Shown: positions 1 to 64,000 of the stretch, piece after piece | Layout: each line of letters opens with the position of its first letter | Position numbering within the stretch: the first letter of the stretch is position 1 | Assembly: GCA_023105745.1 (NCBI GenBank) | Contig: JALGQZ010000011.1 | Coordinates: 24,501,975 to 24,565,974 of the forward strand | DNA from: Austropuccinia psidii | Lineage: Eukaryota; Basidiomycota; Pucciniomycetes; Pucciniales; Sphaerophragmiaceae | Length of the DNA stretch: 64,000 nt | Direction: 5' to 3' | Notes under the pieces: generated by a model | Database searches by the model: none | What the model was told of the DNA's origin: nothing | What the model saw: only the letters and a program-made list of their open reading frames with translations | Made by a program: the position numbers and the translations under genes

Positions 1-24
1 ATTGGTTGAGTATAAACTATCTTA

Positions 25-2141
25 CATCTGAAGCTGCTGTTTCTTCCTTCTAACTTGCTGAATATTCACCTCAATACTACCAACAGTTATATAGTGAAAT
101 AAATGAACTTCTTTCTTTTGACCTAGCCAATAAAGCCTATCAACTGCCTGCTCATCAGTTGAAGGGTTCCAACCTGGTTCCTAATTTAAGTAATTGGAAT
201 AATATTAGATTAAGCCTCAAGTGTATGTAAATACTGTCTTACCATTATGTAGACATTTTGAGCACATCTTAGATCAATACCAACACCACCTGTGCCTTTT
301 GTTGTAAGAAGAACTTGAGAATTTGGATTTTTTCTAAATTCTTCAAGGATTTGTATCCTTTGATCATTTTTGAGCATTCCATGCATCATCAAATTGGATA
401 TTCCACTTTCATCCAGTGCAATTTCAATACTTTTTACAATATTTTATTAATAGAATCATTCAAATGACAGGTAGTAGAAGGATTTGAGCTCACATATCAA
501 GAAACCTTTTGTATTCTGAAAAAACAACTGCTTTGGAATATCTTAAGCCTGGCTCCTTCTGAAAAAACTCCTTGAGATGGCTAACAAGATGCACCACTTT
601 GGATCCTTCTTTCCAGGTATATTTCCTTCCCCCTTCTTCCCTTTCTATTAGTGCTGGATGATTGCAAAGATGCCTCAAATCTGATAATCTGGAGAAAAAT
701 TCTGATGAATCCCATTGAACTGCTTTGAACCTCTGTTTTCCATACAATGCACTAAACTCTTCATGCTTTTTGAAATAAAGTGTTTTCCATGGCTCATAGA
801 TCTCAATTCCAACTCCATGTTGCACTTTCTTGGGAAGATCCAGTAGGTTGGCTTTCAATCATCTCAAGGTGAGTGTTTGCATTATAAGCTGTAATGATTG
901 GATTGCCATTTGATTCCCAGATGATATTTGTTTTATTATGCAATTTTCCCATAAAGGCTTGAGATTCCATGGTTCTACTTGTAAGAAACTCAACAGACTA
1001 TGAAGATCCCAAAGATTGTTTTGTAATGGTGTTCCTGTGAGGCATAACTTTCTTTCAGATTTTAAATTCAATATTGTGAATGATCTATGAGTAGATTGTT
1101 CCTTTATGTAGCTAATTGATGTAAAAATTTCAGTACTTTTTTATTTAAGAATCCCAAAGAGAAGCTTACTGTGCTTCATCCAACACTATTCTAAACCAAT
1201 TCACCAAAAGAGGATTTATCCTCATCCCATGAAGATCATCAACATTATAGCCAGCAATAACATCATATGTGGTGATGATAATTGCATTCTGCTTCAAATT
1301 TTGGAATGAAATGAAATTACGATTGGAACCATGGAATATTGAATATGGTAAACTACCATCATGAAAATGTAGCCTTATTTCATTCTCCCAGTCATGCAAA
1401 GTAGAAAGTGGTACAATGATCAAAGTAGCTGGGACATGGTCCTTAGATATTTTTGAGTACTTGATTGCTTCATGTTGTGTTTTTTTAATCAAGCATAAAG
1501 TTGTCAGCGATTTTCCAAGTCCCATATCATCAGCCAATATTCCACCCCTACTTTTGCACATAATATCTTGTGGTATCAGCCCATTTTCAACAGCATTAGA
1601 AAACACTTTTTTAATCCATAAGTTATCTGGATGTTTCCATAAATGTTCACAAATTTTTTCCATATTATTTTCAATATTCAAAAGAAAGGAAATACCCTGG
1701 ATTTGGTGCAATGAAAGATTGGTTTGAGAATTAGGTATTGAAGTAACAGAACTAGTTAAACTTGTATTGTTGGAAGCTTGATAAAGATCACAATCTTGAG
1801 GAATATCAATAAATAAAGGTGAGCTATAGTTTCCAATATGTCTCAGAGCCATGTTTGCATTCTTTAAAGCCTCTCTTGTTTGGAAAATATTCCCTTTATC
1901 CACAAAAACACATCCATGTAATAGGATATTTTTATCTTTATTCTTGAAATTTATGAAAGAATTTATAAAAAGCACTTTATTATTGTTTTTGTATTTTTTA
2001 TATGTTTCAGGATTCAAGCCTTCAGCCACTCCTCCAAAAATATCAAGCAGTGTACCCAGATGGAAACTCTGGAAAGAATTAAGGCTCCCAAGATGACTTA
2101 AGTCAGATTCTAATAGTATATGAATAGAATTAAATACTCTT
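25..2141 (-). pseudogene. SNF2-family ATPase/helicase (Rad5/Rad16-like, no RING seen), decayed, 4 exons
   Basis: Likely encoded a nuclear SNF2 ATPase that remodels or translocates on chromatin. Exons read on the minus strand are 2141-1170, 1111-494, 429-243 and 180-25, with GT-AG introns of 58, 64 and 62 bp. Motifs in order: Walker A ADDMGLGKS, DEAH box (split by intron 1: DEA plus the first two bases of His, completed at 1111), LTGTPLQNN, LRHLCNHP, motif IV VVFSEY, motif V GTGGVGIDL, motif VI QAVDRLYWLGQ. Two defects: an in-frame TGA at 861-859 in the conserved LR-x-LK stretch, and TGG at 129-127 where motif VI normally has its second Arg. Both can arise by one C-to-T change in CGA/CGG. No RING lies between the CNHP segment and motif IV. 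The frame stays open upstream of 2029 to a possible acceptor at 2143-2142. At the other end, 24-22 could be a TAA or the start of another intron, so both ends may be incomplete. Family is secure; loss of function is likely. Confidence 0.85.
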
Positions 2142-3264
2142 CTGAATTACACTGAGCTCAGAGAGGTTGGAAAGGATTGTTCAATATTGATTTTTTTTCA
2201 ATTTGAATAATAAAAAACCCAAGACAAAATATTGAAATCATACTCTAAATTTTTAGAATGAAAATTTAATATATCAGTGTGATATGATTTTTTAGGACAA
2301 ATGGAACCTAAATGATAGGATTGCATGGGTTATATAGTGGAAAGACCCCCAGTGATTTCTTAAGTGATTTTGATAAGCTAAAGGATTAGCCCCTAAATTT
2401 TTCTTGATAGTGTAAAAAATGAATTATATTTTGAAACTTAGTTTACTAATGGACATAAATATATTCCAAATCTGCAGATCAATTAAATTTCTCATTACTG
2501 TTGTCCCAAATCCTTGGATTTTGATTTTAAAAGAAATTATCTATGAGGAGACAAGTTCCTTTCCAAATGTGGAGTTCCCTCCAAGAAGATTAATTTGTAT
2601 GGAAAAATCTTTTCCAATAATTTTCACCAATTTCTATGATGATAATCATCACTCAAGGAGAGGTATTTTACTTATTATAAAATTATTGGATCTTATTTAT
2701 CCAAAATATTCATAATTTTAAGGAGGAACACCCATTTTTAATTTAAATTTGGACAGGATTCCCTCAAAATAATTACCATTATAATTTTCAAATTCATCAT
2801 TACTTATTATTATCCTTGTGTGAAATCAATTAAAGCTTAATTTTTGATTCATCTGAAAACAAGCATTCTGGTAAATAGAATTTCTTAATTCTTCAGTTAT
2901 CCTCATTCTTTAAGCCAACATGAAACATAAATCAAAATCAAGGCAGTGGAATGAAAATAAGATCAAAAAAGCAATTAATGCTACAAGTATCAAAGAATTC
3001 CTTTTCAAGGCTCCCCATATAGCTGGATGAACTTTCAAAATCCACAAGAATTCATGAAGTGAATTGTAAGGAAATAAATTGATGAGAGGATTTGAAGGTT
3101 ATTCTACTAACTATAAGCATCATGAGGGAATTTCAATGTTCTCAAAGTCCAAAAATTAAATAAGATTCATTACCTATGTTTGTTGCCAGTGTATATATTA
3201 GGTTCATAAGATATTAATAAAAATTAAAGGGGGAGTAAAAATGTCAGAATACAATGAATGTGAG
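2142..3264. other. AT-rich intergenic stretch, no gene recognised
   Basis: No recognisable domain in any frame. A 98-codon plus-strand ORF at 2419-2715 has no family signature. N-terminal exons of the SNF2 gene could lie here but I could not identify any. Element 1 would be expected to continue here with integrase, but nothing integrase-like is visible. Confidence 0.5.
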
Positions 3265-5070
3265 TTAAACTAGGGATACTTTCAGAGATACACTCAGACA
3301 TAAGCTGAAGATACTGTAAAGGACCTGTATGCAAGTCCCCAGTCTTTTTCTGTGGTGGATGGTCATGTTCCCTCTATACTCCTGGATGACTATTTGCCAT
3401 CTCAGCATATGTCTATTTGTAGTCTTCATGTTTAGTAAAGACTTCAAGGCTGTGCAGTCTGTGTAAACTTCAAAGACTGCACCCTCCAAATAATAATGGA
3501 GTTTTTCTAGAGCCCAGACTAGACATAGACATTCAGTCTGGGTGGCCCTATACCTGGCTTCTGAATCTTTCAGCTGCCTTGAGATGTAGCAAATTACTCC
3601 TTCTCTTGGTTCACCATCCACAATTTGTCTTTGGTGAAGGGCTGCTCCTAGGCCTTGACTGCATGCTGCATCTATATATAGCTTGAATGGTAGTTCAAAG
3701 TCAGGTAAGATGAGCACAGGTGCGTTAGTGAGTTCATATTTGATCCTCTCATATGAATCCCTCCTTTCCTTGGTTATTTCAAAAACTACATCTTTTGAAC
3801 ATGACTTGTATAAACTACTAGTTATGTGCGCAAAATTTTTGATATGGTTTCTATAGTAGCTAGCAAACCCAAGGAAAGATTGCATCTCTTTGATGTTCTT
3901 TGGTACTGGTTTTTGCAGTACTGCTGCTACTTTGTTCTGGTCAATTGCCAAACTAAGACCTGAGACTTTATGTCCTAGAGCTAGTAACTCTTGTTGGCCA
4001 AAATTGCACTTTTTAAGTGAAATTTTCAGATTTATGGGTGTGCATTTACTTAGCACTCTGTCTATGTATTGCACATGGTCTTCCCATGTCTCTGAGTATA
4101 TAATGATATCATCAATATATACTACCATCCAGCCTTCCAATATTTCATCTTGAAATATTGTGTCCATCATCCTTTGGAAGTGGGCTGGTGCATTTTTGAT
4201 GCCAAATGGCATTCTGTTGTACTCATATATGCCCATATGGCATATTATACTGAGTAATTTCATGGAGTTTGGTTTAACTCCATTTTGGTGGAAGCCTTTC
4301 ATACAATCCATTTTGGTTATGTATTTGGCTTTAGCCAGTTTATCTAAGGCATGAGGTATCCTAGGTATGGGGTACCTGTCTGCTTTTGTGTAGTTATTCA
4401 GAGCTCTGAAGTCTCCACACAGTCTAGACTTGCCATCATGCCAGGTGATTAGGACAGGGGTGGTGATTTCCACTATTTCATTATGTCCAATATTCCTGAT
4501 GACATCCATATCCTGGAGTTCATTGATATGTTTCTCAATTTCTTTCCTGGTTTCCAGGCTTGCTGGATAAGGAGGTCTCCTCAGCATGGGTGGGTAAGGC
4601 CTTTCCACATCCAGATATAGTTCTATATCATGGCCTTTGATCTTGCCTAATGGTTCTTCACCAATGGCAAATGCTGGTCTGTTCATTCTCAGCATCTTCA
4701 GTAAACTTAGTTTTTGTTTACTGGTGAGGGTAGTGCTAAACTGTCCCTCTCTGAATTCTTTCAGAAGTTCTTCTAGTGGGTCTTGAGAAGATATCTGGTA
4801 TATGTCAAGTGAAAATTTCTTTTCCTTGTTAGTACCAATAGTGATGTGCCTATTTTTACTGTTGTAAATGTCTATGCCATACATCCTCTGGTAATCTGTT
4901 CCCAGTAAAACCCCTTGGATATAGGCATCATTAAGCACTACAAACTCTGGGTTGAGTCTGATATTACCCTTCCTGTGGGGTATAATTATCTCTTTGATAA
5001 TTGTCCAAATGGAGGTCATCTTCCCTGATGCACTTTTAAAGTTCTTTGCCTTAGTGGGCAATAGCTGTTT
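3265..5070 (-). pseudogene. pol: Element 1 pol: reverse transcriptase and RNase H, C-terminally truncated
   Basis: Copies element RNA into DNA (RT) and degrades the RNA strand (RNase H). It is in frame with gag-protease; only a TAA at 5073-5071 separates the ORFs. Seen: an aspartyl-protease C-terminal part ([13 protein letters not shown]), RT motifs [35 protein letters not shown], the catalytic VVYIDD box (codons at 4119-4108), then the gypsy RNase H segments [35 protein letters not shown]-like [13 protein letters not shown]. After MTI near 3370 the frame no longer matches the family and ends in unrelated residues, so the end of RNase H and all of integrase are lost. RT residues look intact, so the defect is truncation rather than active-site decay. 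Confidence 0.88.
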
Positions 5071-7326
5071 TTACCAGTTTGGGAAGTGGGTATCCAGATA
5101 GGTTCTGGCCACTATGGAGCAGTGTGCTCCACTATCAATGATCAGTGGATGCTGAGCATTGTCAATACAAACAGTCATTTTTGTGGCTGTCCCATGTATA
5201 TATGCCATTCCTTTGGTTGGTGTAACCAGGAATGTTTGTGCATCTTGTGTGTGTTTGCACAAGTTCTTGTTAGCAGTGTCCTGTGGCATGCCTGCTTCCA
5301 ACTGTATGTCCTGGATTCTCAGTGGGGTTTCCTCTTGGTATTCCACTAGAAATTCCTCTCTTGGGTCTTGATCATCCTCAGATGGTTCTCTGATGGCATC
5401 ACCCATGGAGTCTGAATCAGAATCCTCTGTTGGAGGTTCTTCCTCAGGGACTTTCTCTATGGCATAGACTTTTTTCTTTGCCTTTGGACAGTTGTTGGCA
5501 TAGTGGTCTATTGAACCACAATTGTGACAATAATTCCTCTTCTTTGCCACTTCTGCCACCCTTTCTTTGGGTTTGTCCTTAAACTCTACCCTGAAAGGTT
5601 GTTTCTCTTTAAAACTACTGCTCTTATATGGGGTGAATTTCCCTATATTAGTCCTTTTCCTTATGTATTGTAAGGTGTTGACAATGTCATCTAGAGTGCA
5701 ATTCTGGTTGCATCTGCATTTTACTGCATGCTCTAGCTCTCCTGGCAATTGTGTCAGGAGTTTGTGATTCCTCATTTGGATGTTCATCTGAGGATCAATG
5801 GCTTTAAGTCTTTTAGACTGTCTAAGACACCACTCATATGGATCTTTGTCCACAGAGTATTTGTCATTTTCAAATGACATGTTCTTTTGCCATATCCAAG
5901 TTCCATTACTGTACTTTTGGATGATTTGACTCTTCCACCATGGCCAGTTTCTTCTACCATGGATTTCTTTCATTTCTGTGTACCATATACTAGCATGACC
6001 TTTAAATGCAGTATTCAATCTAGCAGTGATCCAGTAGTCTGGTATGCTTGGTACATCAATGAAGAGTACATCAATATAATCTATGAGCTCCATATGATCA
6101 TATTCTCCTGATCCAGAGTATTTGGGCCAGTTTGAGGCCTCAGGAAGCTGCTTCAAGGCTTCCTTCTCTGAATAAGACATGCCATCTCCATCCTGGTATT
6201 GTGATGGAGATCTCGCCTTATTCAACAACATGGCATCTGGTTTGATGTCATATGGTTGATATGGATTCTCCATAGCTTGGCCTTGTGGTTGGGGCTTCAA
6301 GCTATGATAGGCATTAAACAATTTGTTAATGTCTTGATCCATACACTCCCTGTCCCTTGTGCTGTGGTGTTGTTCTTCAAAGACTATATTCAGTCTTTTG
6401 TTGGTTTCTTCAGAGGCTTTGCTCAGTTGAGCATATCCTTATTGAAGATTCTTAACTATTTGTTCCAAGGAGGGTTGAGTTTGTCTCATCCTCTCTTGGC
6501 TAGCTTTAATTTCTGCAAACTTCTTTGTAGATTTTTCAGCATATTGGGACATTTGTAACCACAGTGTATCACTGTTGATGTTACTCTCAGATGTGACAAT
6601 GTTATTTTCAGTCTGAGTGGGGGTAATGTTTCTATTACTAGGACTACTGATTCTAGAGTGGTTTACAACTACTTCTGGTTCTTGTGTACTTCTTTTACGA
6701 AATCTAACAGCTTCTGGATCATGGGGTCTGACTCTTTCCTCCTCTGGTTGAAGGAGGCTTTGTTCTTGCCCTTGTTTCCCTGTCTTCTCCTGGAAACTTC
6801 CTGGAATTGTGAAGAATGGTGACTCTTGGCCACTGATCTGCTGGTTTCTGAATGGTGTGAAGCCACTGGAGAGCTGATTTGGCCTGCTCCTTGTGAACCT
6901 GAAGGAATCTGAGTAGGCCCTGTCTGGGTTAATTGTTCTTCTATTGCTTGGATAGTGGCTTGATTCTCCCTTATCCTCTGTGCCCTTGCCTCCAGGAGTC
7001 TGTGCTGCCTGGTAGGATTCCAACCTTTGGTGATTACCATAAGGTCTTTGAAGTCTATCTCTTTGAGACAGATCTTCTGGCAACTTGATCCAAGTTCTGC
7101 CCAGTGAGTTGCTAGGTTGAACCTCTTGTTGTCCATGCTCCATTGAAATATATCTTTGAGGAGTTGGTGGAGCTGAAGAACTTGATCCATATCCTTCCAG
7201 TCCTCTGGTTTGAGGTTTCTGTTGCATTGGAGTGTGAATGGCAAGGTTGATATTATCTCCCTCATTGTTTTGCCATCCACCACTGTGTCCAAGGTGTCTT
7301 ATTTCAGGTCTTCCGGTTCTGGACAA
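5071..7326 (-). pseudogene. gag: Element 1 gag-protease (frame A), one internal stop
   Basis: Structural Gag with the start of retropepsin. Continuous frame from about 7369 to 5074 broken only by TAA at 6438-6436. The N-terminal 295 residues are Ser/Pro/Gln-rich and low-complexity, followed by a short helical segment (AEKSTKKFAEIKASQERMRQ). The capsid-like part (LPEASNWPKYSG, HASIWYTEMKEI, WQKNMSFENDKY) precedes an intact zinc knuckle CHNCGSIDHYANNC, then an acidic linker and the protease active site LIIDSGAHCS (Asp-Ser-Gly at 5136-5128). No ATG opens frame A in this copy; the family probably starts just inside the upstream intron. It overlaps frame B (6669-7369) on the same strand. Gag, protease and RT share a frame, so no programmed shift is needed between them. 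Confidence 0.85.
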
Positions 7327-7369
7327 TCCTTCTCTGTCCTCTGGCTGGTTCCTTTGGAAGCCAAGATTT
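6669..7369 (-). CDS. Element 1 overlapping frame B (possible spliced accessory ORF)
   Basis: A second long frame fully overlapping gag frame A, offset by one base. From the acceptor at 7371-7370 it reads ILASKGTSQRTEKDCPEPED, meets one TAA at 7301-7299, then stays open for 207 codons to 6669. Content is more protein-like than frame A: helical segments (TMREIISTLPF, WKDMDQVLQLHQLLKDIF, NLATHWAELGSSCQK), then basic GNKGKNK and a terminal amphipathic helix (MIQKLLDFVKEVHKNQK). The exon at 7718-7438 ends in phase 1 and joins this frame exactly. Elements 2 and 4 have the same offset and order. Function unknown; whether it is translated is inference. It has one stop in this copy. Confidence 0.5.
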
Positions 7370-7718
7370 CTGAGGTATGCAGGGGAAATATCAGTGTTTG
7401 CAAGCAGTCAAAAAATTTATGTTCTTAGGGTATTTACCTTTGACTGTGCCTTGTACAAATTTGTTATCTGCTGATTTGGGCAGTTTGCCTTTGGAGGTTA
7501 CAACTGGGTTAATAATTGTAATCTTCCCTGTACAAGTGGTTAAGGTTGGTTTACCTTGTATTGAAGCAGAATTTCGTGGTTTGCTACTCCTCTGAGTGGC
7601 TATTGGTGTCCACTTTTTGGCTGTAATGAGGCCTTCAATAAGTCTTTTTCCCTTGCCCTTGCTGCCCTCTGGTTCTGAGGGTGTGACTGGTTTTCAAGTG
7701 GTATGAAGTTTTCTTCCA
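7370..7718 (-). other. Element 1 leader exon (7718-7438) plus GT-AG intron (7437-7370)
   Basis: After an acceptor-like ttgattcag at 7719, the leader holds open sequence (ENFIPLE..., then after a frame change KPVTPSEPEGSKGKGK ... GKLPKSADNKFVQGTVKG) that ends at a donor GTAAAT (7437). The next acceptor, ctcag at 7371-7370, gives a 68-bp intron. Exon end phase is 1, matching frame B. A frame change inside the exon shows decay. A good donor GTAAGT lies at 8264, close to the primer-binding site, so an upstream intron is also plausible. Confidence 0.5.
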
Positions 7719-8291
7719 CTGAATCAAACAGGAAAAAGAGGGCTTATGTCAGTTAAGACTTCTTAAAAGGCTGGTTTTGCACGTCTAAGAATGGCCTCTG
7801 GGCTTTTATATTATTACAATATGCCCTTGTATTATGACAATGTAATTGAATTAACAATTCCACGTCAAAACATACAGCTTACTGATATGTGGTATACTGT
7901 TTGTATACCAATATCTCACAGAATACTTGTAATTAGCAAGTATAATCTGTCAAAAGATGGTGTATTACAGGGTAATTGAGTTAACAATGTGCCCAAACAC
8001 GCCTCAACTGTTGGTTTATCAGTATGAACTGTCTTAATTCACTTAAGAATTAAGGCTGTATTAGTGGCTTAAAGTGTTTTTATATACAAAACACGCCAAA
8101 ATACTAGTCTTGTGGTTATTAGCCACGTGACAGATACTCTATAATATATGAGTATTTATTTAAAAAATTAAAAAAATATATATAAAATATATATTTACAG
8201 ATAAAATGATGCCTAAAAAAGGTAAAACAGGTGTCAATAAGTGATAAAAAAGAGAAAAACTTACTTGTAAGGTCCAAAAATAAGTAAAAAG
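7719..8291 (-). other. Element 1 untranslated leader / probable first intron
   Basis: No coding signature. Bounded by the donor-like GTAAGT at 8264 near the primer-binding site and the acceptor-like ttgattcag at 7719; AT-rich in between. Probably the first leader intron of element 1. Confidence 0.35.
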
Positions 8292-8307
8292 CATGGCCAG
8301 GCCCCCA
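8292..8307 (-). promoter_or_regulatory. Primer-binding site of element 1
   Basis: On the minus strand TGGGGGCCTGGCCATG starts 3-4 nt after the LTR end, the position and TGG start expected for a tRNA-primed site. Element 2 has TGGGGGCCCAGCCATG in the same place. I did not assign the tRNA. Confidence 0.6.
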
Positions 8308-8310
8308 AAA

Positions 8311-9740
8311 TATCAGGCTGAGTCTATATTGAAGTGGTAATAAGGGTATTTACAACTAGAATTATGACTGTGACACATAGAAAATTGATTTAAAATAAGG
8401 GTTTTTGGGTTTTTTAAAGATGATTTATAATATAATAAGGGGTTCTACTATGGTAATAGTGGTGGTGAGCACTATTGAGAACCCAGGGTGCAATCTTACC
8501 AGTTGGGTTACTATAATAAGAGTTACAATAATTAAATATATAATTATACCTGTTTATTACCCAATAGTATAACTGTTTTTGACAGTTTACTACGTAGGGT
8601 ATTCAAGAGCAGGATGAGGAGACAATTCTGGCTGTGAAAAGCCTCCTTTTTATCCTGAAATGGGGTGGAAAGGGTGCTAGACCTTTCCACGTAGAGGAAG
8701 TGAAGATTTTTTCACTTTCTAGTACTGGTTTGTGGCTTGCAAACAGCCTGTGTAGCCTGTATTGGGCTCAGATGTGGTTTTGAAACCACACCTGGGCGGT
8801 TTTCACCAATACATGGTGAAAATTTTCATCTGGGGACCTCACAGCCCGATTCTGACGTGTATGACGCGTAGAATGCTGTACAGAAACTGTATGGGACCCC
8901 AGTATTGACTGACATATGAGGTATTGAAGTAAAAACGTGCTTCTTTGTCTCTTTGACACCTCATATTCATGATTATGGGATATTATCCCATGGTAAGGCT
9001 GTATATGACAGCAGGTGGGATTTTAACCTTAAAACAGCCATAACTTTGTCAATTCTTGAGATATCAACCTCAAAATAGGTTCAGTGTGTAGCCCTGTATT
9101 CGCCCTACACAATGATACCTCATTTGATCTGGGTATCATTAACTATGGCAAAGGTATCCCATGTACAAGATTTTTGTACATTTGCGTATTTTAGGCAAAG
9201 AGCTGTATTGAGCTTGTTTGCCCCATAACTTCTGCAGTAGTTGAAATATGAGGAAGTGGGAGACACCATCAGATAGCCCTGATTGTGCGCTTTCCAAAAA
9301 GACCCCACTTCAGCTATCCCACACTAAAACTGTAGAAGTTAGATGAGAGGTGAATGTTTTGTTCACCCTTATTTGGCCTGAAATTGACCATAACTACAGT
9401 AATATTGGTGCTAGCTCAGTTTGGCTGGTACCATTGGATAGCCCTGGCTTAGAGCTTCATTTTGAGTACCCATTTGATGGGGTTAAGCCTCTCCTTCTAG
9501 ATTTTAGATGAGAGGTGAAAATTGAGGTTTATGCTCAGCAATAACATTGAGCAGGAATAACTTTGTTATTTCTAGTCCTATGGTGATGGGACTTATATTT
9601 TCAGGAAGAGGTGAGTTTCCTCTTTCTTTTGATACCTTTTGAGCTGATTTGGCTCAGCTCCATGTTTTTGTGGTATCTTGGCTATACCATTGGTTTATGG
9701 TATTTTGGCTGTCATGCTTGTGCTCTGGTTTTGAGTCACA
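8311..9740 (-). repeat. 5' LTR of element 1 (about 1.43 kb)
   Basis: Minus-strand sequence begins TGTGACTCAAAACC (9740) and ends about 8311, just before the primer-binding site. A diverged copy of its first 630 bp lies at 22622-23252 in the same orientation, supporting the outer boundary. The inner end reads GATA rather than CA, probably decay. No 3' partner is present. Confidence 0.65.
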
Positions 9741-10655
9741 GGCTGACAACACTGTTCAAATAGGTTTTAACACTATTCAAATAGGTTTTAACACTGTTCA
9801 AATAGGTTTGAACACTGTTCAAATAGGTTTGAACACTGTTCAAATAGGTTTGAACACTGTTCAAATAGGTTTGAACACTGTTCAAATAGGTTTGAACACT
9901 GTTTAAATAGGTTTGAACACTGTTCAAATAGGTTTGAACACTGTTCAAATAGGTTTGAACACTGTTCAAATAGGTTTGAACACTGTTCAAATAGGTTTGA
10001 ACACTGTTCAAATAGGTTTGAACACTGTTCAAATAGGTTTGAACACTGTTCAAATAGGTTTGAACACTGTTCAAATAGGTTTGAACACTGTTCAAATAGG
10101 TTTGAACACTGTTCAAATAGGTTTGAACACTGTTCAAATAGGTTTGAACACTGTTCAAATAGGTTTGAACACTGTTCAAATAGGTTTGAACACTGTTCAA
10201 ATAGGTTTGAACACTGTTCAAATAGGTTTGAACACTGTTCAAATAGGTTTGAAAACTGTTCAAATAGGATTGAACACTGTTCAAATAGGTTTGAACACTG
10301 TTCAAATAGGTTTGAACACTGTTCAAATAGGTTTGAACACTGTTCAAATAGGTTTGAACACTGTTCAAATAGGTTTGAACACTGTTCAAATAGGTTTGAA
10401 CACTGTTCAAATAGGTTTGAACACTGTTCAAATAGGTTTGAACACTGTTCAAATAGGTTTGAACACTGTTCAAATAGGTTTGAACACTGTTCAAATAGGT
10501 TTGAACACTGTTCAAATAGGTTTGAACACTGTTCAAATAGGTTTGAACACTGTTCAAATAGGTTTGAACACTGTTCAAATAGGTTTGAACACTGTTCAAA
10601 TAGGTTTGAACACTGTCCAAATAGGTTTGAACACTGTTCAGATGGGTTTGAACAC
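9741..10655 (+). repeat. Tandem array A, left arm: 21-bp minisatellite, about 43 units
   Basis: Near-perfect head-to-tail units built on GAACACTGTTC followed by AAATAGGTTT. The core is an 11-bp dyad with one central base. Very few substitutions between units, unlike the right arm. The 21-bp period keeps several frames open by itself, so the long ORFs over it are not evidence of coding. Confidence 0.97.
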
Positions 10656-11600
10656 TGTTCAAACAGTGTTCAAACCTATTTAAACAGTGTTCAAACCTAT
10701 TTGAATAGTGTTCAAACCCATTCAAACAGTGTTCAAACCTATTTGAATAGTTTTGAACAGTGTTCACAGTGTTCAAACCTATTCAAACAGTGTTCAAACC
10801 TATTTGATCAGTGTTCAAACCTATTTGCACAGTGTTCAAACCTATTTGATCAGTGTTCAAACCTATTTGAACAGTGTTCAAACCTATTTGAACAGTGTTC
10901 AATCCTATTTGAACAGTTTTCAAACCTATTTGAACAGTGTTCAAACCTATTTCAACAGTGTTCAAACCTATTTGAACAGTGTTCAAACCTATTCAAACAG
11001 TGTTCAAACCTAGTTAAACAGTGTTGAAACCTATTTGAACAGTGTTCAAACCTATTCAAACAGTGTTCAAACCTATTTGAACACTGCTCAAACCTATTTG
11101 AACCATGTTCAAACCTATTCAAACAGTGTTCAAACCTATTTGAACAGTGCTCAAACGTATTTGAACAGTGTTCAAACCTATTTGAACAGTGTTCAAACCT
11201 ATTCAAACAGTGTTGAAACCTATTTGAACAGTGCTCAAACCTATTTGAACAGTGTTCAAACCTATTTGAACAGTGCTCAAACCTATTTGAACAGGGCTCA
11301 AACCTATTTGAACGGTGTTCAAACCTATTTGAACGGTGTTCAAACCTATTTGAACATTGTTCAAACCTATTTGAACATTGTTCAAACCTATTTGAACATT
11401 GTTCAAACCTATTTGAACATTGTTCAAACCTATTTGAACATTGTTCAAACCTATTTGAACAGTGCTCCAACCCATTTGAACAGTTTTCAAACCTATTTGA
11501 ACAGTGTTCAAACCTAATTGAACAGTGTTCAAACCTATTTGAACAGTGTTCAAGCCTATTTGAATAGTTTTCAAACCTATTTGAACAGTGTTTAAAGTGG
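10656..11600 (-). repeat. Tandem array A, right arm: same 21-bp unit inverted, about 44 units, diverged
   Basis: Units read AAACCTATTTGAACAGTGTTC-like, the reverse complement of the left arm. The switch is near 10650-10670. Variants include GCTCAAAC, GATCAGTG and a run with GAACATTG at about 11355-11455. Left and right arms together make an inverted repeat of about 1.85 kb. Confidence 0.95.
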
Positions 11601-11654
11601 TTTTAAATAAACCATTGCTTGAGTTCAGTCAGATTACTGTTTTTTTTCCAATCT

Positions 11655-12985
11655 ACATAATGAAGCACTGATTCTCCGTGTTGTGAGACTTATCCCTCAT
11701 GATGAGAATTTGATTGCACTAGATGGAAAATTGATCAAAAAATGCTGACCAGTTGATTTCTCATGACAAAGAATTGATACCCCATGATGCAAAATTGATT
11801 CCATATAATGAAGCACAAATTCCACATTATGAGTAATTGATTTCACATGATGGCAAATGGATTCCACATGATGAGGAACTGATTTCTCATGATGGAAAAT
11901 TGATTTGAAATTATGGGAAATTGATTCCACATGATGAGGAATTGGTTCCACATGTTGGGGAAGACATGATAAGGAATCATTTCCACATTATGAGGCATCA
12001 TTTTCACATGATGAGGCATCAATTCCACATGATGAGGCATCAATTCCACATGATAAGGAGTCAATTCCACATGATGAGGCATTGATTTCACATGATGGGA
12101 AACTGATTTCACATGATGAGGAATTTCTCTTTCATTATTGGCAATTGATTTCACATGTTGGGGAGTTGATTTCACATGGTGAAAAATTGTTATCCCATGA
12201 TGATGAATTGATTACACATGATCAGAAATTTATTCCACATGATGAGGAGGCAATTTCGAATGATGAGAAATTGATCACAAATGATGAGAAATTGATTTCA
12301 CATGATGGGGAATTGATTTCACATCATGAGGAATTGATTCCACATGATGGGAAATTTATTTTACATTATGAGGAATTGATTCCACATGATGGGGCATTGA
12401 TTTCACATCATGAGGAATTGATTCCACATAATGGGAAATTTATTTCACATTATGAGTAATTGATTCCACATGATGGGGCATTGATTTTACATCATGAGGA
12501 ATTGATTCCACATGATGGGGCATTGATTTCACATCAAGATGAATTGATTCCACATTATGGGCAATTGATATCACATCATGAGAAATTGATTTCTCATGAT
12601 GGGGAATTGATTTCACATGATGGGAAATTGATTTCACATGATGGGGAATTGATTTCACATGATGGGGAATTGATTTCACATGATGGGGAATTGATTTCAC
12701 GTGATGGGGAATTGATTTCACATGATGGGGAATTGATTTCACATCATGAGGAATTGATTTCACATCATGAGGAATTGATTCCACATGATGAGGAATTGAT
12801 TTTACATGATGAGGAATTGATTTCACATGATGAGTAATTGATTCCACATGATTAGGAATTGATTCCACATGATGAGGAATTTATTTCACATGATTCTCAG
12901 TTGATAACCAATGGTGGGGAATTGATAGCCCAAAATTAAAATTTGATCCCTCATGATGAGGAATTGATATACCAATTCAAACTTT
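11655..12985 (+). repeat. Tandem array B: 21-bp minisatellite, about 60 units
   Basis: Units of the form TTGATTTCACATGATGGGGA plus one base, or a TTCCACATGATGAGGAA variant, often alternating as a 42-bp pair (about 12290-12540). The core at 12590-12740 is nearly perfect; the edges are diverged. ORFs of the LISHDGE / IPHHVKS type are products of the period. Confidence 0.95.
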
Positions 12986-13195
12986 GATTGGTAATACATC
13001 AAACTTTGGTTGATTTTACATCAACCTATGGTTTATTTTACATCAACCTATGGTTCTTTTTACATCAACCTGTGGTTGATTTTACATCAACCTATTGTTG
13101 ATTTTACATCAACCTATGGTTGATATTACATCAACCTATGTTTGATTTTACATCAACCTATGCTTTATTTTACATCAACAACCTGAGGTTCATTT
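12986..13195 (+). repeat. Tandem array C: 22-bp repeat, about 9 units
   Basis: Units contain ATCAACCTATGGTTGAT (7-bp arms, 3-nt loop) followed by TTTACAT-like spacer. It starts directly at the end of array B with a transitional ATCAAACTTTGGTTGAT unit. Confidence 0.9.
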
Positions 13196-13364
13196 AAAAT
13201 TAACCATTCCACTGTTTCTGTAATAGAAATTATTCCATCACATCTATATAGGCTTATTAAAAATCACATGGGGAATAGATAAACACATAAATGTGATTTA
13301 AAATGAACCAAAATTTTGTGATGTGACATCACATGGGACTTGGTAATGGAATAATGCAGGCAGT
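13196..13364. other. Spacer between arrays C and D
   Basis: Non-repetitive, no ORF. Contains a hairpin TGTGATG-TGA-CATCACA at 13317-13333 and inverted ATTATTCCAT / ATGGAATAAT near its ends. A related GATGT...ACATGGG stretch recurs near 14430-14455 after array D. Confidence 0.5.
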
Positions 13365-14285
13365 GATTAAATAAAACATTGGTTTATATTAAATAAACCA
13401 TCGCTTTATAGTAAATAAACCATTGGTTTATATTAAATAAAACATTGGTTTACCTTAAATAAACCATTGCTTTATATGAAATAAAACATTGGTTTAAATT
13501 AAATAAAACATTGATTTATATTAAATAAACCATTGCTTTATAGTAAATAAACCATTGCTTTATATTAAATAAACCATTGCTTTATAGTAAATAAACCATT
13601 GCTTTATATTAAATAAAACATTGGTTTACATTAAATAAGCCATTGCTTTATATTAAATAAACCATTGGTTTAAATTAAATAAAACATTTGTTTATATTAA
13701 ATAAACTATTGCTTTATAGTAAATAAACCATTGCTTTATATTAAATAAAACATTGGTTTACATTAAATAAACCATTTCTTTATATAAAATGAAACATTGG
13801 TTTACATTAAATAAAACATTGATTTATATTAAATAAACCATTGCTTTATATTAAATAAAACATTGGTTTACATTAAATAAAACATTGATGTATATTAAGT
13901 AAACCATTTTCTTATAGTAAATAAACCATTGCTTTATATTAAATAAAACATTGGTTTACATTAAATAAAACATTGCTTTATATTAAATAAAAAATTAGTT
14001 TACATTAAATAGAACATTGACTTATATTAAATGAACCATTGCTTTATAGTAATTGAACCATTGCTTTATAGTAAATAAACCATTGCTTTATATTCAATAA
14101 AACATTGGTTTACATTAAATAAAACATTGATTTATATTAAATGAACCATTGCTTTATAGTGAATAAACAATTGCTTTATATTAAATAAAACATTGGCTTG
14201 CATTAAATGAAACATTGGTTTATATTAAGTAAACCATTGTTTTATAGTAAATAAAGCATTGGTTTACATTAATGGTTTACATTAG
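13365..14285 (+). repeat. Tandem array D: about 22-bp repeat, about 42 units
   Basis: Units of TTAAATAAACCATTGCTTTA type with an ATTGGTTTA variant that alternates as a 44-bp pair. The variant core TAAACCATTGGTTTA is a dyad apart from its central base. Moderate divergence throughout. Confidence 0.93.
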
Positions 14286-14461
14286 GTCAGGAAGCCAGGG
14301 TTTATTCAAAATAAATCATCATATGGATGACATATAATTAACCCATTTCATCACCTTCTTTTAATTTTATCATAAATCACCATCTGATTGAATCAGAAAA
14401 TTCTTGTTTATTTAAAATAAAACAAATTGATGTGACTTGATGTCACATGGGTCATGTTTAC
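14286..14461. other. Junction between array D and element 2
   Basis: No gene. Holds a GATGTGACTTGATGTCACATGG inverted-repeat-like stretch resembling 13315-13340, then TTTCAG and the broken end of element 2 pol at about 14462. Confidence 0.4.
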
Positions 14462-16051
14462 ACATTATTTCAGGTATAATATTATACCACCCAGTAGGTA
14501 AAATCTTTCTTCATCATAGATTTTTCCATACTTCATCCAAGGAATGTATTAGAGGGTTGTCTTTACAGTCTTTGTTAAGTAATTGTCATAAGATGCTACA
14601 ATTCCTATCTTGAGTATAACTGTGTCTTAATTCTTCAAAGAAGGTGGTGTTCAAGTCTGTAACACTTATTACTTCTATTGGGATCTGTGGTGAAGCTTCT
14701 TCTGGAACATAAGCAGGATTATCAATATTATTTGGTAATGACCATCTGCTTAGTCCATCTGCATTCTTACAAATATTCCCATCCTTATGAATAATAGTCA
14801 TATTGCCTCTGTATTCTTGTATGGCTATTTGCCATCTGAGCATATGTCTGTTGGGTGTTTTCATGTTTAAAAGTTATTTGACAGCTGTACAATCTGTTAT
14901 CACCTCAAAAACACATCCCTCTAAGAAGTAGTTCAATTTCTCCAAGGCCCAGACAAGGCATAGACATTCCATTTGTCTTTCTCCATATCTGGCTTCAGTT
15001 GGTTTGATTTGCCTGGATATGAAACATATGGGTCCTTCTACAGGTTTATCATTTATGATCTGAACTTGGTGAAGTGCAGCACCCAGCCCATCCCCTGATG
15101 CATCAATATACAATTTAAAAGGCAATTTAAAGTCTGGCATCAGTAAGAGTGGAGCAGTGTTCAAGGCTTCTCTTAGAGACTCAAAAGCTTTGACTCTGTC
15201 AACAGTAATTTCAAATACTGTGTCTTTGTCACAAAATTTATAAAGTGCTCTTGCTATGGATGCAAAATCTTTAATTTGTTGCCTGTAATATCCTGCAAAA
15301 CCTAAAAATGACTGAATTTCCTTTTTGTTCTGAGGTATGGGTTTTAGCAATACTGCTGAAACTTTGTTTTTGTCAATTCCAAGGGACAAACCAGATACAA
15401 CATGTCCTAGTTCCTTAAGTTCTTTAAATCCAAAATGGCATTTCTTCAAGGAGATTTTCATGTTTACTGATAGAATTTTTGTCAAAACTCTGGACAATCT
15501 GTACATGTGCTCTTCCCAAGTCTTGGAACAGACGATAATTTCATCAATTTAAATAATTAACCATCCCTCTGAAAGCTCTTCAGGGAAGATTTCATTCATC
15601 ATTCTTTGGAAGTGTGAGGGTGCATTCTTGATACCAAAGGGCATTCTTAAATATTCATACACTCCACAATGAACAATAATTCTCAAATATTTTCTTGCTC
15701 TTGGTGTCACCACATTTTGATGGAATCCTTTAAGGCATCCATAGTGGCTATATACACTGCTTGAGATATTTGGGTGAGGGCAATTTGGATTTTTGGTATT
15801 GGGTATCTGTCTGGAACAGTGTAAGTCTTTAGAGCTTTAAAGTCCCCAACCGTTCTAGATTTTCCATTATGCCATGCCACTATGACTGGTGTAGTTATTT
15901 CTACTTCTTCATTGTGGCCTACTTTTCTTATTACACCAAGGTCCAGAAGTTCTTTGATATGAATTTCTAGAGCTTCTCTTGATTTTGGACTTGCTGGATA
16001 TGCAGGTCTTCTTAAGAGTGGTGGATAAGGTCTCTTAATGTTATCAAACGC
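14462..16051 (-). pseudogene. pol: Element 2 pol: reverse transcriptase and RNase H
   Basis: RT segments: RPAYPASPKSREALEIHI, VGHNEEVEITTPVI, GDFKALKTYT, MDALKGFHQ-like, [18 protein letters not shown]. The catalytic YxDD box is destroyed: codons at 15551-15540 read stop-Ile-Asp-Glu. Downstream ORFs 15506-14874 and 14864-14586 carry [51 protein letters not shown] and [19 protein letters not shown] (RNase H). After the [11 protein letters not shown] stretch the reading continues through a short linker to about 14462 and stops. Integrase zinc finger and core are absent. Frame matches gag capsid (17711) although the protease between is shifted. Non-functional. Confidence 0.85.
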
Positions 16052-16640
16052 TTATTTATGGTTATATAAAAGACTAGAGAGTTCATTTTCTTGTACATTA
16101 GTCAGATGAAGGCTTATTTCAGCTTCATTTAGCTGTTCAGACTTGAATTTCTCTAACTCTAAGTTGACTGGTGATACTTTGTTCACTGTAATTTGACTTT
16201 TAAATGGTAAAAAGGCAAATTTGTAGAGCTTATTGTCTCCAATAATAAAGTATCTATCCTTTTTGTTATGCAAATCTATGCCATACATGATTAAATAATC
16301 ATTTTCCAATATGAAATGGGTACTAGAGCAATTTTCCATAACAACAAATTCAACAGTGATTCTTAAACTTCCATTTATATGTGGAAATATGACACTAGTC
16401 CCAAATATTCCCAATGCTTTCATTGGGTTACTTGCACTATTCAATTTTATGCCATCAATTGGCAACAACTGATCTTCAAAGTTTGGTACACAAGTCTTAA
16501 GAAAGGATTTACCAACACAAGAGCAGAAGGCTCCTGGGTCAAGCAAAAGTTTATTGGGCTTGTTTTCAATCACCACTCTGGTTATACAGGAGTTACCAGC
16601 TGTATAACCTTTCCCTCTTTTTTGGTTTGGTTTTCATAAG
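16052..16640 (-). pseudogene. Element 2 retropepsin
   Basis: Aspartyl protease that matures the polyprotein. ORF 16576-16052, with the preceding linker (VQDAQLMKTKP) to about 16640. Active site region KLLLDPGAFCSCVG has Asp-Pro-Gly (16540-16532) in place of the usual Asp-Ser/Thr-Gly. The flap/C-terminal part (GTSVIFPHINGSLRITVEF, ILENDYLIMYGIDLHN) is gypsy-like and precedes the RT linker. Element 3 has the same DPG. It is shifted by one base relative to capsid and RT, so this copy is broken. Confidence 0.75.
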
Positions 16641-17816
16641 TTGTGCATCTTGAACTTATGATAAATCAAGTTGACCATTTCTCAATTGTGGCAAGTTGGG
16701 ATAAGTTTCCATGATGTCAAAAGTGGCATTGATATTTTCTATATCTTTTGAAGATCCAGAAAATATGGATGACTTATCATCTGAATTGTCTTCAATTATG
16801 TCATATTTTTCACCATTAGGTTCCTTTTCAATATCAATTCCATTGATTTTCCCCCTTTTTAGACATATATTGGCTAAATGGGTTGTACTTTGGCAAATAT
16901 GTCACTTTCTGACTGTATCTGCAGATTTATACTTAACAGTATTAGAATTTTCTTTGGGTTTTGTGTCCACAGAATCTTTCCAAGGTGTATCAAACCTTGT
17001 TTTGAGATTCATCCTACTAGAACCAATTTTGGTTCTGGTGGTTACTTCTTCTAATATATTTATAATATCTTCTGCTGAAGATTGTTCATTAGTCCTGCTT
17101 TTGACAGCATGCTCTAAGTCACCTCCACATTGTCTCAGAATCTTTCTATGGATCATAAATTCTGACATGTCAGGATATAATGCTGTTAATATGTCTTTTT
17201 GTTGGCAAAACCATGGTAAAGATTTGTCTTTATCAGAAGTAAATTTGGCATATTCAAAGGCTGTTTCCACGTTAAATCTCCAAGAATCATTGGCCCATTT
17301 GTTGATAATTTGGGTTTTCCACCAAGTCCAACTTTGGTGTCTATGTGCTTGTCTCAATTTGATATACCATCTGTGAGCTGATTTGGTAAATAGGTTGTTA
17401 AACCTGGCTGTTACCAATCTGTCTGGTAATTCAAAGTCTTCTTTGATCATGTCAATACCTCTGATGAATTCTATATGGTCATATTCTCCTTCACTACTGA
17501 AGTGAGACCATTCCTTAAGTTTTGGAACTCCTTTCAAGAGTGCTTGGCCAACTGATGGTTCCAAGTTATGAAAAGAAGTAGAAAATTCATTTTTTAATTG
17601 AGAATTTTCAATATCCAATACTTGTGGATTGGGAATCCCTGTACCCTCATTTTGATTCAGAGGTGTAGACATTCTTGGTAAGGTGTTTAGTAGTTGTTCA
17701 ATATCATTCATTTTGGTGTTGTTACACCTTTGTTAATTTCTTAATTCATGTTTTAAGCTTTGTATAGAGGTTATTACATTCTTTTTATGATCATCCTCTT
17801 TATATTTCAGCTCATT
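16641..17816 (-). pseudogene. gag: Element 2 gag: capsid and nucleocapsid
   Basis: ORF 17711-16902 holds capsid-like sequence (VPKLKEWSHFSSEGEYDHIEF, RWYIKLRQAHRHQSWTWW, DLEHAVKSRT, ITTRTKIG-like VTTRTKIG). The frame is the same as frame A upstream, separated by two TAA stops (near 17817 and 17730). The stop ending this ORF, TGA at 16904-16902, replaces the first Cys of the zinc knuckle; the rest, HICQSTTHLANIC, continues in frame. An acidic linker follows to about 16641. The knuckle loss alone would abolish CCHC zinc binding and truncates Gag before protease. Confidence 0.8.
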
Positions 17817-18962
17817 TTATAATTCTGTTTGTTTAGTATTATCAGAGATAACCTCTTTTAACTTTATTGTTAATTTTGATATTTCCTCTTTTGAGGTATC
17901 AAAGCACTTTTTCAAGGCAATTATATGTGTCTTTACTTCAGTAAATGATTTTGAAATATCATCAAGAGCTTTCTTATTATCCTCTTTGATAGTATTTATG
18001 GCTTGTTTTATTCTTGTTTCAATCATGTCATCAATATTTAATTTAGAATATCTGTCTGTCAATTCTTTAATAATGGCAGATTGTTCATTTATCTTATTGC
18101 CAAAAGAATTATCATTATTGGAAGTTTTAATTGTTCTTAAAACTCTTTCAAAAAATTTAAGTGCTTCATTGATTTGGCTCAGACTCAAGTCATGTGTTTT
18201 AAGATTTTCACAAATTGATGTATTTTTATCAGAAAGATGACTTTTTATGTCAGTTATAGCTTCATACAGCTCTGGAATATAATCAAAAATATCAGAAATC
18301 ATTTCTGATATTTTAATATAGCCTCCTCTTTCTTTTGTAATTCCATCATTGTTCTGGCCATCTGAAACACATTTTCCATGGCATCCTGTTGAATTTTTGG
18401 GATCCTGTAGCCCTGGCTGTAAGGTTTGGTGGCTGGTGCCTTTCCTTTGCCCTTGTTTGGAGCTTGTGACTGCCTTTTCACGTCGGAATTGCTTCTTCTG
18501 GCCACTGGGGCTGTTTTTGGCACTTGCTTGGGTGGTGGAGGGTTGTTTTTCCTCCATTCTAGTCTCAAGAGCATCATTTTTTTCTTCTCCATCAATGGAT
18601 GCCATCCATTGAGTAATTTGCAAGTATTGGGATGGCCCAGGAATTTTCTCACAGTCAGGTAAGAATTCATACAGTTTTTCCACAGATCTGCAAGGATTTG
18701 GTCCTCCTTGTACTGCAGGGCATTGCTGTAAGCTTTGTGGCTGGCTTTGTATATGAAAAATGAGGCTTCTTGTGGCAGTGTCAGCTCTTTGTGAAGGTAA
18801 AATGGTATTATAAGCATCAGAATGACCTATTTTAGTTGTTTGGAAATCATCAACTGACCCTTTTCCTTCTGTACCTGGTTGGCTTCTGCCATAATCACAT
18901 CTATTACCTTTCTGGGAGCTGCTTGAGGGGTTATAGCTGGCTCCTGATCTAGTTGAGGGCAT
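17817..18962 (-). CDS. gag: Element 2 gag N-terminal region (frame A)
   Basis: 381 codons from ATG at 18962. The first 200 residues are Ser/Gln/Lys-rich and low complexity (MPSTRSGASYNPSSSSQKG). The remainder is a long heptad-type coiled coil (ISDIFDYIPELYEAITDIKSHL, LSQINEALKFFERVLRTI, KALDDISKSFTEVKTHI), likely for Gag oligomerisation. In frame with capsid after two stops. The ATG is 14 nt before the acceptor at 18950-18949, so it would be removed if the upstream intron is spliced. Frame B overlaps its first two thirds. Confidence 0.65.
   Translation of the reverse strand: MPSTRSGASYNPSSSSQKGNRCDYGRSQPGTEGKGSVDDFQTTKIGHSDAYNTILPSQRADTATRSLIFHIQSQPQSLQQCPAVQGGPNPCRSVEKLYEFLPDCEKIPGPSQYLQITQWMASIDGEEKNDALETRMEEKQPSTTQASAKNSPSGQKKQFRREKAVTSSKQGQRKGTSHQTLQPGLQDPKNSTGCHGKCVSDGQNNDGITKERGGYIKISEMISDIFDYIPELYEAITDIKSHLSDKNTSICENLKTHDLSLSQINEALKFFERVLRTIKTSNNDNSFGNKINEQSAIIKELTDRYSKLNIDDMIETRIKQAINTIKEDNKKALDDISKSFTEVKTHIIALKKCFDTSKEEISKLTIKLKEVISDNTKQTEL
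18299..18948 (-). CDS. Element 2 overlapping frame B (possible spliced accessory ORF)
   Basis: Offset +1 from frame A. From acceptor 18950-18949 it reads QEPAITPQAAPRKVIDVIMA, meets one TAG just before the 172-codon ORF (18817-18299), and ends LQKKEEAILKYQK-stop. Its C-terminal part has basic NKGKGK, then PYSQGYRIPK and a helix VFQMARTMMELQKK. Element 4 frame B has PYTQSYTIPK and FNMARTL, and element 3 has VFQMARNLIEIQKREE, so the frame is conserved. The leader exon (19210-19013, phase 1) joins it in frame. Frame B ends before the coiled coil and capsid. Function unknown; translation is inference. Confidence 0.5.
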
Positions 18963-19210
18963 ATTTTATGATTAAAAAGGCTTAAAATAGTATTTTTACA
19001 TCAAAAACTTACTATTGGCCAAATTCTTAGCTTTCTGAAGGGTATTACTTATATCCAAGTTAATCAATTCAGAAGATATTGGTTCAGGTTGGTTATTTTG
19101 AGTCACAATAACAGTACTATTACGGTCTGAATTAACAGTACTGGCAGGGATAATGCTGGTGATTGTTGAGGCTGTTTCAATGTTTTCTTGTCTTAACACG
19201 TTGTCAGACA
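18949..19210 (-). other. Element 2 leader exon (19210-19013) plus GT-AG intron (19012-18949)
   Basis: Flanked by an acceptor ttgattttag (ending 19211) and a consensus donor GTAAGT at 19012. The exon is open for about 66 codons (SDNVLRQENIETASTIT ... LQKAKNLANS) and ends in phase 1; it also enters in phase 1. The 64-bp intron ends CTCAACTAG at 18949 and contains the ATG of frame A. Confidence 0.6.
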
Positions 19211-19417
19211 CTAAAATCAATTAAAAAGCCAATTATTCAAGTAGAAAAAAGTTTATTTCAAAAAAAGAAATAAAAATATAAGCCTCACTTATAATATGAA
19301 AAAATTATTTTTTTATGGGTTTTTTGAATTATAAGTATTTTTTATATCTTTTTTAAATTTTTCAATATAAGAAAAAAGCTTAAAAAAGAGTAAAGAAATA
19401 TGTCACAGGTAAAATAT
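19211..19417 (-). other. Element 2 leader between primer-binding site and leader exon
   Basis: AT-rich, no coding signature; probably a first intron, but I could not place its donor with confidence. Confidence 0.3.
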
Positions 19418-19433
19418 CATGGCTGGGCCCCCA
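19418..19433 (-). promoter_or_regulatory. Primer-binding site of element 2
   Basis: Minus-strand TGGGGGCCCAGCCATG, two nt after the LTR end (TTACA). Same position and near-identical sequence to element 1; a decayed form follows the element 4 LTR at 30830. Confidence 0.65.
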
Positions 19434-19435
19434 AA

Positions 19436-21245
19436 TGTAAGGTGTGGATATCAAACTTTGATTAAAAATCAAGTACTTTTCCTGTCCTCAAAATTTATAT
19501 AAGGTAAAAAATCAATTAAAAATAGTAAGAAATATTATTTTTAAGAGAAAACATGCCAATTTCATTGTTTATAACTTTATTAGTATAAAACAATAATATT
19601 ATAAAGATTTATTGTTTTACCAACAATAAAAATTTATCCAAAAATACTCTACAGGAGATATTTTAGGCTACAAAAGAAATTTCATCAAGAGCAATTTCAA
19701 ATGGAATTAATTGAGCAAAGAACTGCAAGAAATTAATTAAAGAACAAAGCCTTTAAAAAGAATATTAAAGAGAAAACACACCCAAAAGTGACCAGAGTGA
19801 ATTTGGAAACAAAGTGACAAAGCTTACAGTGATGAAAGATGCTTTAATTCACTTTTGGGATGGTTCAGGGGTAAAAAATGATTATAAGAGTTACAAACAA
19901 AGATTATAATGATTTTTTCACGTGGTTAGAAGGTCTAAAATGATTCAAAAAAGGTGGTTGGAATCTTTTACTGGTTGGTTTAACAGTGTTTAAACTAATT
20001 ATAAAAGGAAAAGATTCTAACATGAAGAGAAAAGTGGGGCAAAGAAGACATTCTTTTATAGCCATCAATTTTCTTACTCCAAAAGTAAAGTTAACTCTTG
20101 TCAGTCGTGAAAAGAAGTCTGACAACAGAAAAGCCTATTATGGCATCATTGAACCCTGGTTTAAACCAAAAAAAGGGCTGGTTTAAGCCATTTTTGCCAT
20201 TTTAGACTCTTAAATCAGCCATTACTATAGTAATACCTGGTCTAGAGCCTTCAAAACAAGTCAGAATGTGTGTACAAGGTTTGGAAACCAGTTAAAACTG
20301 TTTCTACTAACATTTCTTTAACTTGAGGGTAGTTTTACCCTCTTGGCAACAGTTAAAACTTCCCTGGTTGGTATCAAAACCTCATCATCAATTGAGTCAC
20401 AGACCCTGTGACTCAATTCCAGGCCAAAAGTGATTAACTTTTGCGTGAATTTTGACATCTAACGCCTGGAAGCAGGGATTTTGGGGGTCTGGCTCCCCCT
20501 TAGAGCTAGAGTTCCTTTTCCCCCCAACTTATTTTTTCCTTTAATTCCTCATCATGTATTATACTTGTAATTTACATATGTAATTCAATTGATTTGTACA
20601 TTACAATAGAGTAATAATTGATATCTCATATGTAAATCAAAGTTCACTTATGTAATACACGCGCACATTTTGACATTTCAATTGAATTCAATTGAAAATA
20701 CTTCAATTCCTCATAACTTCTAAACTAAACAAAACACCTCAATTTTAACACAAAAATTGATGGTTAACACCACATGTGGTGTGAGTTAAATTAAAGTTTT
20801 GAGGATTTTCAATTTTTGTATTGAAAATACTGAAAACTTCATTTAAGCTTATTTAGAGTTGAGTTACAAAAATTTCACTCAGAGGTGACCCCACCTAATT
20901 TTTTATAAGGAATCAAATGGTGAAGTAATTTTCATATGTTTATTTATTGGATAAAAATCTATGATATATTTCATATAAATTTTTACCAAAAATATTTTAA
21001 TTTCATAATTTTTAAAAAATTCATTTTTACTTAATTTTCACAAGTAAAAATGAATTTTCATAATTTTAAATTTTATTGTAATTTTATTTTTAAATTATAA
21101 TTAAATTTTGATTTTTAAATATAAATTTGTATTTATATTTCAATTTTTCTTTTTATAATATAAATAAATTTATTTTATTTATATTTGTATTTTAATTTAT
21201 CATTTGTGGTCTTTTGGGTATATAAAAATACTTCCAAGGCTCACA
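19436..21245 (-). repeat. 5' LTR of element 2 (1.81 kb, LTR family A)
   Basis: Minus strand begins TGTGAGCCTTGGAAG (21245) and ends CACACCTTACA (19436). A plus-strand third copy at 54195 starts with the same TGTGAGCCTTGG right after a polypurine tract, confirming the 5' boundary. The middle (20860-21200) is very AT-rich. Confidence 0.8.
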
Positions 21246-22621
21246 GAAGTTGTTAATATTTTCTATATGAAAATATGAAAATCCTCAAAACCTTGATTCA
21301 ATTCCCACTACATGTGGTGTTAGCCATAAAATTTTCTGTCAGGATTAAGGTGTGGTGTGTAACTTAGAATTTATGAGGAATTGAAGTATTTTCAATTGAA
21401 ATCTCAAAATGTGCATGTGTATTTCATAAGTAAACTTGGATTTACATATGTGGAATCAATAATTGCAGTTTTTTACTGTGATTTTTGCATTGAATTAAAT
21501 ATTTAAAATCCTGGTATAGTATATGACGATGAGTTAGAGAAAAACTAAATTGGAAATATTAGTTTTGGAGGGAAAGGAAGCTTGGCTCCAAGCATGTCAG
21601 ACTCCCCCAAACTCCTTGCTAACTGGCATGAGATGCCAGAATTCATGAAAAAGCTCATTAACCTTGGCTTGGAATTGAGTCACAGGGTCTGTGACCAAAT
21701 TGATGATGAGGTTTTGATACCAACCAGGGCAGTTTCAACTCTTTCCAAGAGGGTAAAACTACCCTTAGGCTGAAACAGTCTTATTAAAAACCATTTTAAC
21801 TGTTTTTGAGGTCCCTTACACACATTCTGACATGTATTTAAATTTTGGAACCAGGTATTACTATAGCAATGACTTATCTTAAGGACTAAAATGGCCAAAA
21901 CCAGCCCTTTTTCAGTCTAAACCAGGACTCAATAATGCCATAATTTGCCCTTCTGTTGTCAGAGTGCTTCTCACGACTTATTAGAGTAAAAGTTACTCTT
22001 GGAGTAAGAAAATTTGTGTCTTTAAAAGAAGGTCTTCTTTGCCCCACTTTTTTCTTTATGTTGGAATTTTTTTCTTTTATAATTAGTTTAAACACTGTTG
22101 AGCCAATCAATAAAAGAGTCCAACCACCTTTTTTAAATAATTTTGAACCTTTTAACCAGGTCAAAAATAATAATAATCTTCTTTGTAACTCCTATGATAA
22201 ATTTTAACCTTGAACCAGCCCTGGAGTGAATTAAAGCATCTTTCATTACCTTTAACTTTGTAAATTTGTTTCCAAATTTACTCCAGTCACTTTTGGGTGG
22301 GTTTTCTCTTTAATATTCCTGTTAAATACTCTGTTTGTATATTAATTTCTTGCAGTCCCATTGGAATTTCTCTTGAAGAAATTTCTTTTGTAGCCTCGAA
22401 TATCTCTTTTAGAGTATTTTTGGATAAAGTTTTATTGCTGGTAAAACAATAAATCTTTTAAATTTTCTTGTTTTATACTGAAAAAGTTAAAAACAAATTT
22501 GGCATAGTTTTCTTCAAAACAGTTAAACTTTACTGTTTTCAATGAAATTTTACTTTATACAAAGTTTGAGGACAGGAAAAGTACTTAATTTCTACTCAAA
22601 CTTTCATATCCATACCTTATA
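21246..22621 (+). repeat. LTR family A, plus-strand copy lacking its first part
   Basis: Inverted copy of 19436-20830: shares the CATGTGGTGT, TGCATGTGTATT, CAAGAGGGTAAAACTACC, CCAGTCACTTTTGGGTGG and AAGTACTTTTCCTGTCC-type blocks, ends TACCTTATA (TTACA in element 2). Its missing 5' part begins exactly at the 5' end of the element 2 LTR, as if element 2 interrupted it. Confidence 0.75.
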
Positions 22622-23252
22622 TGCACAATGGTACTTGATTTGTTATGGGTATCATTAAATATGGCAAAGCTATGCTACTTTTAATTTTCATCATTCAGAT
22701 ATTCATTTTTTGAATCCTGTATGGAGTTTTTTGGCTCAATAACGTTTGGTCTAGATCCGTTATGAGGGAATGGATGGCAAAATCAGATATTGCTTATTGG
22801 TTTCTTTCCAAAATGACCCCACTTTTGGTATCTCACACTAAAACTGCAGAAGTTAGATGGTAGGTGAATATTTTTTCAGCTAACATCTGGCTTAATTATT
22901 TCCATAACCTCTGTAGTGTTCATGCTAGCTTGATTTGTACAGTAAAATTGGATTTCCCTGACTGTTTGCTTAAATTTGAACACCCATTTGATGGGCTTCA
23001 ACCTCTTTCTCTTGATTTTAGATGGCAGGTGAAATTTAAGGTTTATGCTCAGCTCTTGCTTTGAGAAGGAATAGCTTTTTTATCCTCTGTCTTATGGCTA
23101 TGGGAGTTATATATTTGAAAATAGGTGTTTTTCCTCTTTATTTTAATACCTTGAAGAGCTTTTTTGGCTTAGTTCCATTTTTGGTGGTATTTTGCTCTAC
23201 CATTGGGTTATGGTAATTTAGTGTCATGCTTGTGCTCTGGATTTGAGTCACA
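22622..23252 (-). repeat. Partial copy of the element 1 LTR
   Basis: Matches 9107-9740 in the same orientation with many substitutions and no large gaps: GGGTATCATTAA, AAACTGCAGAAGTTAGATG, TTGATGGG, and the shared end GTGCTCTGG-TTTGAGTCACA. The rest of that LTR is missing; element 3 gag remnant follows directly. Confidence 0.75.
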
Positions 23253-25098
23253 GGCCTACAGGCATCCAATGATGCAAAGGAAGAACATGATTTCTGTAAC
23301 AGAATGATGGAAGAAAACATCCTCCACTACCCAAATGGACAACAGAACCAGCCCCAGTGGCAAGCAGCCACAAGTTCTGAAAAAGGGAAAAGGCAAAGCA
23401 TCAGCCAGTGGTGCAAAATCTCAAATATTCAACAAGATTCCATAAAAATGTGTTTCAGATGGCCAGAAATTTGATAGAAATTCAGAAGAGAGAGGAATCC
23501 AGATTAAAATATTGAAAATGATTTCTGATATTTGGATGGCATTCTAGCCTTGTATATAGCCATAAATAACATAAAAAGTCATATTTCTGAGAAAAATTCA
23601 AACGTTTGTACCAATCTTGAAACAAATAATCTGATTTTAAGCCAAATAAATAAAAAACTTATGTTTTTTGAGAAATGTTTAAGAAAAAAAAGACCTCAAG
23701 TGATGACACTTCACTTTCTAATAGACTAAGTGAACAATCTTTCATTATGAAAGAATTAACAAAAAACATTCCAAATTGAGTATTGATGACCTGATTAAAT
23801 CATGAAACAAAATACATAAGTATCATCAAAGTAGATAATAAGAAAGTCCTTGATGTTATTACAAATTCATTTACTGAAGTAAAGACAAATACCATTGCAT
23901 TGAAAAAATGTTTTGATACCTCACAATAAGAGGTATCAAAATGAACAATCAAATTCAATTAAATAGCTTCTGATAATACCAGAAAAACAGAATTATGGCA
24001 AGAAATTACAAACAAACAAGAAATGTATTAAGTCCAGTTAATCAATTTAATACAAGGTTTCCAACATGAACTCAGAAATTCCAAAAGGTGTAATACCAGT
24101 AAAATAAATGTAATTGAAAAATTACTGCACATTCTACCAAGAATTTATAAACCTCTAAGTCAAAGTGAGGGAATAAGAAATATCAACCCACAATTATTGG
24201 ATGTAGAAAATTTACAAATAAAAAAACCAATTTTTGACTTCTCTCTATAGTGTGGAACCATTGATGAGCCAAGCACTTTTTAAAGATGTACCAAAACTTA
24301 AATAATGCCCTCACTTCAGTGGTGAGGTGAATATGACCCTATGAAATGTATCAGATGTATTCAAATGGTCAAAAAGGAATTTGGATTACCATTCAGATTG
24401 GTAAAAGCAGGATCCAAATTTTCTTTTACCAAATCAGCTCATAGATGGTACATTAAAGTAAGACAAGCACATGCACACCAAAGCTGTAATTTATTGAAAA
24501 CCCAAATCAGAAACAAATGGGACAATTATTCTTCAAGATTTAAAGTTAAAACAGCCTTATACTCTGAAAAATTTAATGATGAGAAACAAAAAGCTTTCCC
24601 ATGGATTTTTCAACAAAAAGGCAGGGTAACAGCATTATATCCTGACATGTCAGAATTTATGATCTATAAAAACATTCTGCAAAAATATGGGGGTTAATTG
24701 GAACATGTTTTAAAAAGCAGGACTACTGAAGATTTTTCAGCAGAAAATATTATATATATATTAGAAGAAGTATCCACCAGAACCAAAATTGGTTCTAGTA
24801 GGGTGAATCTCATAAAAATTTCTAATACACTTGGAAAGATTCTGTGTAAAAAAACCCAAATAGAGTTCTAGTAATATTAAATGTAAATATTAAGAAGAAA
24901 TCAGAAAGTTCTTTATCTTTCAAAGTACTTCACATTTGGCTAATACCTACCCTAAAAAGATGGAATATAAATGGAATCAACTTTTAAAAAGAATCTGATG
25001 ATTAAAAGATCATTTTAATGAAAAAATTCAGATAATAAATCATCCATATTCCCTGAGTTTTCAAAATATATAGAAAATATCAATGTCACATTTCACAC
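23253..25098 (+). pseudogene. gag: Element 3 gag remnant
   Basis: 23380-23520 keeps the end of frame B (KGKGKASASGAKSQ; VFQMARNLIEIQKREE) and frame A (CVSDGQKFDRNSEERG). 23530-23730 is the coiled-coil part (SHISEKNSNVCTNLETNNLILSQINKK without runs longer than this). 24240-24790 is capsid (ORF 24341-24697: SFTKSAHRWYIKVRQAHAHQ; then STRTKIG). Nucleocapsid cysteines are lost. Many TAA/TAG stops. Homologous block order equals element 2, so it is the same subfamily. No functional product. Confidence 0.7.
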
Positions 25099-25700
25099 CA
25101 TGGAGTTTTACTCTCACTTTCCACAGTTGTGTAATTTTCAACTTTATTTGGAAAAAGTTCAAGATGCACAACTTATGAAAACCAAACCAAAAAGGGGGAA
25201 AGGCTATACAGCTGGAAACTCCTGTATAAAAGAAGTAGCAATTGATAACAAAACAACTAAGCTGCTACTTGACCCAGGAGCTTGCTGCTCTTGGATCGGA
25301 AAATCTTCTCTTAAGACTTGTGTGCCAGAATTTGAAGAGTAATTATTACCAATTAATGGGATAAAACTCAACAGTGCAAGCAATAAAATTAAAAGATAGG
25401 GAATATTTGAAACCACTGTTACTTTTCCACATATTAATGGCAATTTGAAAATAACTGTTAAGCTTTTTGTTATGGAAAACTGCTTTAGTACCCATTTTAT
25501 ATTAGGAAATGATTATTTGGTCATGTAGGGCATAGATTTAAATTAAAGCAAAGAAAACTACTTTACTATTGGTGAAAATAAGCATTAGAAATGTGCCTTT
25601 TTATGTTTTGAAATACAGATTACAATAAATAAAGTATCACAAGTCAGCTTGGAGTTAGAAAATCTCAAATACAAATAAATGAATGAAGCTGAAATCAGTC
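25099..25700 (+). pseudogene. Element 3 retropepsin remnant
   Basis: VQDAQLMKTKPKRGKGYTAGN leads into KLLLDPGACCSWIG: Asp-Pro-Gly at 25271-25279, as in element 2. TAA follows EFEE near 25341; the flap and C-terminal parts are recognisable to about 25560 (FHSTHFILGNDYL-like) but broken. Non-functional. Confidence 0.65.
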
Positions 25701-27327
25701 TTTATTGTGCTGAATTACAATAAAATCAACTCTCTGCCCTTTTATATGACCACAAGGAAGCCTTTTCATCAGATAAAGAATCATTGGGGGAAAATATGGG
25801 TCATGAAGTTGACATTATTTTCAACATTGAGAGATCTTATCCACCACTCTTAAGAATGCCTTCATATTTAGAAATCCCAAAGTAAATATGATATCTTCAA
25901 CTTCACATTAAGGAAGTCTTGGACCTTGGTGTGGTAAGAAACATTGGCCAAAATGAGGAGATAGAAATGACTACACCTGTCATAGCTGCATGGAATGATG
26001 AAAGATCCAGAATGATTGGGGATTTCAGAACTTCAAATACTTACACAGTCCCAGACAGATATCCCATACCAAATATTCAAATTTCCTGTACTCAAATATC
26101 TAAACCATTGTACATCCACACTATGGATTTCCTGAACGGATTCCACCATAATGTAGTAACACCAAAAGAATGGAAATATTTGAGAATTATTTTCTATTTT
26201 GGATTGCATGAATACTTGAGGATACCTTTTGGTATCAGGAATTCACCTTCACATTTCCAAAGAATGATGAATGAAATACTTCCTAAAAAGCTTTCAGATT
26301 GATGGTTGATCATTTATATTGACAGCTTCATTGTTTTCACAAAGACTTTGGAGGAAAATATAGCTACATTATCCTGATTCTTGACAAAAATCAAATCTTT
26401 AAATATTAAAGTTTCTCTAAAGAAATTTCATGTTGGCTGAAAAGAACTCAAAGCCCTGAGACATGTGGTATTTGGTCTATCCCTTGGAAACAACAAAAAA
26501 AAATTCAGCAGTGCTATTAAAGCCTTTACCCAGAACAAAAAAGTAGAATCAGTCATTTCTAGGATTTTCAGCATACTACAGGAAGGATATTAAAGATTTT
26601 GCATCTATACCAAGACCTCTTTATAAGCTGTGTGACAACAATATGGTATTTTAAATGACTTTTGATAGAGTCAAAGCCTTTGAATCCCTAAGACAGGAAT
26701 TTACCACTGCTCCAATTCTATTGATTCAAAATTTCAAACTCCCCTTTAAGCTTTACATTTATTCATCATAAGATGAGCTAGTAGCTTCACAAATGTGTGA
26801 AAGAACCCATATCTTATATATCTAGGCAGCTCAAACCACCTGAAGCCAGATATGGAGAAATTAAAATGGAATTTTTATTTCTTGTTTGGGCCTTTGAAAA
26901 ACTCAATTACTTTCCCAAGGGATGTTTTTTTGAATTCATAACTGATTTCACTTATGTTAAATCACTCATAAACATGAAAGAACCCAACAGACATATGGTC
27001 AGATGGCAGATAGCAATACAGGAATATAGAGTAAATATTACCATTGTACAAAAAGATAGAAATATTCAAAAACATTTGGATGGACTAAGCAGATTTTCAT
27101 CACCAAATGCTATTAAAAATCCTGCTAATATAGCAGGGGAAGCTTCTCCACAGATCCCAATAAAAGGAATCAGTGCTACAGACCCAAACACTACCTTCTT
27201 TGTGGGAGTAAGAAACAGTTATACTAAAAACACAAATTGTAGTACCCTATTCCAATTAATTTCTGAAGATTATAAGGATAACTCCTTGTTACATTCCTTG
27301 GATGACATATGGAAACAATCATATTAA
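25701..27327 (+). pseudogene. pol: Element 3 reverse transcriptase and RNase H remnant
   Basis: ORF 25919-26302 carries VRNIGQNEEIEMTTPVI, MIGDFRTSNTYTVPDRYPIP, TMDFLNGFHHN, RIPFGIRNSPSHFQRMMNE. The catalytic box at 26315-26326 reads YIDS instead of YIDD. RNase H (ORF 26797-27327) keeps [41 protein letters not shown]; the usual Cys in the TDC motif is Phe and the ID(A) segment is broken. Several stops around 26300-26790. Inactive. Confidence 0.75.
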
Positions 27328-28674
27328 TGAGAATTTGATTCACTTGATGGCATTATTTACCATAGGACAAGAAACACAGGTGTGATGACAGCTGTAGACA
27401 GGTGCTTAATCAATCTTTTATCAAAGGAATGCCATCATAGACCCTTCTCATGACAACTATCAAAGGATAGAACAAGAGAGAAAAATAAGACCTGCATATG
27501 GTGTCCAATGTGGCAAAAAGATGTTTCAGAATACTGAAAGACCTTTGACAGATGTCAAAAGGCAGTCAAATCCATTGGGAAAAAGACTTGGACATATGAG
27601 CAAGATCAAAGAACCCAGAAGACCTTGGCAAATTGTCCATATGAATTAGGTAAAAGGTCTTCCACCAGGAACAGATAGAAGCTATAATTTCTTCCTAGTG
27701 ATTGTTAACAGTTTTAGTAAGACTCCAATATTTTTATCATGTCACAAAAATGATATGGAATAGAACATTATCATGGACTGGAATATCCACAGACATTATT
27801 AGTGATAGAGATCCAAAATTTAGCTCAGGACTGTGGACAACTCTTCCTCAACTATTTGGGACCAAATTATCCTTCTCTACAGCTTACCACCATAAAACTG
27901 AGGGCCTTTCTTAAAGAATGATCCAGACCTTAGAGGAAATTGTCAGAAGATGCTGTCCATATGTATTATTGTTCAATTATTGTGATGGATTTGGACATTT
28001 TGGTGTACCCTTCTACCTGCACTGGTACTAGCATATGAAACATCTGTTCATGGCTTGGCCAATATAACTCCTTCTATTCTATAGAAAGGATAGAATCCCA
28101 TACTACCCAAAGATTCTTTGAGGAAAGACTTGATTGAGGTATATCCCACAGTTTCTAGCTTCAAAGGCATGATAGAAAAATCTTGAAAGCATGCAATAAC
28201 ATGCATGGAGTAGTCACTTTCATGTTTGAAACACAAAAGGGATAGGTCATATAGTACTTTGGACTTCAAGGTAAGAGACTTGGTACTTGTATCCATAACT
28301 AATTTGAATAACATCGAAATGTTCAAGAATCTTAAAGACTCCTTTTCAGGATCCTTTGTGATTAAGGCCCTTCATGGGAATAACTCTGTTGAAGTAGAGC
28401 TATCTGAAAGTCTTAGTAACAATCATCCTACATTTCCAGTAAGCTTTATAAAACCTTACAAAGCTGGTTATACTGAAAAATTCCCATTAAGGAATACTTT
28501 TCCCCAACAAATACCTCCTGTTAAAACATCTGGGACTAAGAAAATTACAAAATTTGTCAAAAGAGAAAATTGCAAACTAAGAAAGTAGGAGAATACCTAG
28601 TCAGATACAGTGACCCAAATTGTGAGGATGAATGGTTAACAGAAAGGGATATACCTGGACTACAAATGTGGGCC
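27328..28674 (+). pseudogene. Element 3 integrase and C-terminal tail remnant
   Basis: Integrase would insert the cDNA. Core positions: the first Asp (family HMDW) reads HMN-stop near 27640; the second, SDRDPKF near 27805, is kept; the catalytic Glu codon (family GLAE) is TAA at 27912-27914. The C-terminal domain (VRDLVLVSITNLNNIE, HPTFPVSFIKPY, FPLRNTFPQQIPPV, then YLVRYSDPNCEDEWL) is readable at 28226-28660. Non-functional; order and content as in element 4. Confidence 0.7.
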
Positions 28675-30827
28675 TGTGAAGCACGTATGACATACCCATA
28701 AGGCCACAAATAACTTCATAAAAAGTTGATTTAGTCTTGAACAGACTGATCAATTGGATTGAAAATAAAAATAACAAAAAATAAGTACAACTTTTTTTGG
28801 ATAAACAAAGTTATAATTATTATTTCATTTTTAGATTCTACACCAAAAATAACCTAGGGTAGACCCATAGGGTGTTATACCCAAAATGATTATTTCTTAT
28901 GTTATTAAAATATTTAAGAATCACACAGTAAAATTGCAAATGTTTGAACATTTTTTAAGAATTGTTAAAATTAAGCTTTTTTAAGCTGAGCTTTAAAGTT
29001 TAATAAGGTTTATGCAAACTTACCAAAACTTCAGTTAAAATTGAGGTGTTGTGTATATTTACTGAATTGGCTAAGGATTTGCCATACAGAATGTGAATCC
29101 TGCATAACCTCAATTTAAAAGGCTTTAAGACCATATTATGGCTTTAAATAAATAAAAGGGCAAAAACCATGCAGAAAGGTGGGACAAAGGAAAAAGACTA
29201 AATGGAGCTGGGGTACGCAACTGTTTGCATCTGCAAGGATGCAATTAAAGTTGTTCACCTGTATTTCAGGATTTTTGACCTTATTTAGGCTTCAAGATTA
29301 GACTTTGATCCACCCTTAAAGTTTAAACTGGTTTTATCCCAACTTGGATATGAATTTCAAGTTGCCAAAGGGTAAAGCCCAATATGCAATCTTTAAATCA
29401 AGGTTTTAAGAACTTTAAAAGCTTAAATAAGCTTAAAAATTTAAATTTAAAAGCATTGAAACCTTATCATAAGCTGAGGTTTGGTGTGTATTGCTATTTT
29501 ACATGTAAAAGTGGCAATAACTTCAAAAATCCATTAAAAACTCAATTCTCAATGGATTTGTTTTAAATTTTCACACAGCTTAAAAATTAATGTTATCTGT
29601 GTATAAATCAACTTTGAAGTATCTTTTATAAGCAGGTTTTATTGGTCATTAGCCTGGAAATTTACTCTTTTAGCTATAATTAAAGAAAATTAATATTTCT
29701 TAAAAAATTAATTAAAAATTAAGTTTAAAGCATTTTTTCTTGAAACTCTATTTCGAAGTTTCTCATGTGATGATATTTAATATAAATAAACTTAATTTGT
29801 ATTAAGTTTTAACATAATTAATCCAAAAGAGGATTAAAGCTACTTGGAGATAAGAATAACACAGGTTACTTGACATTGGAATTAAAAATAAGTTACCTCA
29901 AGTTAAGAACCTCATTTTGAAGAATGGATTTTCAGTTTTGACCTGCGCACGCCCTCTATATCCATTATTAATCATGAGAGCTTCTCTGAAGGCATAAAAA
30001 GAGCCTAAACATCACTTTTTTTGTCAGAAAGCATCAATAATTCCAATTTGATTGGACTTTTAAACAGGTAAAGTTTTATTAAATATAAAATCTTTTTATT
30101 AAAGTAATTCTTAAATTATTTTATTTTTTATTAAGCTTAAAATTGAAGAGTTTAAATCATAGAATTCAGATTATTGTTGTAATCACCAATGATACATTTT
30201 ATTATATAAAATTGTTGTCTTGAATATCTTTCAAAATCCACAAATTCCTCTTAAAAACTCTTTAATTATATTTTTTATCATAAATAGTTGTTTTTCCTTT
30301 TGAAATATTGATGTTTGGTGTGTTTTTAACCTGTAATCATTATTTAATATAATAACTGTTGTTGTTTGACTTGTTGTATTAAGTAAATATTATAAGTAAG
30401 TTTTCTCTAAACCTCTATATATTTTTATCTATTATTATTTTTTTTAATAGAGTTTTTATAAGAATTACCTCTGCACAGTTTGTGTTATAATTTCTTTTAT
30501 AAATAATATTTGTATTATTTATAAGTGGATGAATATTATTACTTTCCACATGTAACTCTATCATTAAGAGCTCTACACTTCTTACTTTTATAATGGTCAG
30601 TGACTATAACAATAATAGAATAACTATAATTAACTATGATTATTAAGATTTTATCATTCTTAAATTATTTAATAATAATTAAACTTCTTTCTTTTATGAT
30701 AATTATTTTCAATGATTATATAAATTGGTGGCTATAATATTTAATTATATTATATTTTCTACCGAGGACAGTCATAGTACTCTTGATATTTGCTACTATT
30801 ATGAATTTTTTCATAGATAAACCTAAT
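28675..30827 (+). repeat. LTR family B (2.15 kb), shared by element 3 (3') and element 4 (5')
   Basis: Starts TGTGAAGCACGTATGAC after the element 3 tail; matches 52006-54118 (TGTGAGGTATATATGAC) along its length, including GGATAAACAAAG, CACACAATACACAC-like AT blocks, GACCTGCGCACGCCCTCTAT / GACCTGAGCACGCCCTCTAT and TTTGCTACTATT. Ends about 30827, just before a decayed primer-binding site (TAGGGTCCTGGACATG, 30830). A single LTR copy separates two different internal regions. Confidence 0.7.
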
Positions 30828-31357
30828 CTTAGGGTCCTGGACATGATTTCAGCCAATTTTTGGGACATAAATCATATGCTAGACCTTATTTTACTTGTTT
30901 TTGACATAAAACTTCCATATCTACTTTAATATTGGCTTTTGGGGACTTATTCCTTATAGATAATTTTCATAATATTAATGAAGATATTTTTCTTAAGAAT
31001 ATTATTTGAAACAATATACTATTGCATGATTTGGAGTAAATTTCTATTGTCTAACTAGGGGACTTTTCACATCACAGACTTGAAATTCTTTCTTTGAGTT
31101 AGTCTAGTATAAAGTGGATGATAATATAATTTTGATTAATAACTTAATAATTGTATAATTATTATTTCCTTAAAGAAAATATAAAATCAAATATAAAATC
31201 TTTACTTAAAAATATTTATCTTTACTCTTTAGACATTTTTCTTTATTTTTGACATAATTTGCCATAAATAAAATTAAAGAAACTTTATCCAATAAGCTGA
31301 GTTAATAAGCTATTTTGTATTCTTTAATAAAGTAACTTCATTTTTGTTTTTTTCTAG
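30828..31357 (+). other. Element 4 leader
   Basis: Decayed primer-binding site at about 30830-30846, then AT-rich sequence with no ORF, ending in a strong pyrimidine tract and acceptor (tttttttctag at 31347-31357). Probably the first leader intron. Confidence 0.45.
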
Positions 31358-31536
31358 TTTCATCTATCAGAGAAAGCCCATATGACTTCAGCATCTCAGA
31401 TTCAAGTATTGAAATTCACACCATCCCAGCACCAAGGGTTTTAATTACTAAAAAGCCCTTTAAGGGCTCAGAAGATGAATTCAATCCATTTCTTAGTCTA
31501 ACTTTCTTTTAATTGATTTGAAATGACTCCTTCTAG
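31358..31536 (+). other. Element 4 leader exon (31358-31495) plus probable 41-bp intron (31496-31536)
   Basis: After the pyrimidine-rich acceptor the sequence is open for 45 codons (SSIRESPYDFSISDSSIEI ... GSEDEFNPFL) and ends in phase 1 at a weak donor GTCTAA (31496). The acceptor CCTTCTAG at 31536 lies 14 nt after the frame A ATG (31523). Entry and exit phases match element 2. Confidence 0.5.
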
Positions 31537-32132
31537 AAGTGGAATAGAGTACTCAAACCAATCAAATAGATCTGGACCAGGACATTCAAGTCATAAATCA
31601 AAAATACAAGAATGTCAGCCCAGAGGAGAGGCACAAATGCAAGGTTCCAGAACTTCCACCCATTCCCAAAGTATCCAGCACCTTTTAAATTCCTATTGAT
31701 AGTCCAGAAGCTGGCATAATTTCTATTAATGTTGTCAGACCTGAATCATTTCCAACAGGCAACAATAGAGATATACCAGTCTCAGTACAAGAACTAGTTT
31801 ATGGCAGGAAAGTAACAGGAGTGGGAGCTTCTTCCAAGTCTTTGGATAGGCAAAATGAACTCTTATCTTCAAGTGAAGAAGTTCATTCTTGCAGAAAAGA
31901 CAGAGGATCTTATGAGGGGTTGGACACCCATCTCTTGCAAAGGAAAAGTCCAACAGAAAAAAGCTTGGTTGAAAAACCAAAGTATTCTGTCAGAGGACCA
32001 GAAGTAGAAGTTGCCCCAAGCAATGGACAAAATCCCAGTGGAAGATCTTCAATCCTCCATAAGGAGGAATCTGCACTAACAAGTGCCAAACAAGGACAAG
32101 AAATCCCAAAAGAGAAATCAGAAGGCCAATAA
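31523..32132 (+). pseudogene. gag: Element 4 gag N-terminal region (frame A)
   Basis: Starts MTPSRSGIEYSNQSNRSG, equivalent to MPSTRSGASYNPS of element 2. Open to about 31697, then shifts by one base and continues in ORF 31821-32132 (SLDRQNELLSSSEEVHS, RKDRGSYEGLDTHLLQRK, KQGQEIPKEKSEG). Low complexity, Ser/Glu/Lys-rich. The same one-base indel moves frame B equally, so their offset is preserved. Coiled-coil region downstream (32270-32550) is badly decayed. Confidence 0.6.
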
Positions 32133-32268
32133 AAAGCAAAAGTCCAAGTCAAACAAGCCTTACACTCAGAGTTATACAATTCCAAAGAGAGAAAAGACAG
32201 CCATGGACAGTTTGTTCAATATGGCAAGAACTCTGATTAATTCAAAAACAAGAAGGAATAAGGAATGA
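31537..32268 (+). pseudogene. Element 4 overlapping frame B
   Basis: Joined in frame to the leader exon: from 31537 it reads KVE, a TAG, then STQTNQIDLDQDIQVINQKY and onward, with a TAA near 31695; after a one-base indel it is open at 32083-32268 (NKDKKSQKRNQKANKK, PYTQSYTIPK, DSLFNMARTLINSK). The last part aligns with element 2 frame B. Two or more stops, so this copy is dead, but the frame relation to A is unchanged. Confidence 0.45.
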
Positions 32269-33453
32269 ATCAATCCTTTCCAATTGAATAGACCTTGTAA
32301 AACTTGTCACTCACTTTTAAACCTTTAATAAAGAAATTTTGGCAAAGCTTTTCAATTTTGATTATATCCAACAAATGTTTGGTAGAAACATTTTTCAAGT
32401 AAGAGGAACAAAATACCATTATTGGTCTAGAAAATGTAAATAAATACAATAGAATTGAGTCCAAAGTCACTGTTCTCAATAAACCAGATGATTATTCTAT
32501 ATCTGTTACTACAAGTAAATTAAAATATTTAAGAACACAATTACAAAACTTGGAAAATTCAACTGGTCACAATGCTGCTCTTTTTCAAGAATATTTGGAA
32601 AAAAGTGATAAGGCAAGACTTGGATTGAAAGAATATATTCAATCAAGTATAAACAATATATCACTAAGGAATGAGTTACCAAGACATTCCACACCAATTC
32701 TGTATATCAATGTGTTAAACTTGAATAATGACTTACACCATATAATTTCAGGCAATGAAGAAGTGGATTATTCCTGTAATCTTAAGGACATTAACATATT
32801 AGAGGACTGGCCAACCTTCAGTGGTGAAGGAGAATATAATCATATGGAATTTATGAAAACAATTAATATGTTCAAAGAAGACTTTAAAATACCAGATGAA
32901 TACCCAAGTCCCAGATTACACTCATTATTTACCAAATCAGCAAATAAATGGTATTAAGAAATGAGACAAGACCATGGTAAACATTTTTGGCCTTGGTGGA
33001 AAGGAAAGATTATTTCTGGAAAATGATTCCTGGAGATTTATAATTGAGAATTGTTTTGAAGAAGCCATTTTTAATATTGGGAGGGACAGGCCCATTTCCT
33101 TGTTTCTCAAACAGAAAGACAGATTAAATTCCCTTCATCCTGATATGTCTAAAACAATGATACATAAAAGGATATTAAGAAGGTTTTGTGGTGACCTTGA
33201 GCATGCTATGAGAAGAAGATGTATGTATCCTTGCCCTACAGAAGATTATATCAATGCCATGGAAAACATAACTACTAGAACAAAAATAGGTCGGAATTGG
33301 TTTAAAACCCCAATAAACAATAAGACTGGTGGGGAACCAATTGGAAGACCAAATAAACAACAAGACAGAGCTCCTTTGAAATGTAATAAATGTGGAAGTA
33401 CATTGCATCTGGCTAATACCTTTTCAAAAAGGACAAGAATCAAACAGATATAA
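32269..33453 (+). pseudogene. gag: Element 4 gag capsid and nucleocapsid
   Basis: ORFs 32550-32957 and 32974-33453 in different frames. Capsid: ILEDWPTFSGEGEYNHMEF, FTKSANKWY, then WRFIIENCFEEAIF, LKQKDRLNSLHPDMSKTM, GDLEHAMRRRC, ITTRTKIG. Zinc knuckle CNKCGSTLHLANTF has Phe for the fourth ligand Cys. The 32270-32549 part is a decayed coiled coil. Non-functional. Confidence 0.75.
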
Positions 33454-34103
33454 ATGAAAAAATCTGAAGACAGAAAAGAAAAAAATGATGTAACCTTACA
33501 TGAAAGTTATTCTGAACCTTCTGAAGAAGAAAACTTCCAGATCAACTTAGTACAGAAAACATTAATTTATTTTTTGAAGTCACAGAAGTGAATACTCACT
33601 TACCACAGTACAGTGATGAATGTATGTATCTAATACATCTGCAACATTCTAAATTGCAGAAAACCATGCCTTCCAGAGGAAAAGGTTATACAGCCGGATC
33701 ATCTTGTATCACTAATATTGTGATAAAAAACAAAGAAGCCAAGATACATCTTGACTCAGGTGCTTTGTGCACTTGTGTTGACAAACTTTATACCAATTGG
33801 CAAGAACAATTAATTCCAATTGAAGGCTCAAAATTCAGCAATGCTAGCCAAGATATGCACCCTTTGGGCATTCTCAAAGCAGCAATGTTATTTCCTCACC
33901 CTTCAGGAAGTATGAGACTCAAAGTTGAATTTGTTATTATGAATAACTGCACTTCACAGAATTTTATAATTGGAACTGACTATCTCAATATTTATGTCAT
34001 TGGTATCAATAATCATGAAGACATATATTTCACTATAGGGGAAAATAAAACACAAAACTTTGCTCTTGCTTTAGAGAAGAAAGGAATAACTGTCATCAGA
34101 TAA
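33454..34103 (+). pseudogene. Element 4 retropepsin
   Basis: ORF 33588-34103. SKLQKTMPSRGKGYTAGSSC leads to the active site HLDSGALCTCV (Asp-Ser-Gly, Asp codon 33753-33755), followed by PHPSGSMRLKVEFVIMNN and FIIGTDYLNIYVIGINN. Catalytic triad canonical, unlike the DPG of elements 2 and 3. Terminates at TAA after ITVIR. Capsid and protease are out of frame in this copy. Confidence 0.75.
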
Positions 34104-35931
34104 GTAATAAATGTTAATAAGGAAAAATATTTGTCAGATCAAATAATTGAAGCACAAATTATTCCTGAATTAACATTAGATATGCAGGAAAGCCTTATTG
34201 AAATTATATTTCAATATAGGGAAGCCTTTGCTTCTGCTAATGAATCACTAGGGGCTATTAAAGTCAATTAGATGGAAATTATGCTCAATGTGGAAAGGCC
34301 CTACCCTCCACTATTAAGAACACCAGCTTATCCAGCTATCCTCAGGGCTAGAGAAGCATTGGAAACTCATATTAATGATCTAATGAAACTGGGAGTCCTT
34401 AGAAAAGTTGGACACAATGAGGAAGTGGAAGTCACAACCCCTGTAATCATTACTTGACATAATGATAAATCAAGGATGGTTGGGGATTTCAGAGAATTGA
34501 ATACCTATACTATTCCAGACAGATACCCAATTAATAGAATTCATGAGAATTTTACTCAATTATCCAAGGCAAGATTTATCACTTCCATGGATTCCCTTAA
34601 AGGTTTCCATCAGAATTTTTTGACATCTCATGCTATAAAATTATTCAGAATAATTTTGCAATGTGGTATTTATGAATACTTGAGGATGCCTTTTGGTATT
34701 TAAAATTCACCCTCCCATTATCAAAGAATGATTAATATCATTTTCCCACATGAATTATCAGAGGGATGGTTAATCATCTCTATTGATAAAATTATTATTT
34801 ATTCAGAAACCTGGCAATTGCATTTAGAAAGAATTAAGTGAAAATTAAAATATCCCTTAAAAAATGTAATTTAGGGTTTCATGAGTTAAAAGCTCTAGGA
34901 AATTTAGTTTCCGGAGTAAGCCTTGGTGTTGATGAAAGCAAAGTGGCTTCAGTCTTACTGAACCAAATGCCCCAGAACACAAAAGAAATGATTTTTTTCT
35001 TAGGGTTTGCCAGTTATTACAGGAAACACCTTAAGGATTTTGAAATCAATGCCAGATCACTGTAAAGAATTTGTGACCACAATCTGTCTTTTAGATGACA
35101 CAAGTAAGGATTAAAGTATATGATAAAATCAATTATGCCTTAACCAATGCACCATGATTATTGATTCTGGACTGGAAACTTCCTTTCAAGCTGTATATTG
35201 ATGCATGTGGTGAAGTTTCAGGTTCAGATCTTCATCAAGTTCAAACTTTCAATTACAAGCCTTATGAAGGACCAGTTTGTTTTATCCCAACACATATTAA
35301 GCCTACAGAGGCTAGGTATGGAGAAAGCCAAATGAAATTCCTTTGCCTTGTTTGAGCTTTTCAAGAACTCCATCATTATCTTGATGGTAGTGTGTTTGAA
35401 GTCATTACTGTTTGTAATGCTGTAAAATCACTTCTTCACATTAAAACTCCTAACAGACACATTTCAAGATGGCAAATTACTATACAGGAGTATAGAGGAA
35501 ATATGACCATAGTACATAAAGCTGGCAGTATTCAAAATAACGCTGATGTATTGAGTAGATGGGAATTACCCAATACACCTGATAATCCTGCTTATGTTCC
35601 TGAAAATGCAGAACCTCAAATTCCAATTGAAGGAATTAATATCACAGATGTAGAAACAGAATTATTTGAAGAAGTTAGAGAAAGCTATAATAAAGATAAG
35701 AATTCTAATATTATCACTTCTCTAATTGAAAAATATTGCAAAGATACAGCTTTGGCTAACTCTTTGGATGATATATGGAAAACATCATATGACAATGGAA
35801 TATTGCATTTATTTGATGGTATCTTGTATCACAGGTCTAAACACACATGTTTAATGGTCTTATGTAGTAGAATGCTAACTAACAAAATATTACTAGAGTG
35901 CCATGACAAGATTTATTCTGAATATATGTAA
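34104..35931 (+). pseudogene. pol: Element 4 reverse transcriptase and RNase H
   Basis: Frame 34272-34703 carries VERPYPPLLRTPAYPA, VGHNEEVEVTTPVIIT, a TGA where the family has Trp, MVGDFRELNTYTIPDRYP, MDSLKGFHQ, RMPFGI then TAA. The catalytic box at 34779-34790 reads SIDK instead of YIDD. Downstream segments 34838-35065 (ALGNLVSGVSLGVDESK), 35161-35355 ([24 protein letters not shown]) and 35392-35931 ([32 protein letters not shown]) are RNase H in shifted frames; TDC reads TVC. Dead RT. Confidence 0.8.
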
Positions 35932-36821
35932 AAAGACAGTAAACTGGAAATAATTAAGACATGTGCTTGGCTTCCATCTTGGAGAAAATATGTTATTGAG
36001 TACTGTCACAGTTGTGAAAGGTGTCAAAAGGCCAATAAAGCTACTGGTAAAATATTTGGTTCAATGATTCATTACCAAGAACCAAGTACCCCATGGGAAG
36101 TGGTTCATATGGATTTGTTAACTGCCTTAGAACCTGGTGGTGAAAAAATTTACAATGCATGTCTTGTTATTTTGGACAGGTACAGAAAAACACCAATCCT
36201 TTTACCATGTTATAAAGATGACACAGCCATGGATACAGCTCTTTTAATTTGGAACAAAGGAATATCACATACTGGTCTCTTTAAAGACATCATTAGTGAT
36301 AGAGACCCAAAATTTAAATCAGCCTTATGGACAAATCTACATAAGCTTTTGGGTACAGAACTATCATTCTCAACAGCTTACCATCCACAGCCTCATGGAT
36401 TAGCAGAGGGAACAATCCAGACCCTTGAGGAAATTATCAGAATATTTTGCTCTTATGGCTTGGAGTTTAAAGATTCTTATGGCTTTACCCATCATTGGTG
36501 AACACTTATACCAGCATTGGAATTAGCCTACAACACTTCTATCCATGCTTCAACAGGAAAACCTCCTGCAATGTTAGAAAAAGGATGGAACCCCAAAATT
36601 CCAGTTGATATTTATCCATCTTCTTCAAGATTTAAGCTATTGATTGATTAATTCAGGAATCATGAAAATCAAATCATAACTGATGCATTTAAATATGCTA
36701 AGCAAAGTGGGATAAAAGCCATCAAACCCCAGAATTCAAATTAGGGTACTTTATACTAGTTTCAACCTTGAGCTCTAATAATATTAAAGGTCAAAAGAAA
36801 TTGAAATATTCCTTGGCACAA
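35932..36821 (+). pseudogene. Element 4 integrase (interrupted by element 5)
   Basis: Zinc-finger half keeps CERCQKAN; the second His is lost ([13 protein letters not shown]). The catalytic core is intact by residue: VVHMDLL (Asp), ISDRDPKF (Asp), HGLAEGTIQ (Glu), ORF 36064-36501. A TGA follows HHW, then ALELAYNTSIHAST, EKGWNPKIP and the start of the C-terminal domain up to 36821, where element 5 is inserted. The remaining domain is at 51513-51902. Confidence 0.8.
36818..36821 (+). other. Left target-site duplicate of element 5 (ACAA)
   Basis: ACAA immediately before TGTGG of the left LTR; repeated at 51509-51512 directly after the right LTR. Confidence 0.75.
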
Positions 36822-37319
36822 TGTGGTATTCCATACCATGAGTATCAGCTTCAAGCTTACCAATAAAACAAAAAAATGGTAATAAAACAAATTACACAAA
36901 ACATATTCACACATTAAAACAACAGGTTTCAAACAGAAATATAAGATACAAAGCTTCAAGATCTTATCAAAACAGTATAGTATCAAAGGATATATCCACC
37001 TTATCGCATCATCAATAACAAATTACGTCATTAAAGGCAGTTAATCTAAATAAAGGTATATAAAGATGGACAAAAGCATCAGAAGCTGTATTTTCCCCAC
37101 CTTGATTCAATTGAAAGAAGAAATACCTCAAGGCTATGCATAAAATTACAATATATTCTCCAAGAACAAATGTTTGCTTAGTAATAATGACACGCATCAA
37201 ACTTGATATAAATGATGGAATATCCATATGAAATGATACAATAGTAAAACAGAAACATTAGCATAATTCTCTCATAAATATGTAAAAATAGTAACAAAAA
37301 ATAGTTTCCCCACCTTCAA

Positions 37320-38035
37320 GAAAACATCACCAGCTATATTATCTCAATGACCTCACATGATTCTGATAAAAAGAAACTCTCACCAGCAAAATTATCTCAA
37401 AGACATTACATGATTTTGATAAGAAACAGAAACACCAGCATAATTTTCTCATATATATCATATGACTAGAAGAAAGTTCAATTGTCAGGAGCTGTATTTT
37501 CTCCACTTTCTTGGCAAAAAAGAAAATCTCACCAGCCAAATTATCTCAAATACATCACATGATTTTGATAAGAAAAAGCACCACCAGCATAATTCTCTCA
37601 GAAAATACATAACAAAGTCACCAAAAATGTAAGTGTCACCAGCAAAATTATCTCAAAGAAATCACATGATTTTGATAAGAAACAGAAACACCAGCATAAT
37701 TTTCTCATATATATCATATGACTAGAAGAAAGTTCAATTGTCAGGAGCTGTATTTTCTCCACTTTCTTGCCAAAAAGAAAATTCCACCAGCCAAATTATC
37801 TCAAATACATCACATGATTTTGATAAAGAAAAGAACCACCAGCATAATTCTCTCATAACATACATAAAAATAGAAACAAAAAATACTTTCACCACCTTCA
37901 AGAAAACATCACCAGCCATATTTTCTCAATGACCGCACATGACTCTGATAAAAAGAAAATCTCACCAGCCAAATTATCTCAAATACATCACATGATTTTG
38001 ATAAGAAAAAGCACCATCAGCATAATTCTCTCAGC
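37320..38035 (+). repeat. Degenerate tandem blocks inside the element 5 LTR
   Basis: Blocks of about 80-190 bp alternate ATCACATGATTTTGATAAGA, CACCAGCATAATTCTCTCA and TCACCAGCCAAATTATCTCA. The same blocks occur in the right LTR (49690-50580) with a different arrangement, which accounts for the LTR length difference. Confidence 0.8.
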
Positions 38036-38239
38036 AAACACGTTGCTTTACCAAAACTACACGTCTCACTAGCTAAAACCTCTCAACTATGATTTTTTCT
38101 AAGTACCCTGTTTTGAGAAGCTCTATGGAGGCCCAAAAGCTAAAAATAGAGGTCCTCTCTCTCTCATTTTTCCCATAATCATGGAACAAGTTCCCACTAT
38201 CCAGGATCACAACCATCCCTGAACTAGCAGGATATCTAG

Positions 38240-38500
38240 AATAGTAGTAGTGCTTTAGTAGTGAAAAGCTCAGTAGCCTTGCTCAATAAGCTTAGTATTA
38301 GTGAAGAATAGTAGTATAACCGTAGTAAAAGCTCAGTAGCCTTGCTCAGTAGCTTAGTATTAGTGGAGAATAGTAGTATAACCGTAGCGAAAGCTCAGTA
38401 GCTTAGTATTGGTGAAGAATAGTAGTATTAACGTAGTAAAAAGCTCAGTAGCCTTGCTCAGTGGCTTAGTATTATTAAAAAAAAGTAGTAGTGATATAAA
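38240..38500 (+). repeat. About 60-bp tandem repeat in the U3/R part of the element 5 LTR
   Basis: Four units around GCTCAGTAGCCTTGCTCAGT plus AGCTTAGTATTAGTGAAGAA plus TAGTAGTATAACCGTAGT. The right LTR has three units (50785-50985). Lies just downstream of the TATA-like site, so probably transcribed leader. Confidence 0.8.
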
Positions 38501-39029
38501 ACTCAGTATTAAAAGAAAGAAATTTCAAAAGAATCAAATCCAGTAGTCTTATTATTAGTACTCATATCAAAAAAAAAATCATTATAATCAACCTAAACCA
38601 TAAAAAAAAAATATATTCTTATCATTGTTATCAAAAAAATAAACAAAAGAAATATTCTTATTATTTTTATTAAAATAACAGAAACCCATAACATATATAT
38701 ATATTATCATCACTTTTATTAAAATAAAGTAAAAAAAATCTTAGTGTTTATTTTACCAGAAATTTTAGATCAGAGTTTTTACTGTAGTGTTATTGATAGG
38801 TCTGATTTAGAGACTGCTGATAAGTCTTCTCTATCTGTTAAAGCCACAAATCTTATTTTATTTTGTGATTCTCTGTAGGCTGACTATTCAGTATTATTTA
38901 GAGGGGCAGCTAATACACCTTAGCACCCATGGTTGTTGGACAATTCTGAAATTCAAAACAGACTTACCAATAATTTCCCCCTGAAGGTACTGCCTTATTT
39001 CATCCCACACCAAAAGGAGTTCCCACATC

Positions 39030-39046
39030 TGGTGTCCCGAAAGTGG
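39030..39046 (+). promoter_or_regulatory. Primer-binding site of element 5
   Basis: TGGTGTCCCGAAAGTGG, two nt after the LTR end. It differs from the TGGGGG-type site of elements 1, 2 and 4, so a different priming tRNA is likely. Confidence 0.65.
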
Positions 39047-39409
39047 CCAACAGCTTCAACCATCAATAATCCGTCAATTATCAAAGAAAAAACATTCAAA
39101 TTTAGTCCATATAAAAAAAAGCCTTTTATCGATAAAAAGTTTCAAGCACCTATCAAGTCAATCTGGAATCAGAAAAACCACAAAATTCTAAATCATCATC
39201 ACTATCAAGTTCTTCAACAAAATAATTTCACTATTATTATCCAAAAAAGAGGAGAATCACCTATAGATTATAGTATACCAGTTGGTACACCCAGAACTAA
39301 GAAGAAAGATCAAAAGATAGTTACAGATTATTTTCAGAAATTACTCAAGGAACTATTTGAAATTAAAAATAGAAGTGAAAAAGAGAAAATAAACAAAGAA
39401 TATATCAAT

Positions 39410-42400
39410 ATGGATTCAGCATCATCATCAAAGATACCACACAATCCAGATGAATCCAAAGAAGAAATTATAAATGAAGGGACCATGCAAGGACAAGAAG
39501 ATATTTCTGATGTAGAAAGACTTCATCAAAGAATGTTGGAAATGCAACAAGAATTAATTGAACTCCTTAAAAAAGGACCAAAAAGGAAAGAGTCAAGTTT
39601 TACCGCAGAAAACAGCCCAATGGAAGAAACTACAAGCATGCCAAGAATCTTTAGACAAGAAGGGTAACCATCACCATTTTCAAGGCCTATGGCCTCATCA
39701 ACTCCATTCACTTCACAAAGGCCAAATACTCTACCAAAGCGGGTTAATATTCATGCACAGGCTTCAAGCCCATTGCAACAAGAAATCCCACGAAACAATA
39801 CACCCATTGTCAAGATCAGACCAAAGGATTATAATTTATGGTTTGATGGAAAGTAAGTGGAAAGATTTATTAAAATAGTAGAAAATATAGCAGAAATTGA
39901 AGGAGCAAGTGGAAGGGATATAGCAAGACAGATATCCTTTTGGACTAAAGATCAAGAAATCAGCTACCATATTGAAGGAATTCCTGAATATGAAACTGGC
40001 GATTGGGAGCAATTAAAATTGGATATGAAGAGGAGATGGGGAACAGTGTCACTTGAAAGAAGATACAAGCTGTCCTCAATTACTCAGTTACTTAAAAAGA
40101 TTCAACAAGAAGGAGTAATTAGAAATATGGCCCAATATAAAAGGTTCATTGGTGAATATGAATCTATTATTAATTATCTCAAAAGGTATCAATATATACA
40201 AGGAGATATCAATCACAATTAAGAAATTTTGGCAAGTCTTTCCTCAAGTGTTCAAGAATCTATTTACAAAGAAATGATTAAAGATAAGGCCATGGTGCAA
40301 GCTTTGGATGGTGGTTATATCATTCCAAGATTGGAAATCTTAAATTTGTATATTGAACAAGATCTAGAAGCCAAAGTCTTAATTCAACAGAAGGAATTTT
40401 TACATCCAAAGTCACAAGAGAAGAAAGCTAGGTTTGAAGAGGAAATCTGGGAAGAAGTCTTAAAGAAAATGAAAGATCTTACCAAAACAATTAAAAATCC
40501 TCAGCCACAAGAAAATCAATCAAAGGATACTGGAAATGAAGCAGTTAAGGAAGTATTGAATCAGCTCAAACACCTCTCTGAAGTAGTTGAATCTCCCAAG
40601 AAACCTCAACCAAATAATAATCAAGATCATAGAACTATACAAAACTCACAGCCATTCAGGCCAAGATATCCTTCACCACCCATATCTTCTGGTTATCAAC
40701 CATATGTTCCAGCTCAAATGGCTTCAAGACAGCCATTGAAGTGTTATTACTGCCTAGAAGAAGGACATTCCGCAATAAGATGTAATCATCTCACAGAAGA
40801 CTTGGAGAAAAGAATGGTCTTGAAGCATGGAGGAACATATCTTTTTCCAAATTTTCAAAGAGTACCAACAGAAGGCCCTAAATCTGCAAAAGAATTAGCT
40901 AGACATTTTGCCAAAGAGCAGGAGGATTTTACAAAGAAAATTATGGAACAATCAAATCCACCCCAAAAGAAGCAAGAAACAACAGTAATTGAGGAAAGTA
41001 AAGGTGAGAAGGCAGCAGCTATAGCTCAAATAGAAGAATGGAAAAACTGGAAACCTCCTCAAATATCACCAGCAAATGAAAATATTCAAATAAATGTTGG
41101 GCTTAGACAGACAAGGCAAAGAGCTGCAAGACAGGAAAGTCAAAGCCAAACCCAGAAAGAGGATAAAAATGAAACACACAAACCCTTTAAAAAGAAGATA
41201 CCAGGTGCCTACCACGAGGAAGATGAGGCAGAAGAAGAAATAAGAGCTCTAATTCCAACAAAATACAAGAAAACACAAGAAGGAAAGGAAGTAGATAATG
41301 ATGATATTGAAATCATTTCCAAGGAAAAGAATAAGGAGGTACTTAGACAGGATTCACAAAAGATGGAATTAAAAAACAAGGTAAAATCCACACCCAATAA
41401 CCCAAAGATAATAATTGAACATGTGATGAAGAGAATTCTTGAACAAAAGATAAATCTTACTTTTGAAGAAATATTATCAATGACACCAACCTTTATTGAT
41501 AAGCTACAAAATTTAACTACCCAGGAAAAAGAAGTGATAAAATCAGTCAATACGTCAAATATTCAAGAGAGACTACTTTCAGTAAAGCTATGGGACTATG
41601 ATACCCCAAGATTACACTATGCATGCCCACTTGGATTTAAGGAAGTATTTATTGGAAGAGAAGAATATCCTACAATGGCATTGGTGGATACTGGATCAGA
41701 AATTAATATAATACCAGAGGAAATTGCAATTAAAGCCTCACTTACAAGTAGAAAGCTCAATATGAATCTTAGAGGAATTTTTGGACATAAAACATCTTTG
41801 GTTGGACTCTCAGAATTTACACCAATTACTATGATAACAGGAGAAGAAAAAGAAATTCATTTATTCATAGCAAAAGGAGCTGTACACACCATACTTGGAA
41901 GACCATTTTTAGCAGATAATAATGTTAAATTGGAATTTTCACACAAGCAAGGGAAAATATTTAGCTATCCAGAGCAAGATGGACGTCGATTATGCTTACC
42001 AATATGTAACCCTCAAGCTATGGGCTGGCAAATTTCTCCACCAAGAGGTATGGAGCTTTGTGTATCTTCAGAGATTGGAAAATGGTCAACACATGGAGCA
42101 GAATCATCCAAAAGAAAAGAAACAGAGGAAACAGAAAGTCAATCTTCAACAAGAGTGAAGACAATATTTCCTGGAACAAACAAAATACCCTTCTCAGCCA
42201 TTTTTGATGCAAAAAATGACTTGAATGTTATGACTCAGGAAATGGCCCTAAAAGCAGAATTAAAAATCAGCCCTTACACATCAAAATCAACAGATAACTT
42301 TTTGAAGCCAATTGGTCAAATTGAAAATCTTGAAGTCACTTTTGAAAGTGAAGAGAAAACCTACCTGGACTTTCTAGTATTTGAAAATTTCAAACAGATA

Positions 42401-43618
42401 ATAGATGAAGAAAAGTCAAGCATATTATCTTCATCTAAAGAAAGTATTCCACCTCAAACTGAAAGAAAATCTAAAGGGAAGGATCCAGAAGAGGATGAAT
42501 TGAAGTTGGAAGATAGTGAAGCAATAGAAAAAATAAAAATGGAACTGAAGAAGATGAGAAGAAATTTGGACATGGCCATAGAAGACCCAGAGAAATGGCT
42601 AGCACTTGAGCTAAGTGGTATGAATAAAGAAGATAAAGTAGAAAGCCCACAGAAGAAATTCAACATGGATCTGAAGCCACCTGAAGCAAATTCCTCAGGA
42701 ATTGCAGAAGATTATTTCAATTTAGTTCAGGACGAAGCTTGGTACATTTGTGATACTGACAAGGATTTACTAAGTGAAGAACCAAAAGACAACATAATAA
42801 ACCCATTGGCAAAAAGAAAATTTGAAGAATTGGAAAAGGAAAGTGCCATAATTACTGAAGACAAAATGGATCAAGTTTGGGATAGAAATATTCAAAATAG
42901 GATTGAGAAAAAAATGGAAACAGCAGAATCAGAAGATGACTTGAAGTTATACCAACAAAATAATGGAGATTTGGAAAATAAATATAAGCAAGGAAGAATA
43001 TTCGAAGATCTAGAAGAAGGAGAGTTATCAGAAAATACACAAAGGCTGGCTGGACTTAGCATTCTAGAAGAATTTAATCATGCCTATGATCAAATATTCT
43101 GCCTTTCAAGCTCAACTGATTTATTTAATCAAAATTAAGGAATTACATTTGGATTACCAAATGACTCCCAGAATCAAAATGGCATACAGAAAGACATACC
43201 AGAATATGAAGGACTGGAAGATTATGTAATACTTCCAATAATAACCTTTAAGGAACTGTATGATTATGAGCTAGATTCACCAATAATTCAAACCAAATAT
43301 ATTTCAGAACTACCTGGATAAAATCTTACAAATGTTGATTTTCTGGAATTACTAACCACTATTTGAATCAAAGGAAATTTAAGGAATCCTTACTGGAAGA
43401 AGCCTTATGGATATTATCAAATGACAATAGAAGTACTGTATCACAAAATGTTATGGGTTCAAGAAGATTTGAATCTAGATGGTTTGGAAATCTTGGGGGG
43501 AACTCTTTGCTGGTATGATTTTGGCTACATGTTTATTCATGAAGTCAGAGGCTTTGTTTCAGAATGGAAAGGAAACGCACAAAAAAACAACGCAACAAGA
43601 TATTTGGGGAAATATTGA
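39410..43618 (+). pseudogene. gag: Element 5 gag-protease, about 1400 codons, six stops in one frame
   Basis: One frame from 39410 (ATG; the frame is also open back to 38933) to 43618, broken only by TAA at 39665, 39854, 40220, 43136 and 43319 and TGA at 43364. Order: charged coiled-coil N-terminus (DVERLHQRMLEMQQELIELL), capsid (KDYNLWFDGK, VERFIKIVENIAEIEGASG, YHIEGIPEYETGDWEQLK), CCHC knuckle CYYCLEEGHSAIRC (40742-40783), Lys/Glu-rich linker, retropepsin ALVDTGSEINIIPEEIA (Asp codon 41687), GRPFLADNNVKLEF; then a second segment AIFDAKNDLNVMTQEMALKAEL (42206) that resembles a retropepsin start without DTG; then a long acidic tail and a C-terminal block (YHKMLWVQEDLNLDGLEI). Protease is fused to Gag, not Pol. 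Domain calls firm; the second protease-like fold is tentative. Confidence 0.88.
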
Positions 43619-44205
43619 AGGACATATGTCTTTCAGTAATTCACAACAGAAGGTTGAATATTTCTCAATAATAGCTGAAGTAATCCAATTTCAATCACCA
43701 ATTAAAAAATAAAAAACCATATAAAAAATAGCAAAATAAAAAAAAATCACCTAAAAAAGAGAATTCTGTATATATCTGTATTAGTATCAAGGGTAGTGAC
43801 CTCCTGCCTTATCAAAGAGGAATTTCAAATCATTCAAACTACCTTATAAAAAAAACTTTTTTAAACACTCTTATCACTCAGTGGAAGTGACCTCCTGCCT
43901 TATCAAAGAGGACTTTCAATTTTTCAATTTTTTCAAGTATCTTATCACTCAAGGCTATAAATCAGTATTCAATAAAGGACTTCAAACTCAACATTTCCAA
44001 GAGATTTTTTTCAATGTACAAGTATCATGATTTTATTTAAAAAAAAGAGGGGTGGTTATCTGTTCTTATGCCACCTCATATGAAAAATGGCACAAGTTTG
44101 GGCCCATAGGCCTTTATTAATGTTATTTCTCTTTTTTGAAAAAAAAACAATGAAAAGATGGTGTGAAGAAACAGCAAAAGAAGATATAGATAGCTCAAAA
44201 TATCA
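43619..44205 (+). other. Element 5 spacer, first part: no gene
   Basis: No coding signature. Contains a direct repeat AGTGACCTCCTGCCTTATCA at 43795 and 43886, 91 bp apart. Confidence 0.6.
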
Positions 44206-44504
44206 AAATTATGACTGCCAGTCATAATTTGGTTCTTTGAGCGAGGAAGAGATAAAATATGGAAAGGAAAACAAGAAGAAACAAAAACCAACCAAAAAAG
44301 CTAGGCCCTTAAGATACAAGAAAAAGAAGATAGAAGAAGTTAAAAATGTCAAAATTATGACCGCCAGTCATAATTTTCCTTAAAAGCAAGAAAACTATAG
44401 CAAGACAGGGAAGAAAGACCAACAAAACAAGCTAGGCCATTCAGATACAGAAAAGGAAGATCAAAGAATTTCAAATGTCAAAATTATGACCGCCGGTCAT
44501 AATT
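44206..44504 (+). repeat. Three palindromes in a about 130-145 bp repeat, element 5 spacer
   Basis: Each has arms AATTATGACYG and CRGTCATAATT around a central C, at 44207-44229, 44353-44375 and 44482-44504. Arm variants pair: T with A in copy 1, C with G in copy 3; copy 2 has C opposite A (G opposite U in RNA of the other strand). Flanks AAATGTCAAAATTATGACC and CAGATACA...AAGAAGA also recur. A structured DNA or RNA site is likely; function unknown. Confidence 0.85.
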
Positions 44505-44699
44505 GGGTCAGTGACTTCAGAAAAAGCAAGCAAATAGTATCTGGATAGGAAAAATGAAGTAACCAAACAACAAAAGGTGCTCAGATACAGTAAAAGAAGA
44601 CCTTGGAATATGAAAATTAACTTATGGCACAATCAACAAAAAAAACATTACACACAGAGGTATACTGGATAATGTTAGCCCAATATCTATTGGTTTAGC
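44505..44699 (+). other. Element 5 spacer between palindromes and SINE-like unit
   Basis: No gene. Carries a further half-copy of the palindrome-flank repeat (CAGATACAGTAAAAGAAG near 44581). Confidence 0.5.
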
Positions 44700-44994
44700 C
44701 ACTCTTTGACGTACTCCCATACATCCACCTCAGAAATTCAAATTGAACACAGTAATCATAGATATGAAAAAGGGTGTGGGCTCCCCAAATATAGCCAGAA
44801 TATCATTCAATTAGTCCTAACAGATCACCATAACTCAACAGATACCAGGCCATCAGTACAGAGCAACCCCCAGAGAGTGATGAACATAATGCCAGCATGA
44901 TTGTAGTTTGACAACACTGCTTCCAGAGGCAGGAATTGAACCCAGGACCTTGGTGAAAGTTGAAAGCAACCCAGAATCACTAACCACTACACCA
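44700..44994 (-). mobile_element. tRNA-derived (SINE-like) sequence in the element 5 spacer
   Basis: The minus strand from 44994 begins TGGTGTAGTGGTTAGTG, a full match to the pol III A-box (TRGYNNARNNG), and has GGTTCAATTCC at 44942-44932, matching the B-box (GWTCRANNC), 52 nt later. The head resembles tRNA-Glu/Asp genes but the acceptor and T-stem do not pair well. The body runs to about 44700. End point and full SINE status are uncertain. Confidence 0.5.
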
Positions 44995-45063
44995 TTTCAA
45001 AATATAACATCACTCCTCAAATTGACAACTCATTCAACATCACTCATCAATTTAATCACTCTT

Positions 45064-45355
45064 AAAAAAAAAAAATTTTTTTCACATAAAAAAAAAAAAA
45101 AAAAATTTTTAACATAAAAAAAAAAAAAAAAAAAAATTAACATAAGAAAAAAAAAAAAAAAAAATTTCTCAAGATAAAAAAAAAAATTTTGGTTTCAACA
45201 TAAAAAAAAAAAAAAAAATTTTTTCAAGATAAAAAAAAAAAAAAAATATTTGTTTCAACATAAAAAAAAAAAATTTTTTTCAACTTAAAAAAAAAATTTC
45301 AACATAAAATAAAAAAAAAAATTTTTGTCATAAAATAAAGAAAAAATTATAATAA
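45064..45355 (+). repeat. A(n)T(n) ladder
   Basis: About ten irregular units of an A-run followed by a T-run, separated by CAACAT/CATAAG-like words. Low complexity; the minus strand upstream of the SINE-like head. Confidence 0.85.
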
Positions 45356-45430
45356 AAATAAATAAATAAAATAAACTGTCTTGTTTAACATCAAGGATAA
45401 AAGATCAGAGCAAATAAAAAAGGCAAAATC

Positions 45431-45900
45431 AGTCCTTGTATGACTTTAAACTACAGGGTAGCAACCTGAAGGCTAAAATTAGTCCTTGTATGACTTTAAA
45501 CTACAGGTTAGCAACCTTAAGGCTAAAATTAGTCCTTGTATGACTTTAAACTACAGGGTAGCAACCTGAAGGTTAAAATAAGTCCTTGTATGACTTTAAA
45601 CTACAGGGTGGTTCCCCGACAGCCAAAATTTAGTCTTTGTATGACTCAAACTACAGGGTAGCACACCAGAGGGCTGAAGATGCAAGTAAATCAAGTAATC
45701 AAGAAAATAAAATAAAAGAAGATATCAAAAGTAAAACAAAGGTGAATAATATAATAATGAAAGCTTCAAGTAAAACAGTAAACTCAGTACTAGGGTCCAC
45801 AAATGTCCTTGTATGACATTAAACTGCAGGATTTGGTATACCTAATATACTGGGTTTTATCCACCTAGAGGTAAAGTCCTTGTATGACTTAAAGCTACAA
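45431..45900 (+). repeat. 50-bp tandem repeat upstream of element 5 pol
   Basis: Five head-to-tail units from 45431 to about 45682 start AGTCCTTGTATGACTTTAAA and continue CTACAGGGTAGCAACCTGAA. Isolated further copies of the first part lie near 45807 and 45878. The last is about 150 bp before the pol ATG. Confidence 0.92.
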
Positions 45901-46024
45901 CTCAAATACAATTATGAACAAAAATAAAAGAAAGAACTGAAAAGACTGTTTTTATTTCAACTAAAAAAATTATTATAAAAAAATATATATTATCAATTTA
46001 TCCTTTAAAACCAGATTAATAATC

Positions 46025-47722
46025 ATGGAAGCTCAAGCCAATGCTGCAAAATATAAGTCAGTACTCAAGAAGGTTAGACCAGTCAATGAAGCTCTGCCTC
46101 AAGATCTGAATCCACCTTTGGGAAGACCTGAATTATCAAGAGATCCATATGAAACACCCCTATCACCTAACCCACCTCCATTTTTTGAAACATCAAAAGT
46201 TACAGAAGAAAGAATTTCAATGATAAACTTTGGACCATCTGGATGGTTATCAGAAGAAGAGATTAATTTATTAAAAAAGGTTATATTACTAAGGCAAAAG
46301 GCTATAGCATTTTGTGAAGAAGAAAGAGGCATACTAAAACATTCTTATGGAAGACCTTATAAAATACCAGTTATACCACATGAACCATGGCAAAAGAAAC
46401 CAATACCAATACCAAAATCAATTTTACCTCAATTTATTGAACTAGTCAGAGAAAGAATATATACAGGACTCTATGAACAATTAACATCAAGCTATAACAG
46501 CCCAGTATTTTGTGTGGCAAAGCCCAATGAAAAACTTAGAATAGTTCATGACCTTCAAGACCTCAATAAAGTAACAATAAAAGATGCAGGATTGCCACCA
46601 AATGTTTATGAGTTTGTAGGATCATTTTCAGGAAGAGCATGTTATGGATTGGGAGATATTATGGGAGGGTATGATGAAAGAGAATTGGATATTAATACAA
46701 GACCACTTACAACATTTCAAACACCACTTGGAAGACTTCAGCTTACAAGTCTACCTCAAGGAGCAACAAACTCTGTGGCAGTTTATCAAGCACAAATGAC
46801 TTGGATACTTCAGGAGGAAATACCAGAGCACCTTGGAATATTTATAGATGATGAAGGAATTGAAGGACCCAGATCAACGTATCAGCACGAAAAATTGAAG
46901 GAGAATCCACTCATAAGAAGATTTTTTTGGGAATATGCAGTAACATTAGAAAGAATACTTTTCAGGATAGAAGAGGCAGGACTCGTAATTTCAGGATCCA
47001 AATTTGCATGTTGTGTTCCAGCACTTGATATTGTGGGGCATGTTGTGTCTTTGGGAGGAAGAAAGATTTCAAAACAGAAGATAAACAAGATACTAAGCTG
47101 GCCTAGACCAACAACAAAGAAGGAAGTTAGAGGATTCTTAGGACTATGTGCATATGTCAGAATGTTTGTCAAGGACTTTTCACAAGTTGCAGCACCATTG
47201 AGAAGATTGACAAGGGAGGATGTATTGTGGAAATGGAATGAAAAATGTGAATAAGCATTTATAAAACTCAGGAAAATAGTAGGAGAAGAGATTACTTTGA
47301 AGACATTAAATTATGATAAAGATTCAGGAAAAAGAAAATTAGCAATAGATTCAAGTTATATTGCAGCTGGTGCAGTTCTTATGCAAGAGGATGAAGATGG
47401 AAAGGATAGACCAGTACTATATGAATCAGTAACATTTTCCAGACTAGAATCTAAATACTCTCAGTCAAAATTAGAGCTTTGTGGTTTAGCAAGAATACTC
47501 AAAAAACTTCAAACAATATTATGGGGGCAACACTTTGAACTTCAAGTAGATGCTAAAGATTTAATAGAAATTATCAGCACACCATGTTTACCAAATGCAC
47601 CAATGTCAACATGGGTAGCATTTATTCAATGTTTCTCATTTGATCTTGTACACAAACCAGGGAAAACATTTACTATGCCAGATGGGTTACCAAGAAGACC
47701 AAGAGGAGAAGATGAAGAATAA
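46025..47722 (+). pseudogene. pol: Element 5 pol: reverse transcriptase and RNase H
   Basis: Starts at ATG 46025 (context ATCATGG), 2.4 kb after gag. RT: KPNEKLRIVHDLQDLNKVTI, YGLGDIMGGYDERELD, TTFQTPLGRLQLTSLPQGATN, then FIDDEGI (46841-46852) as the catalytic box instead of Y-x-DD, and DIVGHVVSLGGRKISKQKI. TAA at 47252 sits between KCE and AFIKL. RNase H continues in the same frame: LAIDSSYIAAGAVLMQ, LESKYSQSKLELCGL, LQVDAKDLIEII, HKPGKTFTMPDGLPR. TAA at 47720 ends it; the frame then continues into integrase. Divergent gypsy lineage. RT residues look competent but the stop cuts the polyprotein. Confidence 0.88.
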
Positions 47723-49208
47723 AATGAAAGGGATGATTTTGATGAAGAGGAAGATTGGATTAAACCACATACAGGACTTGGCCTAAAAGAAGTAAATACA
47801 AGCAAATTGGGAAAATTATCAAGGAATAAAACAAACAATATTGAAGTTCCAATAAAACAGGAAGGATTTGGAAAACATATGCAGGAATATTTGAATAGTT
47901 TGAAAAAGCCACAAAGTATTGGGGAAGAATACTTCAAGAAAATTAAGAGAAGCTCAGTGAATTTCTATTTAGAAGGAGGGCAGCTAAAAAGGAGAAATCA
48001 AGAACATCCACAAATAGCTGTATACAATGAAAAGGCTCAGAAACAGATACTAAAGAAAATGCATGAAGAGCTGGGGCATAGAGGGGAAAATGAAACATAC
48101 AGGAGAATCAAGAAAAGATATTGGTGGGAAGGAATGAAAAAGATAGTTAAAAAATTGGTAAAATCATGTCAAGAATGTCAAAAAAGGAGTCATTTGCAAC
48201 AAAAAGAAGAATCAAAGATATCTTTAACATCTACTTTATTTGAAAGAGTCAGCATGGATGCAGTTCACATTAAGGCAGGAAGATGGAAATACTTAGTCGT
48301 AGCGAGATGACTTTTCAGGATGGCCAGAAATTGTTGCATTAACTAGGCTAACGGCAAAATCAGTCTCAGAATGGTTTAATTCAGAATGGATTTGTAGATA
48401 TGGAGCACCCAATAAAGTCACAGTAGATGGAGGAGCAGAATTTGGAAAAGAACTACAAGAATCAGTCAAAAGAGCAGGATCAAGAATCGGAATAACTACA
48501 CCTTACTACCCAGAAGCACAAGGAATAATTGAAAGAGGCCATAAGCAATTGAAGGATGCACTTGTAAAAATGTGTGGTGAAAATGGATCCAAATGGAAAG
48601 AATACTTACCAATTGTAACCTTGGCAGATAGAATTTTGGTAAAAAGAACAACAGGATACTCACCATTTGAGCTTCAGTTTGGTCAGCAGGCTGTCTTACC
48701 AATTGACATAGAAACAAACACATACCTGACCATAGAATGGAATAAAATCTCAACAACAGAAGAGCTATTGGAAGCAAGAGAAATACAGATTGCAGCAAAA
48801 GAGGAAACAAGATTAGCAGCAGCAGAGAAATTAAGAGATTCAAGACACAAATCAGTTCCATATTTGGAAAAAAAGATGGCACATAGACTGAGAAATCCAC
48901 TTGAACCAGGGGACTTGGTATTAGTTTATAATAAACCACTTGAGTCAAAGTGGGGTTTACTCTTCAAGAACCATTGGAATGGACCATGTAGAGTCATAAA
49001 TCAAATTAATAATGTACCTTATGAGCTTGAAGAATTGGATGGCACTAAACTTACAAGAAAATTTGCAGCAAGTCACATCAAGAGGTTTTATCCCAGAGGA
49101 AAGAAAGTTCAATCAAGTTCAGAGTCAAAAAATGAAAGCAGTGAAGAAATTGAAGATGAAGAGTCAATATTGGAGGAAGAAGAAATTGAACAAATTAAAT
49201 ATGATTGA
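47723..49208 (+). pseudogene. Element 5 integrase
   Basis: Zinc finger HEELGHRGENETYRR ... CQECQKR. Core: first Asp in VSMDAVHI (48257-48259), second in VTVDGGAEF (48426-48428), Glu in GIIERGHKQ (48531-48533). A two-base deletion near 48308 (AGA-T-GAC) breaks the frame between the first and second Asp; the second half continues in ORF 48549-49208. C-terminal domain: LEPGDLVLVYNKPLESKWG, YELEELDGTKLTRKFAASHI, acidic tail. Ends 55 bp before the 3' LTR. No chromodomain. Confidence 0.87.
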
Positions 49209-49252
49209 TACTGGCAAGCTTATCAACTGGAATTCTGGGGACAGCATTAAAT

Positions 49253-49263
49253 GGAGAGGGGGA
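49253..49263 (+). promoter_or_regulatory. Polypurine tract of element 5
   Basis: GGAGAGGGGGA directly before the right LTR; expected primer for plus-strand DNA synthesis. Confidence 0.85.
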
Positions 49264-51508
49264 TGTGGTATTCCATACCATGAGTATCAGTTTCAAGCTT
49301 ACCAATAAAACAAAAAATGGTAATAAAACAAATTACGCAAAACATATTTACACATTACAACAACAGGTTTCAAACAGAAATATAAAATACAAAGCTTCAA
49401 GATCCTATCAAAACAGTCTAGTATCAAAGGATATATCCACCTTATCGCATCATCAATAACAAATTATGTCATTAAAGGCAGTTAATCTAAATAAAGGTAT
49501 ATGAAGATGGACAAAAGCATCAGAAGCTGTATTTTCCCCACCTTGATTCAATTGAAAGAAGAAATACCTCAAGGCTATGCATAAAATTACAATATATTTT
49601 CCAAGAAAAAAGGTTTGCTTAGTAATAATGACACACATCAAAATTGATAGAAATGATGAAATCTCCATATGAAATGATACAATACTAAAATAAAGCACCA
49701 GCATAATTTTCTCATATATATCATATGACTAGAAGAAATTTCAATTGTCAGGAGCTGTATTTTCTCCACTTCCTTGGCAAAAAGAATATCTCACCAGAAA
49801 AATTATCTCAATGACATCACATGATTTTGATAAGAAAAGGCACCACCAGCATAATTATCTCATAACATACGTAAAATAGAAACAAAAAAATATTTTCCCC
49901 ACCTTGATTCAATTGAAAGAAAAAATACCTCAAGACTATGCATAAAATTACAATATATTTTCCAAGAACAAATGTTTGCTTAGTAATAATGACACACATC
50001 AAACTTGATAGAAATGATGCAATCTCCATATGAAATGATACAATACTAAAACAGAAACATCAGCATAATTCTCTCATAACATATGTAAAAATAGAAACAA
50101 AAAATACTTTCCCCACCTTCAAGAAAACATCACCAGCTATATTATCTCAATGACCTCACATGACTCTGATAAAAAGAAAATCTCACCAGAAAAATTATCT
50201 CAAAGACATCACATGATTTTGATAAGAAACAGAAACACCAGCATAATTTTCTCATATATATCATATGACTAGAAGAAAGTTCAATTGTCAGGAGCTGTAT
50301 TTTCTCCACTTTCTTGCCAAAAAGAAAATCTCACCAGCCAAATTATCTCAAATACATCACATGATTTTGATAAGGAAAAGAACCACCAGCATAATTCTCT
50401 CATAACATATGTAAAAATAGAAACAAAAATACTTTCACCACCTTCAAGAAAACATCACCAGCCATATTTTCTCAATGACGGCACATGACTCTGATAAGAA
50501 GAAAATCTCACCAGCCAAATTATCTCAAATACATCACATGATTTTGATAAGAAAAAGCGCCACCAACATAATTCTCTCAGCAAACACGTTGCTACACCAA
50601 AACTACATGTCTCACTAGCTAAAACCTCTCAGCTATGATTTTTTCTAAGGACCCTGTTTTGAGAAGCTCTATGGAGGCCCAAAAGCTATAAATAGAGGTC
50701 CTCTCTCCCTCATTTTTCCCATCATCATGGAACAAGTTCCCACTATCCAGCATCACAACCATCCCTGAACTAGCAGGATATCTAGAATAGTAGTAGTGAA
50801 AAGCTCAGTAGCCTTGCTCAATAAGCTTAGTATTAGTGAAGAATAGTAGTATAACCGTAGTGAAAGCTCAGTAGCCTTGCTCAGTAGCTTAGTATTAGTG
50901 AAGAATAGTAGTATTAACGTAGTAAAAAGCTCAGTAGCCTTGCTCAGTGGCTTAGTATTATTAAAAAAAGTAGTAGTGATATAAAACTCAGTATTAAAAA
51001 AAAATATTTTGAAAGAATCAAATCCAGTAGTCTTATTATTAGTACTCATATCAAAAAAGAATCATTATGATCAACCTAAACCATAAGAAATATATATATT
51101 CTTATCATTCTTATCAAAAATAAACAAAAGAAATATTCTTATTAGTTTTATTAAAATAATATAAACCCAAAACATATATATATATTATCATCACTTTTAT
51201 TAAAATAAAGTAAAAAAAATCCTAGTGTTTATTTTACCAGAAATTTTAGATCAGAGTTTTTACTGTAGTGTTATTGATAGGTCTGATTTAGAGACTGCTG
51301 ATAAGTCTTCTCTATCTGTTAAAGCCACAAATCTTATTTTATTTTGTGATTCTCTGTAAGCTGACTATTCATTATTATTTAGAGGGGCAGCTAATACACC
51401 TTAGCACCCATGGTTATTGGACAATTCTGAAATTCAAAACAGACTTACCAATAATTTCCCCCTCAAGGTACTGCCTTATTTCATCCCACACCAAAAGGAG
51501 TTCCAACA
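49264..51508 (+). repeat. Element 5 right (3') LTR, 2.25 kb
   Basis: Begins TGTGGTATTCC and ends GTTCCAACA. Same internal blocks as the left LTR with a different copy arrangement (49690-50580). Confidence 0.93.
50687..50694 (+). promoter_or_regulatory. TATA box of the element 5 right LTR
   Basis: TATAAATA followed by AGAGGTCCTCTCT and a CT-rich stretch, a plausible transcription start region. The left LTR has TAAAAATA at 38141-38148. Confidence 0.55.
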
Positions 51509-51512
51509 ACAA
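51509..51512 (+). other. Right target-site duplicate of element 5 (ACAA)
   Basis: ACAA directly after the right LTR; partner at 36818-36821. Confidence 0.75.
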
Positions 51513-52005
51513 CCATTCATTTTTAAAGACCTTCATGGGACAAATTCAGGAGAATTGGAAAACCAAAATCCAGCTTTCCCTGTCAATCTATTAAAGAATT
51601 ACATTTCAAGTGATAAGGAATGATTTCCTTTGAGAAATGAAACACCCTTAGAAGTACCTCCACTTGACCAAAGTGAAAAGAAAAAAGTACTAAAATTCTC
51701 AAAAGAAAGAAGACTTAGGGGAAACAATGAAAGAGAATACTTAGTCAAGTACATAAATCCACAACATGAAGATGAGTGGCTTTCAAAAATTAAAATACCT
51801 GATTCCCAAAATCTTTTGGAAGATTCAGACCTGAGAGAGGACCGACTCCTCAATATAATTTTTAAAAAAAAACTTGTGTGCTTTATATACTTAAAAATAT
51901 AGGTAGAGAGGCTGGAAAGTGGATTATACCCCCCCCAATTCAATTGGAGGTATACTACCAAGAAAAGGTTTAGTACAATTTTTTTGGTTGTAGGGAGTGC
52001 AAGCC
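51513..52005 (+). pseudogene. Element 4 pol C-terminal tail, separated by element 5
   Basis: Continues the integrase C-terminal domain: PFIFKDLHGTNSGELE, PAFPVNLLKNY, a TGA near 51622, then FPLRNETPLEVPPLDQS, and a chromodomain-like KERRLRGNNEREYLVKYINP, HEDEWLSKIKIPDSQ (ORF 51630-51902). Same order as the element 3 tail at 28260-28660. A C-run and GGTTGTAGGGAGTGCAAGCC lead to the LTR. Placement shows that the sequences on either side of element 5 were one gene. Confidence 0.85.
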
Positions 52006-54118
52006 TGTGAGGTATATATGACATACCTATAAGACCACAGATAAACTTATACCCAGTTTATTTAGTCTTGAACAGACTTATCAATTGTATTTAAAATAAA
52101 CATAACAAAAATTAGGTATAACTTTTTTTGGATAAACAAAGCTATAATTATTATGCCATTTTTAGATTCTGCACCAAAAAGAACCTAGGGTAGACACATA
52201 AGCTGCTATACCCAAAAATGATCATTTATTATGTTATTAAAAAATTTAAGGATGAAACAGTAAAATTGCAAATTTTTCAGAATTTTTAATAATTGTTAAA
52301 TTTGAGCTTATTTAAGCTTGAATTTAACATTGCATAAGGTTTATGCAAACTTAGAAAAATTTTAGTTAAAATTGAGGTGTTGTGTATATTTGCTGAATTG
52401 GCTGAGGATTCACCATACAGAATTTAAATCATTCATAAGCTCAATTTAAAAGGTTTTAAGGACATAGTATGGCTTTAAATAAATAAAGGGAAAACCCACC
52501 CAGAAAGGTGGGACAAAGGAAAAAGACCAAACAGAGCTGGGGTACCCAGCTTTTTGGATCTTCAAGGATTCAATTAAGGTTTTCAACCTTATTTAAGCTT
52601 TAAGATTAGACTTTGATCCAACCTTGAAGTTTAAACTGGTTTTATCCTAATTTGGAGAGGAATTTCAAGCTTCCAAAGGGTAAATGCTAATATGCAAGCT
52701 TGAAATCAAGGTTTCAAAAATTTTCAAATCTTAAATAAGCTTAAAACTTCAAAGTTACAAGTATAAAATTCTTATCAAAATCCAAGTTTTTGTGTGTATT
52801 GCTATTTTACATGGAAAAGTAGCAATAACTTCAAAAATTCCTTTAAAATCCAATCCTTAATATATTTGCTTGAAAATTTCACAAAGCTTACAGATTGATT
52901 TTATCTGTGTATAAATTAAAATTAGAGTATCTTTTATAAACAGGCTTTATTGTTAATTAGCCTGGAAATTTACTCTTTTGTTATACTTAAAGAAAATTAA
53001 GATTTCTTTAAAAATTAATTGAAAGTTTAGTTTAAAAGATTCTTTATTGAAACTCTATTTTTAAGCTGTTCATGTGATGAAATTTAATTTAACTAAACTG
53101 TAACATAATTAATCCAAAATAGGGTTAAAGTTACTTTGAGCTAAAAATAACACTGTTAGCTTTAAATTGGAATTAAAAATAAGTTAGCTTAAGTTAAGAG
53201 CCTCAGTTTTAAGCATGGCTTTTCAGTTTTGACCTGAGCACGCCCTCTATATCCATTGTAAATCATGCGAGTGTCTCTGAAGGCATAAAAAGAGCCTACA
53301 CATCACTGTTTTTGTCAACAACCATTAGTCATTCCAGCTATATTAGAAATTTAAACAGGGAAAGCTTTATTAAATATAAAATCTTATTATTAAAGTGATT
53401 CCCAATTTATTTATTTCTTTTTTAAACTTAAAATTAAAGAATTGAAATCATAGAATTCAGATCATTGTTCTCATCACCAATAATACATTTTATCATATAA
53501 AATTATTGTCTTGAATATCTTTTAAAATCCACAAATTCCTCTTAAAAACTGTTTAATCATTTAATTATCATGAAATGTTGTTTGGCTTTCTGAAACATTG
53601 ATTCTTGGCATGTTTTTAACTTATAATCATTATTTAATATAATACCTGTTGCTGTTTGACTTGTTGTATTAAGTAAATATTATAAGTAAGCTTCCTCTAA
53701 AGTTCTATATTTTTTATCTATTATTAGTTTTTTTAAATAGAATTTTCTACAACAATTACCTATTAACAGTGTGTGTGATAATTTCTTTTATAGATAATGT
53801 TTACATCATTTATAAGTGAATAAATATTGTTCTTTTCCACATGTATTTGTATCATCAAGAGCTTTACACTTGTTATTGTTATAATTTTCAGTGACTCTAA
53901 TAATAATAGAATAATTATAATTCATTATAATTATTAAGACTTTTTTATTATTAAATTATTGAATAATAACTAAATTTCTTCTTTTATTATAATTATTTTT
54001 GATACTTCTATAAACTTGTGGTTATAATATCTGATTATATTATGTTTTCTACAGAATACAGTCATATTAATCTAGATATTTGCTACTATTAACAAGAGGT
54101 TCATTGACAAACCCTACA
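52006..54118 (+). repeat. 3' LTR of element 4 (LTR family B, 2.11 kb)
   Basis: Begins TGTGAGGTATATATGAC, ends AACCCTACA. Similar over its length to 28675-30827 with many substitutions and small indels; clearly older divergence than between the element 5 LTRs. Confidence 0.75.
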
Positions 54119-54194
54119 AACAAAACTCTAGGAGGTTCATACACACTATAAATAGCAATACTACAAAGTAATATTCTTTTTTATGGGGAGGGAA
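54119..54194 (+). promoter_or_regulatory. Tail of another element with polypurine tract (54183-54194)
   Basis: ATGGGGAGGGAA directly precedes a family A LTR start. The upstream 60 bp are too short to identify. Confidence 0.6.
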
Positions 54195-55175
54195 TGTGAG
54201 CCTTGGAGGTATTTTCATATAACCAAAAGCATACAAAGAATAAAATTGAGTGATTATTAAAAATAATAAATATATTTTTAATAAACAAAAAAAATTGAAA
54301 ATATAAATACAAAAAAAATTAGTAATAATAATTTCACATTAAAATTGTGAAAATATATTGCTATATGAGAAATTAAAGTAAAAAGTAATTGTTTATCAAG
54401 AATATTAAAAATGAAATATTTTTTGGATAAATGTTAATAAAGATTCTTATAGCTTTTTTCCAATAGATAAGCTTATGAAAATTCCTTCAACATTAGATTT
54501 CTCAAAAAGGTTTAGGCGGGTTGAATTTCTGGGTTAAAGTTCTGTAACTAAGCTCTAAATAAGCTTAAATGAAGCTTTTAGGATTTCCTTTATGAAAATC
54601 TGAAACTCCTCAAACCTTTAATATATTCACACTACATACTGTTCTAACTATTGAATTTTGTGTTAAAATTGAGGTGTGGTGTGTAGCTTAGAGTTTATGA
54701 AGAGTCAAAGTATTTTCAATTGAAATGTCAAGATGTGCATGTGTATTACATAAGTGAACTTGGATTTACATATGTGGAATAAATAAATACAGTTATGTAC
54801 TGTCAATTTTCAATTGAATTCCAAATTTAACTTTTCTATTATAATACATGATAAGAAATTAAAGAAAAAAAAGTGGAAAGATTAATTTTGGGGGGTAAAG
54901 GAATATTGGCTACAAGGGTGCCAGACTTCCCCAAATTCTTTGCTGACAGGTGAGATTCCGGAATTCATGCAACAGCTCATCACTTTTGGCTGAAACTGTG
55001 TAAAAGGGTCTTTGACTCAATGGATGATCAGGTTTTTATACCAACCAGGGTAGTTTTGACTGTTTCCAAGAGGGTAAAACAAGCTTAATAAAAACCATTT
55101 TAAATTGTTTTAAGGTCTCTTACACACATTCTGACATGTTTTGAAGGCAGTATTACTATATAAATGGCTGATTCA
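54195..55175 (+). repeat. LTR family A, third copy, truncated at its 3' end
   Basis: Starts TGTGAGCCTTGGAGG, follows the element 2 LTR (reverse complemented) through TGCATGTGTATTACATAAG, CCAACCAGGGTAGTTT and CACACATTCTGACATG, and stops near 55175. Confidence 0.8.
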
Positions 55176-55464
55176 CCAGGGAAAATGTTGCTTCAATTGT
55201 CAGCAATTGAATTCACATCAAGAAAATGCCAAGCTCATGTCAAGCAAAAAGGAAGAAAATTTTGAGCACATGGCACACTCTGGCATTACACCAAATCCTG
55301 TGAGATCCACCCATATTGGTTACCCTGTCCCTTAAACTCAGATTCCTCACCACCTGCTCCTCCTGCAATCATCCAAAGGTTGGTAAAAATAAAACAAGAC
55401 CCACCTGTTTCCACATGCAAACATCAAAGAGGTCCTTCAGCTAGTCTTAATGTAGAGGAGGGGA
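55176..55464 (+). other. Fragment of an unidentified element's 3' end
   Basis: A 64-codon ORF (55141-55335) includes CFNCQQLNSHQ, possibly a broken zinc knuckle. A polypurine tract GTAGAGGAGGGGA ends at 55464, directly before a TGTGTTAC that may start an LTR. Confidence 0.35.
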
Positions 55465-55995
55465 TGTGTTACTTCCCCAGGTCATCCATGAAAGAACTCA
55501 ACATGAGTGGTATTGACAAGCTGAATTTGAAACTAGTGGAGCCAGCTGCACACTTCTGAGGGTGTGAGTGCGTAAGTGTGACACACACACAAGTGCCAAA
55601 GAATGTGCAGGCCTATTTTTTTGTAGCTATTAATCAGCTCAGCCTGAGCGCAATTGACATTTTGTGGGTGACACAGGTGGAGCCTGCTGTGGCAGGTGCG
55701 GGTGTGGGTGCATGAGGGTGGCAAATGCACACAAAGGCAAAAGCATGTGAGGGCCTAATGTCAAGTGGTATTGACCGCTTGCAGGTGACACATGGAGCCC
55801 ACTGCACAATGTTGCAGGTGCATAAGTGTGACACATACACAAAGGAAAAAACATGGGAGGGACTAATGTCAAGCAGCATCAAAAACTTGCAGGTGACACA
55901 TGTGGAACTAGATGCACAACTCTGTGGGTGCGTAAGTGTGACACATGCACACAACAGGAAAAGCATTTTCAGGCATAATTTTCTGAAACCTACAT
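55465..55995 (+). repeat. Probable LTR start with four tandem units of about 110-140 bp
   Basis: From 55523 each unit has GGTGACACA-(T)GGA(G)CC..., CACAA(C)...GGTGCGTAAGTGTGACACA(C) and GGCCTA(AT), then a TCAAG/TTGAC stretch. Copies begin near 55523, 55665, 55781 and 55889 and are diverged. ORFs across it (55533-56144) are by-products. Confidence 0.7.
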
Positions 55996-57653
55996 TCACA
56001 CAGCACTCACTAGGGGCATGTGACCAGCCCCATGTGGCTTACAAACATCTGAACTCTCATGGACAGAACATAGTTCTGAGGCCCACTTGGTTCCTGGGCC
56101 TATTCCCCTTCCAACACAATGATGTCATAGCTGTGCCATTATAGGTCCTGTGATATGTGAATTTGTGGTTAATTTGATCATTTAAATTGGCTTCTTCACA
56201 CCATACCCAGTTTCAAAATAGTAATTTCTTTGTGGCCATGTGAATGTCACAGCTATTGAGACAGGCAGGGCACTACCATTCATTACTAATGGAAAATCTT
56301 CCAAAACCTAAACAGCAAGGGGGTTTATGGAAGAATCACCAAATATAGTTGCAAACCTCTCTGCAGCTCAATACAGGCCTGCCCTCAATACAAGTTCAAA
56401 AACCTGTATTGATTTGAATAACTGTATTGGATACACCAATATAGTTTCACATCTCAAATACAGGTTCTTCAATCATACAGTCATGGTTTCTCAACACTCA
56501 AACTGCAGGCTGGCATTTTTTCACATATACCATCCCCCTTTCACCCACCTGGGCATCTTTCCCCCAGTTAATTAAAATATTTAATTTATTTATTGAATAT
56601 TATTTTATTTCTTATTCAGAAGTATTATTCTATTAATTATTAAGTTAGTCTTTTCCTTCCCTCACCTGTTGAGTAGAGTCCTGGTGGTCATATCCTTATT
56701 AATCCTTTTCTCTTTTCTGAACAGGTTGAAACAGTGATTTAGGATTATTTGTGGTTGGCTCTTTGTTATTGCTTTTGTTTTTATTTAATGTCTTATAATG
56801 CTCATTCTTTATCAGTAGGAATTTTATACTTTATCTTATTGCTCTTAACCTTTCAGTACTTCCCCTGAGCCCTCCATAAGTAAGTCTGTTCACTGAGTGC
56901 CAGGCCCTCTTCATTTAGAACAGCCCCTGTGACATTATTTTAGTTAGCTCATAATTGCTTCTTTTCTTTTATTCATTCTTATTCATTTTTCTCATTCTCA
57001 ATTATGATTTTTATGATCTTATGATTTTTTATGATTTCATTATCTCCCATCAATTTTCATCTCATTCATTTTATTCAAATGAAAATTTATTATCTTTCTC
57101 ATTTCTTAAATTTTTCTGACCATTTCACTTTCTTCTTAATTCTCAATCAAAATTTGTTTTCATTTTCTGTCTGAATTCAGGTTCTTTTATCAGTTTTGAT
57201 TGACTGGAATTCAAGGTTCATTGATTCATCATTTCAGGAGTTTTCATTGAATTGGGGTTATCACTTGTTGATAGTGAAATTTTTCAAGAATTATTGATTG
57301 ATTAATTTGATTGTTCAAGAAATTTGATTTACCTCAAGATTCTAATTTGATTTAATTTATTGATCTTATTTTATTCCTCAAGATTGATTCCTCAACAAAC
57401 AATTGATTTGATTCTGAATGGACTTTATTGATTTGATTTTATTGATTGATTGACTTGATTTGACATATTGATTGAAATTGATTATTCATAAGACTTTTAC
57501 TTTTTCATTTTCATCCTTCAAGATTTATTCATATTGATTCACTTCAAGACTTTTGATTTATTTCTAAAGTTCATCAAGATTCTCATTTAATTGATTTGTT
57601 CAAGCCTTGTTTTATTCTCAAGTAACATAAAATTTTATTTTCTTTCTTCAATA
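55996..57653 (+). other. Non-coding region upstream of element 6 gag
   Basis: No gene recognised. 56980-57640 is rich in TTGATT, TCATT and CAAGA words. The 5' LTR and primer-binding site of element 6 should be here but I could not set their limits. Confidence 0.4.
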
Positions 57654-59000
57654 ATGCCAGTTCAGAATAGCCCTCCAGCCAAGAATGCAAGATATCAAAG
57701 ACATCAATCTGTTCTCACTCCTACAGCAAGGGCTCCTCTTGACTGCACACCATCAGTCCATCAACTGAGTTCAAATTTGGACAGAAGACCACCAATGGAA
57801 GGAGCAAAACTCTCCAGAAGAAGAGGTTTGAATTCAAGAAGATCAAGATCTTTTTCAGGCTTGTTGGGTGGCTATCCAAGCATTTCTCAAGGGCCTAGAA
57901 GCAGATCATGGGAAGCTGAAGATAAAGAGGGGGAGGATTCTGAAGAACCTGAAGTAGCAGCTGCCTTGTAAGGTGCCCCTGAGGCTTCTGAAGCTCCAAA
58001 TTTAGCCCCTTCTAATCAACCTCTTGTCTCTCAGGCTGAACCAAATTTTCTCAAAATGATGGAGCAGATGACTCAATTCATGGGACAACTAACTCAAGCA
58101 GCTGCCTGAAGGGAAAATTCAAAATCCTCAGCATTCAAAACTCAATAGATGAAGGCACCTGATTCCTTTTATGGTACTAAAGATTATAAATTGAGAGGAT
58201 TTATTCAATCTTGTCAATTAATTTTCCATAATGACCAAGAAAGCTTCTTCTCTGACAGGAAGAAGGTTTTGTACTCAACTTCTTTTATCACTGGTAGAGC
58301 TGGGAAATGGATTTAACCTTACCTCTCAAATATCTCCAATGAAGACCCTTCTTATCTCCTCAATAACCGGCAGTTATTTGAAACCCAGTTATTCACTCTG
58401 TTTGGTGACCCTAATGAAGTCAGGAAGGCTGAACAAGAGTTAGACAATCTCAGGATGAAAGAAAGTGGCCAAGTTTCCTTTTACATAGCAGATATCAGAA
58501 GCTTAATGTCAAGAATTGGAGACTGGGGGAAAAGAGCCTATATTCATGTGTATAGAAGAGGCTTAGCATCAAGATTGTTGGACCAATTGGCCTCTCACCC
58601 TGGAAACTTTGATAGCCTTCAAGAACTCGGGGACATCACTTTGGAATGAGATACCAGGTATCATGAGAGGCAGAACGAAAAGGGTAGTTATCAAGAGAAG
58701 AAGCCTCCAATCAGTGGAGCCAACTCCTCCAAGCCTCCCCAAAACTCATCATCAAAAAGGCCTTATCACAGGAAGAACAACAAGGGAAAGAATTTTCAAG
58801 TGTCCAAAGACAAGACTCATGCTTCTCTCCTCACTAAGGACAACAAATTAATTGGTTATGAAAAGGAGAGGAGGATTAAAGAAGTCTTATGTACTTATTG
58901 TGGTGGCAAGCACCCAATTTAAAAATTCCTCAAGGGGCCTGAAAATAGGCAAGGGTCATCAAGAGGCTTCCCTAGAAAGCAGGGGAAAGCCTGAGTGAGG
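57654..59000 (+). pseudogene. gag: Element 6 gag
   Basis: ATG at 57654 (MPVQNSPPAKNARYQRHQ). One frame to about 58920 with stops TAA 57969, TGA 58107, TAG 58146, TAA 58314 and TGA 58647. N-terminus basic and Ser/Arg-rich (LSRRRGLNSRRSRSFSG), then FLKMMEQMTQFMGQL, capsid (FYGTKDYKLRGFIQSCQLIF, FITGRAGKW, TQLFTLFGDPNEVRKAEQEL, VSFYIADIRSLMSRIGDW), a basic linker and a zinc knuckle CTYCGGKHPI whose last part is lost (stop, then KF). This N-terminus is the main basis for my rust-fungus call. Confidence 0.8.
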
Positions 59001-59700
59001 ATAATTATGTAGTCAATGGCTCTCACTTATTTTCTTTAATAGCACAATTGTGCACTCTGAATACTAGTGTCAAGAAATTGTTAAGATTTATTATTTTCTC
59101 TTCTCTCTCTGATATATTTTATAGTATTCTCATTGATTCTGGTGCTACAAACTCCTTTTATTGCAAAAAATTTTGTTCTCAAGTATTCATTGAACATTTC
59201 AGAGCTCCCTGAAAAAATTCCTCTTTTTATTTTGGATTCCAATGAATCCACTTCCCTTCATCACCCATTATACCAAGTGGGTTGTTGAATTGCCTTCATT
59301 CCCAAGCTTTGAATGGGATTTCTTTATCACAAATTAGCCAAGGGGGAAGACTTAATATTGGGCTATGATTTTCTTTAACATTTTAATCCCATTATTCATT
59401 TTAAAATAGAATCGATCACCTATTATTCTATTCATAAGAATTCTAGTTGTATTATTCCTTTTACTAGTAATGACTTTGCCACTGCTGTCAACAGTTTTTC
59501 CCTGGTTGGTGAGCTTAAGACACCTTCCCTAGCTCCTTCTGTCCATATCCCTTTGATCATTCCCTCTCAGTCATTGCTTCCATCAAGAGATGAAGTCTTC
59601 AAAGAGATAAGAGATGTTGAAGAATATGTTTCTATATCTTCAGTTAATCTCTTTCAAGGGGATATGGAACTTCCTCCTTTATCTTTTCATGCCTCCCTGG
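59001..59700 (+). pseudogene. Element 6 retropepsin
   Basis: LIDSGATNSF (Asp codon 59135-59137) is the active site of an aspartyl protease. Flanking sequence (FSLIAQLCTLNTSVKK upstream; LLPSLDSNESTSLHH-like downstream) is broken by shifts. The 59500-59700 linker is acidic and Pro-rich and leads into RT. Confidence 0.65.
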
Positions 59701-61300
59701 AGGAGTAGTGGTATGAGGAGGAAGAGCCAGAAGAGATCGAAGCTGTGCTGAAGGTAGTCCCTCCTGCTTATCACCAATATTTGGATGTATTCTCCAAGGT
59801 GAAAGCAGAGAAACTTCCTCCACACCATGGCTGTGCTCATCATATCAAACTGGAGGGTCTTCTACCTCCGGTCAGTGTTATCTATCCTTTATCAAAGAAT
59901 GAGTCAGAAAAACTACGGGCCTACATTTAAGAGAATGTAGAGAAAGGTCTCATCAGGCCAAGCTCCTCTTCAACAGGAGCACCTTTCCTTTTTGTCAATA
60001 AAAAGGATGGTGGCCTTTGTTTGTGTGTTGACTACCACAAACTTAATGTTTTCACTAGGAAGAAAGGTATCCTGTTCCTCCAATGAATCAGCTCCTTACT
60101 GTCTTTAACGTTTCTACTATCTTCTCCAAGATAGATTTGTGTGGTGCTTATAATCTATTGAGAATAAAAGAGGGGGATGAGCACTTAAATTCCTTTAGAA
60201 CTAAATATGGTAGTTATTCCATTTGGCTTGACCAATGGTCCTGCTTCATTCCAGAATCATGTGAATGATATCTTTGCACATTTCTTGGATATTTTTGTTG
60301 TAGTCTACCTAGATGATATTATTGTCTTCTCTAGTTCTGAGGAGGAACATTTCAAACATGTGGCCTCTGTCCTCCAAATACTGAGGGAAAATAATTTGTT
60401 TTCTAAAGCCTCAAAGTGTGTATTCCATGCCTCAAGTGTGGAATACTTGGGCTATGTCATTTCAAGTGAAGGCCTCAAGATGTATTCTTGCAAATTTCAG
60501 CAAATCCTCAATTGGCCTAAGCCAAAGAACATCAAAGCACTTTAATCCTTCCTTGGCTTTACTAACTTCTATTTCCTTTTCATTAAAAATTATTCCAAAA
60601 AAAAATTTTGCTCTCACTTCCATCCTCAAAAAAGATTCTTTCTTCATCTCCAATGAGGAAGCTCTTGGTCAGTTTCAAATACTCAAAGAAACTTTCACCA
60701 CTGCTCCTATCCTATCCCATTTCAATCATTCTCTAGCAACTAGTTTAGGGACTTATGCTTCTGATTATGCCTTGGGTTCTGTACTGAGTCAGGTGAATGA
60801 CTCAGGAAAGCATCCCATTGCATTTGATATCTGCAAGCCCCTCCCAGAGGAGCTCAACTATTAATTTCATGACAAGGAACTCCTTGGCATAGTTTGGGCT
60901 CTCAAGTGCTGGAGAGCCTTTCTTCTTTCTCTTTCTGATTCCTTTGAAGCCTTGACAGACCACTCTTCCCTTCAATATTTTATGTCTTCCAAAGTCCTTA
61001 CTTGCATTCAAGCCCATTGGGAAGAGTTTCTGTCTGAATTCCATTATTCTATCACTTACCATCTAGGCAGACTGGCCACTTTACCAGATGCCTTGTCACA
61101 TTGGGAGAACGTGTACCCAGAGAGGGGGTGGACTTGATCAGCAAGAATCCTCACAACTTTCATCAAGTTCTCAAGCAAAATGAAATTAAAGACTCAAGAC
61201 TTTTCTCAGATTTAGTTTATCAAATTCAGAAGGCAGTATGGCAAGACAAAGATCATAAGGAAATTCTCAAGCAATTAGCAGAAGGTGAATAAGCGTAAAA
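59701..61300 (+). pseudogene. pol: Element 6 reverse transcriptase and RNase H
   Basis: Frames change several times. VPPAYHQYLDVFSKVKAEKL, a TAA at 59928, [33 protein letters not shown], then FSKIDLCGAYNLLRIKEGDE, PFGLTNGPASFQNHVNDIF and the intact catalytic YLDD (60306-60317). VEYLGYVISSEGL follows. RNase H: TYASDYALGSVLSQ (usual first Asp present), HDKELLGIVWALKCWR, EALTDHSSLQYFMSS, YHLGRLATLPDALS. An Arg-to-Cys change in LRLCVDY-type motif and about eight breaks make it inactive, though key catalytic Asp residues remain. Confidence 0.82.
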
Positions 61301-62680
61301 TTATTCTCTTAAACCTCAAGCCAAATTGTTATTATTCAAAGATAGAGTAGTCCTCCCAAGAAATCATGAACTTCAATTGGATATCCTTCAAAAGAATCAT
61401 GAATCACTGTTGGTTGGCCACCCTGGCCAGGAGAGGACTCTCAAACTCATCAAGAGGGATTTTTATTGGGCTTTCATGAATCAAATTATCAAGGACTAGG
61501 TTTCCTCATGTCAGAAATGTTCAAGAAACAAGAACATTCACCATAAGAAGTTTGGATTACTCAAGCATCTTCAAATTCCATCTGGTACTTGGAATTCATT
61601 ATCAATGGACTTTATCACTCAATTGCCTCTGTCAAGGAGCATTGATTCAATTTTAGTAGTTGTTGTCAGATTTTCAAAAATTGCAATCTTTATTCAAACT
61701 TATTCAACAATCACTTCTCTGGACTTAGCTCAAATCTTCATTAGTCATGTCTTTTGCAAACATGGTCTTCCAATCAGTATTGTTAGTGATAGAGGTTCAT
61801 TATTTGTTTCATCATTTTAGACTCAATTGTGTCAGCAGATCAAGAGGTCAGGATATCTTTCAACTGCCTTTCACCCTGAAACAGATGGACAGAAAGAGAG
61901 GGTAAATCAGATTCTAGAACAGTATCTTTGGATGTATGTCAGTTACCATCAAGATGACTTGCACACCTGGCTCCCTCTGGCTGAGTTTGCCTATAATAAT
62001 GCAGAACATTCATCAACATAACAGTCACCTTTTTTCACCATTTATGGAAGAAATCCCAGCTTTGACTCAATTCACATTTCTCAAGATACACCTTCTGGAA
62101 AGGGATCAAAAAAACTCCAATCTGTACAGCAAGTTTTCAAAGAAGAATTAGAGTCATCAATAAAGCGTTTTAAGAAGTATGCATATAGAAATAGAGTAAT
62201 TCCACCTGATTTCCAACCTGGGGAAAGCGTATGGCTAGATTCCAAGAACATCAAGACAACAAGACCCACCAAGAAACTCTCAGAATAATGGTTGGGACCC
62301 TTTGAAGTTCTGAAGAAGATTGGCAGCCATGCATATCACCTTGAGTTGCCTCAACAATGGAAATCAGTTCACCCTGTCTTTCATGTGTCCTTATTAGAGC
62401 CAGTGAAGCAATCAACTATCCCAAATTGACATCAATTTCCACCACCACCAGTCATAGTGGAAGAGCAAGAAGAATGGGAAGTAGCTGAGGTTCTGGACTC
62501 AAACCTCAAGAGAGGTACATTATGGTATCTAGTGGAGTAGAAATGATTCAATGAAGACCCAAAAAGAACAGCTTGGGAGCCAGCTTCCAACCTTACCAGC
62601 TCCCCAGACCTTGTCAAGGACTTTCACACTTTTTATCCTGACAAGCCTGGCCCAAATGCCTCAAGAGTTTGATTATGGTG
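61301..62680 (+). pseudogene. Element 6 integrase with chromodomain
   Basis: Zinc finger: VGHPGQERTLKLIKRDFYW, stop in place of a residue, CQKCSRNK. Core residues intact: LSMDFITQL (Asp 61608-61610), IVSDRGSLF (Asp 61788-61790), DGQKERVNQ (Glu 61896-61898). Stops TAG near 61818 and TAA near 62020. C-terminal domain: FQPGESVWLDSKNIKTTRP, WLGPFEVLKKIGSHAYHLEL, VHPVFHVSLLEP. The chromodomain (EEWEVAEVLDSNLKRGTLWYLVE ... DPKRTAWEPASNL) has TAG 62538 and TGA 62544 where the family has Trp and Gly. Chromodomains guide integration to chromatin marks; here it is interrupted. Confidence 0.83.
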
Positions 62681-63419
62681 CTTGGTGGGTATTGGAGTTT
62701 ATGAAAGTAAGTTCCTCTCCTGGCATGCACCTTTAAGGGGGTATTCTACCCAAATATGCTGTAAACATCACCTTGGCCACTTTGTGAGCACTTGTCAATT
62801 TCTTTGGACAGGCTTAGAAGGCCTTTCAACATCAATACCCTTGAATTTAGACCTTTCATCAAGATATGGTGGAATTCCCTCTTTTCTTTTTATTCTTTCT
62901 CTTTCTTTCACATTTTATTATTTCAAATTATGCCATTCACTATTGTTCAAGATATTACTTACCTCAAATTCATTTATGGCAAATTTTTTATTCTTTTATG
63001 ATGCTTGGTGGGGAGTGGAAGTTATGAAAGTAAGTTCCATTTCTGAGGGTTCTACGTCTTGTAAAACAACACCTTGGCCACTCTGTGAGCATCAAATGTT
63101 TGGTTTTATTTTTTCAGGAAAATTATGTCCAAAATCAAGCAACTCACCACAAGAAGATCAATCCTCAGAAGTTTCTTTATTTTCTTTTCTTTACTCTCTT
63201 TTTCTATCAATTCTTTCTTTTCATTTTCTTCTACTTGTATTATTTTATTCTTTATTTCTTGTTTTCAAAAACAGCAGTCATCACTCCCGTATCTTGTTTG
63301 GGTAGTCAATTTATTTGATAATTAAAGAGCAAACACTAGTAATGATAAAGACAAACTACAGATCATCCCAATCAAAATTTTCTCAATGCTTCTCTAAGTT
63401 TAACAACCAAGGCATCTTC
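62681..63419 (+). other. Non-coding region after element 6 with a direct repeat
   Basis: TTAAGGGGGTA at 62742 may be the polypurine tract. Two related blocks, about 62676-62815 and 62996-63105, share GCTTGGTGGG, TATGAAAGTAAGTTCC and ACACCTTGGCCAC-T-TGTGAGCA. No gene; CT-rich low complexity at 63160-63260. The 207-codon ORF here shows no family. Confidence 0.5.
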
Positions 63420-63961
63420 TTAAGCAACTTCCTCCCTGTCCAAAGCTCCAGTGGGCTCACCTGTAATAAGACTATTCATAGCTTCATCAACAAATACCTC
63501 AATCAAAGCATCCACTTCAGCAAATAAAAATGTGCCCACCTTCTCATTCACCTTCTTCTGATCAGTGAAGTTTCCAGTGATATTCCAGTGTTGATGGTTG
63601 TCAAAGATTGATTCAGGTTCTGGAGAGATTGGGTCTCTAGAAGTTCTGGACACAGGTGGTTGAATATTGATGGGGGTAGAGGCAAGTGTGGATGGCCTGG
63701 TTGGGGATCTAATTGGAGTCTGAGGTGGTTGGGGGGACCTGCTCACTTCATGGATGGTGGTACTGGATTGGACTTGGGATAGTGAAGTGGATTTGATTTT
63801 TCTTTTTTGATTGGGGGTAGTAACTTCAAGTTCTTCTCCATCAGGCTCATCACTGCCTTCAGCATCAGTATCATTTTCATCTTGAACTACCAAATTTCTC
63901 TTCAATTTTCCAAATCTTCCATCTTTTCTGGTGACCAAAATAGGAACTTCTGAGGCTACTC
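63420..63961 (-). CDS. Unidentified ORF at window edge (possible host gene 3' exon)
   Basis: About 180 codons on the minus strand from an acceptor-like gag-TAG near 63962 to a stop at 63420. No ATG opens it, so it is probably the last exon of a longer gene. Composition: basic start (VTRKDGRFGKLKRN), acidic stretch (DENDTDAEGSDEPDGEELE), Ser/Thr/Pro-rich middle, then a more regular C-terminal 60 residues (FDNHQHWNITGNFTDQKK, GTFLFAEVDALIEVFVDEA). I do not recognise the family. It is unbroken and looks less AT-rich than its neighbours, which favours a host gene. Nuclear function is a guess only. Confidence 0.45.
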
Positions 63962-64000
63962 AAATGGGGTTGCCTTGGGGTGAATGGGTCCTCCAGTGTT

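What the first reader, a model, noticed from the sequence alone, without database searches (positions are those of the whole stretch)
18299..19210. Splice switch between Gag and a small overlapping protein in element 2
A leader exon (19210-19013) ends in phase 1 at a consensus donor GTAAGT. The acceptor CTCAACTAG (18949) gives a 64-bp intron. Spliced RNA enters frame B (one TAG, then open to 18299). The ATG of frame A/Gag (18962) lies inside this intron, 14 nt before the acceptor. Unspliced RNA would start Gag; spliced RNA would remove that ATG and make leader plus B, which ends before capsid. This resembles subgenomic accessory mRNAs of complex retroviruses, which I do not know to be described for fungal gypsy elements.
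Basis: partly seen in the sequence, partly recalled or inferred. Interest (0 to 1): 0.88.

Follow-up and report, generated by a model that had tools for sequence, protein, structure and literature searches.

The report
Spliced second gene overlapping fungal Gag
A very abundant jumping element of the myrtle rust fungus appears to make two different proteins from the same stretch of DNA, one from its unspliced RNA (the shell protein Gag) and one, of unknown function, from RNA with three small introns removed, a retrovirus-like switch that our literature searches did not find described in fungi.

Summary
Removing all three makes a start codon across the first junction, joins the leader to frame B and removes B's only TAG. 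Two proviruses, L075 and L076, lack exactly these introns. L076 has a 5' LTR and gag and pol frames and sits in an intron-bearing clade, so spliced RNA was copied. Differences between two subfamilies are mostly synonymous in the leader (8 of 8) and in B (21 of 26), unlike single-copy mutations (p=3e-5, 7e-9). Gag (frame A) starts inside intron 1, stays free of stops across B (0 against 6.4-8.5 expected; leader control negative), and its ATG is the first after the LTR in 9 of 11 young copies. So unspliced RNA should give Gag, and fully spliced RNA a 258-aa protein B of unshown function. Nearest precedent: CERV of nematode Cer1. A second lineage here has a similar layout with an unrelated B. No RNA data were available.

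The parts
19436..21245 (-). 5' LTR of the element (R and the transcription start are not mapped; no 3' LTR was found in 13001-16000)
   Evidence: LTR homology of L075 and L076 begins at 21246/21245; it ends ...TTACA before TTTGGGGGCCC
19289..19435 (-). exon 0, non-LTR part (5' leader with putative primer-binding site); its last base A(19289) is the A of the start codon of B
   Evidence: exon/intron edge seen in intronless copies L075 and L076
19211..19288 (-). intron 0, 78 nt, GTGAGG...TTTTAG
   Evidence: exactly absent from L075 and L076; GT intact in 65 of 67 and AG in 63 of 69 copies with letters there
   Evidence: fixed differences 8 synonymous, 0 non-synonymous
18949..19012 (-). intron 1, 64 nt, GTAAGT...CTAG; contains the ATG of Gag
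   Evidence: absent from L075 and L076
18960..18962 (-). ATG of frame A (Gag), present only in RNA that keeps intron 1
   Evidence: first two bases intact in 67 of 68 copies; first ATG after the LTR in 9 of 11 young copies
18859..18948 (-). exon 2 of B
   Evidence: by a motif count 9 of 120 listed O181 B models use the leader|exon 2 junction
18787..18858 (-). intron 2, 72 nt (a multiple of three), GTCAGT...CAAAG; contains the only TAG of frame B in this copy
   Evidence: absent from L075 and L076
18299..18786 (-). exon 3 of B with stop codon; overlaps Gag frame A throughout
   Evidence: fixed differences as B: 21 synonymous, 5 non-synonymous against 73/239 among singletons, p=7e-9
17817..18962 (-). 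frame A, N-terminal part of Gag (381 aa to a stop in this copy; open for 720 aa to the end of the fetched locus in 5 of 12 other copies)
   Evidence: Gag-only part 18290-17820 under constraint, p=7e-5

Best explanation
This is a Ty3/Gypsy LTR retrotransposon that uses alternative splicing of its 5' region to choose between two overlapping reading frames. Unspliced RNA has little or no ATG before the one inside intron 1 and is translated into Gag (frame A, continuing towards the capsid region). RNA with introns 0, 1 and 2 removed loses that ATG. It gains a new one made across the exon 0/exon 1 junction and is translated into B: 258 aa, largely helical by a weak prediction, with a basic K/P/Q/G-rich linker. 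Supported by DNA evidence here: splicing occurs at these sites, spliced RNA has been reverse-transcribed, B is conserved as a protein, and Gag's frame is kept open across B. Inferred: both proteins are made in the cell, and B is a regulator that acts in the nucleus on the element's own unspliced RNA, like CERV of Cer1 (probability about 0.35 for that last step).
For: Coordinates and frames. Two proviruses lacking exactly all three introns, with 5' LTR and, in L076, gag and pol frames; L076 nested in the intron-bearing young clade, support 1.0. Selection: fixed differences against singletons in leader 8S/0N vs 27/83, p=3e-5; in B 21S/5N vs 73/239, p=7e-9; in Gag-only 26/34 vs 56/251, p=7e-5; three control readings not significant (position counts). 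Frame A free of stops across exon 2-intron 2-exon 3: 0 observed vs 6.4-8.5 expected, 0 of 5000 permutations in each of the 4 copies tested; leader control 10-12 observed vs 9-11 expected in 6 copies (exon 3 alone). ATG depletion over 471-472 nt before the Gag ATG: 0 vs 6.0-6.8 expected in the 5 young copies tested. A second lineage in the same window (E1) has a similar layout with a 68-nt intron, and gene models of that family use the same junction.
Against: No RNA or peptide data were available. Read as frame A, the overlap shows no amino-acid constraint (3S/23N vs 59/249, p=0.44), so the N-terminal 220 or so residues of Gag are only kept open. Only two intronless copies were identified. The one junction pattern search that was answered found one true match, L076, and is insensitive, since it misses L075. 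L075 has lost the start-codon G and carries one stop in frame A; L076 has two TAGs in B. L075 has no sampled intron-bearing near neighbour. Shuffling codons of frame A gives a weaker result for B being open (0 vs 3.4 expected, 0.0044). B has no clear Pfam domain (best weak match E=0.0004 in 1 of 24 members), no PDB relative and a low-confidence model (mean pLDDT 59). The leucine-rich export motif pattern tried is absent from 10 of the 11 B proteins checked; the one match, in P0127, lies in intron-2 sequence kept in that gene model. The role is therefore open.
Confidence: 0.87

Rival explanations
1. B is not a separate product but the true N-terminus of Gag. Spliced RNA is translated through B and then shifts frame near its end into the Gag-only part; frame A in the overlap is a by-product.
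For: B is far more constrained than frame A in the overlap, and the Gag-only part is constrained in frame A.
Against: Frame A is kept free of stops across the whole overlap, which a by-product would not need. ATGs are depleted upstream of the in-intron Gag ATG, and 5 of 12 copies have frame A open for 720 aa from that ATG. No frameshift signal was sought.
Confidence: 0.08
2. Gag is also made from spliced RNA by a second acceptor 5 nt downstream (CTAG|ATCAG|), which joins the leader to frame A; the switch is a choice between tandem acceptors.
For: The second AG exists, and by a motif count 4 of the 120 listed frame A gene models join leader to A this way.
Against: Both intronless copies use the upstream acceptor; 56 of 120 frame A models start at the in-intron ATG; ATG depletion points to use of unspliced RNA. 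A genome pattern search for this junction did not complete.
Confidence: 0.08
3. The three 'introns' are ordinary deletions or an ancestral intronless state, and the overlapping frames are chance.
For: Only two such copies were found, and one of them (L075) has no sampled intron-bearing near neighbour.
Against: Three deletions with GT-AG ends in each of two copies, one nested in an intron-bearing clade; selection on B and stop avoidance in A.
Confidence: 0.02

Closest known systems
Cer1 / CERV, a Gypsy/Ty3 element of Caenorhabditis elegans (PMC10309623; abstract and passages seen)
   Same: LTR retrotransposon whose spliced mRNA makes a novel protein partly in a different frame from gag, while unspliced RNA makes Gag and Pol
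   Different: [quoted passage not shown] Here B lies wholly in the 5' region and overlaps the Gag N-terminus in another frame, its start codon is made by splicing, and the Gag start codon is inside an intron. B's function is unknown.
Accessory and regulatory proteins of complex retroviruses such as Rev (recalled, not tested)
   Same: made from multiply spliced RNA, in frames overlapping structural genes (recalled)
   Different: no sequence comparison was made; function and nuclear role of B unknown; the host is a fungus
Gypsy elements of Austropuccinia psidii (genome paper PMC8063080; passages seen)
   Same: same organism type; [quoted passage not shown] proteins of both frames exist in public records as unnamed O181_ gene models
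   Different: the main text has 0 occurrences of gag, intron and open reading frame

Membership tests
Ty3/Gypsy LTR retrotransposon | LTR, gag, pol with RT and RNase H | tested here: met
   RNase H domains of reverse transcriptase in 14874-15506; copy L076 with 5' LTR, a 397-aa Gag frame and a 632-aa frame matching the RT pattern [YF][IVL]DD. The 3' LTR, integrase and the order of pol domains were not examined in L076, and no 3' LTR was found beside the window copy.
CERV/Rev-like regulators from spliced retroelement RNA | encoded by a spliced RNA of the element, in a frame different from gag | tested here: met
   by DNA evidence only: intronless proviruses and frame geometry
CERV/Rev-like regulators from spliced retroelement RNA | nuclear protein needed for export of unspliced genomic RNA | not testable with these tools
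   no cell data; only a basic linker was seen
CERV/Rev-like regulators from spliced retroelement RNA | sequence or structural relation to CERV or Rev | tested here: inconclusive
   no clear Pfam domain, no PDB relative, weak model; CERV and Rev themselves were not compared

The most novel reading that the evidence does not exclude
Rust Gypsy elements of at least two lineages, with B proteins that show no detectable similarity, share a retrovirus-like layout: a spliced leader feeds an overlapping second frame, and in the lineage studied here Gag starts inside an intron and B's start codon is made by splicing. B is a nuclear regulator (Rev/CERV-like) that lets unspliced RNA leave the nucleus. 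This evolved independently of animal retroviruses and helped these elements fill a gigabase genome.
Probability: 0.3. Interest if true: 0.88.

Novelty: new variant of a known kind. Interest (0 to 1): 0.76.

Why it matters
Complex retroviral gene expression (a spliced regulator overlapping Gag, with unspliced RNA needing a way out of the nucleus) is, to my knowledge, mostly known from animals. Finding it in fungal Gypsy elements, with two frames under separate constraints and spliced proviruses as a DNA record of splicing, would show that this logic arises outside animals. It would also make the question of how intron-bearing retroelement RNA escapes the fungal nucleus directly testable. The tens of thousands of candidate matches in one genome (39,181 first-look candidates for B; not confirmed copies) give unusual power for such tests.

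Tried and rejected
B against Pfam (weak matches only, best E=0.0004 in 1 of 24 members), PDB sequences (none) and a fold model (too weak to search with, so no fold search was run). Profile comparison of the E2 B family with the E1 B: no similarity. Frame A against Pfam: none. Plasmid collection: no match. Junction pattern search: 4 matches with up to 2 mismatches, reversed-pattern control 0, of which 1 is L076. I fetched two others as L079 and L080; they have no similarity to the element, so I take them as chance. The fourth was not fetched and looks like the unspliced donor. Pattern searches for the exon 0|1 and exon 2|3 junctions and for the alternative acceptor did not complete, so intronless copies are not counted genome-wide. 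The idea that the leader is in frame with B in other subfamilies (suggested) reflects variable intron 1 length in single copies, not a different gene.

Choice and rows dropped: the 8 regions were picked from the listing partly because their matches were unusual (full-length or off-pattern), so they are not a random sample. In one search, L001 and L041 (the window copy), L079-L084 and 7 duplicate loci were left out, giving 70 rows; one search used 52 + 11 of them for selection; one search left out 4. The 59 of 150 listed rows with identical scores are my count from the listing; I did not compare those DNA sequences with one another. Reversed codon test for E1 (frame A shuffled): 1 stop in B against 1.8 expected, not significant.

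Full report
What the window is. The window lies in a 1,015,390,075-base genome. Of the 120 protein relatives listed in each of three searches (558, 774 and 1110 found), all but one are named as Austropuccinia psidii MF-1 (O181_) gene models; one (P0355) has no name. The finding sits in the 5' part of a minus-strand Gypsy element whose 5' LTR runs 21245-19436. DNA search with the 912-bp region gave 7,093 candidates, of which 40 were scored, 94-95% identical apart from the window itself. The protein search with B gave 39,181 candidates, 150 scored. These candidate numbers are first-look counts, not confirmed copies.

Observation. One search confirms every coordinate in the finding: leader frame, donor GTAAGT at 19012, 64-nt intron, acceptor ending at 18949, frame A ATG at 18962 inside the intron, and frame B with one TAG and then open to 18299. 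The leader has no ATG of its own, which the finding left unexplained.

Intronless proviruses. Two of the eight regions fetched (chosen because they matched a B model over its whole length) carry leader and B in one frame without the gaps: L075, open throughout, and L076, with two TAGs inside B. Aligned with intron-bearing copies, both lack exactly three stretches with GT-AG ends: 19288-19211 (78 nt), 19012-18949 (64 nt) and 18858-18787 (72 nt). For introns 0 and 1 the edges are unique in the alignment with the window; against L076's own relatives intron 1 can slide by two bases, and intron 2 can slide by one, because of shared bases. The first removal makes the start codon of B: A(19289) joined to TG(19210-19209); L075 has since lost its G. 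The third removes the only TAG of frame B in the window copy, so the window's B would be 258 codons and open after splicing (arithmetic from these coordinates). L076 has the LTR from its 5' edge, the spliced region, a 397-aa Gag-frame stretch and a 632-aa frame matching the RT pattern [YF][IVL]DD; L075 has the LTR and the first part of gag, then sequence without similarity to the element. These are therefore element insertions copied from spliced RNA. On a tree of exon sites (66 of 70 rows) L076 lies inside the young intron-bearing clade, support 1.0, nearest to L074 at 0.019 substitutions per site. L075 is an outlier with no sampled intron-bearing near neighbour. In a full-length protein search (P0193, 149 scored, not all matches listed) only these two of the listed rows matched as one stretch. 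An intronless provirus has lost the Gag ATG, which fits their rarity (inference).

Selection. In one search (28 copies, including the window), variants seen once are spread evenly over codon positions in the overlap (74, 67, 70), as expected of mutations after insertion. Variants shared by three or more copies fall 16, 5, 5 on A positions 1, 2, 3; A position 1 is B position 3. In one search differences fixed (80% or more in each group) between the window group (52 copies) and a young group (11 copies) fall 0, 0, 8 in the leader, 20, 3, 3 in the overlap and 16, 13, 31 in the Gag-only part. One search compares fixed differences with singletons. Leader: 8 synonymous, 0 non-synonymous against 27/83 (p=3e-5). 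Overlap as B: 21/5 against 73/239 (p=7e-9). Overlap as A: 3/23 against 59/249 (p=0.44). Gag-only as A: 26/34 against 56/251 (p=7e-5). Three control readings are not significant (p=0.44-0.73). So B and the leader are one conserved protein, and Gag is conserved downstream. In the overlap Gag's amino acids follow B.

Frame A is nevertheless used. Shuffling synonymous codons of B (exon 2, intron 2 and exon 3 read through) gives 6.4-8.5 stops in frame A on average, against 0 observed, in each of 4 copies tested, with 0 of 5000 shuffles as low. In the leader, which A does not overlap, the same frame has 10-12 stops against 9-11 expected in 6 of 6 copies. For exon 3 alone the observed 0 is reached in 0.02-0.16% of shuffles in 4 copies, and L075 has 1 stop against 6.6 expected. 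The reverse test (shuffling A, looking at B) is weaker: 0 against 3.4, 0.44%. From the in-intron ATG frame A is open for 720 aa to the end of the locus in 5 of 12 copies examined, and to the end of a shorter locus in a sixth. In 9 of 11 young copies that ATG is the first ATG after the LTR; dinucleotide shuffles expect 6.0-6.8 in those 471-472 bases, and 0 are seen in each of 5 young copies tested. The window copy itself has two short upstream ATGs (2 against 7.4 expected).

How it works. Unspliced RNA is scanned to the ATG in intron 1 and gives Gag. Fully spliced RNA loses that ATG, gains the junction ATG and gives B. Intron 2 is a multiple of three, and in the young subfamily it is open, so a form of B with 24 more residues is possible; some O181 gene models keep it. 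B is rich in helix by a weak model, net positive in 11 of 11 sequences checked, with a basic K/P/Q/G stretch matched by the pattern in 7 of 11. I think a role in moving or sparing the element's own unspliced RNA is the likeliest, because the element needs RNA that keeps its introns, and Cer1 solves the same problem with CERV (PMC10309623, abstract and passages). This step is inference.

Generality. In the same window element E1 (minus strand) has frame A 7326-6439 and frame B 7292-6669 in the same relative phase. A 68-nt GTAAAT...CTCAG intron at 7437-7370 joins its leader to B (one in-frame TAA in this copy). Its B shows no profile similarity to E2's B, yet frame A is also free of stops across it (0 against 7.9 expected, 0 of 5000 shuffles). 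In two respects E1 gives less: in this copy no frame A ATG is seen in that intron, and the reverse codon test is not significant. In a motif count 36 of the 120 listed gene models of that family have a leader-like N-terminus, many of those printed with the junction inferred here. A third element (31753-32238, plus strand) has a B relative at 32% identity.

Known or new. Paper searches for spliced or overlapping products of LTR elements, most of them restricted to fungi (listings only, apart from the papers of which I saw passages), showed no description in a fungus in the open-access library held. Subscription journals are mostly not in it. Cer1 makes this a new variant of a known kind.

Noticed in passing
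window 6439-7700 (minus strand): Element E1 has a similar leader / short intron / overlapping A and B layout (intron 7437-7370) with a B protein unrelated by profile to that of E2; no frame A ATG is seen in its intron in this copy.
   Followed up: partly
window 31753-32238 (plus strand): A decayed third element encodes a relative of B at about 32% identity, again overlapping an almost open second frame.
   Followed up: no
window 21245/21246: The 5' LTR of this element and that of a related plus-strand element (LTR-like stretch 21246-22622) abut head to head with no bases between.
   Followed up: no
window 9601-12900 and 13234-14300: Long arrays of 21-bp and 22-bp tandem repeats; the 21-bp array contains two inverted halves (arms 9828-10667 and 10757-11596, 93% complementary).
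   Followed up: no
window 36821-39027 and 49263-51508: Two direct copies (about 87-92% identical in the aligned pieces) of a block with internal repeats.
   Followed up: no
genome G000, young subfamily (e.g. L072): By my count 59 of the 150 listed B matches share one identical score (332.7 bits, E 1.9e-97), suggesting a very recent burst.
   Followed up: partly
window 18949 and 18944: A second AG 5 nt after the intron 1 acceptor would join the leader to frame A instead of B; by a motif count 4 of 120 gene models use it.
   Followed up: partly
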